Origin: Bosea sp. PAMC 26642
GTDB lineage: Bacteria; Pseudomonadota; Alphaproteobacteria; Rhizobiales; Beijerinckiaceae
Reading direction: 5' to 3'
Length of the DNA stretch: 64,000 bases
NCBI RefSeq assembly: GCF_001562255.1
Contig: NZ_CP014301.1
Location: 3,286,001-3,350,000, forward strand
Shown here one piece after another: positions 1 through 64,000 of the stretch; position 1 is the stretch's first letter; each line of letters opens with the position of its first letter. The notes under the pieces were generated by a model, which saw only the letters and a list, made by a program, of their open reading frames with translations, was not told the origin of the DNA and made no database searches. The position numbers and the translations under genes are program-made.

Positions 1-637
1 GTTGCGAGCGATCGCTGGTGACGGCGTCGCAACGGCCGGCGACATAGGCGTCGCGCACCGCATCGGTCTCGGAATAGGCGACAGGTTCGTATTTCAGCTT
101 CCGGGAGGCGAAGAAATCAGCAAGCCCCTTTTCGGTCGAGGTGCCTTGGACGACGCAGATAGTGGCGCCGTTGAGTTCAGTCGCCACCTTAATTCCCGAG
201 GTAGCCTTCACCATGAAGCCCTGGCCGTCATGAAAATTGACGCCGGTGAAATTCAACCCGGTCCGCGTGTTCCTGTCCAAGGTCCATGTCGTGTTCCGCG
301 ACAGCAGGTCTATCTCGCCAGATTGCAGCGCGATGAACCGGTCCTTGGCGTTCAGCGGAAGGAATTGGACCTTATCCGACTTGCCGAGTACCGCGGCTGC
401 GACGGCTTTGCAGAGATCTACGTCGAGACCCTGCCAGGCGCCGGACTTATCGACAAAGGCGAAGCCGGCGAGACCGACATGGATACCGCATCGAATGGCC
501 CCTCGCGACTTCACCCCGTCGAGCACCGAAGCGCTCTGAGCAAATGACGACGTGACCGCGACGGAGCCGGCAAGGCAGAAGAGAAGGCGTAATGATGATT
601 TCGCAATGAAGCGAAGCAACGTCTTGCTGATGGCCAT
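1..637 (-). CDS. aapJ: General L-amino acid ABC transporter substrate-binding protein (AapJ/BztA type), 3' end outside window
   Basis: Periplasmic binding protein of a polar amino-acid ABC importer. Only the first 212 codons are inside the window; the gene continues past the left edge. The reading frame begins with a signal peptide (basic start, hydrophobic stretch, SSFAQS cleavage region). The mature part carries the AapJ-type blocks GLDVDLCKAVAAAV, ALQSGEIDLLSRNTTWTL and LNFTGVNFHDGQGFMV. A GGAGG sits eight bases before the ATG. It lies downstream of, and on the same strand as, the aldehyde dehydrogenase gene but 366 bp away, so it probably has its own promoter. The family assignment is strong; the ligand is inferred only from the family. 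Confidence 0.85.
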   Translation of the reverse strand, partial: MAISKTLLRFIAKSSLRLLFCLAGSVAVTSSFAQSASVLDGVKSRGAIRCGIHVGLAGFAFVDKSGAWQGLDVDLCKAVAAAVLGKSDKVQFLPLNAKDRFIALQSGEIDLLSRNTTWTLDRNTRTGLNFTGVNFHDGQGFMVKATSGIKVATELNGATICVVQGTSTEKGLADFFASRKLKYEPVAYSETDAVRDAYVAGRCDAVTSDRSQ

Positions 638-1003
638 GGAACCGTCCTCCGTGAACCCTTGAGGGATCATTGGAGCCGTCTGTAGGCCAGTTCAAAAAAC
701 TAAGCCTCTCCACAGTATTCCTCAACCAAGACGAGCAATCCAAACCGAAAGAGGAATATAACCGCGCAATTTCAGAGTTTTATGAGCTCGAAAAACTTGA
801 AGGCTAGGCGCAGAAATCCTCCGAAAGTGAGCGTCGAGAAGTCTCCCGACGGACCGGCTCCGCCGCTCTTAAGACCAAATTGCGAAGGTGACGGCGACGC
901 CGAAATCCAGAAAGACGGCTCGATCCTGACAATTTTTGCCTACCGATGCCGCGATGAAGCGATCCTCAGCGCCGACCACGACGCCTCTTCACAGCCGGCC
1001 AGT
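638..1003. promoter_or_regulatory. Intergenic region upstream of the aapJ-type gene
   Basis: This 366-bp stretch holds no convincing gene. The part near 690-780 is AT-richer and probably carries the promoter of the minus-strand aapJ-type gene. The 33-bp element seen before the aldehyde dehydrogenase and the ABC operon was not found at the equivalent distance here. Confidence 0.4.
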
Positions 1004-2473
1004 CTAGTTGGGCAACTGCGCGAGCTGCGAGACAAACTTGGTGTTGAGGTAGCTGTCCAGGGTCTCAGCACCGCCCTCGCTGCCGTAACCGCTGTCGTTG
1101 ATCCCGCCGAAAGGCGTTTCGGGCAATGACAATCCAAAATGGTTGACGCTCACCATCCCGGCAGCCAACGCCCGCGAGCTGTGTTGTGCCCGCTCTTGCG
1201 ATCTCGTGAAGACGTAGGATGCGAGGCCAAAAGGCAAACTGTTGGCGCGGCAAATCACGTCCTCGAAGTTCGTAAAACGAGATACGACTGCAATTGGACC
1301 GAACGGCTCCTCGGTCATGAGTCGCGTCCCTTCGGTGGCTCCCGCAACGACCGTGGGAGCGTAGAAGAATCCACGGTTCCCCAGCCTCTCGCCGCCGACC
1401 GCTATTGTCGCCCCGCGCTCGCGAGCATCGGACACCAGGCTTTCGATCGCTCCGACCCTGCGCTCGTGGCACAGGGGCCCCATCTGAACGCCTTCCTCGA
1501 ACCCGGAGCCCACGCGGGTCTTGGCGATTGTCGCGACAAACTGTGACAGGAACTGATCGTGGACTTTGTCTTGCACATAGAACCGTGTCGGCGAAATGCA
1601 GACCTGGCCGGCATTGCGCACTTTCTGCATTGCCAAGGCTGTAGCAGCCGCATCGATGTCCGCATCGTCATAAACGATCACGGGAGCGTGGCCTCCCAAT
1701 TCCATCGTCGCGCGCTTCATATGCAGTCCCGCCAGCGCGGCCAGCTGCTTGCCGACCGCAACAGAGCCCGTGAACGAGATTTTCTTCACGAGGGGATGCC
1801 GCAGCAGCGCCTCCGAGATCGCGGCCGGCTCGCCCCAAACGATGTTGATGCAACCCGCCGGCAGTCCGGCCTCTTCCATCAGCCGCGCTAGGGCGACAAC
1901 AGCCGAGGGCGAGTCTTCCGGCCCCTTCAAGACCATTGTGCATCCGCTCGCCACGGCCGCGACGACCTTGCGCAGCGCCTGGCTGAACGGAAAATTCCAT
2001 GGCGTGAATGCAGCGCAGACCCCGACCGGCTCGCGCACGACATACTGATGAACTCTAGGGTCCCGCGGCGGAATGATCCGGCCATAGATGCGGCGTGCTT
2101 CTTCAGCCGCCCAATCTGCATGATCGGCAGCAAAACGAACTTCGGCGCGGGCATCTGCGAACGGCTTGCCCTGATCGCGCGTGAGGCTCCATCCGATCGT
2201 ATCGGCATCGCGACGCGCCAGGTCGGCAAAACGCCGCAGGATCAGCGAGCGATCGAGTGGAGAACTGTCCTTCCATGCGAGGAAAGCATGATGGGCGCAT
2301 TCCACGGCCCGTTCGATCTCCGCGCTTCCAGCAAAAGGCAGCCGCGAAAAGGCCTCTCCAGTCGCAGGATCGATGACGTCGCCGTGTAGCGGCGCGTCGT
2401 AGATCCACTCACCTCCGATCAGCATGCCCAAGCGTTCGTACGAGCGGTCGCTGGCTGTATTCGTCACGATCAT
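1004..2473 (-). CDS. NAD(P)-dependent aldehyde dehydrogenase, succinate-semialdehyde dehydrogenase-like
   Basis: A 489-aa cytoplasmic aldehyde dehydrogenase that oxidises an aldehyde to the acid using NAD(P)+. The full ALDH fold is present: the TPWNFPF block with the conserved Asn at 160, the general base Glu258 in MELGGHAP, the catalytic Cys292 in GQVCISPTRFYV, and the EEPFGPI and NHFGLSLPETPFGG blocks near the C-terminus. Length and motifs fit the GabD-like subfamily. It is divergent from the LysR gene and shares a promoter element with the opine/peptide operon, so it probably oxidises the aldehyde or semialdehyde made downstream of the FAD oxidase. The exact substrate is not readable from sequence. 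Confidence 0.9.
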   Translation of the reverse strand: MIVTNTASDRSYERLGMLIGGEWIYDAPLHGDVIDPATGEAFSRLPFAGSAEIERAVECAHHAFLAWKDSSPLDRSLILRRFADLARRDADTIGWSLTRDQGKPFADARAEVRFAADHADWAAEEARRIYGRIIPPRDPRVHQYVVREPVGVCAAFTPWNFPFSQALRKVVAAVASGCTMVLKGPEDSPSAVVALARLMEEAGLPAGCINIVWGEPAAISEALLRHPLVKKISFTGSVAVGKQLAALAGLHMKRATMELGGHAPVIVYDDADIDAAATALAMQKVRNAGQVCISPTRFYVQDKVHDQFLSQFVATIAKTRVGSGFEEGVQMGPLCHERRVGAIESLVSDARERGATIAVGGERLGNRGFFYAPTVVAGATEGTRLMTEEPFGPIAVVSRFTNFEDVICRANSLPFGLASYVFTRSQERAQHSSRALAAGMVSVNHFGLSLPETPFGGINDSGYGSEGGAETLDSYLNTKFVSQLAQLPN

Positions 2474-2549
2474 TGTGCTGGCTGTCCCTTTGCGTTCACA
2501 ACATCGCTCTCGCGGCGTTTCGCTAATGTCATCAGGGTCAGGTCATCAG

Positions 2550-2582
2550 TCAAATTTCTATTATTGCCGAATGCATGAATTC
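2550..2582. promoter_or_regulatory. Candidate LysR operator/promoter element, copy 1
   Basis: An AT-rich element containing TCAAATT, CTAT, AAT and ATGAATT blocks. Over 32 bases, 22 match the element at 12006, and its near end lies exactly 77 bases from the start codon of the aldehyde dehydrogenase, the same spacing as copy 2 has from the ABC operon. It overlaps the region where the divergent LysR gene begins, as expected for an autoregulated LysR operator. Confidence 0.55.
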
Positions 2583-2598
2583 AAGTAATGTCGAATCC

Positions 2599-3492
2599 AT
2601 GAACTATCGTCAGATTGAGATCTTTTCCGCCATCATGGATCGAGCTTCGGTGACCGAGGCCGCGCATCATCTCGGCCTGTCCCAGTCCGCGGTCAGCAAA
2701 TCGCTGAAGACGTTGGAAGATCACCTCGGGTTGAAGTTGTTCAACCGCACGACGCGCGGTCTCCACGCGACCGATGAGGCGCGAGGACTCCACGCCGAGG
2801 CCCGTCGCTTGCTCAATGGCTTTGAAAGCCTGAGCCAGTACGCAAAAAAGCTCCATCGACTCGAGCATGCTCGCCTTGTCGTCGGTGTCATGCCGGCGAT
2901 GTCGGCCGGCTGGCTCGCGCGTGTCGTGACGAGTTTCTCGGAAGCCTATCCCGAGGTCTCGGTCGTGCTGACGGCTCTTGGTTCGGCGAACATCGTCAAG
3001 CGGGTCGCTCAGGGCGAGCTTGATATCGGGGTCGGCCAGGTGCGGGAGGAAGATCCTGCGGTCGTGAAGCGGAAATTGTCGGAGCTGCAGCTCGTCTGTG
3101 TCGTCCCGTTGGGGCACCGGCTCGCTGGCAACGAGGTCATCGGGCCCAGCGATCTCGAGAACGAGTCGATCGTGCTCTTGTCCGCCCAGGATGAATTCCG
3201 ACGCATGCTGGACGGAAGGGTGTTGAGCAAGGGGATCAACCTTCACTCCCGCATCGAGGCGACACAAAGCAACATGATCTGCGCCCTCGTGGAGGCAGGG
3301 CGGCGCATTGGCGTCGTCGACAGCGAAACCGCGAGCTCGGGAAAATGGCCGTCGACCGTGACGATCCCCTTCAGGCCGGTCATCAAGACGCCGATCTATA
3401 TCGCTTTGAACAACCGCAACCCGCAGAGCTTGGCAACGAAGAGATTCTGCGAGCACATCTTCAAGTTCAGGCCCAAACAGCTTCCCGAATAA
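2599..3492 (+). CDS. LysR-family transcriptional regulator, OccR/NocR-like
   Basis: A 297-aa LysR-type regulator with an N-terminal winged helix-turn-helix (IEIFSAIMDRASVTEAAHHL, SQSAVSKSLKTLE) and a periplasmic-binding-protein-like effector domain. Upstream in-frame ATGs exist at 2575, but starting at MNYRQIEIF gives the usual family N-terminus and keeps the start outside the candidate operator; no strong ribosome site decides between them. It is divergent from the aldehyde dehydrogenase and convergent with the oxidase operon, with only about 20 bases between the two stop codons. I infer that it controls both using an opine-like or peptide-like co-inducer. Confidence 0.85.
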   Translation: MNYRQIEIFSAIMDRASVTEAAHHLGLSQSAVSKSLKTLEDHLGLKLFNRTTRGLHATDEARGLHAEARRLLNGFESLSQYAKKLHRLEHARLVVGVMPAMSAGWLARVVTSFSEAYPEVSVVLTALGSANIVKRVAQGELDIGVGQVREEDPAVVKRKLSELQLVCVVPLGHRLAGNEVIGPSDLENESIVLLSAQDEFRRMLDGRVLSKGINLHSRIEATQSNMICALVEAGRRIGVVDSETASSGKWPSTVTIPFRPVIKTPIYIALNNRNPQSLATKRFCEHIFKFRPKQLPE

Positions 3493-3511
3493 CGCCAGCG
3501 CATCTCCGAGC

Positions 3512-4660
3512 TCAGGCGGCTTGCCGAAGTTCCCCGAAGCGGTCGATCCGCAAAGGCGCGAGATCCACGGGTGACTGCCCCGTAGCCATCAGTTCGGCCA
3601 TGATCTCGCCTGTGCCAGGGCCAAGCTGGAAGCCGTGCGCGGAAAACCCAAAGGCATAATATAGGCCGGGATGCCGTTTCGACGCGCCGACGACCGGAAT
3701 TTCATCGGCCATCCGCCCCTCGAGCCCTGCCCAGGCTCTGACGATCGATGCCTCGGCCATGATAGGGAACAGCGACGTGACGGTCCGGGCCGAGAGCCGC
3801 AACGGGGCGAAGGTTGCCTCGGCCCGATTCGTCTCGGGATCCGGCAAGCCCGGGCGCCCGCCGCCGATTACGACCGTTCCGTTCGGCATCTGCTTGAAAG
3901 AGAGCGGCACGCCAGCGGCGCCGACGACAGCGTGGCAGAAGGGGCGCAGCCTCGTAGTCACCATCATCATCGGCGCATAGTCGCTCATGGGTACTGCCTC
4001 GCCGAGCGACTCCGCAAACGCGCCAGCCCATAGTCCGGCGGCCACTAGGACTTTCGGAGCCCGGAAGATACCTTGAGCCGTCTTGACCTCCCAGATGCCC
4101 ACGCCATCGCGGCTCACGGACTCCGCGCGCAATCCTTCGTAGAAGCGGACCCCCAGCGACCGGGCCTTCCTGTGGATCGCAAAGGTGGTCTGGTACGGTT
4201 GCGCGAAACCGTCATGCAAACTGCCGATCGCGCCGACGATCCGATCGGTCACGCCAGGAATATGGGCAAGCAAATCTGCGGGCGTCAGCATCGTCTCGTG
4301 ATCGTACCCCAGCGCCTGGAGCTCGGCGACGCGCCTGCGCATCTGCTCGAGCTGCTCCTCGCGCAGAGCGAGCTTGATCTGGGGCGAAACCTGAAAGCCG
4401 CAGTCGTCATCCACCAACTCCGCGATGCGATACCAGATTTCCATCGACCTGACCGAGATCGGCAACTCGGCGAGATGGCGCCCCAGGCGGCGGACGCCGC
4501 CGGCGTTCACGCCCGAAGCATGACGCGCGACACTGTCCTTTTCGATCACCGTAACCGACATGCCGCGCAGAGCTGAAAAGAGCGCCGCCGAGCAGCCGTG
4601 GATTCCGGCGCCGATGATGATCAGATCGGAGCTGAAGCCAGTTCCCGAGAGTGTGCTCAT
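3512..4660 (-). CDS. FAD-dependent oxidoreductase, opine oxidase/HcnC-type catalytic subunit
   Basis: A 382-aa DAO-superfamily flavoprotein (glycine/D-amino acid oxidase fold) that would oxidise a secondary or primary amine at a C-N bond. The FAD-binding motif is near the N-terminus (LIIIGAGIHGCSAALFS, then VIEKDSVARHASGVNAGG), and the C-terminal end has the GFSAHGFQLGPGTGE signature. The start is an ATG that overlaps the stop of the upstream subunit (ATGA), indicating translational coupling; a much longer open frame upstream is only the shadow of that neighbour. With the next two genes it forms a three-subunit oxidase resembling octopine/nopaline oxidases and HcnABC. The substrate is inferred from the importer next door. 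Confidence 0.85.
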   Translation of the reverse strand: MSTLSGTGFSSDLIIIGAGIHGCSAALFSALRGMSVTVIEKDSVARHASGVNAGGVRRLGRHLAELPISVRSMEIWYRIAELVDDDCGFQVSPQIKLALREEQLEQMRRRVAELQALGYDHETMLTPADLLAHIPGVTDRIVGAIGSLHDGFAQPYQTTFAIHRKARSLGVRFYEGLRAESVSRDGVGIWEVKTAQGIFRAPKVLVAAGLWAGAFAESLGEAVPMSDYAPMMMVTTRLRPFCHAVVGAAGVPLSFKQMPNGTVVIGGGRPGLPDPETNRAEATFAPLRLSARTVTSLFPIMAEASIVRAWAGLEGRMADEIPVVGASKRHPGLYYAFGFSAHGFQLGPGTGEIMAELMATGQSPVDLAPLRIDRFGELRQAA

Positions 4661-6051
4661 GGCTCGCGCGCCTCGATTTCGAACGCCATCTCGGGATACT
4701 CGGCCAGTTCGGTCAGAAGGAGCGGCTTGAGAGGAGGCCGGATCCGGTAGTAGTCGGTCTTCGCGGGTTCCTCGTTGCGGGCCGCGGCGATGATCGACGA
4801 GACCGCGACGCCGCACATACGGCCCTGGCATGGCCCCATCCCGGTCCGGATCAGGGATTTGACCTGGTTGGGCCCTGGCGCTCCACTCGCGACGCGGGCG
4901 CGGATCGCCCCGGCGGTCACCTCCTCGCAGCGGCAGACGATCGTTTCGTCCGCTGGCGCCAGGACCTCCCGTGCCGGCGCGTAAAACGCTTCGAGGAAAG
5001 GGCGTATGGCCATGTCGCGCGAGAGAGCGGCGCGGGCGGCGCGAAGCTCTGCCGGGTTCCCTTTGCCGGCGAGCTCCGCCAGCCGTAGCCCGACGATCGC
5101 CCCTTGCAGGGCGGCCGCGCGCGCGCCGCCGATCCCGCCGGCGTCTCCGGCGATGTAAAGGCCGGGCTCGCTGCTCTCGAAATTCTCGTCGAGGACAGGA
5201 CGGAACGCCTGCTGGCGGTGATCCCATAGATGCTCGCAGCGCAGAAGGCGGCCGATCTGCTGGTTGGGGATAACACCTTGATGCAGCGCCACCGCGCCTG
5301 TCGCGATCCGCCGCCGCCGTCCGCCGGCTTTGAACGAAATCGCCTCGACGGCGGTGTCTCCCTCGATCCGGATGTCGCGAACATGGCGGTGAACAGGCAC
5401 GCCCGAGGCGCGAACCGCTGCAAGCATGTCCCAGCCCTTGGAGAGGTACCCTTTGGACCGTAATGCTTGCGGCAGATGTCGCAGCGCAGACAGCATCTGG
5501 CCGGGTGGAACGGTATCGAGGATGGCGAGGGGCGGAGCGCCGGCAGCGACGAGTTGCGCTGCAACCAGCCACAGGAGCGGACCGGCGCCGGCGAGCACGA
5601 CGGCGTCCGGCACCATGCCTGCGCCCTTGATGAGGATTTGCAGGGCGCCGACGGTCGTCACCCCCGGGAGCGTCCAGCCGGGCACCGGACTGGGGCGCTC
5701 AAGAGCACCGGAGGCGGCCACAACGGCGCGGGCGCGCAGAGATTGCGCTCTCCCAGCTTGAGAATAGTCGAGCAGCTTGTCGGTGGCGACGTTCCAAACC
5801 GTCGCGCCGCTGATCAGGCTCGCCCCGGACTGGCGAAACGCGGCAATGAGATCGAGACCCTTCTCATAGTCGGGCCCGAGAATAAGCCGCCGCGCGGCGC
5901 TCGCGGCCTCGACACCTCGATAGATCTGGCCCCCTGGAGCCGCCTGCTCGTCCAGCACGACGACGCGCAGGCCTGCCTGCGCAGCCCGCGTCGCGGCGGC
6001 CAGTCCGGCGGGTCCTGCACCGATCACCGCGACATCGACGTCGCGGACCAT
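4657..6051 (-). CDS. FAD/NAD(P)-binding oxidoreductase with BFD-like [2Fe-2S] domain, opine oxidase/HcnB-type subunit
   Basis: A 464-aa subunit with an N-terminal dinucleotide-binding motif (VAVIGAGPAGLAAA), a second nucleotide-binding segment near residue 150, and a C-terminal BFD-like iron-sulfur domain whose likely ligands are Cys373, Cys375, Cys408 and Cys413 (CRCEEVT and GPCQGRMCG). It would relay electrons between the catalytic FAD subunit and the ferredoxin-like subunit. I placed the start at MVRDVDVAVIG because it overlaps the stop of the preceding small gene; the earlier in-frame Met lies inside that gene. Coupled at both ends, it belongs to a tight trio. Confidence 0.87.
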   Translation of the reverse strand: MVRDVDVAVIGAGPAGLAAATRAAQAGLRVVVLDEQAAPGGQIYRGVEAASAARRLILGPDYEKGLDLIAAFRQSGASLISGATVWNVATDKLLDYSQAGRAQSLRARAVVAASGALERPSPVPGWTLPGVTTVGALQILIKGAGMVPDAVVLAGAGPLLWLVAAQLVAAGAPPLAILDTVPPGQMLSALRHLPQALRSKGYLSKGWDMLAAVRASGVPVHRHVRDIRIEGDTAVEAISFKAGGRRRRIATGAVALHQGVIPNQQIGRLLRCEHLWDHRQQAFRPVLDENFESSEPGLYIAGDAGGIGGARAAALQGAIVGLRLAELAGKGNPAELRAARAALSRDMAIRPFLEAFYAPAREVLAPADETIVCRCEEVTAGAIRARVASGAPGPNQVKSLIRTGMGPCQGRMCGVAVSSIIAAARNEEPAKTDYYRIRPPLKPLLLTELAEYPEMAFEIEAREP

Positions 6052-6344
6052 CAACACAGCTCCGTCGCGGCAAACGGCGTGCGATGCACATCCATTCCCG
6101 GCTCCACCGTCGTCATGCAGGCCTGGCGATTGTGGACCCCGTCGATCCGGACCAGGCAGTCGAAGCATGCGCCCATCAGACAGTAGGGACCGCGCGGCGC
6201 GCCCGTCACGACGCTGGCGCGCAGATCGCCAAATCCCGCAGCCATCAGGGCTGCCGCGACGCTGTCACCGTACCGCGCCTCGACCTTGCGTCCTTCGAAG
6301 GTGAAGGCGAGGCGCGCTTGCGTGTCCTCGATCCGTCTCAGCAT
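6051..6344 (-). CDS. (2Fe-2S)-binding protein, opine oxidase/HcnA-type subunit
   Basis: A 97-aa ferredoxin-like protein of the type that forms the small subunit of opine oxidases and hydrogen cyanide synthase. Four cysteines at 55, 60, 63 and 76 (CLMGACFDC and RQACMT) form a plant-type [2Fe-2S] site. The stop overlaps the start of the next subunit (TGATG). About 70 bp separate it from the ABC ATPase gene upstream, so importer and oxidase probably lie on one transcript. Confidence 0.85.
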   Translation of the reverse strand: MLRRIEDTQARLAFTFEGRKVEARYGDSVAAALMAAGFGDLRASVVTGAPRGPYCLMGACFDCLVRIDGVHNRQACMTTVEPGMDVHRTPFAATELC

Positions 6345-6412
6345 CGGCTCTCGATCCTTTGGTCATGCTCGGTAGGTCATGGCGGCGGGCGCGAACCTCG
6401 CCGCCTTCGGCT

Positions 6413-7504
6413 CTACGCCTCCAGGAGGAAGTGGCAGGCGGCAAGACGGGCGGCGTTGCCATCGGGACAACGCTCTTCCGGCCTTGTCTCGATGCAGCGG
6501 CGCGGCAGGAGCCGACCGTCCGACTCGATGACCTGTTCGGGAGCAAGGCTGGCGGCAACGACACGGGCCTGCGGGCAACGGGTGTGAAAAGCGCATCCGG
6601 TAGGAGGCGACAGCGGACTGGGAATGCCGCCGTCCAGAGGCTGAACCGTGCGGCGCCTTTCCGCCATCGGGTCATCCTCTGCGACCACCGCAAGCAGGCT
6701 GGCGGTGTAAGGATGGGCGGGAGCGGCAATGACCTCGTGCGCCGGCCCCTGTTCGACGAAGCGGCCGAGATACATCACGCCGACCAGATCGGCCATGTGT
6801 CCGACCAGGGACAGGTCGTGGGTGATCAGAACATAGGTCAGTCCCAGGCGCTCCTGCAGCGCGATCAGGAGGTTGATGATCTGCGCCTGGACAGACACGT
6901 CCAGCGCGCTCACCGGCTCGTCGAGGACGAGCACCTCCGGTTCACAAATGATCGCCCGCGCGATCGCCACGCGCTGCCGCTGCCCGCCGGACAGCTCGGT
7001 GGCATATCGGTCGAGGTGAGCAGCGGAGAGACCAACTTGCTGGACAACGGCGCGAATGCGCGTCTCGTATTCCGCGGGAGCGCAGAACCGATGGACCACG
7101 AGCGCTTCGCGCAGAACCTCCCGCACGGACAGGCGCGGATCGATGGCCGCGCGAGGGTCCTGCAGGACCATCTGCACGCGGCGCCGCAGGGCGCGCAATT
7201 CGATCGCGTTCAGCTCACCGAGCGAAATGCCGTCGATCCGTATGGTCCCCGCCGTCTGTCGATTGAGGCCGACCAGCGTGCGAGCAAGCGAGGTCTTGCC
7301 GGAGCCGGACTCCCCAACGATGGCGAAGCAGGATCCTTTCGGATTGCGGAAGGAGACATCTTGGACCGCACGAACCAATCTTCGCTGGCCCAGGCCGAAG
7401 AACCCGCCGCCGATCGTGAAACTCACGCTGACATCATCGACAACGAGAACGGCATCCTCCCCCGTCGACGCGCGAGCAGCTTGCGTGGCCTGAGAGCGGC
7501 TCAT
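6413..7504 (-). CDS. Oligopeptide/dipeptide ABC transporter ATP-binding protein (DppF/OppF type)
   Basis: A 363-aa ABC ATPase with Walker A GESGSGKT at 64-71, signature LSGGQRQR, Walker B VLVLDEP and the H-loop ITHD. The C-terminus has the Opp/Dpp-specific extension with the CAFHTRCPQA cysteine cluster, which in this family can bind an iron-sulfur cluster. The start MSRSQAT overlaps the previous gene's stop (ATGA); the longer upstream frame is discarded. It pairs with the ATPase domain of the fused protein encoded just upstream to power the importer at the inner membrane. Confidence 0.9.
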   Translation of the reverse strand: MSRSQATQAARASTGEDAVLVVDDVSVSFTIGGGFFGLGQRRLVRAVQDVSFRNPKGSCFAIVGESGSGKTSLARTLVGLNRQTAGTIRIDGISLGELNAIELRALRRRVQMVLQDPRAAIDPRLSVREVLREALVVHRFCAPAEYETRIRAVVQQVGLSAAHLDRYATELSGGQRQRVAIARAIICEPEVLVLDEPVSALDVSVQAQIINLLIALQERLGLTYVLITHDLSLVGHMADLVGVMYLGRFVEQGPAHEVIAAPAHPYTASLLAVVAEDDPMAERRRTVQPLDGGIPSPLSPPTGCAFHTRCPQARVVAASLAPEQVIESDGRLLPRRCIETRPEERCPDGNAARLAACHFLLEA

Positions 7505-9447
7505 ACCGGCTCCTCCGCGCGGTGACATGCGGCGGCGCTGCCCGCGAGTTGACGCAGTCCGGGATCGTCGGTCATACAGCGCTCGAATCCAGCGCGCCGC
7601 TCGCAACGAGGGGCAAAGCTGCAACCTGCGGGAATGGCGCCGACCAGGGGCGGTTCTCCAGCGATGGCCGGCAAATAGCGGCTCCCCGACGTGTTGCGCA
7701 GCCTGGGACTCGAAAGCCGGAGCGCGCGAGTATACGGATGACGCGGATTCCCCAGAACCTCCTCGACCGGGCCTGTCTCGACGATCCGGCCGGCATACAT
7801 CACCGCGACATCGTCGGCGTAACGCGCGACGAGGCCGAGATCATGGGTGACGAGCAGCATCGCCATGCCGCGCCGATGCTGCATCTCGCGCAGCAACGTC
7901 AGGATCTGCTGCTGGATCGTGACGTCGAGCGCGCTGGTCGGCTCGTCGGCGAGCAGGATGCGCGGCGACTGCGCCAGCGCGATGGCGATCACGATGCGCT
8001 GCTTCATCCCGCCCGAGAATTGATGCGGATAGGCGTCGAGCCGCTGCTGCGGATCGGAGATCTGGACATCGGTCAGTAACTGGATCGCGAGGCGTTGCGC
8101 TTCGGCGCGGGGGACGCTCGTACCGGCGTTGATCGCCTCGATGAGCTGCTCACCGATCGTCATGACCGGATTCAATGCAGAGGCGGCGTCCTGAAAGACG
8201 ATTCCGATGTCGCGGCGACGCAGGTCGCGAATGGCTGCATCGGACAGGCGGGCGAGATCTCGGTCGCCGATGAAGATCCGACCGTCGGTGACGCCGGCTC
8301 GACCCTGCGGCAGCAATGTCGCCAGAGCTCGCAGAAGGGTGCTCTTGCCGGAGCCGGACTCGCCGACTACCGCCAAGGTGCGGCCCGGCCGCATGGTGAG
8401 ATCGACCCCGCGCACTGCGGCGATGGCCCCCTTCTCACCGAAATAGGACACCTCCAGCCTGCTCGCGGTCAGCGCTGCTCCCCCTGCCGGTCCTGGCACC
8501 GCTATGGCCAAATCGTCGATCGCTCGACGCGGTAGATCCGGGCGGCGCGGTCGCCGCGCCGTTTTCGCAGCGATGGGATCGTAGATGGTCCGGAGAGCTT
8601 CCCCCAGGAGATTGAAGCCCAGCGCGGAGCAGGCGAGGAAGAGGCCAGGGAACGTGGCGAGGAAAGCGTGGGTGCGAATGTAGGCGCGGCTTTCGCCCAG
8701 CATGGTGCCCCATTCCGGAGCCGGCGGTTGGACGCCAACACCGAGAAAGCCGAGGCCGGAAGCCGAAAGCAGGGTCGATGCGAACAAAAGGCTCGCCAGC
8801 GTCACCAAAATTCCAGCCATATTCGGCAGAACATGCCGGAGCACCACACGGGATGGTGCGCACCCCAGCGCCATCGCGCCATCGACGAAAGGCTCCGCGA
8901 TCGTGCTCAACGCGACGGCGCGGGTCGTGCGGACGAAAACCGGGATCGCGACGATGCCGACCGCGATGACCACGTTCTGCGTACTCGGCCCGAGGATCGC
9001 CACGATCGCCAGCGCCAGCACGATGTCGGGAAAGCTGAGCATCACATCGACGCCCCGCATGATGGCGGCATCGAAGGGGCCACGGCGCCAGGCGGCGGCG
9101 AGGCCGAGCGGCACGCCGACCGCGAAGGCGAGCGCGACGCCGCCGATCCCGATCCCCAGGGAGACTGGCGCGGCTGCCAGGATGCGGCTGAAGATGTCCC
9201 GGCCCAACTGATCGGTGCCGAACCAGTGCGCTGAGGAAGGAAACCTCAGGGTTGCAGCGAAATCCTGTTTCAGCGGGTCGTGCGGCGCCAGTATCGGCCC
9301 GAAGATCACCAGCAGAAGGTAAAAAGTGACGATCACGGTGCCGATCGCGCCCTTAGGCTGGCGCATCAGTCGGAACAGCACGCCCGGACGCGACGCCCGG
9401 CGCGGCAGCCCTTCTCGACCGTGTATCGGTTCGGACAAGACATTCAT
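7501..9447 (-). CDS. Fused peptide-type ABC permease and ATPase (DppC-DppD fusion)
   Basis: A 648-aa single-chain fusion. Residues about 30-295 are a DppC-type permease with several membrane segments, the FGTDQLGRDIFSR signature and the EAA-loop region around residues 190-205. Residues about 325-648 are a DppD-type ATPase with Walker A GESGSGKS at 362-369, a Q-loop near 419, FSGGMKQR at 477-484, Walker B ILLADEPT at 497-504 and the C-terminal CSFAPRC cluster. No stop separates the halves. The start MNVLSEP overlaps the previous permease stop (ATGA). Such fusions occur in some alphaproteobacterial peptide importers but are a minority arrangement. Confidence 0.88.
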   Translation of the reverse strand: MNVLSEPIHGREGLPRRASRPGVLFRLMRQPKGAIGTVIVTFYLLLVIFGPILAPHDPLKQDFAATLRFPSSAHWFGTDQLGRDIFSRILAAAPVSLGIGIGGVALAFAVGVPLGLAAAWRRGPFDAAIMRGVDVMLSFPDIVLALAIVAILGPSTQNVVIAVGIVAIPVFVRTTRAVALSTIAEPFVDGAMALGCAPSRVVLRHVLPNMAGILVTLASLLFASTLLSASGLGFLGVGVQPPAPEWGTMLGESRAYIRTHAFLATFPGLFLACSALGFNLLGEALRTIYDPIAAKTARRPRRPDLPRRAIDDLAIAVPGPAGGAALTASRLEVSYFGEKGAIAAVRGVDLTMRPGRTLAVVGESGSGKSTLLRALATLLPQGRAGVTDGRIFIGDRDLARLSDAAIRDLRRRDIGIVFQDAASALNPVMTIGEQLIEAINAGTSVPRAEAQRLAIQLLTDVQISDPQQRLDAYPHQFSGGMKQRIVIAIALAQSPRILLADEPTSALDVTIQQQILTLLREMQHRRGMAMLLVTHDLGLVARYADDVAVMYAGRIVETGPVEEVLGNPRHPYTRALRLSSPRLRNTSGSRYLPAIAGEPPLVGAIPAGCSFAPRCERRAGFERCMTDDPGLRQLAGSAAACHRAEEPV

Positions 9448-10364
9448 GACGCCGCACCGCGGGTGCGCGGATCGAGCCATTGGGTCAGCAGGTCGGTAAG
9501 CAGATTGATCGCGATGAAGAACGTCGCGAACATCAGGACGGTGTACTGGACGACCGGATAGTCGGAGCTGCTTACGCCCTGGACCAGAAGGCGGCCGAGC
9601 CCGGGCAGGCCGAAGACGTTCTCGGTCACCACCGATCCGCCAAGCATGGAGCCGAACTGCACGCCGGCCACGCTCACGGCCGCGACCAAGGAGTTCGGCA
9701 GCGCGTGCCGGAAAATGACCCGCATCTCGCTGAGCCCCTTCGAGCGGGCCGTGTCCAGGTAGTCCTTTCCCATGACCTCAAGGAGATTTGCCGTGACCAA
9801 GCGGCTGAATAGGGCTGCGGGACGCGTCGAGAGAACGAGAATTGGAAGGACGAAGTGAAGCGGCGTGCTCGCCCCAGCCGCAGGAAACCAGCCGAGATTG
9901 ATCGCAAACAGCCAAATCCCAAGAAGGCCGAGCCAGTAGATCGGCATCGAGATCCCCGCCAGGCTCAGGACCGTTACCAGCGCATCGACGAAGCCGCCTT
10001 GCCACAACGCACAGCATACCCCTGAGATCGTCCCCAGCAGCAGCCCAACTGCGAGGGCGCCAAAGGCCAGCGCGAGCGTCTTGGGGAGGCGCTCGGCGAT
10101 TTCGACCGTGACCGGGCGCCCGGTCTTGAACGACTTCGCGACGGACGGATCGACGACGCCTCGCAGGAAACGCCAATAGCGCGAGGGAGCCGGTTCGTTC
10201 AGGCCCAAATGCTCTGTCAGGGCCGCGATCTCTTCATTCGAGGCGTTCGGCCCGGCCAATTGAGCGGCGGGATCGCCCGGGATCAGGTTCACGAAGAAGA
10301 AGACGAGAACGGAGACGACGAAGAGTGTCGGCGCCGCCTCGGCAAGCCGTTTGAGGACGAACAT
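9444..10364 (-). CDS. Peptide-type ABC transporter permease (DppB type)
   Basis: A 306-aa inner-membrane permease starting MFVLKRLAEAAPTLF. It has the DppB signature FFFVNLIPGDPA followed by about six membrane spans and the EAA-loop segment near GKDYLDTARSKGLSE. It forms the channel with the permease half of the downstream fusion protein, to which it is coupled by a four-base overlap. The long open frame upstream of this start belongs to the binding-protein gene in another phase. Thirty bases separate it from the binding-protein stop. Confidence 0.9.
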   Translation of the reverse strand: MFVLKRLAEAAPTLFVVSVLVFFFVNLIPGDPAAQLAGPNASNEEIAALTEHLGLNEPAPSRYWRFLRGVVDPSVAKSFKTGRPVTVEIAERLPKTLALAFGALAVGLLLGTISGVCCALWQGGFVDALVTVLSLAGISMPIYWLGLLGIWLFAINLGWFPAAGASTPLHFVLPILVLSTRPAALFSRLVTANLLEVMGKDYLDTARSKGLSEMRVIFRHALPNSLVAAVSVAGVQFGSMLGGSVVTENVFGLPGLGRLLVQGVSSSDYPVVQYTVLMFATFFIAINLLTDLLTQWLDPRTRGAAS

Positions 10365-10393
10365 CTGGTGGTGCCCTTTCGCGAGAGTCCGTC

Positions 10394-11929
10394 TCAGCGT
10401 TTGACGCTGACCTCGTCGAAGATCATCACCTCGTCCATGCGGGCCTGAAATCCGCTGACCGCCTTGGAGACGCCGAGCACCTGGTTCTGGTACCAGAGGA
10501 AGACGAAGGGCTGATCGTTCCAGAGGATCGTCTGGATCTCGCCATAGATCCCAGCCTGCTCCTTGGGATCGGCGGTGGCGCGCCCTTTGGTCAGGAGCGT
10601 GTCGATGCGCGGATCGCTGTAGCCCGTGCGGTTCGTGCTGACGCCCGTGTAGAACAGCCGGTAGAGCGTGTAGTCGATGCCGGCGGTTCCCCGCCCAACT
10701 AAGGCCAGATTGTCCTTTCTCTGCTCCGGCGGCAGGCCGATGATCTTGAGCCAGCTGCCGCGATCGATGACGTCGGCTTTCACGTTGATGCCTAGTGATT
10801 GCCATTGTCCCTGGAGGGCCTGGCAGATCTGCGCGTCCTTGATGTAGCGACCGGTCGGGCAGGTGATCGTGAGCGACAACTGGCCGGGCTTGTAGCCGGC
10901 TTCCGCGAGCAGGGCCTTGGCCTTTTGCGGGTCGTAGGGCAACTGCGGGAAGGTCTGCCGCAGCGCATCCTGCGTTCCGGGCCCGACAAATCCGACCGAG
11001 GGGGTTCCAAGTCCTCCAAGAACTCCCTTCGTAATCCCGTCCCGATCGATCGAGAGATTGAGGGCTTCGCGAACGCGCTTGTCGAGCAGCGGACCGCGCA
11101 GGACGGCCTCGGCGTTGATCGAGAACATGCCGGGCATGACGACCGCCGACGCATTGCGCATCGCATTGATCGCGGGGATCGATTCAGGCGGAACGCGTTC
11201 GACGATATCGACGTCCCCCGTCTCCATCAGCGCCATGCGTGAGCCGTCTTCCGGCGCCGTCACGAACTCGATCTTCGCCAATTTGGCAGGCCTGGGCCCG
11301 TTGTAGTTGGGGTTGGGAACCAGCGTGAAGCGCTCGCCGCCGATATAGTCCTTGACGACATAGGGTCCGCTGCCGGCGGGACGGCGGTTGAATTCGGCCC
11401 CGAGCGTCTTGGCCGCAGCCACATCGACGATCGAGCCCGCGGTAGCGGCGAGTAGAACCAGCGCATGGCCGTTCGGCTCGGACAGATGGAATTCGACGGT
11501 GTCTTCCCCGACCGCCTTCACCTCGCCGAGCACCTTGTAGAGCCCGAGATAGATCGATCCGCTGGCCGGATCGAGAAGCCGCTTGAAAGACGCGGCGACG
11601 GCCGCCGCGTTCAACGGTGCGCCGCTGGCGAAGCGCCGGCCCGTGACCATCTTTACCGTCAGAATCCGGCCGTCGGCCGAATAGGCATAGTCTGTCGCGA
11701 GATCTTTTTCGACATTGTTCTTGGCGTCGAGTTTGAACAGACCGTCGAACAGGAGCAGATCGACGGTTGTGCTGATCGGCAGATAGCCTGACATCGGATC
11801 GAGCGTGTCCGGATCTGTACTGATCCCGACGCGGAGCGTTTCCACGGGCGCGGCTACGGCTGCGATGGGCGCAGCACCGATCAGGGTCGCGAGCAACATC
11901 GAACGCCAAATGCATGTATTGGAAATCAT
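10394..11929 (-). CDS. ABC transporter substrate-binding protein, family 5 (peptide/opine type)
   Basis: A 511-aa periplasmic receptor with a clear signal peptide (MLLATLIGAAPIAAVAAP) and the family-5 signature of a dipeptide/oligopeptide/nickel/opine binding protein: TLRVGISTDPDTLDP, GSGPYVVKDY, VREALNLSIDRDGI, and the C-terminal QTILWNDQPFVFLW region. It is the first gene of the operon and would set import specificity. The promoter region upstream carries copy 2 of the candidate LysR element, 77 bases from this ATG. The ligand cannot be read from sequence; the oxidase downstream favours an opine or N-substituted amino acid. Confidence 0.9.
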   Translation of the reverse strand: MISNTCIWRSMLLATLIGAAPIAAVAAPVETLRVGISTDPDTLDPMSGYLPISTTVDLLLFDGLFKLDAKNNVEKDLATDYAYSADGRILTVKMVTGRRFASGAPLNAAAVAASFKRLLDPASGSIYLGLYKVLGEVKAVGEDTVEFHLSEPNGHALVLLAATAGSIVDVAAAKTLGAEFNRRPAGSGPYVVKDYIGGERFTLVPNPNYNGPRPAKLAKIEFVTAPEDGSRMALMETGDVDIVERVPPESIPAINAMRNASAVVMPGMFSINAEAVLRGPLLDKRVREALNLSIDRDGITKGVLGGLGTPSVGFVGPGTQDALRQTFPQLPYDPQKAKALLAEAGYKPGQLSLTITCPTGRYIKDAQICQALQGQWQSLGINVKADVIDRGSWLKIIGLPPEQRKDNLALVGRGTAGIDYTLYRLFYTGVSTNRTGYSDPRIDTLLTKGRATADPKEQAGIYGEIQTILWNDQPFVFLWYQNQVLGVSKAVSGFQARMDEVMIFDEVSVKR

Positions 11930-12005
11930 GTTGGATACCCCTCGTTCTGAGGCAGCGCATCGAGGCGCGTGCTAGGCAAGAATGGAGGTGCTCCGAGCCT
12001 GAAAT

Positions 12006-12038
12006 CAAATTCCTATATGACCTTAATAGATGAATTGA
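12006..12038. promoter_or_regulatory. Candidate LysR operator/promoter element, copy 2
   Basis: Matches copy 1 at 22 of 32 positions (TCAAATT, CTAT, AAT and ATGAATT blocks in the same order and spacing). It lies exactly 77 bases from the start of the binding-protein gene, as copy 1 does from the aldehyde dehydrogenase. Its end overlaps a perfect inverted repeat, GATGAATT-G-AATTCATC, at 12030-12046. Confidence 0.55.
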
Positions 12039-12046
12039 ATTCATCC

Positions 12047-12368
12047 CCTGCATCGCCGGGACGGGTACTGATTTGGGGGCAGCTGTCGGACATGGCGTCG
12101 CAAATACACGCTCATGCCCTGCTTCATCGCGTCCTCGGCGAGGCGGAGTTCCTCGGCCGTTGACCAACGGCGCCGACGCTGCACCGTGGTTATAGTCTCG
12201 ACCCGTCAGAAAAGGGCCATCATGGGCTTTCAACATGTTAATTAATGGAGAATGTTTATACGTTATCGGCTATGCACACCGCTCCTACAAAAGGCGTCTC
12301 AAACTATTGAATAAATGGAATCTTGGAATTTCACTTATTAAGTGACTTAAATTCTATTTTTATGTCAA
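12047..12368. other. AT-rich intergenic stretch, likely left edge of the mobilizable-element DNA
   Basis: No gene is supported here. Base composition drops sharply to AT-rich from about 12235, which marks a junction between the high-GC catabolic operon and foreign-looking DNA. A small inverted repeat, TCACTT-ATT-AAGTGA, at 12331-12345 follows the stop of the next minus-strand gene and could be a weak terminator for it. Confidence 0.4.
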
Positions 12369-13079
12369 TTAATAATCTATCATTTCATTAAAGCTGCTAA
12401 TTAAATAATCAAGTTCGCGTTCAACATCCAGTGATTTCGAATTTGAGTTTATAAGGTATGCCCTAACAACCGATTTGGGAGGTACAGGAAATTTTAATTT
12501 GAAGCTTGAACGGAATGCACTTAAATAATCACAGCCGAGCACAACTATATTCCGAAGATGACTGGCTATTACTTTAGCGTCTTGGCATGCCGCCTCTGCC
12601 AACGTTTTTCGGAAGCCTTCGTTATCTGACGAGAGCGCCTCCAGAAAGTAAGGACGCACGGTGGGCCCGAATATGCGCTCAAGAAAGTCCACCGCGGTTG
12701 GCTGCTGGACACGCAAGAATAGTGGCGTCAAATACATATCCCCATCAACGACGATGTCGTCGAAATCCGCCTCAATTTCAAACACGGTGGGAAGGATATA
12801 TCGGAGGTCATCCCGGACCGCCTTAAGCGATTCCGCGCTCTCCCGATCACCGTAGACAGTCATCCAGCGCGTGCCATTGTTGTAAACGGGGCGCTTTTGA
12901 GCCAACTGCCCTGGCGCGACTTGAACGAATTCAGCCATCGAATGCGCATGACGCGACCAGTCTGTGAAATTCTTCATCGACCGCGTCGAGAAACCGTACA
13001 TTGCGACGCGCTCCACAAACCGTTCAATGTCCGGAACGGAAATTGGAAAACTCGCGTAAAGGATTATTGGTCTTGCCAT
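12369..13079 (-). CDS. Hypothetical protein, paralog of its upstream neighbour
   Basis: I do not recognise this 236-aa protein. It is soluble-looking, with no signal peptide or membrane span. It shares conserved blocks with the gene at 13109-13795: LYAS-P near the N-terminus, a FV-RVA--GFS segment, a YGD-ESA-SL segment followed by D--RYI-PT-FE, and a C-terminal V-A-HL---YLSAF-K-P segment. An ATG at 13079 is preferred over a TTG two codons earlier. The gene lies in AT-rich DNA unlike the high-GC genes around it, suggesting acquisition by transfer. Function unknown. Confidence 0.65.
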   Translation of the reverse strand: MARPIILYASFPISVPDIERFVERVAMYGFSTRSMKNFTDWSRHAHSMAEFVQVAPGQLAQKRPVYNNGTRWMTVYGDRESAESLKAVRDDLRYILPTVFEIEADFDDIVVDGDMYLTPLFLRVQQPTAVDFLERIFGPTVRPYFLEALSSDNEGFRKTLAEAACQDAKVIASHLRNIVVLGCDYLSAFRSSFKLKFPVPPKSVVRAYLINSNSKSLDVERELDYLISSFNEMIDY

Positions 13080-13108
13080 CGCCAAAGCAGCCTTATATAT
13101 TTCGTCAT

Positions 13109-13795
13109 TTACAGGGGATTTTTGGCTAGATATTCTTCAAGTTCCATCTGAATTATAGTCTCCTGGCGTTCGTATAGAGGGGTGCGATCTCCTGGAGGAA
13201 GCATGAACGCATTAGTTATGCGCGACGGATCTACGGGCAATTTGATTTTGAATGCCGACAAATATAAACTTCCATCGTGATTCAGTATTTTATTATTATA
13301 GAGATGTCCGGCCACAACATCTTGATCCCGGCTGGCGAGGTGCGCGATCTGCTCAGGTGACTGGTTCCCGTCCCGTAACATGGACAGATAGGGCAGAATC
13401 GCTTGACCGTAGACATCGGCCAGCCACTCAGGATCCCGAGAGCGGTTCGCGGTCGCAAGGGCCTCGATCAGATTCATCCTAGCGTGAACGGCGACGTTAC
13501 CCCAATCGATCTGCATCTCGAAAATGGTCGGCTGAATGTAGCGATAATCGTCATGGATCGTTACGAGGGAGGCGGCGCTTTCACTGTCACCATATGCCGT
13601 CATAGCGAAGACGACGGCCTCAGAGGCGGGCATCGACTCGTCGAAGTATTGCTGCTCTGGGACACGTCCCAGCCACGCTCCGTGCAACGACACGGTCGCT
13701 TTTGAGAAGCCCTCCTTCGCGACACGCGAGACGAACTGCTCGACACGCGGGATCTGAAGTGGAATGCTGGCATACAGCGTCAGTGCGTTGACCAT
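13109..13795 (-). CDS. Hypothetical protein, paralog of its downstream neighbour
   Basis: A 228-aa unrecognised protein that aligns by eye along its whole length with the 236-aa product of the next gene (same order of LYAS, RVA-GFS, AYGDSESAASL, DDYRYIQPTIFE and YLSAFKIKLP blocks). The two genes are 29 bp apart and arose by tandem duplication followed by strong divergence. It has no predicted membrane or signal segment. The third gene of the run ends about 20 bp upstream, so all three may be co-transcribed. Function unknown. Confidence 0.65.
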   Translation of the reverse strand: MVNALTLYASIPLQIPRVEQFVSRVAKEGFSKATVSLHGAWLGRVPEQQYFDESMPASEAVVFAMTAYGDSESAASLVTIHDDYRYIQPTIFEMQIDWGNVAVHARMNLIEALATANRSRDPEWLADVYGQAILPYLSMLRDGNQSPEQIAHLASRDQDVVAGHLYNNKILNHDGSLYLSAFKIKLPVDPSRITNAFMLPPGDRTPLYERQETIIQMELEEYLAKNPL

Positions 13796-13814
13796 GGCTC
13801 AATCCATCTCTTGG

Positions 13815-14267
13815 CTAGGCTGGATCATCGAGGTTCGGGGAACGCTTGGCGGCTCGGCGCAGACGAGCCTTTGCGGCACGTTCGTCCCAGGCACGAAGCG
13901 ACCAGAGCGAGTCTATCGTCATGAGCTTGCGGCGTTCCCAGGCGCCGGGAACATACTGTAGGATACGATAGGAGCCGTAAGGCTGCCATTCGACGTACAA
14001 AACGAGCTTCTGGCGGTAGCGGATGGCAAGTTCGCCGCCGAGGTCTTTCGACGAGGGAAAATATCCCCCGCGATCGGGCTTATTGGTTTTTTCAGCTTCC
14101 GATAGCTGCTTGTAACTCGCGACTACGATAGAGAACTCATCGTATTTTACGGATTTGAGGGTCGTTCCACCGATCATGGTATATTTCCCATTGATCTGAG
14201 TGTACGAGTCAGCTTGCTCGGCGAGGTGCTGGACCCACTGCTCCTTTGATGGCTTGAATGACAACAT
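13815..14267 (-). CDS. Hypothetical protein (about 150 aa)
   Basis: An unrecognised basic protein. I chose the ATG at MLSFKPSKEQWVQHL because it begins coherent protein-like sequence; the open frame runs about 37 codons further upstream through AT-rich, cysteine-containing sequence that looks non-coding. The C-terminus is rich in Arg/Ala (AWDERAAKARLRRAAKR). It probably heads the short operon with the two paralogs downstream. No function can be proposed. Confidence 0.5.
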   Translation of the reverse strand: MLSFKPSKEQWVQHLAEQADSYTQINGKYTMIGGTTLKSVKYDEFSIVVASYKQLSEAEKTNKPDRGGYFPSSKDLGGELAIRYRQKLVLYVEWQPYGSYRILQYVPGAWERRKLMTIDSLWSLRAWDERAAKARLRRAAKRSPNLDDPA

Positions 14268-14613
14268 GCAGGCTCTCGTTTGCAGCAAAAGTGAACATAG
14301 TTGGTTCACATATTTCATTTGAAATAATATATTACGGCACCGGTCGGCTTCGGTGCAAATTGTATTATATATATGCAAATCTATATCGTTGGCATATCCG
14401 AGTAATATCTTATTAGAGCTGCCGGCTATGGGCTTGGATAACGCATATATTCAGATAGCGATTTTCAAACGCCCTTGGCGTCACGCCTTTCCGATATGCT
14501 TTCGAGTATCACGCGCGGCATAGCGACAGCCGGACAACCGATCACCTGCCAACCAACTACCAAGGCCCTTGAAGGGTAAAAGTGTTCGACCTGAAACATA
14601 CCTGTCGGCGGAG
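14268..14613. other. AT-rich intergenic region
   Basis: A 346-bp stretch with no supported gene. The portion 14290-14460 is strongly AT-rich (TATTATATATATG-type sequence) and is the likely promoter region of the minus-strand hypothetical genes. The portion near 14560-14613 follows the stop of the ATPase gene. Confidence 0.4.
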
Positions 14614-16221
14614 CTATTCCGCGGCGCTATCCGCACCAGATGCAGAGATCAAAATGAAACGGCTTCGATCCTTGGTCGCCGCTTTTGCGCGCGTCACGAC
14701 GATGCCCCGTCGCCCAAGGAGTGGCGTGAGCCTGGTAAGCTCTCCGGAAAGGACCTTTGCATTGATAGGGAACTGCCGGCCGCGCCGCGGCGGCGACTGC
14801 CCCTGAAGGGTCTCTAGCAGCTGGGTTGCGGTACCCGACCACTCCGAGCGCCGTCCCATCAACATGATAATGGCACTGCCAACCTCATCGAGATCGAGCA
14901 CATCCCCACTGGCTTCGGAAATGTTCTCTCGATAGGCCACCATAAAGTCTCCCGGCTTCCAATGAGCCGTCTCGATGGCGGTTCCCCAGACCGCGAAATC
15001 GGCCATTCTCGGTAGGTCTTCAACGACAGTAGTGGGGAGACGGCTCAAGCCATGCGCAACGACGTCCAGAAGGCCTGCCATGATGGCCGGCGCATCCTGC
15101 TCGAAGCGATGCCAGAACGCAGCCTCGGTGATCCGAGCGGCCGGCGGTATTGGCGCGAGCTCGATGAACACGGCTCGATCGGCCAGGTCAGCACGGCTGA
15201 TGACATTTACGATGCCGTTGATCAGGATTGGCCGGCGGGCTGACAATACAACCTCCTCGGCGTCCGTGAACAACCGGCGCTTGCCATCTTCCTCTCCCGT
15301 CGCAAGGCGCGCCAACCAATCGGAGATCGCGTTGAGAATCACGGAAACGTTGTCGAACGCCAACAGGTGCGAGTGCAGCGCTGCAACATCGAGATCGCTC
15401 TTCTTCGATGGGAGAGCACGCCCTGGAGCCGTGCCGCCATCTACAAGCCGGCGAAGGACCTTTGAGACCGTCGACTTAGACGATCCCTGCTGGCCGTAGA
15501 TCATGAGGACTGGGTAGGGCCCGATGGGCCGCAACGAGGCAGTCAGCCACGCGACAACAAGCAAAAACTGACCATCGGTGAGGTTGAGATGCCGCCGCAG
15601 CAGCATGACGTTACCAATGCCCGCTGGCATCGGCAATGGCTTGGATGACCGCCGGAAATGGACTTCTGGCTCGTCAACCACAGAATAGCCGGCGGAAGTG
15701 ACCGAGATCGCGCGGCCAGCAGCATCCCCAAGATCGATGCAGATGCCATCGTCGATGGGAGCCGTGCGAAGATACATTTCCTTTTGCGGAGCGCCCAGCG
15801 CTTTGTCCGCGAGGGCCTGCAGGACCGCGCTGAAATGGCTCTTCCTGAGAAAGCGCTTTTCTTCGCCAAAAAATCTTTGGCGGGCCATTGCCCCAAATTC
15901 AGCCGAGCGTAGGTTCATCACCTGCGGCAAACCGTCGACAACGACGGAAGCATAGGACTGACCATCGGCGCGGAAAAGGGTGACATCATCCTCCAACAGG
16001 GCAAGCGCGAACTCCGCATCGCCAACACGCCTCGCTGCTTCCTGCTTTTGTCGGCTCGTCAGCGGATCGTCTGGGATTTGCCGGCCGTCCGACAGTTCCA
16101 GCATCATATCGATCGCCCGGCGGGCGGTTGAAGGCGTAGTCCCGCTTGCTCGCTCCTCGGACTTTGAGGCCTTTGATTGATCTGGCTTGTCGGTCGGTTC
16201 GTCGCGCTCGGGGGTGGTCAA
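14614..16221 (-). CDS. Plasmid/phage-type ATPase, helicase- or primase-associated (D5/DUF927-like)
   Basis: A 535-aa predicted ATPase. A Walker A-like motif, GQQGSSKST, lies at 243-251 after a predicted membrane-like or buried helix, and a Walker B-like LLAFDNVS follows about 40 residues later. The layout (variable N-terminal half, then a AAA/SF3-like core ending in a DRAVFIELAPI segment) resembles ATPases found next to primases on integrative elements and plasmids. The start is TTG with a near-perfect AGGAGGTGA ribosome site 4-6 bases before it; no ATG is available. It is the last gene of a four-gene operon with a ParA-like protein. Exact role unknown. Confidence 0.65.
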   Translation of the reverse strand: MTTPERDEPTDKPDQSKASKSEERASGTTPSTARRAIDMMLELSDGRQIPDDPLTSRQKQEAARRVGDAEFALALLEDDVTLFRADGQSYASVVVDGLPQVMNLRSAEFGAMARQRFFGEEKRFLRKSHFSAVLQALADKALGAPQKEMYLRTAPIDDGICIDLGDAAGRAISVTSAGYSVVDEPEVHFRRSSKPLPMPAGIGNVMLLRRHLNLTDGQFLLVVAWLTASLRPIGPYPVLMIYGQQGSSKSTVSKVLRRLVDGGTAPGRALPSKKSDLDVAALHSHLLAFDNVSVILNAISDWLARLATGEEDGKRRLFTDAEEVVLSARRPILINGIVNVISRADLADRAVFIELAPIPPAARITEAAFWHRFEQDAPAIMAGLLDVVAHGLSRLPTTVVEDLPRMADFAVWGTAIETAHWKPGDFMVAYRENISEASGDVLDLDEVGSAIIMLMGRRSEWSGTATQLLETLQGQSPPRRGRQFPINAKVLSGELTRLTPLLGRRGIVVTRAKAATKDRSRFILISASGADSAAE

Positions 16222-16224
16222 GTG

Positions 16225-17127
16225 TCACCTCCTCGGAGTCGTCGTTGGACGGGGCGAGGATAGTGCAGGCACCTCCGAAGACAGGACGCCTGTCGTGCAA
16301 GCGTCAAAGCGCTGCCATTGGGCAGCGCAGGTCGCACCAATGGCGGACACGCTGGCATAGCGCTGCTTGACGAGATCAAGCGTATTGCGCCGGCGCGCTG
16401 TCTCCTGCGCTAGCCTAATCGTTTCCGCCGAGAGATCCTGTTCCACGCTGCCAAGTGAGGCGCGGTTGGCATCGCGTTCCTGCTTGAGCCGGATGATCCC
16501 CTTCAACTCCGCGGCGTCGCCAAAAAGCAGCTGCTGGCGTAGCGCAACCGGCAAGCTCGACAACGCCTGCAGGGCGTGGGCCAAGCCGGAATGCGGATTG
16601 GATGTTTCGGCGGCGAAGGTGACGAGCCAATCCAGGCGAGTCAGTCGCTCCGCCGTGGGAAGATCGCCGAGCAACCGGACGATATCCGCCAGGGCCTCAG
16701 CCCGATCACCGCGAACGAGAGGCGGCGTTTTGAAGCTGAGCCGACCTATCCAGGACAGGGTGTCCGGCGGCAGCGGCTCGCCCACGACATCCCTCACAAA
16801 TTTGACCGCGCGGTCACCAACCGAAATTCGCGCCATCAAGTCATTGGGGGCTAGTCGATCCGCGTCGGGCAAATGTGCCCGCACTACGGCAGCAAGCCTC
16901 GCATCTACGCTGCTGACCAACGTAACCCCTGTAGACGGGAGCGCGGCAATACCTGCCAAGGTTATCGCCGCCCCGATCAAAGCCTGAGGCAACCCCATCG
17001 CCCAGAGCTTGATCATGAGGCGCTCAACGACGGTGCGCTGCGCGTCCTCAGGAACGAAAATACGCTTCCAGAGCGGGACGCTAGCCTCGAGTTCCCGGAT
17101 GCGCCGGTCCAGCTCATCTTTGCTCAT
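16225..17127 (-). CDS. Hypothetical membrane-anchored protein (about 300 aa)
   Basis: An unrecognised protein with one clear membrane helix at about residues 45-65 (ALIGAAITLAGIAALP) after a charged cytoplasmic N-terminus (MSKDELDRRIRELEAS). The C-terminal part includes a likely coiled coil (ERDANRASLGSVEQDLSAET). The ATG is one base from the ParA-like stop; earlier in-frame Mets fall inside that gene. The next gene follows after four bases. It may anchor or organise the ParA-like/ATPase module at the membrane; that is inference only. Confidence 0.6.
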   Translation of the reverse strand: MSKDELDRRIRELEASVPLWKRIFVPEDAQRTVVERLMIKLWAMGLPQALIGAAITLAGIAALPSTGVTLVSSVDARLAAVVRAHLPDADRLAPNDLMARISVGDRAVKFVRDVVGEPLPPDTLSWIGRLSFKTPPLVRGDRAEALADIVRLLGDLPTAERLTRLDWLVTFAAETSNPHSGLAHALQALSSLPVALRQQLLFGDAAELKGIIRLKQERDANRASLGSVEQDLSAETIRLAQETARRRNTLDLVKQRYASVSAIGATCAAQWQRFDACTTGVLSSEVPALSSPRPTTTPRR

Positions 17128-17128
17128 T

Positions 17129-17998
17129 TCAAGGCCCCTCGGAGGCCGCTTGAAGGGCGGTGTTGAAGGACGAAGACTGCTTGCGCAACCAGCTCGCGAT
17201 AAACAGCTGAACGGGGCGGTCGAAGATGCCAATCGCGTCCTGGCGATCCTCGGCGTCTTTGATTTTGGAGAAGCGACCAAAGGCTATGTCAGCGAAGGAC
17301 AGGCCATAACCCACCGCCTCATCCGACCAGCGAGCGCCGGCATCCTGCATGTCGATTTCGATCACGCCCTTGGCCAGCATCTCGGCGCGAGCCTTCTTCG
17401 CGATCCAGCCGGCGAACATAGCAAGGGTACGGCCTTGGCTGAGGTTTCGGACAGCAACGACACCGATGTTGCTAGTCTTGACGCGGCTGACGAAGCGATA
17501 GGCATTATTTTGAACGAAGGTAGAAAGCGTTAGCGGTCTGATGACAACGAGCCGGATGCCCATTGAAGCCAGATAATCGCCATACTCGGGCAGAAACGCT
17601 CGAATAGCGGTTTCATCCCGCGCGCCGCAGTCGATCACCGCGTGGTCAAATTCGCCCGACGCGACACGCTCGCCTATGTATTCGAGCTGACCCGTCCACT
17701 GGACCTCACTTAGATCGATAAATTCGGAAGCTCCGACCATTTTCTGAGTTCTGTTGGCGCTGTCAGTCTCCCCGACTAGGATCTTTTTCGAAGGATCCTC
17801 TCCGTTGGACAGCGTGTAGGTGCAGATCTCGGCAATCCTGCTCTTGCCCGTTCCTCCCTTGTTCTCCAGCACGAGTGCGATGATTTTGACGCGAATGTTG
17901 CTGCCGGCCTTCTCTAAGATTTGAGAAGTTGATGGCGGTGGCACCATGGTCTTCTGGTCGGGTGTGACGGGTGGCTTGGTAGGAAGCTTTATCGACAT
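17129..17998 (-). CDS. ParA/MinD-family nucleotide-binding protein
   Basis: A 289-aa P-loop ATPase of the deviant Walker A type: ENKGGTGKS at 45-53, with the switch-like VIDCGARDETAIRAF segment near residue 120. Such proteins segregate plasmids or integrative elements or position complexes. It lacks the N-terminal helix-turn-helix of plasmid ParA and has a Pro-rich N-terminal tail instead. A GGAAA-type ribosome site precedes the ATG. The upstream small gene may provide the ParB-like or regulatory partner, but no ParB motif is visible. Confidence 0.72.
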   Translation of the reverse strand: MSIKLPTKPPVTPDQKTMVPPPSTSQILEKAGSNIRVKIIALVLENKGGTGKSRIAEICTYTLSNGEDPSKKILVGETDSANRTQKMVGASEFIDLSEVQWTGQLEYIGERVASGEFDHAVIDCGARDETAIRAFLPEYGDYLASMGIRLVVIRPLTLSTFVQNNAYRFVSRVKTSNIGVVAVRNLSQGRTLAMFAGWIAKKARAEMLAKGVIEIDMQDAGARWSDEAVGYGLSFADIAFGRFSKIKDAEDRQDAIGIFDRPVQLFIASWLRKQSSSFNTALQAASEGP

Positions 17999-18032
17999 CG
18001 GATTTCCTTTCGTTGGGTTGACAAGCGCGCCG

Positions 18033-18638
18033 TTACTTCAGCCGCTCGGGTGCCGCTTCATCCATGGCTCGGTCTAAGGGCTGGTCTGTCGATCGGTGCC
18101 CGGTGGATGCCTGCGCGCTAACGCGAACGGATGGCTTAGCGACGGCTGTCGTTCCAGCGTCGCCTGAGGATGAGGTATTAGGCTTGTTTGCCTCGACCGA
18201 CGGACTTCGAGAATCGTCGAACGAGCCTGACGAAGCTTCGGAACCGTCATCAACGAGCGCTCCAGCCGACGCGACAATCGGCTCGATCCGGTTGTTGACG
18301 CGGCGAAAGCCGAGTCGGGCTAAACGCTCGTCGAAGACGCCTTGCTTGATCCGGGACCGATATTGCCGGACCGACTCTCCGCTAAGGTCGGAGAAGCCGG
18401 AGGCTGCCCGCAGCATGGCAGCGATGCGTTCGAAAACCGCCTTGCCGCCCTCGCCGCTGCCTTCGGCCGCCGCCAAAATAGCGTCAATCTCGGGCAAGGC
18501 TGCCGCCACCACCATCCAGACGTAACCTGGCTTTAAAATTCGAGTGCCGGTCACTGCACGCGCTTCTTCAGCCATCGCCGCACGGATCTCTTCCATGCTG
18601 CTTTTCGTCACTGCACCGCTCGCATCTAAGTCGGACAT
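18033..18638 (-). CDS. Hypothetical protein, first gene of the ParA-like operon
   Basis: A 201-aa acidic protein. Its N-terminal half is helical (EEIRAAMAEEARAV through RIKQGVFDERLARLGF). The C-terminal third is low-complexity Ser/Asp/Ala-rich and probably disordered. The ATG is preceded by a good AGGAGAG ribosome site. It immediately follows a promoter region with several short palindromes, so it may be a DNA-binding or partner protein for the ParA-like ATPase. I see no recognised domain. Confidence 0.6.
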   Translation of the reverse strand: MSDLDASGAVTKSSMEEIRAAMAEEARAVTGTRILKPGYVWMVVAAALPEIDAILAAAEGSGEGGKAVFERIAAMLRAASGFSDLSGESVRQYRSRIKQGVFDERLARLGFRRVNNRIEPIVASAGALVDDGSEASSGSFDDSRSPSVEANKPNTSSSGDAGTTAVAKPSVRVSAQASTGHRSTDQPLDRAMDEAAPERLK

Positions 18639-18820
18639 AAGTCTCTCCTGGACGTATAGTTACATGTATCGATACTCGCCGTGTAGTTGTATTTATCGTA
18701 TCTCATTTATATCGCGATAATTCATGATACGTGACGGTTAATTGATATGATATGACCTTGATATTAACGCGGATAAATCTAATACAACTGGAAATTAGAG
18801 ATCTATAGAGTCTATAATGC
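18639..18820. promoter_or_regulatory. AT-rich divergent promoter region with short palindromes
   Basis: The region between the ParA-like operon (minus) and the mobilization genes (plus). It is conspicuously AT-rich and contains perfect palindromes GTATCGATAC at 18666-18675 and TATCGCGATA at 18710-18719, plus repeated TGATA-type words. These are plausible operators or centromere-like sites for the ParA operon products. Confidence 0.45.
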
Positions 18821-18911
18821 GCAAGTGTGGGCGAAGTTTACGGCGCGTTGCTTGAACTTCGCACTTGCAAGGGGCTTCCGCCCCGTTGACCCCGAAACCG
18901 CTCGAGCGGTT
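18821..18911. other. Candidate origin of transfer (oriT)
   Basis: A cluster of inverted repeats directly upstream of the mobC and relaxase genes, where oriT usually lies. Arms at 18821-18838 and 18855-18868 share GCAAGTG and CGAAGTT (a four-base bulge in the left arm). A GGGGC-TTCC-GCCCC hairpin lies at 18871-18884, and a perfect 16-bp palindrome, AACCGCTCGAGCGGTT, at 18896-18911. No nick site can be assigned by eye. Confidence 0.5.
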
Positions 18912-18954
18912 GCGCCCTGCGGGGCGCCGGCTCCGCCGACCAAGGAGAGTTCCA

Positions 18955-19323
18955 ATGACGACAGAAGGAAACCGCTTCCCCCATAGCCTGGCGTTCAGGC
19001 TCGATGGGGCGACCTTCGAGAAGCTCTGCGACGCCGCCAGCGCGCGAGGCGTGAAGCCCGCCGCGCTGGTGCGCGAATACGTCATCGATCTGCTCGGGAG
19101 CGCGATGAAGGCGCCTCGATATCGCAGGATCCCGCACGCCGAGTTGCTGCGCGAGGCGCTGGTCGAGTTGCGGCGCCAGGGCTCGAATCTCAACCAGCTC
19201 GCCAAGGCAGCTAACATGAGCGACGACACGATGATCGCGACTGACGTTGCGGTCATCAGGAGCCAGCTCGACGCACTTTCCAGCCTCGTCCTGGATGCGC
19301 TGGGTGTGGAGACCACCGTCTGA
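18955..19323 (+). CDS. mobC: Plasmid mobilization relaxosome protein, MobC family
   Basis: A 122-aa relaxosome accessory protein. The N-terminal half fits a ribbon-helix-helix DNA-binding fold, and the C-terminal half has the MobC signature (LRRQGSNLNQLAKAAN). It would bind oriT and help the relaxase nick. The start is the ATG after AAGGAGAG, not the earlier in-frame codon at 18865, which lies within the oriT-like palindromes. Its stop overlaps the relaxase start (TGATG). Confidence 0.85.
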   Translation: MTTEGNRFPHSLAFRLDGATFEKLCDAASARGVKPAALVREYVIDLLGSAMKAPRYRRIPHAELLREALVELRRQGSNLNQLAKAANMSDDTMIATDVAVIRSQLDALSSLVLDALGVETTV

Positions 19324-19892
19324 TGATGGTCTTCACCGACGTCAGGTCGATCGGCAATCTCGCAGAGCACCTGGGAAAGGTTGGCCGCGGGAGTAACCAG
19401 CTCGTGGTCATCCGCCAGGATGAACTGCGCGGCGTTCCCAGTGATATCAGCCTGGCACTCAGGCTCATGGCTGGCGTTTCGCGGGCCTCGCCGCGGGTGA
19501 AGTACGATTTCTGGCACGTCAAGATCAGCCCGAACCATGATCTGACAGATGCCGAGCTGAAGCGCGTCCTTGAGGTTTACGAGGCTGAATATGGTATCAG
19601 CGGGGCTGTTTTCCGCCACGTCGTCGAGCACCGAAAAGGGCGAAGGCCGCCGCATTTTCATATTAATTACAGTGCTGTAGATCCTTCGACCGGCCGGGCC
19701 CTGCGCAATACCCGTTCGAAGGAGCGAGACGAACTGATCGCCCGTAAACTGGAGGTCGAGTTCGGTGAGGCTCTCGTGCCCAGCATTCGCGTCGAGCGCG
19801 TTGCGCAGCTGTTGCGGGAGCGTGAGGAGATCGAGCTGGCCGAAGTGGTCGCGCGTGGCCCTAAGGCCGAACGCGGCATGCGCCACCCCTAG
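19323..19892 (+). CDS. Relaxase, N-terminal nuclease domain (ends at an in-frame amber codon)
   Basis: The first 189 residues of a relaxase/mobilization nuclease of the kind found on alphaproteobacterial mobilizable elements. The metal-binding histidine cluster is present (HVVEHRKG then PPHFHINYSAVDP, with His103, His111 and His113). Like others in this family it shows no obvious N-terminal catalytic tyrosine. The frame closes with a single TAG at 19890-19892, after which the same frame stays open for another 324 codons with relaxase C-terminal sequence. This is either a nonsense-inactivated relaxase or a readthrough/split arrangement. Confidence 0.75.
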   Translation: MMVFTDVRSIGNLAEHLGKVGRGSNQLVVIRQDELRGVPSDISLALRLMAGVSRASPRVKYDFWHVKISPNHDLTDAELKRVLEVYEAEYGISGAVFRHVVEHRKGRRPPHFHINYSAVDPSTGRALRNTRSKERDELIARKLEVEFGEALVPSIRVERVAQLLREREEIELAEVVARGPKAERGMRHP

Positions 19893-19922
19893 CCGGCCGT
19901 ACAGGAGGCTGCGCGCCGTGAC

Positions 19923-20864
19923 GTGACACTGATTGAGATCGACGAGCGCTTGCTTGCGCTCTGGCGAAGCAGCGGCAGCGATTTGAGGCGCTTTGCAGCG
20001 GCATGCCCCGAGGCCGGGTTTGGAATTGCCATGGGCCACAAATCCGTGACGCTTTTTCACCTCGAGAGTGGTCTGCCCACCTCGCTCGTTCGGCATGTCA
20101 ACCTTGTCTCCAAGGCTCATGGTGAGGGGGCCCGGCTGCTCGAGCGCGATGTCCGCGAAGTGCTGGGACGGCTTCCGACTCTGAAAGAACTCCAAGGCAC
20201 CTACGCCCGAAGCTCCGTTCAGCGCGCTGGCCAGGCCGTCGAGTTTGAATTCGATCGGTTTATCGGGGAATGCGAGGCCGACGGCGACACCATCGTGGAC
20301 GCGAAAGCAAAGGCTGCTAAAGCTCGCCTTGCCAACCGCCTGTCTGACCAGGAGGGCCTCGAACTCCGAAATCGGCAGGCCGCTATTCGCGATCGCTTTC
20401 GCCAGCGCGATCGGATTCGGAAAGCGCGCGTCAATCGCGCGTTTTTGGCCGCTCGGATATTCGCCACCCCCCAGATGAAAAAACTCGTGTTCTTTCTCGC
20501 GGCCGGCGCTGCTGTGCTGACAGGCGCTGGGGTTGTCACAGCGTTGATCGGCGCAGGAATGGTTGTTGCTGCTCTGCCCGATCGTCGCGATGCGCAAAGG
20601 GTGAGACAGGCGGCTAACGCCGAGCGGAATTCGGATCAGGCCCTTCTGGTGGAGGAAGTCAGGAATGCGGGCAGGGCATTCTTCGCCAGGCGCGCGGCCT
20701 TCATCCGTAAAAGCCAGGAGGAGGCTCGACGCGCCCAGAAGATGCGCATACAGATGATCAACAGTCGGAGGCGGCGAGGTACGGCCGCTGACTCCACTGT
20801 TGCTACGACACGGGTCCGTGCCGTGCGGAAACCCACTCGCAATCGGAATGGTCCCGAGCGATAA
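19923..20864 (+). CDS. Relaxase, C-terminal region (downstream of the amber codon, same frame)
   Basis: A 313-codon open frame continuing the relaxase in the same phase after one TAG. Its beginning (LLALWRSSGSDLRRFAAACP, then GFGIAMGHKSVTLFHLESG) corresponds to the domain that normally follows the nuclease domain in this family. A long charged helical stretch follows, then a hydrophobic segment near residue 190 (LVFFLAAGAAVLTGAG) and a basic tail. The only start is GTG at 19923, with GGAGG 15 bases upstream, too distant to be convincing. I read it as the second half of one gene. Confidence 0.6.
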   Translation: MTLIEIDERLLALWRSSGSDLRRFAAACPEAGFGIAMGHKSVTLFHLESGLPTSLVRHVNLVSKAHGEGARLLERDVREVLGRLPTLKELQGTYARSSVQRAGQAVEFEFDRFIGECEADGDTIVDAKAKAAKARLANRLSDQEGLELRNRQAAIRDRFRQRDRIRKARVNRAFLAARIFATPQMKKLVFFLAAGAAVLTGAGVVTALIGAGMVVAALPDRRDAQRVRQAANAERNSDQALLVEEVRNAGRAFFARRAAFIRKSQEEARRAQKMRIQMINSRRRRGTAADSTVATTRVRAVRKPTRNRNGPER

Positions 20865-21305
20865 GGTCTCTTCTAAGGCGGGGCGAGCATATAGGATTTG
20901 CATCTGTGGCGTATCTCTGAGGTATCCACCCCATAGATGCCGGCTGGTCCGCTAAGCCGTCTCGCTGTTCCCAGATTATTTCCAATTAAGGCAGAGGTCT
21001 CGACCGAAGTCGGGCGGCAACTGTCGCAGTCGTGTCGCTTCCGCCGAAAACACGCCACAAACGATATCGCCGTCGCGTGCGAGATGCGCCATAAACTGAC
21101 TCTGGCCGCCTGCCGCAAAGCGGACATCCAAAGACAGGTCATATTAAAGACAGGTCATATTGGCGCGGACAATTCCTGGCGCAGCTAAAACGCGCCGCAA
21201 GCAGTTGCAGTGCGATTGCCGGAGACGTTCGGCCGCTCGCCAGCCCTACCAAGATAGCATCTCAACCAGTCCGCCTGAACGATACTCAAATCCGATCCCG
21301 CGCCG
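20865..21305. other. Intergenic region after the relaxase
   Basis: A 441-bp stretch between the mobilization genes and a convergent LysR gene. It has no supported coding sequence. It contains one perfect tandem repeat (21130-21161). This is a reasonable place for the right end of the mobilizable element, but I could not find matching end repeats near 12050-12360. Confidence 0.4.
21130..21161. repeat. Perfect 16-bp tandem duplication
   Basis: The unit AAAGACAGGTCATATT occurs twice back to back with no mismatch. It lies in non-coding DNA at the probable edge of the mobilization region. It may be a slipped-strand or target-type duplication, or a protein-binding site. Confidence 0.8.
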
Positions 21306-22220
21306 TCACAGGACGTTCGCGCTGATTCGTAGGCGTTCGTGCGCCAGCATGCCAGTGATCCAGTTGACGAAGGCGATGATGTCGGGATTGGTTCGATCTT
21401 CTCGGCGATAAAGCAGGCGATGTGCAATCGCGGAAATCCCAAGCGGCCCGAACGGCATAGCCAGCGTGCCGCGACGCAGGTGGTCGCGCGCCTGCAAGGT
21501 CGATTCAAGCGCGAGGCCGAGCCCGTCCGCCGCGACCGCCAGCGCGAGATGGGCGCGGTCGAACTGCAGGCCGCGCGGGTTGAGCGGCACCAGCGGCGCG
21601 TGCCTGGCCGACCACTGGTCCCATGGCACCACGCAGCGCAGCGAATGGATCAGCGGCACGCGGGCGATGTCGGCGGGGTTCGTCAGGCGGTGCTCGGCGA
21701 TGAAGCTCGCGGACGCCATCGGCACGATCAGTTCCTCGGCCAGCGGCACCGCCTCGCAGGATTCCGGCACCGGGCGCGCATACTGGATATCGACGAGGAT
21801 GCCGTCCTGGCCGAGCCGCGCCGGCTCATGGCTGGCGTAGAGCGCGATGTCGATCGCCGAATGCTCGCGCAGAAATTGCCCGAGCCGCGGCACCAGCCAC
21901 AATGTCGCGAAACTGGGCGAGCAGTGGATCGGCAGGCGACGCACGCCTGCCCCCGATGCGACGCGGCTGGTGGCGGTCACGAGCCTGGCAAAGCTCTCCC
22001 CGATCGAGGCACTGTAGGTCAGCGCTTCCTCGGTCGGCACGACGCTGCGCTTGACGCGCAGGAAGAGCTGGCGGCCGAGCATGCCTTCGAGCGCGCGCAT
22101 CTGATGGCTGATCGCAGACGGCGTCAGACTCAAGAGCTTGGCCGCGCCGGCGAAACTGCCGGCCTCCATTACGGCACGGAAGGTCGAGAGCCACTGCAGG
22201 GGCGGCAGTCCACCGATCAT
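21306..22220 (-). CDS. LysR-family transcriptional regulator, GcvA-like
   Basis: A 304-aa LysR-type regulator. The winged helix-turn-helix is at the N-terminus (STFRAVMEAGSFAGAAKLL and TPSAISHQMRALEG), and the effector domain fits the GcvA subfamily (PIHCSPSFATLWLVPRLGQF). It is divergent from the oxidoreductase/TRAP genes, with a 291-bp gap, the usual layout for a LysR regulator of that operon. The inducer is unknown. Confidence 0.88.
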   Translation of the reverse strand: MIGGLPPLQWLSTFRAVMEAGSFAGAAKLLSLTPSAISHQMRALEGMLGRQLFLRVKRSVVPTEEALTYSASIGESFARLVTATSRVASGAGVRRLPIHCSPSFATLWLVPRLGQFLREHSAIDIALYASHEPARLGQDGILVDIQYARPVPESCEAVPLAEELIVPMASASFIAEHRLTNPADIARVPLIHSLRCVVPWDQWSARHAPLVPLNPRGLQFDRAHLALAVAADGLGLALESTLQARDHLRRGTLAMPFGPLGISAIAHRLLYRREDRTNPDIIAFVNWITGMLAHERLRISANVL

Positions 22221-22511
22221 CAGCGAATGCTGCTCATCAATACCGGCATCCTTATTCGTTATTGCTCGACTATTAGCCTATGCTAGCACTTGCCAATGAG
22301 GAATGCAGCTCATCAAAAGAAGCTGCTGACGACTGGGAGAAGACGTCGCCCGCGACAGGCGGGGGGCGGAGATCGGCGGGAAGACGTTAGTCCGCCCGTC
22401 AGTCGCAACCGGCCGCCATGGCGGCGCGGCGCAAGCTTTTCCGTATGTCGGTTTCTCGCTCGATGAGGCTGGCCCGATCCCCGATCGGCCAAGGCGGAAG
22501 GCTGAGACGAC

Positions 22512-23870
22512 ATGAACCTGCATCGCATGCTGCTTGAACGGAAGGCTGCCGGGAAGCCGGTCACGGTTGCCATCATCGGCGCCGGAAAGTTCGGAACGAT
22601 GTTCCTCTCGCAGGCCCGCAACACCGACGGCATGCATATCGTCGGCGTCGCCGATCTCAACACCAACAGGGCCCGGTCACAGCTCAAGCTCGCCTGCTGG
22701 CCCGACGAGCAGTACGCGGCCGCCACGATCGACGACGCGCTCAAGAACGGCGCGACGCTCATTTCCGACAATGCCGACAGTCTGATCACCCATCCCGCCG
22801 TGGAGGTGATCATCGAGGCGACCGGCGATCCCGGCGCCGGCATCGCCTTCGCGCTGAAGGCGATCGAGCACGGCAAGCACATCATAATGGTCAATGTCGA
22901 GGCCGACGCGGTTGCCGGCCCGATCCTGGCGCGCAAGGCGAAGGCGGCCGGCGTCGTCTATTCGCTGGCCTGGGGCGACCAGCCGGCCCTGATCGCCGAC
23001 CATGTCGACTGGGCCCGCGCCGCGGGCTTCAAGGTCGTCAGCGCCGGCAAGGGCACGCGCTACCACCCCACCTACCATCAGTCGACGCCCGACACGGTCT
23101 GGGACATCCTCGACAAGTATATGAAGATCAAGGATCGCAATTCGATCAATCCCAAGATGTTCAACTCCTTCGTCGACGGCACGAAGTCGGGCATCGAGAT
23201 GACGGCGGTCTGCAATGCGACGGGCCTGCACTCGCAGGCGGAGGGGCTCTCGTTCCCGCCGGCAACGCGCTTCGAGCATGCCGAGATCTGCAAGCCCAAG
23301 GCCGATGGCGGCGTGCTCGAACGGGCGGGCGTCACCGAGGTCACGTCCTCGGTCTATCGCGACGGCACGGACGTGCCGCATTCGCTGGTGATGGGCACCT
23401 ATGTCGTGTTCGAGAGCGACAGCGCCTATAGCGAGGAGTGCTTCCGCGAATACAGCATGCTTCCCGACAAGAGCGGTAAGTATTCCTGCCTCTATCGGCC
23501 GATCCACATGATCGGGCTCGAGCTCGGCATCTCGGTCGCGTCGGCTGCCCTGCGCAAGGAAGCGACCGGCGCCCCCATCATGTTCAACTCCGACGTCGTC
23601 GCGACCGCGAAGCGTGCGCTCAAGGCCGGAGAGATGCTCGACGGCGAAGGCGGGTTCTGCGTCTGGGGCAAGCAGACCCCGGCGTCGGCCTCGCTCGACC
23701 AGGGCTATCTGCCGCTTGGCCTTGCCCACAACGTCAAGCTCAAGGCCGACATCGCCGAGGGCCAGCGCCTGAAATGGAGCGATGTCGCCTATGACCCCGC
23801 CAACATTGCCGTGAAGGTCCGGCGCGAAATGGAGGCAGCCTTCGCCCGCCCCAATACACAGGCGGCGTGA
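22512..23870 (+). CDS. NAD(P)-dependent homoserine dehydrogenase-like oxidoreductase with SAF domain
   Basis: A 452-aa protein. The N-terminal Rossmann fold has the motif VAIIGAGKFGTMF and a VEVIIEATGDPGAG segment. The C-terminal part, about residues 355-440, resembles SAF domains (AKRALKAGEMLDGEGGFCVWG, LPLGLAHNVKLKADI). Proteins of this architecture are often encoded beside TRAP transporters and LysR regulators and are annotated only generically. I infer an oxidoreductase acting on a small polyol- or sugar-acid-type substrate taken up by the adjacent TRAP system. The reaction is not established from sequence. Confidence 0.72.
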   Translation: MNLHRMLLERKAAGKPVTVAIIGAGKFGTMFLSQARNTDGMHIVGVADLNTNRARSQLKLACWPDEQYAAATIDDALKNGATLISDNADSLITHPAVEVIIEATGDPGAGIAFALKAIEHGKHIIMVNVEADAVAGPILARKAKAAGVVYSLAWGDQPALIADHVDWARAAGFKVVSAGKGTRYHPTYHQSTPDTVWDILDKYMKIKDRNSINPKMFNSFVDGTKSGIEMTAVCNATGLHSQAEGLSFPPATRFEHAEICKPKADGGVLERAGVTEVTSSVYRDGTDVPHSLVMGTYVVFESDSAYSEECFREYSMLPDKSGKYSCLYRPIHMIGLELGISVASAALRKEATGAPIMFNSDVVATAKRALKAGEMLDGEGGFCVWGKQTPASASLDQGYLPLGLAHNVKLKADIAEGQRLKWSDVAYDPANIAVKVRREMEAAFARPNTQAA

Positions 23871-23960
23871 CCGACGCGCTGACGGGGCGCGCATCCGCGC
23901 TCCGTCTTGGCATCCCAGAGCCCGAGCAACGGGCCAAACGATAACAGAGGAGGAAACACC

Positions 23961-24956
23961 ATGACCACCAAGGGACGATTCATTCCGACACGCCGCGCGG
24001 CGCTCGGCGGGCTTGCCGCAGGCGCTTCGCTAATCGCCATGCCGGGCGTGCTCAGGGCCCAGAAGATAAGCTGGATCGGCGCCAACGCCGCCTCCCAGCA
24101 GGATTTCATCGGCATCAGCCTCGACTTCTTCGGCAAGCGCCTGGGCGAACTCAGCAAGGGCCAGATCGAGGTCGCCAGCCATCATGGCGGTGCGCTCGGC
24201 GGCGAGCGCGAGCACGTCGAGGCCGTGCTGCAGGGCGCGATCCAGATCGCGACGCCGGGCCAGGGCGTGGTCGCCGGCTGGTATCGCCCGGCCGAGGTCT
24301 GGACCCACCCCTATCTGTTCAAGGACGTTGCCCATAAGGACCGCGTCTGGGACACGATGCGGGCCGAATACCAAGAGGACATCGCCAAGACCGGCAAGCT
24401 CAGGCCGCTCGGTGCGATCCCGCGGATGCCGCGCATGCTGTCCTGCAACCGGGTCGTGAAAGTTCCGGCCGACATGAAGGGTCTGAAGATCCGCGTGCCG
24501 GAAACGGCGCTGTGGCGCCGAACCTTCGAGCTCTTCGGGGCCTCGCCGACACCCCTGCCCTTCCCCGAGGTCTTCCAGGCCCTGAAGTCGAGCGTGATCG
24601 ATGGCCAGGAGAACCCGATGGGCCTGACCTTCAACTCCGGCATCTTCGACGCCAATACGCATCTCTCGCTGACAGAGCACATGATGCAGGACAACTGCAT
24701 CCTGATGGGCAACGACGCCTACCAGAAGCTGACCCCAGAGCTGCGCCAAGCGGTCGATAAGGCGGCGCGCGACATGGAAGCGGAGATGCGGCCGAAGGTG
24801 ATCGCCGACGATGTCCGTATCCTGGAGCTGATCAAGGCCAAGAAGATCGTGATCTCCGAGGTCGACAAGGCCGCCTTCACCGCGACGGTGAAGAACCTGG
24901 CCACCGAGTTCCCGGCCGGCAAGAAATGGGCCGACCGCATCGGCCAGATCGCCTGA
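23961..24956 (+). CDS. TRAP transporter substrate-binding protein (DctP family)
   Basis: A 331-aa periplasmic solute receptor. The N-terminus has a twin-arginine-like export signal (TRRAALGGLAAGASLIAMPG). The body has the DctP features: GGALGGEREHVEAVLQGAIQ, the arginine-containing ligand block KGLKIRVPETALWRRTF, and SVIDGQENPMGLTFNS. The chosen ATG follows a GAGGAGGAAA ribosome site. It lies 90 bp after the oxidoreductase gene and precedes both membrane subunits. The ligand is probably an organic or sugar acid. Confidence 0.9.
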   Translation: MTTKGRFIPTRRAALGGLAAGASLIAMPGVLRAQKISWIGANAASQQDFIGISLDFFGKRLGELSKGQIEVASHHGGALGGEREHVEAVLQGAIQIATPGQGVVAGWYRPAEVWTHPYLFKDVAHKDRVWDTMRAEYQEDIAKTGKLRPLGAIPRMPRMLSCNRVVKVPADMKGLKIRVPETALWRRTFELFGASPTPLPFPEVFQALKSSVIDGQENPMGLTFNSGIFDANTHLSLTEHMMQDNCILMGNDAYQKLTPELRQAVDKAARDMEAEMRPKVIADDVRILELIKAKKIVISEVDKAAFTATVKNLATEFPAGKKWADRIGQIA

Positions 24957-25066
24957 CGCGGTCATCTCTGCCGCACCTGCGCACCGCTTCGGTCACGGGC
25001 CGGAGCGGTGCGTGAGCGTCTCGGGCCCCCGGCAAGAAATCCCGGCAAGACAGCGGAGCTTTGCGC

Positions 25067-25567
25067 ATGAAGGCGCTTATCGGCAGGTTATCGGACCTCG
25101 TCACCGAGGTCGCCAAATTCGCGCTCGGCCTCTGTGTTGCGGCGATCGTGCTGATCACGCTCGCCGCGGTATGGTGGCGCTATGTTGTCAACGCGCCGAT
25201 CTCCTGGATCGAGCAGGTCTCGAACATCCTGTTCATCTGGATCACCTTCGTCGGCGCGGCAGTGCTCTACCGCCAGAAGCTGCATATCGGCGTGGACATG
25301 TTCATCGGCATGCTCAAGGGCCGCGCCCAGCAGGTGATGTTCTGGGCGATCGAACTCGCCAACCTGACCTTCATCGTGGTGCTGTTCATCTACAGCGTGA
25401 AGCTCTCGATCGACGTCCTGCCCAACACCTATGGCGCGCTCGATATCACCCCGGCCTGGTTCTATGTCTCCGCGCCGGTCTCCTGCGCGATGATGATGCT
25501 CTATTTCGTCGAGAAGATCGTCGATCCCTCGAAAAGGCAGCCGGTCGGCGTCGCGGGGGAGTTCTGA
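25067..25567 (+). CDS. TRAP transporter small permease (DctQ family)
   Basis: A 166-aa membrane protein with four predicted helices and the DctQ hallmark WWRYVVNAPISWIEQVSNIL followed by LYRQKLHIGVDMF. It is the small membrane subunit that pairs with DctM. The ATG at 25067 is preferred over a TTG two codons earlier. Its stop is two bases from the start of the large subunit. Confidence 0.9.
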   Translation: MKALIGRLSDLVTEVAKFALGLCVAAIVLITLAAVWWRYVVNAPISWIEQVSNILFIWITFVGAAVLYRQKLHIGVDMFIGMLKGRAQQVMFWAIELANLTFIVVLFIYSVKLSIDVLPNTYGALDITPAWFYVSAPVSCAMMMLYFVEKIVDPSKRQPVGVAGEF

Positions 25568-25569
25568 CG

Positions 25570-26862
25570 ATGAGCACCATTCTGATCGGCAGCTTCTTCC
25601 TGTTGCTGGCACTTTCCGTCCCGATCGCGTTTGCGATGGGGCTCGCCACCATCGCCGCGATCATGGCTCATGGCTCGCTGCCGATGTCGATCCTGGCGCA
25701 GCGGACGCTCGTCGGCGCCGATTCCTACGCGCTGCTGGCCATCCCGTTCTTCATCCTGGCCGGGAATCTGATGAATGGCGGCGGCATCACCCACCAGATC
25801 ATCAACCTTGCCAACGCCATGGTCGGCCGGTTCCGCGGCGGTCTGGCGCTGACCTCGGTGACGGCGGCGATGATCTTCTCAGGGCTCTCGGGGTCGGCTG
25901 CGGCCGACGCCTCGGCGCTCGGCAAGGTTCTGATCCCGGCGATGAAGAAGCAGGGCTATGGCGGTGGCTTCGCCGCGGCGCTGATGGCGTCGGCCTGCGT
26001 CAACGGGCCGATCATCCCGCCCTCGATCCCGCTCGTCATCTACGGCCTGTCGGCGGGCAAAGGCGTCTCGATCATCGCACTATTCCTCGGCGGCATCGTG
26101 CCGGGCGTGCTGCTGGCGCTCTCGCTGATGGTCGCGGCCTACTGGATTTCAGTGAAGCGCAACTATCCCGTCTCGGAAGCGGTGCCGGTTCGCCAGATTC
26201 CCCGCCTGATCCTCCCGGCGAGCTGGGCTTTGATGATGCCGGTGATCATCCTGATCGGCGTCACCGGCGGCGTCGTCACGGTCACCGAGAGCGCGACAAT
26301 CGCCGTGGTCTATGCCGCTTTCATCGGCTTCTTCGTCTACAAGGAACTCAGCATCAAGACGATCTGGCCGATCCTGGTCCAGACAGCGCTCGATACGGCG
26401 CTGGTGATGTTCATCATCGCCCTGTCGTCGGGCTTCGGCTGGCTTCTGGCGGTCTCGGGCACACCGCGCGCCATTGCCAGCTGGATCGCTTCGGTCTCCT
26501 CGGATCCGACGATCATCCTGATGATGATCAACGTCTTCCTGCTGATCATCGGCATCTTCATGGAGCCGCTACCAGCGATGTTCATCCTGATACCGGTGCT
26601 GGTGCCGGTGGTACAGGCGGTCGGCATCGACCTCGTCCATTTCGGGCTGGTGATGGTGTTCAATCTCTGCCTGGGGCTGATCACGCCGCCGGTCGGCATC
26701 CTGCTCTACATCTGCGCCAACTTCGCCAATGTGACGCTCGAGGAGGAAAGCCGGGAACTGGGTCCGTTCCTCGGCGCCGGTTTCATCGTGCTGGTGATCA
26801 TTTCGCTGTTTCCGGCGACGGTGCTCTGGCTGCCGAGGTTACTTGTAGATTACGGCCGGTAG
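25570..26862 (+). CDS. TRAP transporter large permease (DctM family)
   Basis: A 430-aa integral membrane protein with about 12 helices, carrying the conserved blocks FSGLSGSAAADASALGK and CVNGPIIPPSIPLVIYG and the C-terminal GLITPPVGILLYICANFANV. It is the secondary-transport subunit, coupling uptake to an ion gradient. A long open frame that extends upstream over dctQ in another phase is an artefact. It ends the operon; the following DNA is an IS relic. Confidence 0.92.
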   Translation: MSTILIGSFFLLLALSVPIAFAMGLATIAAIMAHGSLPMSILAQRTLVGADSYALLAIPFFILAGNLMNGGGITHQIINLANAMVGRFRGGLALTSVTAAMIFSGLSGSAAADASALGKVLIPAMKKQGYGGGFAAALMASACVNGPIIPPSIPLVIYGLSAGKGVSIIALFLGGIVPGVLLALSLMVAAYWISVKRNYPVSEAVPVRQIPRLILPASWALMMPVIILIGVTGGVVTVTESATIAVVYAAFIGFFVYKELSIKTIWPILVQTALDTALVMFIIALSSGFGWLLAVSGTPRAIASWIASVSSDPTIILMMINVFLLIIGIFMEPLPAMFILIPVLVPVVQAVGIDLVHFGLVMVFNLCLGLITPPVGILLYICANFANVTLEEESRELGPFLGAGFIVLVIISLFPATVLWLPRLLVDYGR

Positions 26863-27439
26863 GTCCCGTCGCGGAGCAAACAGGCGATCGGGCGGCGGCG
26901 TGAGCCCAAGACCCTGTCAGGCAGTGCCGAACGATGACGCCGCGTAATCAGGAGCGATGAGATTGCCCGCAAACAGATGCTGAGGGGCTCGAAGGGCGCG
27001 CCGCGCCATGAGCTGACCTTGCCTCCCCGCCCAAAACCCGACGTACAGAGCCGATCGTTCTTGTCAGCGCGCGACCTCAGCGCTGATCGATCGACCGCGT
27101 TCGGCTGCCTATCGCAATTCCGTTGCCGCCACCGGCCGCACGGCCTGCGCGAGCTGATAGAGCAGTCGCGCAGCCAACCGCCTGTGCCCCAGAGCATCAT
27201 GACGCCCGGCGCTCTCAAGTTGAAGACCGAGCGAGTCGCCGACGGCGCCCGATACGACACTCGCGCAGGAGATTCGCAGCGCCTTGAGCTTGACGAAGGC
27301 GTTCTCGATGGGAGAAGTCGGGACTATAGGCCGGGCGATCTGCCACTGGTTTGTCATCCAGGGCGATTAGTGCCTCGGCAGGTTTTACGCCGTGTGGCGC
27401 GGTGGGAGCACGCCGAAACACGATCTAAATAATTGATAA
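26863..27439. other. Non-coding stretch containing an IS630 relic
   Basis: A 577-bp region between dctM and the chemotaxis gene. The right half holds a degraded transposase (see 27190-27421). The left half has only short open frames with no recognisable content; the plus-strand frame at 26977-27432 is antisense to the relic. Confidence 0.55.
27190..27421 (-). pseudogene. IS630-family transposase C-terminal remnant
   Basis: On the minus strand the translation contains the IS630 C-terminal signature broken across two frames: PAYSPDF in one frame, then PIENAFVKLKALRI in another, followed by a degraded VVSGAVGDSLG. In intact members this reads YSPD-NPIE-AFAKLKA-LR. The frameshift, small deletions and lack of the N-terminal catalytic region show that it is dead. 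Confidence 0.65.
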
Positions 27440-28804
27440 TTAAGCTGCAACCTCCTGAAGGAAAACTTGTACCTTCTGCTCAAGATTTAGTGTCGATACT
27501 AAAATATTCTCGGCTAACTCAGCTACGTCATTTGCGGAGCGACGTGTTTCGCCAACATGTCCATTGGCTTGTGCTACAGCGGTGGCAATCTCTTCAGTAT
27601 GCCGCGCGGTCAGAGCTAGATTATGCGAGATTTCCGCCGTGGCCATTGATTGTTTCTGAACGGAGGCAGCTACGTCTCTTGTATTGCCATCGATTTCGCC
27701 GAGTCGGCCAGCGCTGCTTTCAATCGACGCGATGGCCCCGCGGGTGGAACGCTGCACATCATCGATCTGTTTCGAAATTTGCCCAGCGGCCGTTACAGTT
27801 TGCTGGGCAAGCGATTTGACCTCCGCAGCGACGACGGCAAACCCCTTGCCCGCCTCGCCCGCACGAGCAGCTTCAATCGTCGCGTTGAGTGCAAGCAGGT
27901 TGGTCTGTCCCGCGATCGCCTGGATCATGGCGACAATGCCACCTATCGCGTCGGTGGCATTAGACAGGCCTTCAATCGCGTGATTGGCGCTGGACGCTTC
28001 TGTGCGCGAGACCCCCACCAGCGAACTGGTAGCTCGGAGCTGCTCGTTGATTGAGCTGATCGAGTTCGACAAGTCTGCGCTCGACTGCGCCGCGACCCTT
28101 GTGTTGGCAGCGGCGGCTTTTGCCGTAGCAGCCACTTCGGTAACGTAGGCCGAAGTGTCATCGGCGGATCGGGATAATGCGGTGCCTGTATCGCGCGCCG
28201 CCGTTGCAGTGGCTGCAACGGTGGCCAGCGTCTCGCCGATCTCGAGTTTAAACCGGCGGATCGCTTGCTCTAACAGCTCGCGATACCGGTCTTTTTCCTC
28301 GTGCAATGCCGTTTCGGCAACCGCTCTCTGCCGGACCGTTATGTCTTCATGGGTCGCTACCCAGCCGCCATCAGAAGTGGGCCGGTGGCGGATCTCAAAT
28401 ATCCGCCCATCCATTAGCTCGACAATCGTATCGGAGGGCTCATTTGACCCTTGTATCTTGTCTCGCCACGCGACGTATTCAGTCTGCGTCATCTTCGGAT
28501 AAGTGCCGGCGGCAAATCGCAGATCAACGATTGTTGGGAGGGAGCACCCTATCTTCACCCTCAGGGGGTCCAAGCCGTAAAGCCTCAGATAGGCCTCGTT
28601 GCACATGACCAACTGGCGTCCAGCGGTGAATTGGCAAACACCTTGCGAAAGCTGATCCAGAACGCGCTGAAGGCTTCGATTGCGTCTCCGGCTTCGCATC
28701 CAAGTGGCCGAGACCATGACCATCAGGACAACGGAGGTTAGCGCGATGAGTTCGGTCAGCGCCGGGATGCCAAACAGTTGAGACAGGTCAGACTGCATCG
28801 CCAA
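27440..28804 (-). CDS. Methyl-accepting chemotaxis protein with one N-terminal membrane helix and a PAS domain
   Basis: A 454-aa chemoreceptor. One membrane helix at about residues 17-36 is followed by a PAS domain at 45-165 ([20 protein letters not shown], then [20 protein letters not shown]). The signalling domain has the conserved hairpin tip around residues 290-335 ([18 protein letters not shown]). It lacks a periplasmic ligand domain, so it probably senses cytoplasmic redox, energy or small-molecule state through PAS. It has no HAMP region of the usual kind. Monocistronic. Confidence 0.88.
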
Positions 28805-28926
28805 CGTCCGCCAAACTCGTGGTCGCCTCTAGATTTTGCTGCTTACGCCACGATCTGCGAAGGCGAATAACAATGTCTTACCGCGCTTACGATCACGGTG
28901 GAGCTTCTGAGAATGCTGAGCAGCTT

Positions 28927-31119
28927 CTATGCAGTGACAGTTGGGGCTGGCTGACCGGATGCGACCGCTGCGCCGCCGCTCATTCCACTGCCTTCGTTGC
29001 CTCTGACAATGACGGTGTTGGAGGCAAATGGTACGCCGGCCTCGTTCAATCTGGCATATATGCGCTTAAGGGCCTGGCGCTGCAGATGTGTTGGATTGTT
29101 CGGCTTGGCCGTGAACTTGCACCGTATAACGATCGCGCCGTCCTGGATCTCTTGCACGCCCTGCATCTTGAGTGGCAGCAAGAATTCCGAGCCCAGTTCG
29201 GGATCTTCAAGCATCTCCTGACCAATCTTTTTGATCAGCTTACGTGCCTGTTCAATGTTTGCGCTGTGATCCAGCCGGAGGGAGAATTTCATAGTCGCCC
29301 AATCGCGCGAGAAATTCGTGGTGGATTGGATTTGCCCGAACGGTATTGTGTGGACCTGCCCGTTTTGATGCCTGAGCTGGACCGAGCGGAGGGTAATCTT
29401 CTCAACCGTGCCTTTCAGATTGCCGATATCGATGTATTCGCCGATCCGAAATGCATCGTCGGTCAGAAAGAAGACGCCAGATACGACATCCTTGACAAGT
29501 GCTTGGGAGCCAAACGAGATGGCAAGCCCGATGACCCCAAACCCTGCGAGGAACGGGCCTATCTGGACTCCCAGGCTTGCAAGCATCACTAGCGCCGTGA
29601 CGGCAACGACGCCGCCCAGCCCGACGCCCTTTAAGAGCGGCAGAACAGTCGCAAGCCGAGTCCGAACAGGCGCTTCGCTCCCATCCTCATCGATTGGAAT
29701 GCCGGAGCGAGCTTTTGGGGCATGCGCAGCGAAGTAGGTCGACAAGTATGTCCAGATGATCCAGCCTGTCACGAAAGCGGTGCCAGCAGCCAGCACGGCT
29801 TGTAGTGCTGCGACGGCAGCGGTGGACTGAATATCACTCAAATAATCTGACCAGACCAGTGCCAATACGCCGAAACTCGTCAGCCACATGACCCCAGTCG
29901 TCAAGTTGGATGCGACCGCTGCCAAGGCGAGTCTGGCCGGACTCGACCCGCTTCGGACAAGCGCCCGGGAGGTCAAGGTGGAAACGATCGCGCCGGCGCC
30001 AGCCGTCAGTATCGGCAGTATGACGACCAGCAGCTGAGTGAGTGTGCCGGGAGCGCCAAGCCGCGTGACGGTCGGAGAAACCGCGCCGATCCGGTTGACC
30101 GACCAGATAAAGACCGCGACGGCGATAAAGATCCAAGGCAAAGCTGACCCAGCGAGCCGGCGGAGCAGGCCGGGTTTTGACGCAGAACTAACGTCTCCTC
30201 GCGCCAGTGCTGCAATATCGTGCCTTCCGCCCCAAAACCACGATAGCCTCAGTGCCAAAACGATCGTGCTCGCGATAAGGAACCACCCTTCGAGAGAGAC
30301 ACGCTCGCCGCCCACCTCCTGGCTCAGCCGCACGGATTGCATGAGTATGGGCTGGATTAGCCCGTACGCCAGCAGCATTCGCCAGTGCCATTGGGCGTGC
30401 GGCAGCGGCAAAAGGCGACGCTGGGGAGCTTGAGGGGCGAGCAGGAATCGGCCAGCGATGATGTAGAGGCCGAAGAGGGCTAACGCGTCGAGAGCGCTTT
30501 GGGCGATCGAACGCGCGAGGTCGGCCTGTGGAAGTAATCCATCGAGCGCGAGGCGCCCGCTGGCCGCGAAAGCGGCAAGAGTGGCAATGTCGGGAGCAGC
30601 CGCTGCTGTCGCGGCCCACAGTCGAGAGATGAAATCACTAGTCGCTTCGTCCCTCGGGCGGCGAACGAGCGGCTTTACCACCATGCGCATCCCGGTCGCT
30701 ACAGCGCCCGCAATAGCAACGACCGCGATGATCAGCATTAGCGCGCTTCGGCCCGAGCCGTTTCGATTTTCAGCCCATGCTAGGTATGCCTTATCCAGTA
30801 CATCGCCGACTTGACGTACCCCGGTAAAGCCATTCCCAAGCCCCTGCCAGAAGGCCGTCCAGGGCGGCAACGGCCTCGACGGAGCAATTGTCTCACCGCG
30901 CGTATCAGGAGCAGATACTGCTTCGGTTCGGACGATGATATTTGATCCGTTTCGCGCGAGTTCATCTGCGAGACGTCCGATGCGGGCCGGATCATCGCTC
31001 GGCTGGACCACAATTGTCGTCTGCCGCACCTCGGCATCGGCCGATATCAAGGTCGCAACGTTGATAAGGATGACGCCTGCGAAGAGAGCACGCGCGCGCG
31101 ACGACAAAAGCATCACCAA
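28927..31119 (-). CDS. Large mechanosensitive ion channel, MscS family
   Basis: A 730-aa inner-membrane channel. It has an N-terminal signal-like segment and a long periplasmic/multi-helix region with about ten predicted membrane spans. The MscS core lies around residues 520-580 (GFGVIGLAISFGSQALVKDV, then FRIGEYIDIGNLKGTVE), followed by the cytoplasmic beta and C-terminal domains. The extra N-terminal helices place it with the larger MscS-like proteins rather than minimal MscS. It would gate on membrane tension during osmotic downshock. It stands alone, 120 bp from the chemoreceptor gene. Confidence 0.88.
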   Translation of the reverse strand: MVMLLSSRARALFAGVILINVATLISADAEVRQTTIVVQPSDDPARIGRLADELARNGSNIIVRTEAVSAPDTRGETIAPSRPLPPWTAFWQGLGNGFTGVRQVGDVLDKAYLAWAENRNGSGRSALMLIIAVVAIAGAVATGMRMVVKPLVRRPRDEATSDFISRLWAATAAAAPDIATLAAFAASGRLALDGLLPQADLARSIAQSALDALALFGLYIIAGRFLLAPQAPQRRLLPLPHAQWHWRMLLAYGLIQPILMQSVRLSQEVGGERVSLEGWFLIASTIVLALRLSWFWGGRHDIAALARGDVSSASKPGLLRRLAGSALPWIFIAVAVFIWSVNRIGAVSPTVTRLGAPGTLTQLLVVILPILTAGAGAIVSTLTSRALVRSGSSPARLALAAVASNLTTGVMWLTSFGVLALVWSDYLSDIQSTAAVAALQAVLAAGTAFVTGWIIWTYLSTYFAAHAPKARSGIPIDEDGSEAPVRTRLATVLPLLKGVGLGGVVAVTALVMLASLGVQIGPFLAGFGVIGLAISFGSQALVKDVVSGVFFLTDDAFRIGEYIDIGNLKGTVEKITLRSVQLRHQNGQVHTIPFGQIQSTTNFSRDWATMKFSLRLDHSANIEQARKLIKKIGQEMLEDPELGSEFLLPLKMQGVQEIQDGAIVIRCKFTAKPNNPTHLQRQALKRIYARLNEAGVPFASNTVIVRGNEGSGMSGGAAVASGQPAPTVTA

Positions 31120-31657
31120 CCCCGGTACGATCCCCCAAAATGAAGGCTTCGGGCGAAGCTAACGTGGGTCAAGGGGCATGACTAGATCAGCTTACATCTG
31201 GTAGTTCAGATCATGCGCCTTCAGCAGCCGACAGCCGCGCCGGCTTTCCATCAGTCGTGGGCGAAGGCAGGTCTGCTTTCTCACTTAAACTTCCGGAAGA
31301 AGCCAGTCCCGGCACGGCCGAAGTTCGGTCGTTCGCCTCACGGCAATCGACATACCCGGAAGCAGACGCTCCCAAGGGCCGCAATGGTCCAAAAACGTCG
31401 GTCGCTCGTGGCGAGTTTCGCCAGAACCGCCAGCCGTTCGCTCGGACGAGATGCGCAAAAGCCGTCCTCCCGCTCTGGGACGACATGCGCCAGCTTTCCT
31501 CGTTGGATGAGCCGGTCGCTGGTAAAAGGTCGTGTCCAAAACTATAGGAGACAGAACGGTTGGAACCCATCGAAGGGAACCCCCGGAACTGCGCACGTCA
31601 GCCTTTGTGAAGGAGAGTGAGCGGGCCGGGCCTAATGCTCCGACCTTTGGATATCCG
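31120..31657. other. Intergenic region before the island cargo genes
   Basis: A 538-bp stretch with several overlapping open frames on both strands but none with a convincing start, ribosome site or protein-like sequence. It separates the chromosomal-looking mscS gene from the island genes and could contain the left boundary of that insertion. I saw no copy of the tRNA-Ser 3' end here. Confidence 0.4.
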
Positions 31658-32098
31658 ATGACCTTGAAGACCCCTCCGGGCGGCGAACCGCGCCCGAACG
31701 ATGCCGAACTCGAGATGTACGCCCGCGCCTACCGGCTGCGTGCGGAGGCCGACACCTTCTACCTGCGTTGGCAGCTGCATACCGCCCACGCGATGCTGCT
31801 CGAACATGATCCGACCCGGATCCATACCGAGCATGGCCTCAACGGCCGACAGATCGGCGAGGGTGCGCGGATCGCGGCGCGCCGCTTCGCGCTGCTTCTG
31901 GGCGAGCCGCCGGCGTTCTCCGAGCCGCTGCTGCGCCTCAAAATCGCATGTTATGAGGCTATGATCATCGACGCCGACGAGCTCAAGCGTTCGCGCGCGG
32001 TGGCAATGATCGAGGCCGCCATCCGGCGCGACGCGCAGGACCTCGGCATCGTTCTCGACGAAGGCCCCGTCATGCCCGATGAAGGCGGCTGGCACTGA
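31658..32098 (+). CDS. Hypothetical protein (about 146 aa) preceding the exonuclease-like gene
   Basis: An unrecognised, mostly helical protein (AELEMYARAYRLRAEADTFY, then HTAHAMLLEHDPTRIHTEHG). I chose the ATG at MTLKTPPGGEPRPND; an upstream in-frame start at 31532 would add 42 residues of unconvincing sequence. It ends 11 bases before the exonuclease-like gene, so the two are probably co-transcribed and may work together. No domain recognised. Confidence 0.6.
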   Translation: MTLKTPPGGEPRPNDAELEMYARAYRLRAEADTFYLRWQLHTAHAMLLEHDPTRIHTEHGLNGRQIGEGARIAARRFALLLGEPPAFSEPLLRLKIACYEAMIIDADELKRSRAVAMIEAAIRRDAQDLGIVLDEGPVMPDEGGWH

Positions 32099-32109
32099 GG
32101 ACGGCGACC

Positions 32110-33525
32110 ATGTCCTTCATCTTCTACGACCTCGAAACCTCCGGCCTCGCCCCGCAATGGGATGTGCCGCTGCAGGCCGCCTTGATCCACGCCGATGCCG
32201 ATCTGAAGATCCAGGCAGAACTCTCGTTCCGGGCGCGGCTGCCGGCGCACATCGTGCCTTCGCCCGGCGCGCTTCTCGTCACAGGCGTCACGCCAGCGAT
32301 GCTCGAGCAGGCACCGCTCTCGGTCGGGGACATGCTCGGCCTCATCGCCCGGGCCTTCAACGAATGGGCCCCGGCAACGATCGTGACCTACAACGGTCTG
32401 CGCTTCGACGAGGAGGTGTTGCGGCATGCCTTCTTCACGCACCTGCTGCCGCCGTACTCCAGCCAGGGCCCCGGGCTGAAGCGGGCCGACCTTCTGGTCA
32501 TGTTGCGCGCGGTTCGGTTGCTTGAACCAAACGCTGTGACGATCCCGATCGGTGTCAACGGCAAGCCGTCGATGAAGCTCGGCGACGTCTGCCGCGCGAA
32601 CGGCATCGCCCTCCACGAGGAGGATGCTCATGACGCGCTCGCCGACACCCGCGCCACCCTGGCGCTGTTCCGGCATCTTCGGGAGGTGGCCCCGTCCACC
32701 ATCGCGCGGATGCTGGAGAATACGCACAAGTCCGGACCCGCAGCGTTGCTGGCCGGTGACGAGCCCATCCTGCTCGGCGGCATGAACGCGATGGTGCCGG
32801 TCATCGGCATCGCGCCGAGCCCGCGCAACGCCGCAGCCTGGGCCGTGGCCGACCTCTCGGTCGACCCTGCAACCTATCTCGACGGCTCGTTGGAGGAGAT
32901 CGCCGCGCTGCTGACCGCCAAAGGACCGCGCGCGATCCGGACGGTCCGGACCAATGCCCAGCCGATCCTCGTCGGATGGGAGCGTGGGGCGCATGCCCTG
33001 CCGGCTGATCGCCTTGATGACGCCGTCTACCGCCAGCGCGCGCGACAGGTCCGTGATCACGCAGGCTTCCGCAAGAACCTGCTGCAGGCGCTTGCCAACC
33101 AATATGCCGATGCCGAGCCGTCGCCCTGGCCGGAAGCTACGTTGTACAGCGGTGGCTTCATCAGCGACGAGCAGATGCGCCTGTCCCGCCGTTGGCGCGA
33201 AATCGACTGGGTTGAGCGCCCGGCCTTCGCCGATCAGCTGTTCACGGACGCCCGGCTGCGCGCCTTCTCCAATCGGCTCTGCTTCCTTGAGGCCGCCGAG
33301 CACCTCTCGCCGGCGGCCTGGGCGAAAAGCCGGGACTGGCTGCGCCATCGTCTCCAGACCGAGGACGATGTGCCGTGGCTGACGCTGTCGAAAGCGCTGA
33401 AGGAGATCGACGGTCTTCGCGCTCAAACCGAAGCTGGCGACGACGAACGCCTGCGTCAGATCGCGGAGATCGAGCGCTGGCTCGTGGGGCGCCAGCAGGA
33501 ACTCGCGCGGGCATCCGCCGCTTAG
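32110..33525 (+). CDS. DEDDh-family 3'-5' exonuclease, exonuclease I (SbcB)-like
   Basis: A 471-aa nuclease. The DnaQ-like catalytic residues are all visible: Asp7 and Glu9 in FYDLETSG, Asp100 in YNGLRFDEE, and His174 with Asp179 in EEDAHDALADTRAT. The segments after the exonuclease domain follow the SbcB plan, including a DLSVDPATYLDGS block. It would degrade single-stranded DNA 3' to 5', or another nucleic acid. Chromosomal exonuclease I is uncommon in this group, and its place among island cargo suggests a role in the element or in defence. A strong terminator follows. Confidence 0.8.
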   Translation: MSFIFYDLETSGLAPQWDVPLQAALIHADADLKIQAELSFRARLPAHIVPSPGALLVTGVTPAMLEQAPLSVGDMLGLIARAFNEWAPATIVTYNGLRFDEEVLRHAFFTHLLPPYSSQGPGLKRADLLVMLRAVRLLEPNAVTIPIGVNGKPSMKLGDVCRANGIALHEEDAHDALADTRATLALFRHLREVAPSTIARMLENTHKSGPAALLAGDEPILLGGMNAMVPVIGIAPSPRNAAAWAVADLSVDPATYLDGSLEEIAALLTAKGPRAIRTVRTNAQPILVGWERGAHALPADRLDDAVYRQRARQVRDHAGFRKNLLQALANQYADAEPSPWPEATLYSGGFISDEQMRLSRRWREIDWVERPAFADQLFTDARLRAFSNRLCFLEAAEHLSPAAWAKSRDWLRHRLQTEDDVPWLTLSKALKEIDGLRAQTEAGDDERLRQIAEIERWLVGRQQELARASAA

Positions 33526-33549
33526 CCCCATCACAGGACGGACAAGGAC

Positions 33550-33581
33550 GAAGGCCCGCGCGCTCCCGCTCGCGGGCCTTC
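33550..33581 (+). terminator. Rho-independent-like terminator after the exonuclease gene
   Basis: An 11-bp perfect stem, GAAGGCCCGCG with its complement around a 10-base loop, 25 bases after the stop. It is followed by a T-containing CGTTCGTTCC rather than a clean U tract, so termination strength is uncertain. Confidence 0.6.
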
Positions 33582-33649
33582 GTTCGTTCCAGGGGAAAGG
33601 AGGTCAGCGCTGCCAACTGGGCAGAACCCCGCACAAAAAGGGACAGACC

Positions 33650-34612
33650 ATGACGGATACCAAGACCAAGAGCAGCCTCGCTGATGTGAAAGCAGAGGTG
33701 TGGAACGGCGCCGTTGTCGACGAGCTCGATGCCATCGCGCAGCAGCGGCCCTGGGGAGATGGCGACGCCGAAGGCTACAGCCGCGTGCTGCAGGGGCTTC
33801 CCTCGCTTCTCGACGTCGCCGCCCGCGCCCGCTACCACGCGTGCCAGGTCGAACGCTTCCTCGATCTCGCCAGCCGGACGCAGGACCACGGGCTGATCCA
33901 GGGCCGCTTGCAGTGGCTGGTCGCGTTGACGATGCTGAACCACGCCGCGACGCTCGCGGTCGCGCTGCTGCCGACCAGCGACACCGTCGACGACTGGATC
34001 CGCGGCGACGCCGGCGAGAGCGTCGTCGAGGCGGCGAAGCGGCATCAGAAGACGGCGACTGCCGAACTGGCTCGTTCTGCCTTCGGCCTGGATACGCCCA
34101 CGGTGAATGCGGCCCTGGCGTCGCCGCGGGCGTTCATCGCCGGAGCCGACCGTCTCCTCGCCGTGACGAACGCACTGGCGCCCAGCAGGGACAGTGACGA
34201 CTACGCCGCTGGGGTTCACGGGCTCGAGCGTGGCAAAACGCTGACCGACTACGTCAGCGATCACCTCGACCTCGAGTACCGCCTCGATTCGGTCCGGCTC
34301 CATCTGCGCCGGGCCGACAACTTCGCCGCAGAACTCGAGGATGGCGAGATCAGCCCAGACCAGCGTGATCGCCTCGGCCGGGCTCAGGCCGGGGCGATGA
34401 TCCTCGCGCTCGCCGATCTCGGCCGGATCGGGCTCTGGCCCGCCCGCGATCCTGGCGACCATCGGGTCAAGGCCGAGGCGCGTGAGCTGATGCGGGCGCG
34501 GCAGTACCCGGATCGGCAGAAGGCCATCGTCGAACTCGCGTTCGTGATCGGGCAACAGATGGAGGCCGGGCTTGGGACGCTCCGCGCGCGCCTGAGCAAG
34601 GCCGAGGTCTGA
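33650..34612 (+). CDS. Hypothetical protein, island paralog family member 1
   Basis: A 320-aa soluble helical protein with no recognised domain. It is the first of three consecutive related genes. The relationship shows best near the C-terminus: a hydrophobic helix ending IGLWP, a short acidic segment, then a Lys/Arg-rich helix (RVKAEARELMRARQ). A degenerate version of the same unit occurs in the first half (VALLPTSDTVDDW). It starts MTDT, as the second member starts MTDE. Function unknown. Confidence 0.65.
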   Translation: MTDTKTKSSLADVKAEVWNGAVVDELDAIAQQRPWGDGDAEGYSRVLQGLPSLLDVAARARYHACQVERFLDLASRTQDHGLIQGRLQWLVALTMLNHAATLAVALLPTSDTVDDWIRGDAGESVVEAAKRHQKTATAELARSAFGLDTPTVNAALASPRAFIAGADRLLAVTNALAPSRDSDDYAAGVHGLERGKTLTDYVSDHLDLEYRLDSVRLHLRRADNFAAELEDGEISPDQRDRLGRAQAGAMILALADLGRIGLWPARDPGDHRVKAEARELMRARQYPDRQKAIVELAFVIGQQMEAGLGTLRARLSKAEV

Positions 34613-34963
34613 CGGGTTGCGAAGCGGTGCCCCGATCTCGGTAGCCAACAACACGACAACAGGAAGCGCCCAGGACGGCAAACCGACTCAGGACCTCGCA
34701 AGAGGCCGCCAGGAAGCCCTCAGGCTTGCAAATCGCTGGCTTCCGCCGGCGGTTGGAAAAGGTCGGTTGGCGCCAGGTGGCCTCCAGGACGGCGCTCCCA
34801 CCACAATCCTGACCGGGCACCGAGCCAGGACGGCGACAACACGACAACGGGACGGTCAGAACCGCGTCAGACCAAATGAAGGCGCTCCCACGGGGGCGCC
34901 TTTCTCATGTCCGGAGATCGAAAGGTGCAGCGACTTGGCTGTTACCCCACACGGAAGTTTTAC
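34613..34963. other. Intergenic region between family members 1 and 2
   Basis: This 351-bp stretch has no supported gene. It contains two copies of the 13-mer ACAACACGACAAC (34647-34659 and 34836-34848) and several CCAGGACGG words. A terminator hairpin follows at 34879, and then a leader segment shared with the next gene of the family. Confidence 0.5.
34879..34903 (+). terminator. Hairpin terminator upstream of family member 2
   Basis: An AAGGCGCTCCC arm faces GGGGGCGCCTT across a short loop, followed by TTTCTC. It has the same architecture and flanking sequence as the hairpin at 35957, and both sit just before a family gene. It lies about 265 bp after the stop of member 1, so it could also act as an attenuator in the leader of member 2. 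Confidence 0.6.
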
Positions 34964-35914
34964 ATGACCGACGAAACGCATTCTGTTCCTCTCGACGACG
35001 AGCCTCTCACCCAGGACGTCCACCCGATCACCGAGCCGCTCGGGGCGCTGGTGGCGATTCTGCCGCATGATCCGCTGATCGCAGACCTGATCGCGCTTCG
35101 CCGCGCCACGCCCGATCTGGCAGAGGCTGCCCGCTCCGCGACGTTCTTCGAGGCGATGGTCAAGGTGAGCCCGCTCGGCGTCGGCTTCGGGCGGCTCTTC
35201 GGATTGGCCCAGGCCGGCCTGCAACTGCTGGCGGCAGCCAACGAGGCGATCGTCGCGATCTGGCCGGTGGACGACAACGAAATCGCCAGGGCGAAACTCT
35301 CGCTTCACCCCGATCCCGAAACCCAGCGCAACCTGCGCGGTGACCGATATCTTCGCGTGGTGCTCGCGGCCCTCCATCCGGGCTATCTGCGTGTCTCGGC
35401 GCCGGCGAAGCCGACCCCGGATGATCGCGCGCTGGTGTTCTGGCCCGTGGGCCACGAGGTCGGTGCCAGCGACGCGGCAACGCTTCCGACAGGAGATGCC
35501 TACGGCAAGGCCGAATGCGAGCGCCTAGCGATGTTCGCCTTCAGCGGTCCCAAGGTGGCGCCGCTGATCGAGCGAGCCCGCGAGCTTCTGGCGGCGTCCG
35601 ACCAGCTTCGGGGTCAGGCGATGCGGCTGGGGCCGGATGCACTCGAACTGCGGCTGGCGTCGGAGGGCGCGCTGATCTCGGCGTATTCGCTCCTCGCGCA
35701 GGCCGCCCTCTGGCCGAGCCGGGACGATGCCGACGACATCGCCGCGAAGGTCGACTTGATCACGCTCGTCAACAGCCGCGTCAGCTCGGACGATCCTACC
35801 CACATGATCGCCACCGTGATGCTCGCCTATGAGCGCTCGCGCGAGGCGGTACGGCTGGGCAGCGCGCCCTTCCGGTGGCGCCACCCGGACGTCGCCTGGA
35901 GCGACATCGTCTGA
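34964..35914 (+). CDS. Hypothetical protein, island paralog family member 2
   Basis: A 316-aa protein of the same unrecognised family as its neighbours. It clearly contains two copies of one structural unit: a hydrophobic helix ending AIWP near residue 100 and ALWP near residue 265, each followed by an acidic linker and a K-containing helix. The ATG (MTDETHS) overlaps the stop of a possible 10-codon leader ORF (TTG start at 34936, TGA overlapping the ATG), suggesting coupled translation. The next terminator begins about 40 bases after the stop. Confidence 0.65.
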   Translation: MTDETHSVPLDDEPLTQDVHPITEPLGALVAILPHDPLIADLIALRRATPDLAEAARSATFFEAMVKVSPLGVGFGRLFGLAQAGLQLLAAANEAIVAIWPVDDNEIARAKLSLHPDPETQRNLRGDRYLRVVLAALHPGYLRVSAPAKPTPDDRALVFWPVGHEVGASDAATLPTGDAYGKAECERLAMFAFSGPKVAPLIERARELLAASDQLRGQAMRLGPDALELRLASEGALISAYSLLAQAALWPSRDDADDIAAKVDLITLVNSRVSSDDPTHMIATVMLAYERSREAVRLGSAPFRWRHPDVAWSDIV

Positions 35915-35956
35915 CGGGGAAAATTTCCCTCAGATCGGCGTCCCGATCAGTCCTGG

Positions 35957-35982
35957 AGGCGCCCCGCGCGGGGCGCCTTTCT
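35957..35982 (+). terminator. Hairpin terminator between family members 2 and 3
   Basis: A perfect 8-bp stem, GGCGCCCC-GCGC-GGGGCGCC, followed by TTTCTT. The sequence after it, about 40 bases, closely matches that after the hairpin at 34879, showing that the whole intergenic unit was duplicated with the gene. Confidence 0.75.
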
Positions 35983-36013
35983 TGTGTCCGGGAAAATCGC
36001 AGGGAGCAGCGAC

Positions 36014-37039
36014 ATGGCTGTCACCCACGTAAAGGATCACTCCGTGACCAACGAGAACAACAAGGGCGTGCCGGCGCCCAGCAAGACCGGCGCCATCGAA
36101 AATCCCGGGCATCAGATCCCTGGCGATCCCATCGCCATGATGACCGGCAGCATCGGAGACGACCCCAGCCTCAGTGAGCTCGCCGCCTTTCGCAACGGCG
36201 CGCCGGATCTCAAGTTCGCGGCTCGCAAAGCCAAAGAGTTCCTGGACGAGTCGATGCGGATCAGGCTGGCAAGCACTGATATCGAAGCAGCGCATCGCGT
36301 CGCCGCCGGCCTCATGCTGGTCGGACTCTCCTTCGTCGCCACGGTCTGCATCTGGCCGTCGGACAGCCTCGACGAGGTCGAGGCCAAGCTCGCGCTGGTC
36401 AAGGTGAACAGGGTTCATGGCGACGACCAGGAAGACGACTACGCCCCCATGCTCGAACCCGATACCGCGCGGCGGATCAGGGTCCGGCGCGCCGCCTTCA
36501 ACGTCGGCGAGCTGATGGTGCCGCCGCAGCCCGCCGGGCCGGCATCGATCGATCGCGGGCTCGCGACCTGGCCGCTGCAGGGCCTCGACCTGACGCTGCT
36601 CCTGCCGCAGCGCGGTGGGGTGCCGGTGTTCGCCGACCAGCAGCCGAATATCTGGTCCGCCCTCCTGACGACGCCGCCAGATCTCGATCGGCTCGCGGAT
36701 CGTGTCGAGCGCCTGCTCGCGACGGCCGACCGGCTGTTCCTGCTTGCCGCGCGCCCCGGCGACAACCATGCCGAGCTGCGCCAGGCTGCCGAGGGCGCGC
36801 AGATCATGGCGTACCTGAATGCCGCGCAGGTCGCGATCTGGCCGGTCGAACGCGGCTCGGCCGGGGTCAAGGCGAAGTGCCGGATGGCGAAGGCGATCGA
36901 CGATCGCGCCTGCCGTTCAGATCCGCTCCATATGCAGGCGGCCGTCCGCCACATCTTCGAGGAGTCCACCTGGTTGACCAGGCTCCTCGGGGCCGAGCGG
37001 ATGGCCATCAAGATGCCAACCTGGACGGAGATCGTATAG
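36014..37039 (+). CDS. Hypothetical protein, island paralog family member 3
   Basis: A 341-aa member of the family. It has the same two units: CIWP near residue 110 and AIWP near residue 275, each followed by an acidic linker and a basic helix (VEAKLALVKVNR; VKAKCRMAKAI). The C-terminal DPLHMQAAVRHIFEES matches DPTHMIATVMLAYERS of member 2. The ATG has an AGGGAG ribosome site; a GTG at 36044 (VTNENN) aligns better with the starts of members 1 and 2 and is a real alternative. Function unknown. Confidence 0.65.
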   Translation: MAVTHVKDHSVTNENNKGVPAPSKTGAIENPGHQIPGDPIAMMTGSIGDDPSLSELAAFRNGAPDLKFAARKAKEFLDESMRIRLASTDIEAAHRVAAGLMLVGLSFVATVCIWPSDSLDEVEAKLALVKVNRVHGDDQEDDYAPMLEPDTARRIRVRRAAFNVGELMVPPQPAGPASIDRGLATWPLQGLDLTLLLPQRGGVPVFADQQPNIWSALLTTPPDLDRLADRVERLLATADRLFLLAARPGDNHAELRQAAEGAQIMAYLNAAQVAIWPVERGSAGVKAKCRMAKAIDDRACRSDPLHMQAAVRHIFEESTWLTRLLGAERMAIKMPTWTEIV

Positions 37040-37096
37040 TCCCGTCGTCGGCGCTCAAACGGGTTCCATCAACCGACGAGCACATCACATCAAGAG

Positions 37097-37122
37097 GGCG
37101 GCGCCGCGAGGTGCCGCCTTTT
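37097..37122 (+). terminator. Hairpin terminator after family member 3
   Basis: A GGCGGCGCC-GCGA-GGTGCCGCC stem (one wobble pair) followed by TTTT, about 60 bases after the stop and before the AAA+ gene. It is a canonical factor-independent terminator, so the AAA+ gene probably has its own promoter. Confidence 0.75.
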
Positions 37123-37203
37123 CGCATTCAATCGGGGCTCGCGGAGGGCCGGACCGGCCACCCCGCGGGACACTCAGGTTTCGCGGCGCCGCGAACCAAC
37201 TCG

Positions 37204-38376
37204 ATGACCAAAGACGAATACGACTTCCAGTTCGCTGACCCGGCACTTAAGGCACGCGTTGTTAGGGCGAAGCGGGCAAAAAGGCAGAAGACTCTCAGTG
37301 AGACGCCGGCCCCGTCGCCAGACGCCGTTCGGCCTCCGTACCAAATCGCTCTGTTCGACGCCGATGCGCTTGCTGCTCGGCTCGGTACGTCTCCAGGCTA
37401 CCACGTTGATCCAAGCGAACATGTGGCCGACGACAACGGGCTCGACCGACAGGTCAAGCTCTGGGCTCGTCTTCACAACGATCCACGTGGACCGTGGCGT
37501 AACCAAATCCGTCCTGACGTTGCCATGATCGAGCGCGTCGCCGCGCTCGTCGTCACTGGTCCTCACTTCCGTAACGTTATCGGCTGGATCGTTCGGGCTA
37601 TGCAGCTCGCTCTGATCTGCGGCCGCCCCCTGCGTCTCGATCCCTGCTGCCTGCTCGGTGATGCCGGCATCGGCAAGACGTTCTTCGCAACAGAGCTCTC
37701 CCGAGCGCTGGGCGTGCGTTCCGAGTTACTCGCCATCAACGTCATGACCGACCGTGGGTCGATGCTCACCGGACTCACGCCGGTATGGCGGGGGTCACGT
37801 CCTGGCCGTGTCGCGCAGGCGCTGATCGACGGCGACAGCGCCGCCCCCCTCTTCATCCTCGACGAGATCGACAAGCCATCACCGATCAACCCCGCAGAGG
37901 ACCCGCTCCAGGCCCTTCACTCGCTCCTGGAACGCCAGAACGCCCAGGCGTTCACCGACGAGTTCTTGGAGTTTCCGATCCGGGCCGATGAAATCCTCTG
38001 GGTCACAACGGCCAACAGCCTGAGCCCGATGCCGCCTTCGCTGGTCGACCGCATGATCGTCTTCACGATCGATCCGGGTGAGGCAGACAGGCTGACCATC
38101 CAGGAATCGATCTTCGACCGCGCCAATGCGGAGGTCGCAGACTCTACCTTCATCCGACCGGCGCAGAGCCTGTTTCGCCTCGCCCGCGACTACAACGCCC
38201 GGACGATGACGCGGCTTTGGCCGGCCGCGATGGCGATCGCCTGCGCGGACGGACGCCGGGAATTACGTCAGCGCGACATCACCGATGCCGCGGCGCTGGT
38301 ATCCGGCCAAGGCCAGACAAAGCGGTCGATCGGCTTCATGGCCGCACAGCGCATAGCTGATGTCGGACACCGATGA
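37204..38376 (+). CDS. Stand-alone Lon-type AAA+ ATPase without protease domain
   Basis: A 390-aa AAA+ protein whose core resembles the Lon ATPase domain rather than MoxR. Walker A is GDAGIGKT at 152-159 and Walker B LFILDEID at 216-223. These are followed by the Lon-like DPLQALHSLLERQN and TDEFLEFPI segments, sensor-1 Asn271 in TTANSLSPMPPS and an arginine finger near 283. There is no Ser-Lys protease domain and no Lon N-domain; instead a 110-residue unique N-terminus. It would remodel a partner protein, plausibly one of the neighbouring family proteins or the downstream 281-aa protein. Confidence 0.78.
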   Translation: MTKDEYDFQFADPALKARVVRAKRAKRQKTLSETPAPSPDAVRPPYQIALFDADALAARLGTSPGYHVDPSEHVADDNGLDRQVKLWARLHNDPRGPWRNQIRPDVAMIERVAALVVTGPHFRNVIGWIVRAMQLALICGRPLRLDPCCLLGDAGIGKTFFATELSRALGVRSELLAINVMTDRGSMLTGLTPVWRGSRPGRVAQALIDGDSAAPLFILDEIDKPSPINPAEDPLQALHSLLERQNAQAFTDEFLEFPIRADEILWVTTANSLSPMPPSLVDRMIVFTIDPGEADRLTIQESIFDRANAEVADSTFIRPAQSLFRLARDYNARTMTRLWPAAMAIACADGRRELRQRDITDAAALVSGQGQTKRSIGFMAAQRIADVGHR

Positions 38377-38507
38377 TCGCCTGTTCGCATCGAGTACACG
38401 ACGGGACGTACCCACCGCAGAAAGTTCGAAAGAGGGAACGACGGAATGAAGGCTCTGGGGAGAGTACCCCCGGAAACTTCGCTCAGGCACTAAACGAAAG
38501 TCAGATT

Positions 38508-39353
38508 ATGAAGATCAAGCCCCGGCCTGGCCAGATCGGCCGTACCATTCAGCCGCCCAATAGTGCCGCTGCCGTCACGCGATGGTATCCAACGCAATGG
38601 GAGCGGATCGGCGGCAAGGCGCTGAAACCTCTGCCCGACGATGCATTCATGCAGCCGGGCTTCACCACGCGCTATCGGCCGGGCATTCTCGTCCATGCCT
38701 ACGTCGCCGCCTGCGGTGACATCAGTTCGCCTGACTTCGGCACTGGCCTGCTCGGCGCCGCCCGCGACCTCCAGATGCCCCTGTACAAGGTCGCCAGCAC
38801 GAAATGCGCCGACCCTCGTCGACGCATCGATGGGCTCAACCGCGATCGGTATGGCGTCAGGCGTCAGCTAAAGGAGGGCTCCGTCTCGGATCTCGGGTTC
38901 AATACCTGGGCGCTGCAGCAGATCTCCCCCAATCGCAGTCCGCTCGCCGGAGCGCCGATCAAACTGGAAGCGCGTTCGATCAGCGTTATCCTGCCGGCGG
39001 GCCTTGAGAACCACCAGTTCGAGAAGCGCCTCCACGTCGCGATGAAGAACGCGAGCCTGAATTCCTGGCTGGCATCGCCGGCGGGCCAAACTCACTGCCG
39101 TATGCTGGGACTTGATCCGGGCAACCATCAGCGGTTCAGCGACTACCGCTTCGGCCAGCCGACCAGGCTCTCGCCAAGCGACGAGATCTACATCTTCCGT
39201 CCTATCGGCGAGGACGCCGATCGCCTGCTGATGATCATCGAGACAATCATTCAACAGTGGGTCATCGGCACGGCTCCCAGAGCTCCAACGAACTGGACGA
39301 GCCGAAGCCAGCATGCTGCTCGGCGGTCTGGAGCGTTCGCCCATCCGATCTAA
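38508..39353 (+). CDS. Hypothetical protein following the AAA+ gene
   Basis: A 281-aa unrecognised basic protein. I chose MKIKPRPGQIGR as start because sequence before it (open back to 38373) overlaps the AAA+ gene. It has no membrane or signal segment. The central region (MKNASLNSWLASPAGQTHCR, then FRPIGEDADRLLMIIETI) looks folded, and the C-terminus is basic and His/Arg-rich. Its position 130 bp after the Lon-type ATPase suggests it may be the client or effector of that ATPase, as inference. Confidence 0.6.
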   Translation: MKIKPRPGQIGRTIQPPNSAAAVTRWYPTQWERIGGKALKPLPDDAFMQPGFTTRYRPGILVHAYVAACGDISSPDFGTGLLGAARDLQMPLYKVASTKCADPRRRIDGLNRDRYGVRRQLKEGSVSDLGFNTWALQQISPNRSPLAGAPIKLEARSISVILPAGLENHQFEKRLHVAMKNASLNSWLASPAGQTHCRMLGLDPGNHQRFSDYRFGQPTRLSPSDEIYIFRPIGEDADRLLMIIETIIQQWVIGTAPRAPTNWTSRSQHAARRSGAFAHPI

Positions 39354-39433
39354 AAACCCGTCTTCGCTCGGGCTGAGCCCGTTGCGATGGCGCAGGAGCG
39401 CCCATTCGAAATCGTGCGTCCGCTGCGTCCGCG

Positions 39434-39450
39434 AAAGTTCCCAGACTCGG
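39434..39450. repeat. 17-bp direct repeat, left copy
   Basis: AAAGTTCCCAGACTCGG, identical to the copy at 41969-41985. The two copies bracket a 2.5-kb segment containing the RraA-like and 608-aa genes. Confidence 0.8.
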
Positions 39451-39528
39451 CCCTGTCGCGGTTCTGCGTCGTGGGCCAACCTCGTCGCCGAACGGCAACA
39501 TGCCGCCTGGAGATGACGGGAGACTTCA

Positions 39529-40047
39529 ATGCAGGGCGAGATAACTCCCAGGCGCGCCACCACCCTCCAAATCTGCGCGGCTTTTGGGCCTCATGCCCGC
39601 ATCATGCCGCTGATGCAGTCTTACGCATCTTCAACCCCGTTCAGCGGACCTGCGACAATTTTCCTTCCTCGCACCGGCCGCGCGATGCTCAATACAGTGC
39701 TGGGGAGAGACTGCGCGCATCATGTCGTCATTATTGACGGACGTAACCTCGGCACGAATGGCATCGTCGGCCCGGAGGAGGCCGAAAGCGCGGCTAAAGG
39801 GAAGTGCCGCGCGCTCATCGTGTTTGGCAATGTCTATGGCGTTGGCAAGCTCGCCGACAAAAAACTCCCGATCCTTGCGTCGCAGAACTCCCCTCGGGTG
39901 CTGTCGGCAATCGGTGGACGGGTCGATACCGCCTATCTCGACTGCGACGCGGGCCTGATCACCAACGAATTCTACATCACGGGTGACGATGATGGCATCG
40001 TCGCGATCCGAACAGACAAGATGCAGGAACATTTCCCAGTGCCATAA
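39529..40047 (+). CDS. RraA/HMG-aldolase-fold protein, apparently degenerate
   Basis: A 172-aa protein matching the RraA-like fold: a GPATIFL strand, the VVIIDGRN loop, an ALIVFG strand and a C-terminal ITGDDDGIVAI. In active aldolases and RraA the segment after the ALIV-G strand is C-RD-DEL with a conserved Arg-Asp pair. Here it reads NVYGVGKL, so both residues are lost, and the N-terminal helices are short. It may be a repurposed or decaying copy. No neighbouring aromatic-degradation genes are present. Confidence 0.6.
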   Translation: MQGEITPRRATTLQICAAFGPHARIMPLMQSYASSTPFSGPATIFLPRTGRAMLNTVLGRDCAHHVVIIDGRNLGTNGIVGPEEAESAAKGKCRALIVFGNVYGVGKLADKKLPILASQNSPRVLSAIGGRVDTAYLDCDAGLITNEFYITGDDDGIVAIRTDKMQEHFPVP

Positions 40048-40131
40048 GGGTGCAGCGAAAGCTCCGAACCGCGAGTTGACCTTACTGCCGTCCGTCGGGC
40101 AAAATTCAGAGAGTTGATTCGGCCATTTTAA

Positions 40132-41958
40132 TTGGCCCGAACGCGATCAATCCGCGGTTATCGGAAAGTATTTATCTCGAGGTTTTCGTCGTTGGAAGTT
40201 CCCGAGTTCAGGCCGCTTGTTCCATTATTCGATGAGACACGGCGGCTCGACGACGGAACTGGCCTTATAGTTAACGTAAGCTGGTTATCCCGGAAAGTTC
40301 AAGCCGCTATACGCACTGGCGATGGCGCTGATTATGTGACGCGCAGGTTGGTGTGCGCCAAGGTGCTCCTCAAAGGCATCAGCGGTCCGATAGTCGATTC
40401 TTACATCGCGTACGCCGACCAGCTTAGTCGTGAGGACTGCGATGTTCCCCTGATCGTTGTCTTTGAAGGGAGGAGGCCTCCTGAAAGCGATGATCCATCA
40501 GAATATGAAATACTTGATGGCAAAGCGCGTGTCGTCCGGGCGCGAGGGCTGAATATCTTACTACCTGTCATTATGATCTCAAAAGCCAGAGCAAAGCTCT
40601 GGGGTGCCGCTCCTTGGGCAAGAAAGTTGGGTGAGCGCCTTGATGCCCCCCCTCATCGCATCACTGGCAAACACTTTCAGCGCTCGGGGCGGGCAACACT
40701 GCCTTTTGGCAGCAGGCCTGGCGATGCCATCATGCCCAAGAGGGTTTCACAGGCCAGGCTTTCCGGCTCCAAAGTGACCAATCCGTTCGCCTACACGATG
40801 GTTTTGTCGGACAGCGGGAAAGTACGTGCCGAGGCGCATAGACGGCTTGAAGTTGCGCGCAACAGCGGCGGCAAAAGTCGAAATTTGGCAACCGGTTTGG
40901 CCGATGCGTTTCCCGATCCGCAAAAATCGGGCCCTTCAACTCCGCGGCATCAGGAAATCTGCTTACAAATTCTCTTTTGCAAGCTCGTCGATTTTCTCCG
41001 CAAGGACGTAGCAGATCGCGACGGAAAAATATTCGATCAACTGACGCTGCTTCGGGATTGGTCTAGGACACAGCAAATCCGCGACCTTATGGCGATTTCG
41101 CTGCGATTGCCCGAGCCAAAGAGTAAAACAGATCGGGCCTATAGAAATTCGGAAGTAGCGGCTGAACTCGATAAATTGGCCATAGCGTCGCGCGCGGCCT
41201 TTCGCAACGCAGGTGCGTCATGGACAAAACCTCTATCCGAAAGGCTCCTGCTTTTCGGCGATGGTCTGACGCCGAGGCCAGTAGTCGATGCTGATAATCA
41301 TAGCGCGTTACGTGAGCATGCTCTCAAATTGCTTTCATGGTCTTTCCTAGCATTGCTGCGCGCCAAACACTGGCGGCAAGGTGCAATCTCAATTGGCCGC
41401 CTCAATTCACACGGCGAATTCCACAAAGCGGATAAGTTAGACCCGACAAATGAGACCTGCGATTCAGCTAGGCTCGCGCACGAGGCGGTTGGCTCGGTCA
41501 CATTTCAGGACCTCACGGATTTAGGCATCGAGCAACTTCTTATCCTTGCCATGCATGGGCGTTTTAACCCGTTCCTGATCTGGCACGATATGCGCTGGGC
41601 GGTGCCACTGGGGCATTGGATGATGGCGGTTGCCGATCTTGATGCCGATCGACCAAGCCATGTCACCGTCTGGATGGCGGAATTCTGCCTGGAGCAGCGG
41701 CGACGCAATTTCGGCGAAATCAACCATTTCTCCGGCCCTTCAACACTTGTAATGCATTGGCTGTACTGGATAGGCGCGAAATTCCCAGATTTTGCGGCCT
41801 CGATCGCCGAAATCTGCGAGCGTACCATTTCTGGTTTCCCGCATTTGTCTGGGCGGGCAATCCGATCCGTGACGCCTCAAGGCGGGGGGCCTTCATTGGT
41901 GTCTGAACCCGTCGCTCCCTGGGAAGACATGGCACTTCAGGCAACGCTTTTCGCCTGA
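40132..41958 (+). CDS. Hypothetical protein (608 aa), island orphan
   Basis: A large unrecognised protein starting at TTG; no ATG is well placed. It is soluble, rich in basic residues in the N-terminal third, and has an Arg/Trp-rich C-terminal half (LLRAKHWRQGAISIGRLNSH, then FNPFLIWHDMRWAVPLGHWM). Base composition is lower in GC than its neighbours and codon use is less biased, consistent with recent acquisition. It lies between the two copies of a 17-bp direct repeat. No catalytic motif is evident. Defence or phage-related roles are possible but unsupported. Confidence 0.6.
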   Translation: MARTRSIRGYRKVFISRFSSLEVPEFRPLVPLFDETRRLDDGTGLIVNVSWLSRKVQAAIRTGDGADYVTRRLVCAKVLLKGISGPIVDSYIAYADQLSREDCDVPLIVVFEGRRPPESDDPSEYEILDGKARVVRARGLNILLPVIMISKARAKLWGAAPWARKLGERLDAPPHRITGKHFQRSGRATLPFGSRPGDAIMPKRVSQARLSGSKVTNPFAYTMVLSDSGKVRAEAHRRLEVARNSGGKSRNLATGLADAFPDPQKSGPSTPRHQEICLQILFCKLVDFLRKDVADRDGKIFDQLTLLRDWSRTQQIRDLMAISLRLPEPKSKTDRAYRNSEVAAELDKLAIASRAAFRNAGASWTKPLSERLLLFGDGLTPRPVVDADNHSALREHALKLLSWSFLALLRAKHWRQGAISIGRLNSHGEFHKADKLDPTNETCDSARLAHEAVGSVTFQDLTDLGIEQLLILAMHGRFNPFLIWHDMRWAVPLGHWMMAVADLDADRPSHVTVWMAEFCLEQRRRNFGEINHFSGPSTLVMHWLYWIGAKFPDFAASIAEICERTISGFPHLSGRAIRSVTPQGGGPSLVSEPVAPWEDMALQATLFA

Positions 41959-41968
41959 CCGGATCAGA

Positions 41969-41985
41969 AAAGTTCCCAGACTCGG
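41969..41985. repeat. 17-bp direct repeat, right copy
   Basis: AAAGTTCCCAGACTCGG, located 10 bases after the 608-aa gene and identical to 39434-39450. It may reflect an insertion or recombination that brought in the segment between the copies. Confidence 0.8.
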
Positions 41986-42008
41986 GGGTATCGAACCGGC
42001 CGACCAGC

Positions 42009-42296
42009 ATGATTCTGGAAGCCTCCATGACGGAGGTTTCTGTGGCCGTGCAACGCGACATTCGCGATAGTCGCTCTCTCGATCGATCGACCGAAGAGGG
42101 ATTGTCGGCGCTGACGCAAGATCGTCTCGAGGCGGCCATGCTCTACCTCGCAGAATGCATCGTTGCGGCGGGGCCAGCCTACGCTCCATTCCTCCAGAAG
42201 CTCGAAGATGACCTCGCGACGATGATGGCAGGGCGCGATCCTATTTCTCGCGCTTACGCCATCATTGCCAAGGCTAAAGCGAAGCAGGGGGCTTGA
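42009..42296 (+). CDS. Small hypothetical protein (95 aa)
   Basis: A short helical protein (LTQDRLEAAMLYLAECIVAA, then LQKLEDDLATMMAGRDP). A second ATG at 42027 would give 89 aa. Its 3' end overlaps the integrase 3' end by 23 bases on the opposite strand. The protein-like sequence makes it plausible, but no family is recognised. Confidence 0.45.
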   Translation: MILEASMTEVSVAVQRDIRDSRSLDRSTEEGLSALTQDRLEAAMLYLAECIVAAGPAYAPFLQKLEDDLATMMAGRDPISRAYAIIAKAKAKQGA

Positions 42297-43584
42297 AGGC
42301 AATCCGCTGCAGCCAGTTTCTTTTTTGAACCAGGCTAGGTCCATCGCCATATCGCGGCCTCTGGTATTTATGCCCCATCAACACCGCCATAACTTTCTCC
42401 GGCGCACCCACGGCGGTCAGCCGATCTTCGAAGGTATGCCTGAGCGAATACAGGGTGTGGTTTGGCGTCGGCCGAAGCTTCGCATTCGTCAGAAATTTGT
42501 TAACCAGCGCCGACAAGCCGGCATTCTTGTCACGATACCGCGGAAAGCCATTGGGCTGCAGCTTCATCGCAGCCAGGGCCGCTCCAACGAGGGGGATCTG
42601 CCGAAAGGACTGCGCCGTCTTCAGTTTGCGGCCATCGGGCCATATGTGGACGTAAGGAATCTGATGGTCCAGCACGATCGTATCGGCGGTCAAATTCACG
42701 GCCTCGGAGATTCTCAGACCGGTGTCGGCCATGAGATAGATGACGCGCCGCGCTTCCTCGTTCAGCTCGGCAAACGCACCATCTTCCAGGATTCGCGTCT
42801 GCACGAATTCGGCGGCGAAAGCGGAGCGCGACGCCGTCGTTTCCCCCTCGATCCGAAGCTCGCTAAAAAGCGGCGGAAGTTCAAGCCGGTGGTGCGTGTT
42901 GATGGTCCGGTACATCTTGTTGACCTGTCCGATCGACTTGTTGGCCGTACCAATCTCAATGCCTTCGTCCAGCACGCGCTCCTGCCACCACGCCTGAAAA
43001 TCAAGCGCGTCGCCTCTGGTCAACTCGGACAGGGTCTTGTCGCCCACGACATCGAAGACGCTCTCGGCGGCGAGCCGTTTGGCGTTCCGCCAACGTCGCT
43101 TCTGTTCCTCAGACATGCCCGACAAGGATGCTCGCTGGATCCTCTCGTACTCCGTGAAAAGATCTTTCAATCGAAACGCTGGCTTCTCCACGAGGCCAAG
43201 CACAGCGTCCGCGGCTTTCGACTCGGGCGCCAGGCCGCGCGTCGTCACGGCTTCGACGCGCGCGACGATCTGGGACGTAGGGCGGGAGAGCAGTTCCCGT
43301 GCCGGGACGTAGTCGAACCCGAGCGCTCGAGCGAGATCTCGGGCTGCCTCATACCGTTCGCGGGCGTTATCGCTCTGACCGAGGTACAGAGCCTTCCAAT
43401 AGGCTTGGTGCTCCGCGTCGATCTTCGCGACTGCGCGACGCGCGACGATGCCGCGAGGATCGTCGGCGATTCGCACCTTCGTCGTTTGCCGCACGATGAC
43501 GCGTCGGTCGAGCGCAGCGAACGCCGTAGGGACCCTTCTGACATAATGCCAAAAGCCATCGCGCCGGCCGAGATAGTCGCGCAT
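42274..43584 (-). CDS. Tyrosine-type site-specific integrase
   Basis: A 436-aa phage/ICE-type recombinase. The catalytic set is visible: Arg291 in ADTGLRISEAV, Arg382 and His383 in YSLRHTFEDR, His405 in LMGHKYQRP and the nucleophile Tyr412 in RPRYGDG. The N-terminal 150 residues form the arm- and core-binding region. It is encoded about 110 bp from the 3' end of tRNA-Ser(CGA) on the same strand, the standard arrangement when an element integrates into the tRNA 3' end. It presumably moved the cargo lying to its left. Confidence 0.92.
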   Translation of the reverse strand: MRDYLGRRDGFWHYVRRVPTAFAALDRRVIVRQTTKVRIADDPRGIVARRAVAKIDAEHQAYWKALYLGQSDNARERYEAARDLARALGFDYVPARELLSRPTSQIVARVEAVTTRGLAPESKAADAVLGLVEKPAFRLKDLFTEYERIQRASLSGMSEEQKRRWRNAKRLAAESVFDVVGDKTLSELTRGDALDFQAWWQERVLDEGIEIGTANKSIGQVNKMYRTINTHHRLELPPLFSELRIEGETTASRSAFAAEFVQTRILEDGAFAELNEEARRVIYLMADTGLRISEAVNLTADTIVLDHQIPYVHIWPDGRKLKTAQSFRQIPLVGAALAAMKLQPNGFPRYRDKNAGLSALVNKFLTNAKLRPTPNHTLYSLRHTFEDRLTAVGAPEKVMAVLMGHKYQRPRYGDGPSLVQKRNWLQRIAFKPPASL

Positions 43585-43694
43585 TTGTCGTCTCCGTAGG
43601 ACGATAAGTTGCGCGCATTGTTACACGAAAATTCCCCGCGCAACCACCGGCACAGGAGAAATATAGCGATTTCAGCGATTTACGGGGATGGGGA

Positions 43695-43784
43695 TGGCGG
43701 ACAGGGAGGGATTTGAACCCCCGATACCCTTGCGGGTATGCCGCATTTCGAGTGCGGTGCATTCAACCACTCTGCCACCTGTCC
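43695..43784 (-). tRNA. tRNA-Ser (anticodon CGA)
   Basis: A 90-nt class II tRNA. Acceptor arms GGACAGG and CCTGTCC pair, the discriminator is G, and CCA is encoded. The anticodon loop reads ACTCGAAA, and the long variable arm is ACCCGC-AAG-GGGT-like, typical of serine tRNAs. It abuts the integrase gene and is the likely attachment site of the island. Confidence 0.95.
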
Positions 43785-44029
43785 GCGGTCGCCTTCGGTC
43801 GAAGCGCGCTGGTTACTACACGTGCGATGCGGCAGAGACAAGTCCGGTCTGGATGCATGCGCCAACTGCGGCCACATGACAGATTCGGCGCGATCGCACG
43901 ATACCTGCGGAATCAACAGGACTGCCGGCGCTCCGCGAGGAGAAGCGATCGTCCGTAGTCATGGCCTGACCTTGGCGACTGCGTCGTCAGCGGCAAGTCA
44001 CGCACGGCCGCAGCACTGTCTCCTGTGGT

Positions 44030-44242
44030 CTAGGCACCCTCGGTCTCGCCGGCCATCGCCTTGTCGAGCAGTCGCACGGTTTCTTCCAGGCCCTCTTTCA
44101 CGCCAAGCACGAAATCCTTGCCGAAAGCGATGATCGTGTCGGGCGGGCTCCCTTTGAAGACGTAGACGGCGGTAACCAGCGCGGGATTGACGTAGACGGG
44201 CTTGCCGTCAGCAGGCGACGTGAACTTGCAGAGCTTCGGCAT
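44030..44242 (-). CDS. Small FlbD-like hypothetical protein (70 aa)
   Basis: A 70-aa protein with a short beta-rich pattern (FTSPADGKPVYVNPALVTAV, then a C-terminal VKEGLEETVRLLDKA). This layout, residue-for-residue reminiscent of FlbD-like small proteins (V-VNP-L then a V-E-LEEV helix), suggests a compact SH3-like fold. Not linked to flagellar genes here. Function unknown. Confidence 0.6.
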   Translation of the reverse strand: MPKLCKFTSPADGKPVYVNPALVTAVYVFKGSPPDTIIAFGKDFVLGVKEGLEETVRLLDKAMAGETEGA

Positions 44243-44270
44243 GGGATCACTTCCGCGCGCTTCGATGAGG

Positions 44271-44483
44271 TCAGCTATACGACAGACGCGTCACAGCGAA
44301 CATGTTAGCCCCAGTCCTCACATCGTCCTCGTGCCGCGCATCCCATTTTTCCATGGCCTCGATCAGACCGATCAGTTCCGCCTCCTCGGGCGATCCCGGC
44401 TTCGCGCCGGCCAGTTCCTGGACGCGCAGGGATGCGCGCTCGTAGTCGTCCTCGCAGCGGACGATGGCTTTCACGGCCTCCAT
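44271..44483 (-). CDS. Small protein resembling an isolated HigA N-terminal segment (70 aa)
   Basis: EDDYERASLRVQELAGAKPG followed by SPEEAELIGLIEAMEKWDAR matches the helical N-terminal segment of HigA-type antitoxins, but the helix-turn-helix that should follow is absent. It begins five bases after the stop of a similar 55-aa gene, so the two form a small operon of diverged duplicates. The role is unknown; without the HTH it is unlikely to be a classical antitoxin. Confidence 0.55.
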   Translation of the reverse strand: MEAVKAIVRCEDDYERASLRVQELAGAKPGSPEEAELIGLIEAMEKWDARHEDDVRTGANMFAVTRLSYS

Positions 44484-44487
44484 AGTC

Positions 44488-44655
44488 CTAATCCCTCTGC
44501 TGCTGGAGCGCCGGATGCCGGCGCGTCTCGTAATCCACCATCGCGGCGGTCAGTTCGAGGAACTCCACATCCTCGGCGCTATCCTCCGGCGGGTGTCCCA
44601 GATCGGCAAGTCGCGTCAGCGCGGCGCGATAATCCTCATCCGTCTCGATCGTCAT
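44488..44655 (-). CDS. Small protein, paralog of the adjacent HigA N-terminal-like protein (55 aa)
   Basis: Read directly from the sequence: MTIETDEDYRAALTRLADLG followed by an acidic segment and an AAMVDYETRRHP helix, ending in TAG at 44488-44490. It parallels the 70-aa neighbour (DDYERA---, E-----EAMEKWDARHE). An overlap-free five-base spacing indicates co-transcription. It is at the lower size limit for confident gene calls, but the shared pattern supports it. Confidence 0.5.
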   Translation of the reverse strand: MTIETDEDYRAALTRLADLGHPPEDSAEDVEFLELTAAMVDYETRRHPALQQQRD

Positions 44656-44744
44656 TTGGCTACGGTCCCGATTGCTGGACGGAAGAACGCAGGCCGCCGC
44701 CAGTTGATCCCTGATCCTCCTCTGGATGTGAACGGCGGCGTCCG

Positions 44745-45029
44745 TTACCCGTCGTTCGACGAATTGAGTTCCTCGGGTCGCAGCCCCTCGTCGCCGCCGA
44801 TATTCGCGACCTGCCGCAAGGCCTCGTTGATACGGTCCTGCCAGCCCGGGCCGCCGCTCTGGAAATGCTCCAGCACGGCTGTGTCGATCCGCAGTGAAAC
44901 CATTTCCCGCGCGCCGGGCGGCGCCTTCGGCCTTTCGGCCGGCGCAGCCGGCTTGGGCACGGCGGGCTTGAACAGCGCCTCTGCCTTGTCGCGGGCGTTC
45001 ACCGGCCGGCGCGGTCGATCGTTGTTCAT
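44745..45029 (-). CDS. BrnA-like antitoxin-family protein (no BrnT neighbour)
   Basis: A 94-aa protein with a Pro/Ala/Arg-rich N-terminus and a C-terminal ribbon-helix-helix of the BrnA type (MVSLRIDTAVLEHFQSGGPG, then WQDRINEALRQ). BrnA normally partners the BrnT ribonuclease, encoded immediately upstream, and represses their operon. No BrnT frame is visible beside it: the next genes are a lipoprotein and the HigA-like mini-genes. It is therefore probably an orphan DNA-binding regulator. Confidence 0.7.
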   Translation of the reverse strand: MNNDRPRRPVNARDKAEALFKPAVPKPAAPAERPKAPPGAREMVSLRIDTAVLEHFQSGGPGWQDRINEALRQVANIGGDEGLRPEELNSSNDG

Positions 45030-45063
45030 GGAATCAGTCTCCGTTCGGGATCACGAAATGGTT

Positions 45064-45447
45064 CTAGCGCCAGGGCCACCAGCTTTTCGGCGCTGGCTCG
45101 GTGTCCGGCGCGACCGGCACTTCCGGGACGGACGCCGGAGCGTCGGCGGTGGCCGGCAGGGCAGCGGCAGACGGCGGCTGTTGTTGGACCTGCGCCTGGG
45201 GTGGCGCTGGCTGGAGATGCGGCTGAGGCGGCGATGGCAGCGGGGCGGGCTCGACGGCCTGGACCGGCCTTGCCGCTTCGGCCCTGGCGGCGGAGACCGT
45301 GTCCAGGCATTGCGCCATCTCCGGCGTTCCCCATTGGAACTTGCCGCACTGGCCCGGGTCCTGGGTGAGGTCCGGACCGCTTCGGCCGCCGGAGTTGCAC
45401 CCCGCGAGAGCAAGGCACAGCACCGGCACGAGGACGACACGCTGCAT
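45064..45447 (-). CDS. Small proline-rich lipoprotein
   Basis: A 127-aa protein with a lipoprotein signal peptide (MQRVVLVPVLCLALAGC, lipobox LAGC), three further Cys or Trp clusters and a long Pro/Ala/Gln-rich tail ending SWWPWR. It is predicted to be lipid-anchored at the cell envelope. The Cys pair in the mature N-terminus (QCGKFQWGTPEMAQC) could form a disulfide. Its function is unknown. It ends 34 bases before the BrnA-like gene. Confidence 0.7.
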   Translation of the reverse strand: MQRVVLVPVLCLALAGCNSGGRSGPDLTQDPGQCGKFQWGTPEMAQCLDTVSAARAEAARPVQAVEPAPLPSPPQPHLQPAPPQAQVQQQPPSAAALPATADAPASVPEVPVAPDTEPAPKSWWPWR

Positions 45448-45568
45448 TCATGGGTCTCCGGGCTGCCCTGCGGACCGTGTCTCGGTCGGACCTTAGCAGA
45501 GACAGTCCTTTCGTCTTGGAACAAGGTTTGCAAGTCCGACGTTCAGACCGCCGCATCACCCTTACTCG

Positions 45569-45790
45569 ATGAGCAGCGCCATGGACGATGAACGCATCAA
45601 AAGAATTGCACGAGCCATGTGCCGGGCCGCAAGGCTCGATCCCGACAAACCGGCCGATGGCGCGCAATTGCGCAGGCTGGCGCTGGCTGAACCGCCGACG
45701 GACAGGGGCAATTCGCCCGCCTGGATCCTGTTTCGCCGGAATGCGGAGAGGTTCGCGGCGGCCCATCGCGAGATCGCGTCCGCGCTCTAG
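45569..45790 (+). CDS. Small hypothetical protein (73 aa)
   Basis: A basic helical protein (DDERIKRIARAMCRAARLDP, then NAERFAAAHREIASAL). An internal ATG at 45581 would shorten it by four residues. It is divergent from the lipoprotein gene, and the gap of about 120 bp can hold both promoters. The amphipathic pattern supports a real gene; the family is not identified. Confidence 0.55.
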   Translation: MSSAMDDERIKRIARAMCRAARLDPDKPADGAQLRRLALAEPPTDRGNSPAWILFRRNAERFAAAHREIASAL

Positions 45791-45992
45791 CCTCCGCGCA
45801 CCATCCGCAGCGTTTCATATGCGGCGCGTCGAACCTGCGACTTCGATGGCAATCAGAGCCGCGCAGTCAACCCGACCTGTTCCGTGACAAGGCGCCGGAC
45901 TGCCGGCGTGATACGGCCCTGCCCGTGCCAACACTTGCAGCCCAAGCGGCGCTGCCGTAACCGGAAAGCCCGCCGCCCAAGCCCCTCGAGCC

Positions 45993-47171
45993 ATGGCCGT
46001 CCCGATCACCGAGCAATACGCCGCCCTCGTCCAGTCGGGTGCCATCGAGCGCGACCCGGCGCAGGTCGTGGTGGTGAAGCGCCTGGCGGATCTGGCCGAG
46101 ACGCTGGCCGCGCGCCGGCTGGCGCACAAGAGCAGCGCGCTCGGCTGGCTGTTCGGGGCGAAGAAGAACAGCGCCGAAGTACCGAAGGGCCTCTACATCT
46201 GGGGTTCGGTCGGGCGCGGCAAGACCATGCTGATGGACCTGTTCTACGACGCTGCACCTGTGCCGAAGCGGCGCCGCGTGCATTTCCACGAATTCCTTGC
46301 CGATGTGCATGGCCGCATCCATGCCTATCGCCAGCGGCTCAAGGCGGGCGAAGTGAAGGAGCCGGATCCGATCGCGCCAGTCGCCGCGGAGATCGCGGAA
46401 GAGGCGAACCTGCTCTGCTTCGACGAATTCACCGTGACCGACATTGCCGACGCGATGATCCTGGGGCGGCTCTTCACGGCGCTGTTCGCGGCCGGCGTCG
46501 TCGTGGTCGCGACTTCCAATGTCGAGCCGTCGCGGCTCTATGAGGGCGGGCTCAACCGCTCGCTGTTCCTGCCCTTCATCGATCTTCTGGCCCAGAAGGT
46601 CGATGTCGTCAGGCTTGATGCCCGCACCGATTTCCGGCTGGAAAAACTCGGCGGCGCGCCGGTCTACCATGTGCCGGCGGATGCGGCGGCACATGGCGCG
46701 CTCGATCAGGCCTTCAGGCGGCTCGCCGGCGTCGCGCAGGGCTCGCCGGTCACCCTGTCGGTGAAAGGCCACGACCTCGTCATCCCGCAGGCCGCCAGTA
46801 GCGTGGCACGCGCGAGTTTCGCCGATCTGTGCAGCCAGGCCTATGGCGCATCCGACTACATCGCGCTGGCCCAACGCTTCCATACCCTTGTGCTCGACGA
46901 CATCCCGGCGATGACGCCGGACCGGCGCAACGAGGCCAAGCGCTTCATCATCCTGATCGACACGCTCTACGAGCATCACGTCAAGCTGGTCGCATCGGCT
47001 GCGGCCGAGCCGCATGAACTCTATCTCGCCAGCCGGGGCCGCGAAGCCTTCGAGTTCGACCGCACGGTGTCCCGGCTGATCGAGATGCGCTCGCAGGACT
47101 ATCTCGCTTTGCCGCATGGCCGCGCCGATTCGGCCGCCAGCGGCGACAGCGGCGGCCTGGTCGAGACCTGA
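45993..47171 (+). CDS. zapE: Cell division protein ZapE / AFG1-family ATPase
   Basis: A 392-aa AAA+ ATPase of the AFG1 family. Walker A GSVGRGKT is at 71-78 and Walker B LLCFDEF near 140-146. The family blocks VHFHEFLADVHGRIH, ATSNVEPSRLYEGGLNRS and HTLVLDDIPAM are all present. ZapE binds FtsZ and supports division under stress; the mitochondrial homologue handles respiratory-complex proteins. In alphaproteobacteria it is commonly upstream of mdh, as here. The start has the usual MAVPITEQYAALV N-terminus. Confidence 0.92.
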   Translation: MAVPITEQYAALVQSGAIERDPAQVVVVKRLADLAETLAARRLAHKSSALGWLFGAKKNSAEVPKGLYIWGSVGRGKTMLMDLFYDAAPVPKRRRVHFHEFLADVHGRIHAYRQRLKAGEVKEPDPIAPVAAEIAEEANLLCFDEFTVTDIADAMILGRLFTALFAAGVVVVATSNVEPSRLYEGGLNRSLFLPFIDLLAQKVDVVRLDARTDFRLEKLGGAPVYHVPADAAAHGALDQAFRRLAGVAQGSPVTLSVKGHDLVIPQAASSVARASFADLCSQAYGASDYIALAQRFHTLVLDDIPAMTPDRRNEAKRFIILIDTLYEHHVKLVASAAAEPHELYLASRGREAFEFDRTVSRLIEMRSQDYLALPHGRADSAASGDSGGLVET

Positions 47172-47173
47172 TC

Positions 47174-47773
47174 ATGGCGACCCGCGAGCCGAGCGAGACC
47201 CGCATTCTCTCGGTCGCCAGCGAGCACCTTCGATTGCATGGGCTGAAGCGCTTCACCGTCGTGGCGGTGGCGCTGGAGGCCGGCATGACCCATGCCAACG
47301 TCTACCGCTACTTCCCGTCCAAGGCGGCCCTGATCGACGCCGTAGTCGATGTCTGGCTGAAGGCGGCCGAGCGACGTCTGGCCGACATCGCCGACGGCCC
47401 GGATCCCGCCGACGACAAGCTGGAGCGGCTGATCCTCGCTTTGGCCAAGGCCAATCGCGACCTGCTGACCGAGGATCCCCATCTCTTCGCTGCGCTGTCG
47501 CAGGCCGTGGCAAAGCGCCATGCGATCAGCCGGCGCAACCGGACACGTGTGCGGGCGCTCTTCGAACGCGTGATCGACGAGGGCATGGCATCGGGCGCCT
47601 TCGAACCGCGCGACCGCGACAGGGCGATCGCCTTCGTCATCGACGCCACCCACCGCTTCATCCATCCCGCCGCCCTGGCGCTCGAATCCGACGTGCCGCA
47701 GGCCTCGGTCGATGCCCGGCTCTCGACGCTGATCCGTGTCGCATTGCGGGTGCTAGGGACCGGCATCGTGTAA
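47174..47773 (+). CDS. TetR-family transcriptional regulator
   Basis: A 199-aa repressor with a TetR N-terminal DNA-binding domain (FTVVAVALEAGMTHANVYRY then FPSKAALIDAVVD) and a C-terminal ligand domain. It starts two bases after the zapE stop, so it is probably coupled to it. A perfect 9-bp inverted repeat lies only 13 bases after its stop, in the mdh upstream region, so it may regulate the TCA operon or be unrelated to that site. The ligand is unknown. Confidence 0.85.
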   Translation: MATREPSETRILSVASEHLRLHGLKRFTVVAVALEAGMTHANVYRYFPSKAALIDAVVDVWLKAAERRLADIADGPDPADDKLERLILALAKANRDLLTEDPHLFAALSQAVAKRHAISRRNRTRVRALFERVIDEGMASGAFEPRDRDRAIAFVIDATHRFIHPAALALESDVPQASVDARLSTLIRVALRVLGTGIV

Positions 47774-47785
47774 AAAATCTTGTGA

Positions 47786-47808
47786 CAATTTACAATTTCT
47801 GTAAATTG
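47786..47808. promoter_or_regulatory. Perfect 9-bp inverted repeat upstream of mdh (candidate operator)
   Basis: CAATTTACA-ATTTC-TGTAAATTG. The palindrome is AT-rich in a GC-rich genome and sits between the TetR gene and mdh, about 230 bp before the mdh ATG. It has the size and symmetry of a dimeric repressor site. Confidence 0.6.
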
Positions 47809-48032
47809 ACATTGCCCCTTTTCCCGCCATCCCGGCTGCCGCCAAGGCTAGGCTGGCCGACAAGCCTTTGAAATCGTTCGCGCGGAATAGTCACATCCGC
47901 TCTCGCCCACACATGGCAATCTAGTTTACCATGGCGCCCGGCAGGGTTGCGACGAAAGGCCTGTTTGGGTCAAAGGAACGCACGGTTTTGCCCGGCTCGC
48001 CGGCTTCTCGCAACGCTAAGAACAAGGACTAG

Positions 48033-48998
<966 letters not shown>

Positions 48999-49003
48999 CA
49001 TTC

Positions 49004-49071
49004 AGCGAATGGCGAATGGCGGGCAGAACGTCCGCTAGTACGCATTCGCCGCTCGCCATTCGCTATTCGCT
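49004..49071. repeat. Inverted repeat between mdh and sucC
   Basis: An AGCGAATGGCGAATGGCG segment near 49004 faces CGCCATTCGCTATTCGCT at 49054-49071, leaving a loop of roughly 30 bases. It would form a stable hairpin in the intercistronic mRNA and may modulate relative expression or mRNA stability. Confidence 0.6.
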
Positions 49072-49089
49072 TCCAAGGAACCTGAGCAC

Positions 49090-50286
<1,197 letters not shown>

Positions 50287-50295
50287 GGAGAAACC

Positions 50296-51180
50296 ATGTC
50301 CATCCTGATCGACAAGAACACCAAGGTCATCTGCCAGGGTTTTACCGGCAAGAACGGCACCTTCCACTCCGAGCAGGCGATCGCCTATGGCACGCAGATG
50401 GTCGGCGGCACTTCGCCGGGCAAAGGTGGCGCGCTGCATCTCGGCCTGCCGGTCTTCGACACCGTCGCTGAAGCACGCGAGAAGACCGGCGCCACGGCGT
50501 CTGTCGTCTATGTACCGCCTCCGGGCGCGGCCGACGCGATCTGCGAGGCGATCGACGCCGAAATCCCGCTGATCATCTGCATCACCGAGGGCATCCCGGT
50601 GCTCGACATGGTGCGCGTCAAGCGCTCGCTCTCGGGCTCCAAGTCGCGGCTGATCGGGCCCAACTGCCCCGGTGTCGTGACGGCGGGCGAAAGCAAGATC
50701 GGCATCATGCCGGCCAACATCTTCAAGCCGGGTTCTGTCGGCATCGTCTCGCGCTCGGGCACTCTGACCTATGAGGCCGTCTTCCAGACCACCCGCGAGG
50801 GCCTGGGCCAGACCACGGCGGTCGGCATCGGCGGCGACCCGGTCAAGGGCACCGAGTTCATCGACATGCTCGAGATGTTCCTGGCCGACGAGAAGACGAC
50901 CTCGATCGTGATGATCGGCGAGATCGGCGGCTCGGCCGAGGAGGACGCTGCGCAGTTCATCAGGGACGAGGCCAAGCGCGGCCGCTCCAAGCCGATGGTC
51001 GGCTTCATCGCCGGCCGTACCGCCCCTCCGGGCCGGCGAATGGGTCATGCGGGCGCGATCATCTCGGGTGGCAAGGGCGGCGCGGAAGACAAGATCGCGG
51101 CCATGGAAGCGGCCGGCATCCGGGTCTCGCCGTCGCCGGCGCGCCTTGGAAAGACCTTGGTGGACGTGTTGAAAGGCTGA
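50296..51180 (+). CDS. sucD: Succinyl-CoA synthetase, alpha subunit
   Basis: A 294-aa CoA-binding subunit. It has the [14 protein letters not shown]oA site, IGPNCPGV, and the phosphorylated active-site His251 in [10 protein letters not shown]. It follows sucC directly and is translated from an AGGAGAAACC site. Downstream are two palindromic repeats before sucA. Confidence 0.97.
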
Positions 51181-51192
51181 GGGCTTCACGCG

Positions 51193-51275
51193 TCATGGTC
51201 GGCCTTGAGCCGACCATCTCGTGACGCGCTAGACTCCCGAAAAGATGCTCGGGTCGAGCCCGAGCATGACGCGCT
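51193..51275. repeat. Two tandem palindromic repeats between sucD and sucA
   Basis: Palindromes at 51195-51217 and 51245-51267, each an ATG-TCGG arm of nine to ten bases, a TTGAG- or TCGAG-like loop and the complementary arm, and each followed by GACGCGCT (TC-GTGACGCGCT for the first). A third copy lies at 57916-57938. They are REP-like intergenic elements, not part of any gene. Confidence 0.75.
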
Positions 51276-51303
51276 AGGCAGGCAGGAAAAGGCAGAAACG
51301 ATC

Positions 51304-54261
51304 ATGGCTCGCCAGGACATCAACGAGGCTCTCGCGCAGACGGGTTTCCTCTATGGCGGCAATGCGGCCTATATCGAGGATCTCTACGCCCGCTACGAGG
51401 CCGATCCGAAATCGGTCGACGAGCAGTGGCAGGGCTTCTTCGCCGGGCTGAAGGACGAAGGCTCGGCCATCGTCCAGAATGCCAGGGGCGCGTCCTGGAC
51501 CAAGCCGAACTGGCCCATTCATGCCAATGGCGAACTCGTCTCGGCGCTCGACGGCAACTGGAGCGTCGTCGAGAAGGTGATCAGCGACAAGCTCGGCGCC
51601 AAGGCCAAGGCGACGGGCGCCGCGATCAGCGCGTCGGACGTGCAGCAGGCGACGCGCGATTCGGTGCGCGCGATCATGCTGATCCGGGCCTACCGGATGC
51701 GCGGCCACCTTCACGCCAAGCTCGACCCGCTCAGCATCGAGACCGTCGACAATTCCGATGAGTTGTCGCCGGCCGCCTTCGGCTTCGGCGAAGCCGATCT
51801 CGACCGCAAGATCTTCATCGACAACGTGCTGGGCCTGGAATCCGCGACGATCCGCGAGATGACCGCGATCCTGCAGCGGACCTATTGCAACACCATCGGC
51901 ATCGAGTTCATGCACATCTCCGATCCGGAGCAGAAGGCATGGCTGCAGGAGCGGATCGAGGGGCCCGACAAGGAAATCGCCTTCACCCGCGAGGGCAAGA
52001 AGGCGATCCTGAACAAGCTCGTCGAGGCCGAGGGCTTCGAGAAGTTCATCGACCTGAAATACACCGGCACCAAGCGCTTCGGCCTCGATGGCGGCGAGTC
52101 GCTGATTCCGGCGCTGGAGCAGATCATCAAGCGCGGCGGCGCGCTCGGCGTGCGCGACATCGTCTTCGGCATGGCCCATCGCGGCCGGCTCAACGTGCTG
52201 ACCCAGGTGCTGGGCAAGCCGCATCGCGCGCTGTTCCACGAGTTCAAGGGCGGCTCCTTCGCCCCCGACGACGTCGAGGGCTCGGGCGACGTGAAGTACC
52301 ATCTCGGTGCCTCGTCGGACCGCGAATTCGACGGCAACAACGTCCACGTCTCGCTGACGGCCAACCCGTCGCATCTGGAGATCGTCGATCCCGTCGTGCT
52401 GGGCAAGGTCCGCGCCAAGCAGGACCAGTTCGGCGACATCGTCGAGCGCTCAAAGGTGCTGCCGCTGCTGCTGCATGGCGACGCGGCCTTCGCCGGCCAG
52501 GGCGTCGTCGCGGAATGCCTCGGCCTGTCGGGGTTGAAGGGTCACCGCACCGGCGGCTCGATCCACTTCATCATCAACAACCAGATCGGTTTCACGACCT
52601 ATCCGCGTTATTCGCGCTCCTCGCCCTATCCGTCGGACGTGGCGAAGATGGTCGAGGCCCCGGTCTTCCATGTCAACGGCGACGATCCCGAGGCTGTCGT
52701 CTTCGCCGCCAAGATCGCGATCGAGTTCCGGCAGAAATTCCACAAGCCGGTCGTCGTCGACATGTTCTGCTATCGCCGCTTCGGCCATAATGAGGGCGAC
52801 GAGCCGGGTTTCACCCAGCCGCTGATGTACCGCAAGATCCGCGCCCACAAATCGACGCTGGAGCTGTACTCCGCCAAGCTCGAGGCCGAGGGCGTGATTC
52901 AAGCAGGCGAACTCGACGAGATGCGCGCGGCCTGGAAGGCCAGACTCGAAATCGAGTTCGAAGCCGGCCAGGCCTTCAAGCCGAACAAGGCCGACTGGCT
53001 CGACGGCCGCTGGGCCGGCATGAAGGCGATCCGTGCCGACGAGGACGATCCGCGTCGCGGCGCGACCGGTGTTCCCGCCGCCGTGCTCAAGGAAATCACC
53101 GAGAAGATCACGTCGGTTCCGCCGGGCTTCAACGTCCACAAGACGATCCAGCGCTTTCTCGACAACCGCCGCAAGGCGATCGAGACCGGCAAGGGCATCG
53201 ACTGGGCCACCGCCGAGTCGCTGGCCTTCGGGTCGCTGCTGCTCGACGGCAACCCGGTCCGCCTGTCGGGCCAGGACAGTGAGCGCGGCACCTTCTCGCA
53301 GCGCCATTCGGTGCTGATCGACCAGGAAACCGAAGCGCGCCACACCTCGCTGAACCATATCCGCGAGGGCCAGTCGCGCTACGAGGTCATCAACTCGATG
53401 CTCTCGGAAGAGGCGGTGCTGGGCTTCGAATACGGCTACACCCTGTCGGAGCCCAACGCGCTGACCTGCTGGGAAGCGCAGTTCGGCGACTTCGCCAACG
53501 GCGCGCAGGTGCTGTTCGACCAGTTCATCTCGTCGGGCGAGCGCAAATGGCTGCGCATGTCGGGTCTGGTCTGCCTGTTGCCGCATGGCTATGAGGGCCA
53601 GGGCCCCGAGCACTCCTCGGCGCGCCTGGAGCGCTTCCTGCAGATGTGCGCGGAAGACAACATGCAGGTGGCGAACTGCTCGACGCCGGCAAGCTATTTC
53701 CACATCCTGCGCCGGCAGCTCAAGCGCGATTTCCGCAAGCCCCTGATCCTGATGACGCCGAAGTCGCTGCTGCGCCACAAGCGCTGCGTCTCCGATCTGG
53801 CCGACATTGCGGAGGGCTCGACCTTCCACCGCGTGCTGCATGACGACGCCGAGCGCGGCAGCTCCTCGACCAAGCTGGTCAAGGATTCCAAGATCCGTCG
53901 CGTCGTGCTGTGCTCGGGCAAGGTCTATTTCGACCTGCTGGAGGATCGCGAGAAGCGCGGCATCGACGACGTCTATCTGATGCGCGTCGAGCAGCTCTAT
54001 CCCTTCCCGCTGAAGTCGCTGGCGCAGGAGCTGGCGCGCTTCAAGGGCGCCGACGTGGTCTGGTGCCAGGAGGAACCCAAGAACATGGGCTCCTGGACCT
54101 TCGTCGAGCCCTATCTCGAATGGGTGCTCGGCCATGCCGGCGTGAAGTCGAAGCGGGCGCGCTATGTCGGCCGCCCGGCCTCGGCTGCGACAGCGACCGG
54201 CCTGATGTCCAAGCACCTTGCCCAGCTCAACGCGTTCCTCGACGAGGCCTTTGCGGCCTGA
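51304..54261 (+). CDS. sucA: 2-oxoglutarate dehydrogenase E1 component
   Basis: A 985-aa thiamine-diphosphate enzyme that decarboxylates 2-oxoglutarate and passes the succinyl group to SucB. The start MARQDINEALAQTGFLYGGN is the usual alphaproteobacterial N-terminus; upstream in-frame sequence is repeat DNA. It has the substrate-binding MAHRGRLNVL, FIINNQIGFTTYPRYSRSS and RRFGHNEGDEP segments, and the C-terminal transketolase-like VEQLYPFPLKSL. Confidence 0.97.
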   Translation: MARQDINEALAQTGFLYGGNAAYIEDLYARYEADPKSVDEQWQGFFAGLKDEGSAIVQNARGASWTKPNWPIHANGELVSALDGNWSVVEKVISDKLGAKAKATGAAISASDVQQATRDSVRAIMLIRAYRMRGHLHAKLDPLSIETVDNSDELSPAAFGFGEADLDRKIFIDNVLGLESATIREMTAILQRTYCNTIGIEFMHISDPEQKAWLQERIEGPDKEIAFTREGKKAILNKLVEAEGFEKFIDLKYTGTKRFGLDGGESLIPALEQIIKRGGALGVRDIVFGMAHRGRLNVLTQVLGKPHRALFHEFKGGSFAPDDVEGSGDVKYHLGASSDREFDGNNVHVSLTANPSHLEIVDPVVLGKVRAKQDQFGDIVERSKVLPLLLHGDAAFAGQGVVAECLGLSGLKGHRTGGSIHFIINNQIGFTTYPRYSRSSPYPSDVAKMVEAPVFHVNGDDPEAVVFAAKIAIEFRQKFHKPVVVDMFCYRRFGHNEGDEPGFTQPLMYRKIRAHKSTLELYSAKLEAEGVIQAGELDEMRAAWKARLEIEFEAGQAFKPNKADWLDGRWAGMKAIRADEDDPRRGATGVPAAVLKEITEKITSVPPGFNVHKTIQRFLDNRRKAIETGKGIDWATAESLAFGSLLLDGNPVRLSGQDSERGTFSQRHSVLIDQETEARHTSLNHIREGQSRYEVINSMLSEEAVLGFEYGYTLSEPNALTCWEAQFGDFANGAQVLFDQFISSGERKWLRMSGLVCLLPHGYEGQGPEHSSARLERFLQMCAEDNMQVANCSTPASYFHILRRQLKRDFRKPLILMTPKSLLRHKRCVSDLADIAEGSTFHRVLHDDAERGSSSTKLVKDSKIRRVVLCSGKVYFDLLEDREKRGIDDVYLMRVEQLYPFPLKSLAQELARFKGADVVWCQEEPKNMGSWTFVEPYLEWVLGHAGVKSKRARYVGRPASAATATGLMSKHLAQLNAFLDEAFAA

Positions 54262-54269
54262 ACACCGCC

Positions 54270-54362
54270 GTCATCCCGGGCGATCGCAGATCGACCCGGG
54301 ATCCATTCCTGACCTGTTCCGGAATGGATCCCGGCTCTCCGCTTCGCTCCGGCCGGGATGAC
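54270..54362. repeat. Large palindromic element between sucA and sucB
   Basis: It is bounded by GTCATCCCGG and its complement CCGGGATGAC, with an internal GGATCCATTCC/GGAATGGATCC inverted pair. About 93 bp long, it is a composite repeat of the REP/BIME kind common in intergenic DNA of this order. Confidence 0.75.
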
Positions 54363-54395
54363 GCTCACGAGATTTGAAGAAAAAAGAGGCCTGAC

Positions 54396-55694
54396 ATGGC
54401 GACCGAAATCCGCGTTCCCACCCTCGGCGAATCCGTCTCCGAGGCCACCATTGGCAAGTGGTTCAAAAAGACCGGCGACGCGGTGAAAGCCGACGAGCCT
54501 TTGGTCGAGCTCGAAACCGACAAGGTGACGCTCGAGGTCAACGCGCCGGCTGCCGGCGTGCTCGGCGAGATCGTCGCCAAGGAAGGCGACACTGTCGGCG
54601 TCAGCGCCCTGCTCGGCATGATCACGGCCGGCGACGGCAAGGCGGCCGCGGCTGCTCCGAAGGCCGAGGCGAAGAAGGCCGACACCGCCGTGGCCCAGGC
54701 CTCCGGCAAGGCCGGCGAAGCGAGCTCGGCCGCAGCCGAGAAGAAGACCGGCGAGGTTGCCGGCGACACCGAAATCAAGCCTGCGACCAAGGCCGCCGAT
54801 TCAGGCCCGGCCGTGTCGCGGCTGGCCGCCGAGAGTGGCGTCGATCCCGCGACCGCCAACGCCTCGGGCAAGGATGGCCGCGTCACCAAGGGCGACATGC
54901 TGGCCGCGATCGCGACCGGCCCCGCCGTTGCGTCCTCGGTTCCTGCTCCGGCCGCTCCGGTTCAGGTCCGCGCGCCGTCGGCGCCCGACGACGCCTCGCG
55001 CGAAGAGCGCGTCAAGATGACCAAGCTGCGCCAGACCATCGCGCGCCGCCTGAAGGAAGCCCAGGCGACGGCCGCGATGCTGACCACCTTCAACGAGGTG
55101 GACATGTCGGCGGTGATGGCGCTGCGCAACCAGTACAAGGATGTGTTCGAGAAGAAGCACGGCGTGAAGCTCGGCTTCATGGGCTTCTTCGTGAAGGCCT
55201 GCGTGCAGGCGCTGAAGGAGATTCCCTCCGTCAATGCCGAGATCGACGGCACCGACATCGTCTACAAGAACTACTACCATGTCGCTGTCGCCGTCGGCAC
55301 CGACAAGGGCCTCGTCGTGCCGGTGGTGCGCGATGCCGACCAGCTCTCCATCGCCGGCATCGAGAAGGCCATCGGCGCGCTCGGCAAGAAAGCCCGCGAC
55401 GGCGCCCTCAAGATCGAGGACATGCAGGGCGGCACCTTCACCATCTCGAATGGCGGCGTCTACGGCTCGCTGATGTCGACGCCGATCCTGAACGCGCCGC
55501 AATCGGCGATCCTGGGCATGCACAAAATCCAGGAGCGCCCGATGGTCGTCGGCGGCCAGATCGTAGTGCGCCCGATGATGTATCTGGCTGTTTCCTACGA
55601 CCACCGCATCATCGACGGCAAGGAAGCGGTGACATTCCTGGTGCGGATCAAGGAGGCGCTGGAGGATCCGGCGCGGCTTGTGCTGGATCTCTGA
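54396..55694 (+). CDS. sucB: 2-oxoglutarate dehydrogenase E2 (dihydrolipoyl succinyltransferase)
   Basis: A 432-aa lipoyl-bearing acyltransferase. It has the lipoyl domain with modified Lys43 in [11 protein letters not shown], an Ala-rich linker, a peripheral subunit-binding domain ([20 protein letters not shown]) and a catalytic domain ending in [12 protein letters not shown] with the active-site His and Asp. It passes the succinyl group to CoA. It is followed by two unrelated small genes before lpd. Confidence 0.97.
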
Positions 55695-55703
55695 GGCCCA
55701 GCC

Positions 55704-56096
55704 ATGAACTGGGTCGCGTTTTCGGAGGTCCTTCGGAACTTCGCACTCGCGGCCGCTGCCTGTGTTGGCGCTATTCTGGCATGGCGTCAGCTTTCTCCGG
55801 CGTCATTGCAGGCGAGGTCGGCTTCGACGCAGGCCACGCTGGCTCGCAGGGCTCATGTGACAGAATTGTTCAACCGCTCGGTTGGACAATTGCGCGATCC
55901 CAATCTTGAGGTTCGACTGGCGGCGATATACGTCTTGAGGGAGGTCGCGAAGGACTTTCCCGATCTGTCGGACCCTGTGTTCGATCTTTTGCAGGCATTC
56001 CTGAGAGCAAGCGACACAGAGTATGGAGACGATGCTCCGCCTATCGACGTGCAGGAGATCATGAAAATGCTTCGAAGCAGACTGGGTGACGCATGA
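55704..56096 (+). CDS. Hypothetical small membrane-anchored protein in the TCA operon
   Basis: A 130-aa protein starting nine bases after sucB. One N-terminal membrane helix (ALAAAACVGAILAWR) is followed by a coiled, HEAT-like cytoplasmic part (LFNRSVGQLRDPNLEVRLAA then IYVLREVAKDF). This layout (membrane anchor, then a segment with RLAAIYVLREVAKD) is typical of proteins encoded beside pentapeptide-repeat proteins. Its stop overlaps the start of the next gene (ATGA), so they are coupled. Confidence 0.7.
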   Translation: MNWVAFSEVLRNFALAAAACVGAILAWRQLSPASLQARSASTQATLARRAHVTELFNRSVGQLRDPNLEVRLAAIYVLREVAKDFPDLSDPVFDLLQAFLRASDTEYGDDAPPIDVQEIMKMLRSRLGDA

Positions 56097-56395
56097 CGCA
56101 GGCACGATTGAACGAACAACCGCGACGCGTTCTGGACATTCATGGCGCTTTCATCCGCAGAACAGATTTGAGCGGCGCTTCACTGCGCGGAGCTAACCTC
56201 GCCGGCGCCGACGCAGCGAACGCGATGTTTCGAGGAGCCGATTTCGCTGGCGCTTCCCTGCGTGGCACGAACCTGCGCGGGGCCGATCTTTCCGGCGCAA
56301 AAAATCTCACCATAGAGCAGCTTTCCGAGGCGATCATCGACGGGTCGACGATCTTGCCCGATTATCTCGACCGAGCTTCGTTCAACCTTTCCTGA
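56093..56395 (+). CDS. Pentapeptide-repeat protein
   Basis: A 100-aa protein with about eight consecutive pentapeptide repeats of the A(D/N)LXX type ([20 protein letters not shown], then [20 protein letters not shown]), forming a short right-handed beta helix. It is coupled to the membrane-anchored protein upstream. Pentapeptide proteins bind other proteins or mimic DNA; the partner here is unknown. Its presence inside a TCA operon is unusual. Confidence 0.85.
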
Positions 56396-56438
56396 TGCAG
56401 CTGGCTTTTTGCTCCAGCATGACCGTTTAAGAGAACCC

Positions 56439-57836
56439 ATGTCCTACGATCTCGTCGTCATCGGAACCGGCCCCGGCGGTTATGTCTGCGCCATTCGCGC
56501 CGCCCAGCTCGGCCTCAAGGTCGCCGTCGTCGAAAAGCGCAAGACCTTCGGCGGCACCTGCCTGAATATCGGCTGCATCCCGTCCAAGGCGCTGCTGCAC
56601 GCTTCCGAGATGTTCGAGGAGGCGAGCCATACCTTCCCGAGCCTGGGCGTTGTAGTCGGCACGCCCAAGCTCGATCTCAAGCAGATGATGGTCCACAAGC
56701 AGGAGACGGTGGACGCCAACGTCAACGGCGTCGCCTTTCTGCTCAAGAAGAACAAGATCGAGCCCTTCATGGGTACGGCGAGCATCCCCGGTGCCGGCAC
56801 GGTCGTCGTCACGGATGCTGACGGCAAGACGCAGGAGCTGGAAACCAAGGCGATCGTCATCGCCACCGGCTCGGAGGCGACCGGCCTGCCGGGCGTCGCG
56901 ATCGACGAGAAGACCGTCGTGACTTCGACCGGCGCTCTCGAACTGACCGCCGTTCCCAGGGAACTGGTGGTCGTGGGGGCGGGCGTGATCGGGCTCGAGA
57001 TCGGCTCGGTCTGGAGCCGTCTCGGCGCCAAGGTCACGGTCGTCGAATATCTCGACCGCATCCTGCCGGGCATGGACGAGGAAATCGCCAAGCAGTTTAG
57101 CCGCATCCTGCAGAAGCAGGGTTTTGAGTTCATCCTCGGCTCCAAGGTGACCAAGGTCGAAACCGGCAAGAAGGGCGCGACGCTCACTGTCGAGCCAGCG
57201 GCGGGCGGCGAGGCGAAGACGCTCTCGGCGGATGTCGTTCTGGTGGCGATCGGACGCCGTCCCAACACCGAGGGGCTGGGGCTGGACGCAGCCGGCGTCG
57301 CCACCGAGCGCGGCCGCGTCGTGATCGACGATCACTTCAAGACCAATGTCGCGGGCATCTACGCCATCGGCGACGTGGTGCGCGGGCCGATGCTGGCGCA
57401 CAAGGCCGAGGACGAGGGCATGGCGGTCGCCGAGATCATCGCCGGCAAGGCCGGGCATGTGAATTACGACGCAATCCCGAGCATCATCTACACCGCGCCG
57501 GAAGTCGCCGCGATCGGCAAGACCGAGGAAGAGCTCAAGGCCGCGGGCGTCGCCTACAAGATCGGCAAGTTCCCCTTCACCGCCAATGCCCGCGCGCGCG
57601 CCATGCGCCATACCGACGGCTTCGTGAAGTTCCTGGCGGATGCCGCGACCGACCGCGTGCTCGGCTGCCACATCATCGGCCCCCATGCCGGCGACCTGAT
57701 CGCCGAGGTCACCGTGCTGATGGAGTTCGGCGGCTCCTCGGAAGACCTCGCCCGCACCTGCCACGCTCATCCGACGCTTGCCGAAGCAGTGAAGGAAGCG
57801 GCGCTCGCGGTGGACAAGCGCCCGATCCATATGTGA
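56439..57836 (+). CDS. lpd: Dihydrolipoyl dehydrogenase (E3)
   Basis: A 465-aa flavoprotein that reoxidises the E2 lipoyl group with NAD+. It has the N-terminal FAD motif [13 protein letters not shown], the redox-active disulfide Cys41-Cys46 in [11 protein letters not shown], and the C-terminal His-Glu active-site pair in HAHPTLAE. The start MSYDLVVIG is the usual one; earlier in-frame codons are intergenic. It completes the 2-oxoglutarate dehydrogenase complex and ends the operon. Confidence 0.97.
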
Positions 57837-57915
57837 GGGATGGCCGTCATTCTCGGGCCGCGCGCAGCGCGGACCCGGGAATCTCTTTCAGGAAAAGGCG
57901 CCTTCTCGTCCTGAG

Positions 57916-57938
57916 ATGGTCGGGTCAAGCCCGACCAT
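57916..57938. repeat. Third copy of the intergenic palindrome, downstream of lpd
   Basis: ATGGTCGGG-TCAAG-CCCGACCAT, followed by GACGCGCT, matching the two copies between sucD and sucA. It lies between convergent lpd and folD and could act as a bidirectional terminator. Confidence 0.75.
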
Positions 57939-57946
57939 GACGCGCT

Positions 57947-58807
57947 CTACCCCCGCCTGGCCTCGAAAGCCGTCAGCGTGTTCCTTAGCAGGCAGGCGAT
58001 CGTCATCGGGCCGACGCCGCCGGGCACGGGCGTGATCGCACCGGCGACCTCCACGGCTTCCGCGAAATCGACATCTCCCGCGAGCTTGCCGTCGGGCATC
58101 CGGTTGATGCCGACATCGATCACGGTGGCGCCCGGTTTCAGCCAATCGGCCTGGACGAAATGCGGGCGGCCCACGGCTGCGACGACGATGTCGGCGCGGC
58201 GCACCACGGCTGCAAGATCACGGGTACGCGAATGCGCGATCGTCACCGTGCAATCGGCCTGCAGCAGCAACTGCGCGACCGGGCGGCCGACGAGTTCGGA
58301 GCGTCCGATGACCACCGCTTCCAGTCCGGCGAGCGTCGGCAGCACCTGCTTGAGAAGCAGAATGCAGCCCAGCGGAGTGCAGGGAACGAGGCCGGTCTTG
58401 CCACCGGCGAGCCGGCCGGCATTGATCGGGTGGAGCCCATCGATATCCTTGGCGGGGTCGATGGCGTCAATGATGGCGCCGGTGTCGATATGCTTCGGCA
58501 GAGGAAGCTGGACCAGGATGCCGTCGACGGCGTCGTCGGCGTTGAGGTCGGCGATCTTCGCCAGAAGGTCCGCCTCGCTCGTCTCGGTCGGCAGGCGATG
58601 CGCGACCGAGTTCATGCCGACCTCGACGGCGAGCTTTTCCTTGGAGGTGACATAGACGCGGCTCGCCGGATCGTCGCCCACCAGTACGACATGCAGCCCC
58701 GGCACGAGGCCGCTCCGGGCCCTGATCGCCGCGACCTCGGTGCCTATCTCTGCTCTCAAAGCGGCTGCGGCGGCCTTGCCGTCGATGATGTGCGCTGGCT
58801 GCGGCAT
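57947..58807 (-). CDS. folD: Bifunctional methylenetetrahydrofolate dehydrogenase / cyclohydrolase
   Basis: A 286-aa enzyme of one-carbon metabolism, oxidising 5,10-methylene-THF and hydrolysing methenyl-THF to 10-formyl-THF. It has [13 protein letters not shown] with the catalytic Lys, [15 protein letters not shown], the NADP-binding [18 protein letters not shown] and the C-terminal [14 protein letters not shown]. It is convergent with lpd and divergent from the marR gene. Confidence 0.95.
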
Positions 58808-59069
58808 GGCGGTCCTCGTCGGCTTCGCGAGCCGCCCTCATGCGCGATCGGCCGCGCTGCCGCAAGCCGGGGAACGACACGAGCTGCACCGTTAGCGATG
58901 TGGGCCGAGGCCTTTTTTCGCGGTCCTTGCATGACGCATTTCCAAGTATCGTCACCAAACATCTCGGTGCGACATGACGCCGTGACCCGCACGTGTCATT
59001 ACGCTGTCATCAACGCAAGCGATTTGGCAGCCGGCGAAACGTTTCCCGACCCGATGCAAGGACTGGCTC

Positions 59070-59552
59070 ATGACCAAGTCTCTCGAGAAAAGCGTGGGGC
59101 GCGCACTGCTCGTGGCCGCGCGGCTGCATCGCGCCCGAATGGGCGAGAGGCTGAACGCGCTTGGCCTCTTCCCCGGCCAGGAGCAGGCGCTGAAGGCGCT
59201 CCAGCCGGCGGCGATGACGATGGGCGAACTCGCGACGCTGCTGCGCGTCAAGCCGCCGACGGTTTCGAAGACCATTGGTCGGCTCTCGATGCAGGGGCTC
59301 GTCGTCCGCGAGGGTGGCAGCCGCGACGGCAGGCTGGTCCAGGTTGCGCTGACCGAGAACGGGCAGGCGATGGCAGCCCAGCTCGATGCGGTCTGGAATC
59401 AGGTCGAGGAAGAGCTGCTCGAAAAGCTCGACGGCAAGGAACGCAAGCAGCTTCGCAGACTGCTGCGCAAGGCGGCCAAGGGTCTCTCCAAGGCCGGCGC
59501 TGAAGCTGACGAACCAGAGGCTGATGGCGACGAGGCCGATAGCGAAGGCTGA
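59070..59552 (+). CDS. MarR-family transcriptional regulator
   Basis: A 160-aa winged-helix regulator. The recognition region is MTMGELATLLRVKPPTVSKT, followed by the wing VVREGGSRDGRLVQVALTEN and a long dimerisation helix. The C-terminal tail is highly acidic (EADEPEADGDEADSEG). It lies upstream of an EamA exporter, which it may control, and divergent from folD. Confidence 0.85.
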   Translation: MTKSLEKSVGRALLVAARLHRARMGERLNALGLFPGQEQALKALQPAAMTMGELATLLRVKPPTVSKTIGRLSMQGLVVREGGSRDGRLVQVALTENGQAMAAQLDAVWNQVEEELLEKLDGKERKQLRRLLRKAAKGLSKAGAEADEPEADGDEADSEG

Positions 59553-59633
59553 TTTGCGCATGGAGCGCATGTCTCCAAACGCTGGCATTGCTGCTCAACT
59601 CGGTTAAATCTGGCTTCGTCATTCCTTCAATGC

Positions 59634-60566
59634 ATGACGGACGAGTCTTTGCCCGCCGCCCCCTCTCACCATCCGGAAACGGGTCGCTCGCGCCTGATCG
59701 CTATCGGTCTGATGTGCAGCGCTGTGCTGTTCTTCGCGCTGCTCGATACCAGCGCGAAGTGGCTGTCGGGCTATATGGATCCGGTCCAGGTTGTTTTCGC
59801 CCGCTATGCCGGCAGCATGGTGCTGGTCTCGCTTCTGCTCAACCCATGGAGCCGTCCGGGCATCCTGCGGACGCAGCGCCCTTGGCTTCAGGCGGTCCGT
59901 TCCCTGCTGCTGCTGGGCTCGACCGCCCTGAATTTCTTCGCACTCAAATATCTGCAGCTCGCCGAAACCGTCTCGATCATGTTTGCCGGCCCGCTCTTGG
60001 TTGCGCTCGTCGCCGGGCCGCTGCTGGGCGAGTGGCCGGGACCGCGCCGGCTGGCCGCGATCGCGGTCGGCTTTTGCGGCGTTCTCCTGATAACGCGTCC
60101 GGGCTTGGGCGGCATGCATTCGGCCGCATGGCTGAGCGTGCTCGGCTGCGTCTGCTACTCGTTCTACTCGCTGGCGACGCGCAAGCTCGCGGCATACGAC
60201 CCTCCGGAAACCACGATGGTCTATTCAGGCGTTGCCGGCACGCTCGCCATGCTGCCGCTGATCCCGTTTTTCTGGTCGATGCCGCAGAGCCCGCTGGTCT
60301 GGTTGGTAATGGTGGTGATGGGCGGGCTCGGTGGCTTCGGCCACTGGCTGCTCATTCTGGCGCACCGGCTGGCGCCAGCGACGGTGCTGGCGCCGTTTAT
60401 CTATTCGCAGATTATCTGGATGATCGCGCTCGGCTGGTTCGTCTTCGGCCAGTTTCCCGACCGCTGGACCTTCGTCGGCGCCGCCATCGTGATCGCATCG
60501 GGCCTGTATCTGCTCTATCGCGAGCGGATCCGGGCGGTGCCCGAAGGATCCGCCCGGCTCGATTGA
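59634..60566 (+). CDS. DMT-superfamily transporter, EamA family
   Basis: A 310-aa inner-membrane protein with ten predicted helices in two EamA halves, the first starting LIAIGLMCSAVLFFALLDTS and the second from about residue 160. This is the usual layout of metabolite/drug exporters of the RhaT/EamA type. The substrate is unknown. It follows the MarR gene and precedes a MOSC-domain gene by only four bases. Confidence 0.88.
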   Translation: MTDESLPAAPSHHPETGRSRLIAIGLMCSAVLFFALLDTSAKWLSGYMDPVQVVFARYAGSMVLVSLLLNPWSRPGILRTQRPWLQAVRSLLLLGSTALNFFALKYLQLAETVSIMFAGPLLVALVAGPLLGEWPGPRRLAAIAVGFCGVLLITRPGLGGMHSAAWLSVLGCVCYSFYSLATRKLAAYDPPETTMVYSGVAGTLAMLPLIPFFWSMPQSPLVWLVMVVMGGLGGFGHWLLILAHRLAPATVLAPFIYSQIIWMIALGWFVFGQFPDRWTFVGAAIVIASGLYLLYRERIRAVPEGSARLD

Positions 60567-60570
60567 GAGA

Positions 60571-61119
60571 ATGCCCATGACGGCGCAGGTGGTTTCGGTC
60601 AGCCGCGATGACGGCCATCGCTTCAGCAAGAGCGTGCAATCCTCGATCCGCCTGCTTGCCGGGCTCGGTATCGAGGGCGACGCTCATTGCGGCGCAACGG
60701 TGAAGCATCGCTCCCGCGTCGCCGTCGATCCGACGCAGCCCAATCTGCGCCAGGTCCATCTGCTCCAGGCCGAACTGCTCGACGAAGTGAACGCAGCCGG
60801 CTTCGACGTGGCCCCTGGGCAGATGGGAGAGAATATCCTGACCCGCGGCCTCGACCTGCTGCGGCTGCCGGTCGGAGCCCGGCTGCGGCTGGGCGCCGAC
60901 GCGCTCGTCGAGATCACCGGCCTCCGCAACCCCTGCTCCCAGATCGAGACCTTCCGCCCCGGCCTGCTCGCCGCCGTGCTCGGTCGCGATGCCCACGGAA
61001 AACTCGTCCGCAAGGCCGGCATTATGGGGATCGTGCTGGAGGGGGGCGAGGTCGGTAGCGGAGCTAAAATCCAGCTCACACTGCCCGAGGGGCCGCATCG
61101 CGCTCTGGAACGTGTCTGA
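60571..61119 (+). CDS. MOSC-domain protein
   Basis: A 182-aa protein with a MOSC domain: the conserved GIEGDAHCG-like N-terminus, RQVHLLQAELLDEV, GQMGENILTRGLDLLRLP and a single Cys in LRNPCSQIETFRPGL, which is the expected sulfur-carrying position. MOSC domains bind molybdenum cofactor-related pterins or transfer sulfur. Either ATG (codon 1 or 3) is possible. It is probably co-transcribed with the exporter. The physiological substrate is unknown. Confidence 0.8.
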   Translation: MPMTAQVVSVSRDDGHRFSKSVQSSIRLLAGLGIEGDAHCGATVKHRSRVAVDPTQPNLRQVHLLQAELLDEVNAAGFDVAPGQMGENILTRGLDLLRLPVGARLRLGADALVEITGLRNPCSQIETFRPGLLAAVLGRDAHGKLVRKAGIMGIVLEGGEVGSGAKIQLTLPEGPHRALERV

Positions 61120-61155
61120 TGATCTTCACGCGAATCGAAAGCCCGCAGCCTTTAT

Positions 61156-61241
61156 CGTCATTGCGAGCGCAGCGAAGCAATCCAGGGGGCGTGGAGCACG
61201 CCGCTCTGGATTGCTTCGTCGCTGCGCTTCTCGCAATGACG
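61156..61241. repeat. Large dispersed palindromic repeat
   Basis: A near-perfect long inverted repeat bounded by CGTCATTGCGAG and its complement, with internal GCGAAGCAATCCAG/CTGGATTGCTTCG arms. This sequence class is well known as an intergenic repeat in Bradyrhizobium-like genomes. It lies between the convergent MOSC gene and the cold-shock gene and is not coding. Confidence 0.8.
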
Positions 61242-61274
61242 ATGATTGCGTTCGTCGGCCTCAACGGCCGTTCG

Positions 61275-61946
61275 TCAGATGAAACTCACATCGGCCGCTT
61301 CGGGGCCCTTCTTGCCGGCGCGGATCGAGAAGCGCAGCCGCTGCCCATCCATCGGGGGCTGCAGGCCGCTGCGGCTGAGCGACGAGACATGCAGGAAGAC
61401 GTCAGGACCGCCCTTGTCGGGCGCGATGAAGCCAAAGCCCCGTTCGGTGTTGAAGAACTTCACGGCCCCGTCGAAGGGGCCTTCCATCGGGCCGCTGTCG
61501 CGGCTGGCAAAGCCGCCACGGTCACCCCGGTCGCCATAGCCGCTACCGCCGCCGCCATAATCGTTGCCGCGATCGTTGTAACCACCGCCGCCATAACCGC
61601 TGCCACCGCCGAAATCATCGCGCGGCGGTCGCGGCGAGAACCCGCGGGGACCACGATCCGAGCGCGGCGCGGCGGGCTGGGCGGTCGAGGCATCGATCTC
61701 ATGGACCGCGACGACCTGCAGGCCACGCCGTCCCTCGCCGAGATCGGCGATGATGGTGGCGCCGGGCTGCAGGTCCTGCTGGTCGAGCGGGCCGAGCGCC
61801 GAAACATGGAGAAAGACGTCGCCGGAGCCGTCGGCGGGGGAGGCAAAACCAAACCCCTTCTCGGGGTCGAACCACTTGACCTTGGCTTCGATATTCTCGT
61901 GGGTGACGAAAGGCTGGGCAGCGGGGGGCTTGCGACGATCGAACAT
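61275..61946 (-). CDS. Cold-shock-domain protein with two CSDs
   Basis: A 223-aa nucleic-acid-binding protein. The first cold-shock domain is at about 18-85 (VKWFDPEKGFGFASPADGSG with RNP1-like and RNP2-like motifs, VFLHVS), and the second at about 155-220 (VKFFNTERGFGFIAPDKGGP). They are joined by a Gly/Arg/Asp-rich linker (GGGSGYGGGGYNDRGNDYGG-like). Double-CSD proteins of this form occur in alphaproteobacteria and act as RNA chaperones. The start MFDRRKPPAAQPF fits. Confidence 0.92.
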   Translation of the reverse strand: MFDRRKPPAAQPFVTHENIEAKVKWFDPEKGFGFASPADGSGDVFLHVSALGPLDQQDLQPGATIIADLGEGRRGLQVVAVHEIDASTAQPAAPRSDRGPRGFSPRPPRDDFGGGSGYGGGGYNDRGNDYGGGGSGYGDRGDRGGFASRDSGPMEGPFDGAVKFFNTERGFGFIAPDKGGPDVFLHVSSLSRSGLQPPMDGQRLRFSIRAGKKGPEAADVSFI

Positions 61947-62067
61947 GGAGCTTCAAGACGAGAGTGACCGGGAAACCGCAATCTAGCGCAAGCTTCGCCA
62001 GTCGTCATCGGGGACAAGAAAGGAAATTGTCGCGCCGAAAGTCGCATGCTCCGCGGCCATCGACGAC

Positions 62068-62766
62068 TCAGCCGGGCTCGTCGCAGCGGATCATCTGGAC
62101 CTTCTTCGGCATCTCGCCGACCGCCGGGACGAATTGCCCGCTGGCCGGATCGAGCAGCATCAGCACGCCGGTCGCCACCGCAAAATAGGCCCCGTGCAGT
62201 TGCAGCCGGCCCTTGCCCTCGAGGATCTGGACGCAGGGGAATGTGCGCAGATTGGCCAGCGATTGCTGGATCGAGGCGAGGCAGAGCCGCTCGACATAGT
62301 CGTCGAAGTTCTCGTTGCGGCCGCGCCCGCCGCTGCGCTGCGCGGCGGGGCCGATCAGCGTGATCCATTTGCCGATGAAATCGCCCGGCGAGAGAGGCTG
62401 CTGCGTGTCGTCGGCGAAGGCGCGGATGCCGCCGCAGCGGCCATGCCCGAGCACGACGATATGCTCGACCCTGAGCGCCTGCACCGCATATTCGAGCGCA
62501 GCCGAGGTGCCGTGCAGAGTGTCGTCGGGCGAGAACGGCGGCACCAGATTGGCGACGTTGCGGGCGACGAACATTTCGCCGGGCCGTGCGTCGAAGATGA
62601 TCTCCGGCGAAACGCGGGAATCGCAGCAGCCGATCAGCATGATCTTGGGCGTCTGGCCGTCGGCGAGTTCTTCGTAGCGCGACTTCTCGCGGTCGAAGCG
62701 ATCGTCAAGAAAGGCGCGGTAGCCTTCCGTCAGGCGTTCGGGGAACGGGGCTGCTGGCGTGTCCAT
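62068..62766 (-). CDS. Beta-class carbonic anhydrase
   Basis: A 232-aa zinc enzyme hydrating CO2 to bicarbonate. It has the beta-class signature GCCDSRVSPE (zinc Cys47 and the Asp49-Arg51 dyad) and the second zinc site HGRCGG with His108 and Cys111. The start MDTPAAPFPERL is chosen because sequence upstream overlaps the DUF167 gene. The enzyme supplies bicarbonate for carboxylases. Confidence 0.93.
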   Translation of the reverse strand: MDTPAAPFPERLTEGYRAFLDDRFDREKSRYEELADGQTPKIMLIGCCDSRVSPEIIFDARPGEMFVARNVANLVPPFSPDDTLHGTSAALEYAVQALRVEHIVVLGHGRCGGIRAFADDTQQPLSPGDFIGKWITLIGPAAQRSGGRGRNENFDDYVERLCLASIQQSLANLRTFPCVQILEGKGRLQLHGAYFAVATGVLMLLDPASGQFVPAVGEMPKKVQMIRCDEPG

Positions 62767-62833
62767 GCCCCTGTCGAACAGGACGCGCGGGCTTTCGTCA
62801 AGCGCATGTTGCACCGCAACCCCTGCCGGCCGG

Positions 62834-63154
62834 TCAGGTCGGCCCGAGCCGTGCCTGCAGCCTGATGAGAAGCGCCGCGCCATCGCCCGATACAACTACG
62901 GTCTTCAGCCGCGCGGAAGCGCCGGCGACGAGCGATATCCGCGATCGCGGCAAGTCGAGGAGATCAGCTAGAAACCTCATCAGGGCGGCATTCGCCTCGC
63001 CGTCGCTGGGCGCTGCCCGGACGCGCACTTTGAGCACCTGACGTCCGTCAGCCAAGGTGTCGAGGCCGTCCAGCCCGTCGCGCCCGCCACGCGGCGTGAG
63101 CCTTATGGTCAGGCGAAGGCCATCCTCGGCGACGGTCCAGGCCGGAGCGGCCAT
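62834..63154 (-). CDS. DUF167 (YggU-family) protein
   Basis: A 106-aa protein with the DUF167 hallmark: LTIRLTPRGGRDGLDG, LKVRVRAAPSDGEANAAL, and LPRSRISLVAGASARLKTV. It has the usual size and fold for the family and follows a yggT gene, a common pairing in bacteria. Molecular function is not established. Confidence 0.85.
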   Translation of the reverse strand: MAAPAWTVAEDGLRLTIRLTPRGGRDGLDGLDTLADGRQVLKVRVRAAPSDGEANAALMRFLADLLDLPRSRISLVAGASARLKTVVVSGDGAALLIRLQARLGPT

Positions 63155-63171
63155 TCGGCAGGTAATTCGCC

Positions 63172-63462
63172 TCAGATCACGATCGGATAGAGATAATAGA
63201 CGATGATCCGCTCGATGAAGAAGATGATCAGCAGCAGGATGATCGGCGATATGTCGATGCCGCCGAGATCGGGCAGCATCCTGCGGATCGGCCTGAGCGC
63301 CGGCTCTGTCACCTTATAGAGGAAGTCCCAGACGGCGGCGACGAACTGGTTGCCCGTATTGACGACATTGAAGGCGATCAACCAGCTCAGCACGGCCGAG
63401 AGGATCAGGATCCATGTGTAGATGTTCAAGGCGAGCATCACCACATCGAGAACGGCACGCAT
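63172..63462 (-). CDS. YggT-family membrane protein
   Basis: A 96-aa inner-membrane protein with the YggT signature: an N-terminal helix, [24 protein letters not shown] and a C-terminal hydrophobic helix. The ATG at 63462 has an AGAGG site about nine bases upstream; a second ATG two codons earlier is too close to it. The next gene (DUF167) starts 17 bases after its stop. YggT proteins are linked to membrane physiology, but their role is unclear. Confidence 0.85.
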
Positions 63463-63578
63463 CGGCATTCCTCTTGTCGTCTTTGGGAGGTCCGCGCACC
63501 GCCACCGCCTCGAGCCCAAATAGATGGCACGGGCGATTGACATTCACGCGACGCACGGCCTAGAAGGCCAGCGCCTTC

Positions 63579-63654
63579 GGGGCTGTAGCTCAGATGGGAG
63601 AGCGCTGCAATCGCACTGCAGAGGTCAGGGGTTCGATTCCCCTCAGCTCCACCA
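63579..63654 (+). tRNA. tRNA-Ala (anticodon CGC)
   Basis: A 76-nt tRNA. Acceptor GGGGCTG pairs with CAGCTCC (one G-U pair), the D-arm is GCTC-AGATGGGA-GAGC, the anticodon loop reads ATCGCAC, the T-arm is AGGGG-TTCGATT-CCCCT, and ACCA is encoded at the 3' end. The anticodon CGC decodes GCG alanine codons. Confidence 0.95.
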
Positions 63655-63920
63655 GGCCCCTCGGGGTGCATGGTGGAGGCTCGGCCATCACCCGTTTTAC
63701 GACTGTTGAGGCGCCTGATCGCTCACCGTGACGATGGCGCCACGCTGCGTCGGATAACTGCAAGCGGCGACATCGGTCTGGCTTCCGGCGCAGGACAGCG
63801 TTGACGTGATCAATGAGCGGTCCTTACCCCGGGGTTTCAGCAATCCTGTCTGCAGCGGAACAGATGAGTGCGTTTCGCAGTTGAAGCTCTGTCGGGTGTC
63901 GAAGCCACGGGAGAGGCGTC

Positions 63921-64000
63921 ATGATGCACTCCACCAAACTGCCTGATCCAAATGTTACCGGCGCGATCGTCGGTCTGCTTGCTTCGCTGGCGCTGATCCT
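63921..64000 (+). CDS. Partial membrane-type protein at the right edge
   Basis: An open frame starts at ATG after a GGAGAGG ribosome site and runs out of the window after 26 codons. The visible part (MMHSTKLPDPNVTGAIVGLL then ASLALIL) ends in a hydrophobic stretch, suggesting a membrane segment or signal peptide. Too little is present to name it. Confidence 0.5.
   Translation, partial: MMHSTKLPDPNVTGAIVGLLASLALI

Follow-up and report, generated by a model that had tools for sequence, protein, structure and literature searches.

Seven genes encoded in one direction in the window, the 64,000-nucleotide stretch of DNA analysed here, almost certainly form one system. Judged from its genomic context and its parts, there is an even chance that this module is an island-borne mobile system that attacks foreign DNA via single-stranded DNA (ssDNA).

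Organization of the Module

The genes A to G are located on the + strand between positions 31658 and 39353 in the order A-B-c-de-de-F-G, c and de being two subtypes of one paralog family. The source genome has a size of 5.5 Mb and consists of two contigs. All ORFs named in the initial annotation, which had described six or seven co-directional genes near an integrase, are present, as is the integrase. The features are the following (E-values of the leaders refer to the leader model described below):

31658..32098, + strand: gene A, 146 aa, no family; 11 nt gap to B; kept in 20 loci
32110..33525, + strand: gene B, 471 aa, Exonuclease I/SbcB-like DEDDh exonuclease
33595..33639, + strand: leader before C, hairpin and ACCCC, E 1.7e-6, in the training set
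33650..34612, + strand: gene C, 320 aa, c-type paralog
34913..34957, + strand: leader before D, E 4.9e-7, in the training set
34964..35914, + strand: gene D, 316 aa from the likely start, de-type paralog; ORF opens at 34907
35992..36036, + strand: leader before E, E 9.8e-7, in the training set
36044..37039, + strand: gene E, 331 aa from the likely GTG start, de-type paralog; ORF opens at 35984
37204..38376, + strand: gene F, 390 aa, AAA+ ATPase with Lon-like AAA core
38508..39353, + strand: gene G, 281 aa, possible divergent GIY-YIG/T5orf172-like protein; ORF opens at 38373
42274..43584, − strand: tyrosine integrase (Pfam Phage_integrase 9e-10; PHROG integrase 4e-23)
43695..43784, − strand: tRNA-Ser(CGA), adjoining the integrase; likely integration site

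Start sites at 34964 for D and at 38508 for G are more likely than the longer ORF openings. The start of E was placed at 36044 because the leader in front of it overlaps the longer start; the homologue at locus L016 was also used for this placement. The 146-aa gene A is part of the set. Searches against Pfam, PADLOC, NCBIfam and PHROG gave no convincing family match for A, C, D, E and G. The stretch from G to the integrase holds up to three ORFs (39529-42296). None of them was matched by tblastn in 20 fetched neighbourhoods, and they are therefore placed outside the recurring set.

The genes had also been said to carry separate terminators. GC hairpins with short T runs can indeed be read by eye at approximately 33550-33590, 34881-34905, 35955-35985 and 37098-37123, but none of the four passed a terminator scan of the + strand.

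The Module Recurs at Different Sites

The loci were compared by gene maps and by tblastn of the window genes against the 20 fetched neighbourhoods. A scan of a genome collection with gene A yielded 17 loci, three of them duplicating loci found earlier; 12 are from Bosea, three from one Methylobacterium MAG, and one each from Rhizobiales and Hyphomicrobiales. Altogether, 21 distinct loci contain A, c or de, and in each of them the module genes lie on one strand, usually in the order A-B-(c/de)n-F-G or A-B-F-c-de-G. Contig ends truncate L046, L053 and L054, and L045 is partial. The recurrence of the set at different sites, which had been proposed as a check, is thereby confirmed, and A and B are adjacent wherever A is present.

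Individual loci differ in composition: L016 has A-B-c-de-F-G, L018 has A-B-c-F-G-c-de, L017 has de-F-G and a partial c, with A and B absent, and at L022 the set is reduced to F and G, accompanied by an integrase-like gene. The last two show that parts are not always needed, or else these loci are remnants. A search with F in 149 genomes of the family revealed three further module copies in the source genome, one of them without A and B.

In the same 149 genomes, B is present in eight and de in four, and c is found in those same four. B and G are likewise present in all four, grouped with c and de at their loci, and c and de are always at module loci or in one partial copy. Among the four genomes with B and without c/de, two (G002, G075) have B near relatives of F and G; in the other two (G061, G128), neither F nor G was found beside the B relative in the stretches read. 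From this rarity and joint inheritance it follows that the homologues are not scattered over the family, and that most relatives do not carry the nuclease as an ordinary chromosomal gene, although half of the genomes with B lack c/de; the initial annotation had named the opposite of these two findings as evidence against its reading.

Gene B Is an Exonuclease I Homologue Paired With Gene A

B contains the Pfam domains RNase_T (7e-11) and Exonuc_X-T_C (1e-14) and matches the solved Exonuclease I structure 4rg8 by profile (1e-67). The residues D7, E9, D100, H174 and D179, which we take to be the DEDDh set, are invariant in seven aligned sequences. These data agree with the earlier assignment of 32110-33525 as a DEDDh exonuclease, and B is an Exonuclease I (SbcB) homologue and a predicted ssDNA exonuclease. 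It resembles Exonuclease I in its whole-length match, in its DEDDh residues and in both domains, but it differs in being an island gene paired with A and not a housekeeping gene. With 178.5 bits, B stays below the cut-off of 260 bits of the NCBIfam equivalog model for exodeoxyribonuclease I.

In a search of nine proteins against PADLOC-DB 2.0.0, B alone gave strong matches and no system was matched with two core genes; none of the models matched A, c, de or G. The best match of B is RTasSbcB (residues 3-454, E 1e-73), an SbcB-like nuclease listed under the DRT reverse transcriptase systems, which B resembles. The four module loci of the source genome lie at 0.85, 1.32, 3.32 and 5.13 Mb, and no reverse transcriptase gene is near any of them; the sole RVT_1 match in the genome is at 4.46 Mb (C1:4464104). 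A DRT system with SbcB was rejected, since no reverse transcriptase gene stands near these four loci.

B follows A in 20 of the 20 loci that have A, with a spacing of −1 to 13 nt (measured directly at 16 loci and taken from map coordinates at L045, L046, L053 and L054). An exonuclease approximately 30% identical to B occurs in HTH-ImmA/IrrE-exonuclease triplets on alphaproteobacterial plasmids. By annotation its partners differ from those of B, and A, c, de and G are absent by name (only B was searched by sequence). ThiF genes are located alongside four of the five triplets examined.

Genes F and G

F matches the Pfam family AAA (3e-9), and its top NCBIfam model is Lon (9e-23). This match is limited to residues 149-289, the AAA core, and F is thus without a protease domain, as had been noted when it was called a protease-less Lon-type AAA+ ATPase. 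F shares the AAA region with Lon, and Walker A and Walker B motifs are visible in the F alignment, whereas the C-terminal Ser-Lys protease domain of Lon is unmatched. Against PADLOC models F gave a weak match (E 0.0097). In the source genome, full-length F relatives are found at the four module loci only; a fifth match is Lon itself.

The 281-aa protein G had been listed as unknown, and family searches gave no match to it; among 24 members there was no relevant Pfam match. The 24 aligned sequences have nine invariant columns, including Y65, K94, R106 and E226. These four residues recall the GIY-YIG/T5orf172 pattern Y...KIG.T...R...E. The AlphaFold2 model of G (pLDDT 86, pTM 0.84) found no fold match in the PDB or in BFVD (viral models). 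Comparison by hhalign with 13 T5orf172 domains from its own bacterial family gave a weak match of just 22 columns (P 3.2e-4); seven unrelated profiles gave P values of 0.05-0.75, and none of 200 column shuffles reached the score. What G would have in common with GIY-YIG/T5orf172 (PF10544) proteins is the KxGxT...R...L block and the four invariant residues; it differs in having neither a Pfam nor a fold match and in the shortness of the local alignment. We slightly favour the view that G is a divergent GIY-YIG/T5orf172-like protein.

By sequence searches, G appears nearly confined to one bacterial family. It is present in 17 of the 149 family genomes; with stricter thresholds, it was found at the order level in three of 397 genomes, two of these from its own family, and at the class level in the source genome alone among 289. 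A lone G homologue adjoins repABC on a Bosea plasmid.

The Paralogs C, D, and E Form One Family With Two Subtypes

D and E are clear paralogs according to BLASTP (1e-24). Pairwise comparison of C with D and E is unconvincing (E 0.87 and 0.002), but by profile C joins them (hhalign 99.1%, E 8.5e-19, 296 columns). The three paralogs reported earlier are therefore real, and since C is related by profile alone, they are treated as one family, divided into a c type (C) and a de type (D, E). Each locus contains one to six c and de copies, and both their sequence and their number differ widely between loci.

A Hairpin Leader Precedes Most c/de Genes

Many of the gaps in front of c/de genes contain a GC hairpin, followed by a smaller hairpin and ACCC. 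A hairpin with ACC(C/A) at most 80 nt upstream (score ≥4) was found for 18 of 30 c genes and 22 of 26 de genes. For the remaining module genes the frequencies are 10/18 (F), 10/19 (A), 3/17 (G) and 0/20 (B), and in front of other genes such an element (score ≥4) is present in 25 of 412 cases. An alignment of 48 c/de leaders is biased, because these leaders were picked for the hairpin. For a held-out test, a model was built from 20 leaders of 10 loci and then tried on a further 11 loci (210 kb). It matched in front of 25 of the 33 c/de genes, all with E ≤2.7e-4, and 23 of these matches end 5-15 nt before the called start; the other two, both at L054, reach 8 nt past the called start. The model matched nowhere else in these 11 loci at E ≤0.1, and 22 outgroup stretches (374 kb, including loci of the Exonuclease VII type described below) had no match up to E 1.

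A model made from sequence only found 21 matches in the 11 held-out loci. Within these, the expected six-pair helix ranks first among 399 placements and is 92% paired. Double-change cells number 10, compared to 2.2 in shuffles, and none of 500 shuffles reaches 10; these shuffles disregard the kinship of the genes by descent. Two of the five covariation measures are unremarkable: pairs with changes in both partners number 2 against 1.5, and pair types 8 against 7.7. The leader helix thus appears to show compensatory pairing, and the element is most simply explained as a hairpin of the 5′ leader RNA, although it may act at the DNA level. Positions 31000-42500 of the window matched none of the Rfam covariance models at E values up to 1.

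A Second Exonuclease Accompanies F and G in Another Genus

Homologues of Exonuclease VII (XseA/XseB) accompany F and G in another genus of the same family (g13, probably Methylobacterium), where F and G adjoin Exonuclease VII genes and not Exonuclease I genes. XseA was identified by Pfam PF02601 at L031 (1e-49) and L024 (2e-44), and both loci contain an XseB-like ORF of 75-76 aa with PF02609 matches below the cut-off (E 0.015 and 5e-4). According to the gene maps, F, G, XseA and XseB are grouped at L024, L026, L027, L029 and L031; outside L031 and L024, the Xse names rest on profiles built from five of these loci, L026, L027 and L029 included. L093 encodes G-XseA-XseB, without F alongside, and is the sole independent XseA profile match, being outside the profile. 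At L029 and L031, F and G are separated by three neighbouring ORFs of 125-134 aa. Locus L102 contains F, two small ORFs, an Exonuclease I-like B (Pfam 5e-16 and 9e-13) and G. Exonuclease VII is absent from the Bosea-type module maps, in which the Exonuclease I-like B takes that place. Since F and G are found with Exonuclease VII instead of Exonuclease I, the partner common to both arrangements is a predicted ssDNA exonuclease. F and G combined with an enzyme for ssDNA ends is the common theme and the strongest clue to the mechanism.

The single genes also differ in their conservation. Between the window and L016, identity is 94% for A, 87% for B, 78% for C and 86% for E, and 35% for F and 43% for G. 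The first two dozen residues of F are nearly identical in this alignment despite the low overall identity. Across 15 loci (105 locus pairs, window excluded), the identities of A and B correlate with 0.69, and those of the other pairs among A, B, F and G with 0.18-0.38. To judge from these identities, the module cassettes are shuffled between loci.

Proposed Function

In the mechanism that we propose, F as an AAA+ ring and G as a possibly GIY-YIG-like nicking or DNA-binding protein would recognise and open a feature of foreign DNA. B, aided by its small partner A, would then degrade the exposed 3′ ssDNA ends, and the helical c/de proteins would be exchangeable recognition or immunity subunits that tune the response of F and G. 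The leader hairpin would set the expression of each c/de copy and make it a self-contained unit that can be gained or lost. Defence is favoured by the context, in which some neighbours are of defence type and integrases and tRNA sites are close by. Against it speak the lack of PADLOC matches for most of the set, the weak nuclease assignment of G, the MobA/MobL and relaxase-like proteins encoded upstream of F at L029 and L032, the incomplete sets at L017 and L022, and the B relatives in G061 and G128 without F or G alongside in the stretches read. Tentatively, the module might be an undescribed mobile immune system found mainly in one family, with a fixed AAA+/G core, interchangeable Exonuclease I and VII and an expandable array of leader-headed helical paralogs. 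With every array gene being a self-contained cassette with an RNA hairpin, specificities would be gained and lost by recombination. If this is correct, it adds a system that is unnamed as such in any library searched here, in which one ATPase core is combined with two unrelated alternative ssDNA exonucleases and an expandable paralog array under a common RNA leader. It would be an example of a defence-type locus that is built from cassettes.

Island Context and Alternative Explanations

In the window, at L016 and at L042, an integrase gene is located beside a tRNA gene, which marks these sites as integrative islands. No second copy of the tRNA-Ser 3′ end is present in the 64-kb window; the far end of the island may lie beyond it. 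Pfam integrase matches are above the cut-off in the window and at L016, L017, L042 and L051, and below the integrase cut-off at L055, L043 and L058; the candidate gene tested at L044 had no integrase match in Pfam. By map, L020 and L022 have integrase-like genes, and a 67-aa piece is left at the contig end of L019. Nearby tRNA genes are those for Ser (window), Glu (L016, L045), Val and Asp (L018), Leu (L020, L042), Gly (L043, L058), Arg (L051), Met (L057) and, on the other side, Cys (L048); none was found near L017, L019, L030, L044, L046, L050 and L052-L055.

The main rival to defence is transfer or upkeep of the island, which we consider possible but rather unlikely. The module would then serve the island, for instance by processing conjugation ssDNA; the targets of F and G would be the integrase or DNA ends, and Exonuclease I or VII would clear leftover ssDNA. 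This is consistent with the integrases that are convergent with and adjoin G at L016, L017, L042 and L055, and probably at L020 (one small ORF between) and L019. A MobA/MobL protein is encoded directly upstream of F at L029, the protein directly upstream of F at L032 has a sub-threshold relaxase match (E 0.061), and the plasmid-borne G homologue next to repABC points in the same direction. However, the adjoining integrases differ in length and Pfam make-up, no integrase was seen on the L030 contig and none was verified at L018, and housekeeping needs no variation as wide as that of the c/de genes. The initial annotation had expected a defence or element-maintenance system: the recurrence of the set agrees with this, the preference for defence comes from genomic context, and maintenance or transfer is the less probable reading.

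Less probable still is a guarded-toxin design, in which one member of the set, either G or one of the c/de proteins, would generate or unmask toxic ssDNA or harm the cell, while B (or Exonuclease VII) and A remove the product, so that a phage inhibiting the exonuclease frees the toxicity. The precedent is Exonuclease I, which neutralises the toxic ssDNA that the DRT9 immune system produces (PMC12483538). The joint variation of A and B, apart from F and G, would suit such an arrangement, but the set is without a polymerase or reverse transcriptase, the copies in the source genome have no reverse transcriptase nearby, and L017 retains de-F-G without B. That genes of unrelated function are together merely through common islands is very improbable: most copies are on islands and L017 and L045 are partial, but order and adjacency are fixed at different sites with different neighbours, one common leader precedes most c/de genes, and in relatives F and G are again paired, but with another ssDNA exonuclease.

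Neighbouring Genes

Neighbours of the module were scanned in a chosen, non-random sample without a control set. When one large neighbour at each of 10 loci was compared with PADLOC, three gave strong matches (a GajB-like helicase at L042, an LmuB/PtuA-like protein at L048 and Ppl at L052), one a weak match (L044) and six none. Pfam searches covered nine further or repeated neighbours; the L016 neighbour had no match. Identified were ThiF-JAB (L042), SAVED (L043), AAA_21 (L051), an impB/mucB polymerase (L055), a serine recombinase (L057), AAA_25 (L018), an aromatic lyase (L054) and a LysR regulator (L045).

Gene families of the module in other neighbourhoods

The family of the ExoI-like exonuclease B has a further recurring partnership, a gene triplet in which it follows an HTH gene and an ImmA/IrrE peptidase gene. 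These triplets adjoin ThiF genes and are carried on rhizobial and Methylocystis plasmids (comparison loci L036, L037, L039 and L040), and multiubiquitin-domain genes are annotated in two of the loci (L036 and L040).

Homologues of the 281-aa protein G also occur outside the standard module. A shorter homologue of 245 aa adjoins a 113-aa ORF at three loci (L026, L027 and L097); two of these, L026 and L027, carry it in addition to another G, next to the ExoVII-type set with XseA/XseB genes in place of B. A solitary G homologue adjoins repABC on a Bosea plasmid (L128:14851-15714), and judged by annotation neither F nor a nuclease adjoins it.

Genes annotated as GIY-YIG nuclease family (L129:5262-6350 and L130:12628-13818) lie at most a few kb from genes resembling the AAA+ ATPase F on Variovorax and Polaromonas plasmids. 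Two other loci encode a large protein immediately 5′ of F; one matches MobA/MobL (L029:6728-9409, E 3e-13), and the relaxase match of the other is sub-threshold (L032:6604-9003, E 0.061).

Other features of the window

ORFs located between the module and the integrase include:

39529-40044: ORF matching RraA-like aldolase (E 1.6e-9)
40132-41955: 608-aa ORF

The RraA-like ORF is outside the recurring set. For the 608-aa ORF, searches of Pfam, PADLOC, NCBIfam and PHROGs returned no family match; the stretch that holds it has a GC content lowered to about 0.55. Elsewhere in the window, positions 12000-15000 have a GC content of 0.48-0.54 against a background of about 0.65, with sparse coding calls, and might represent a second island.
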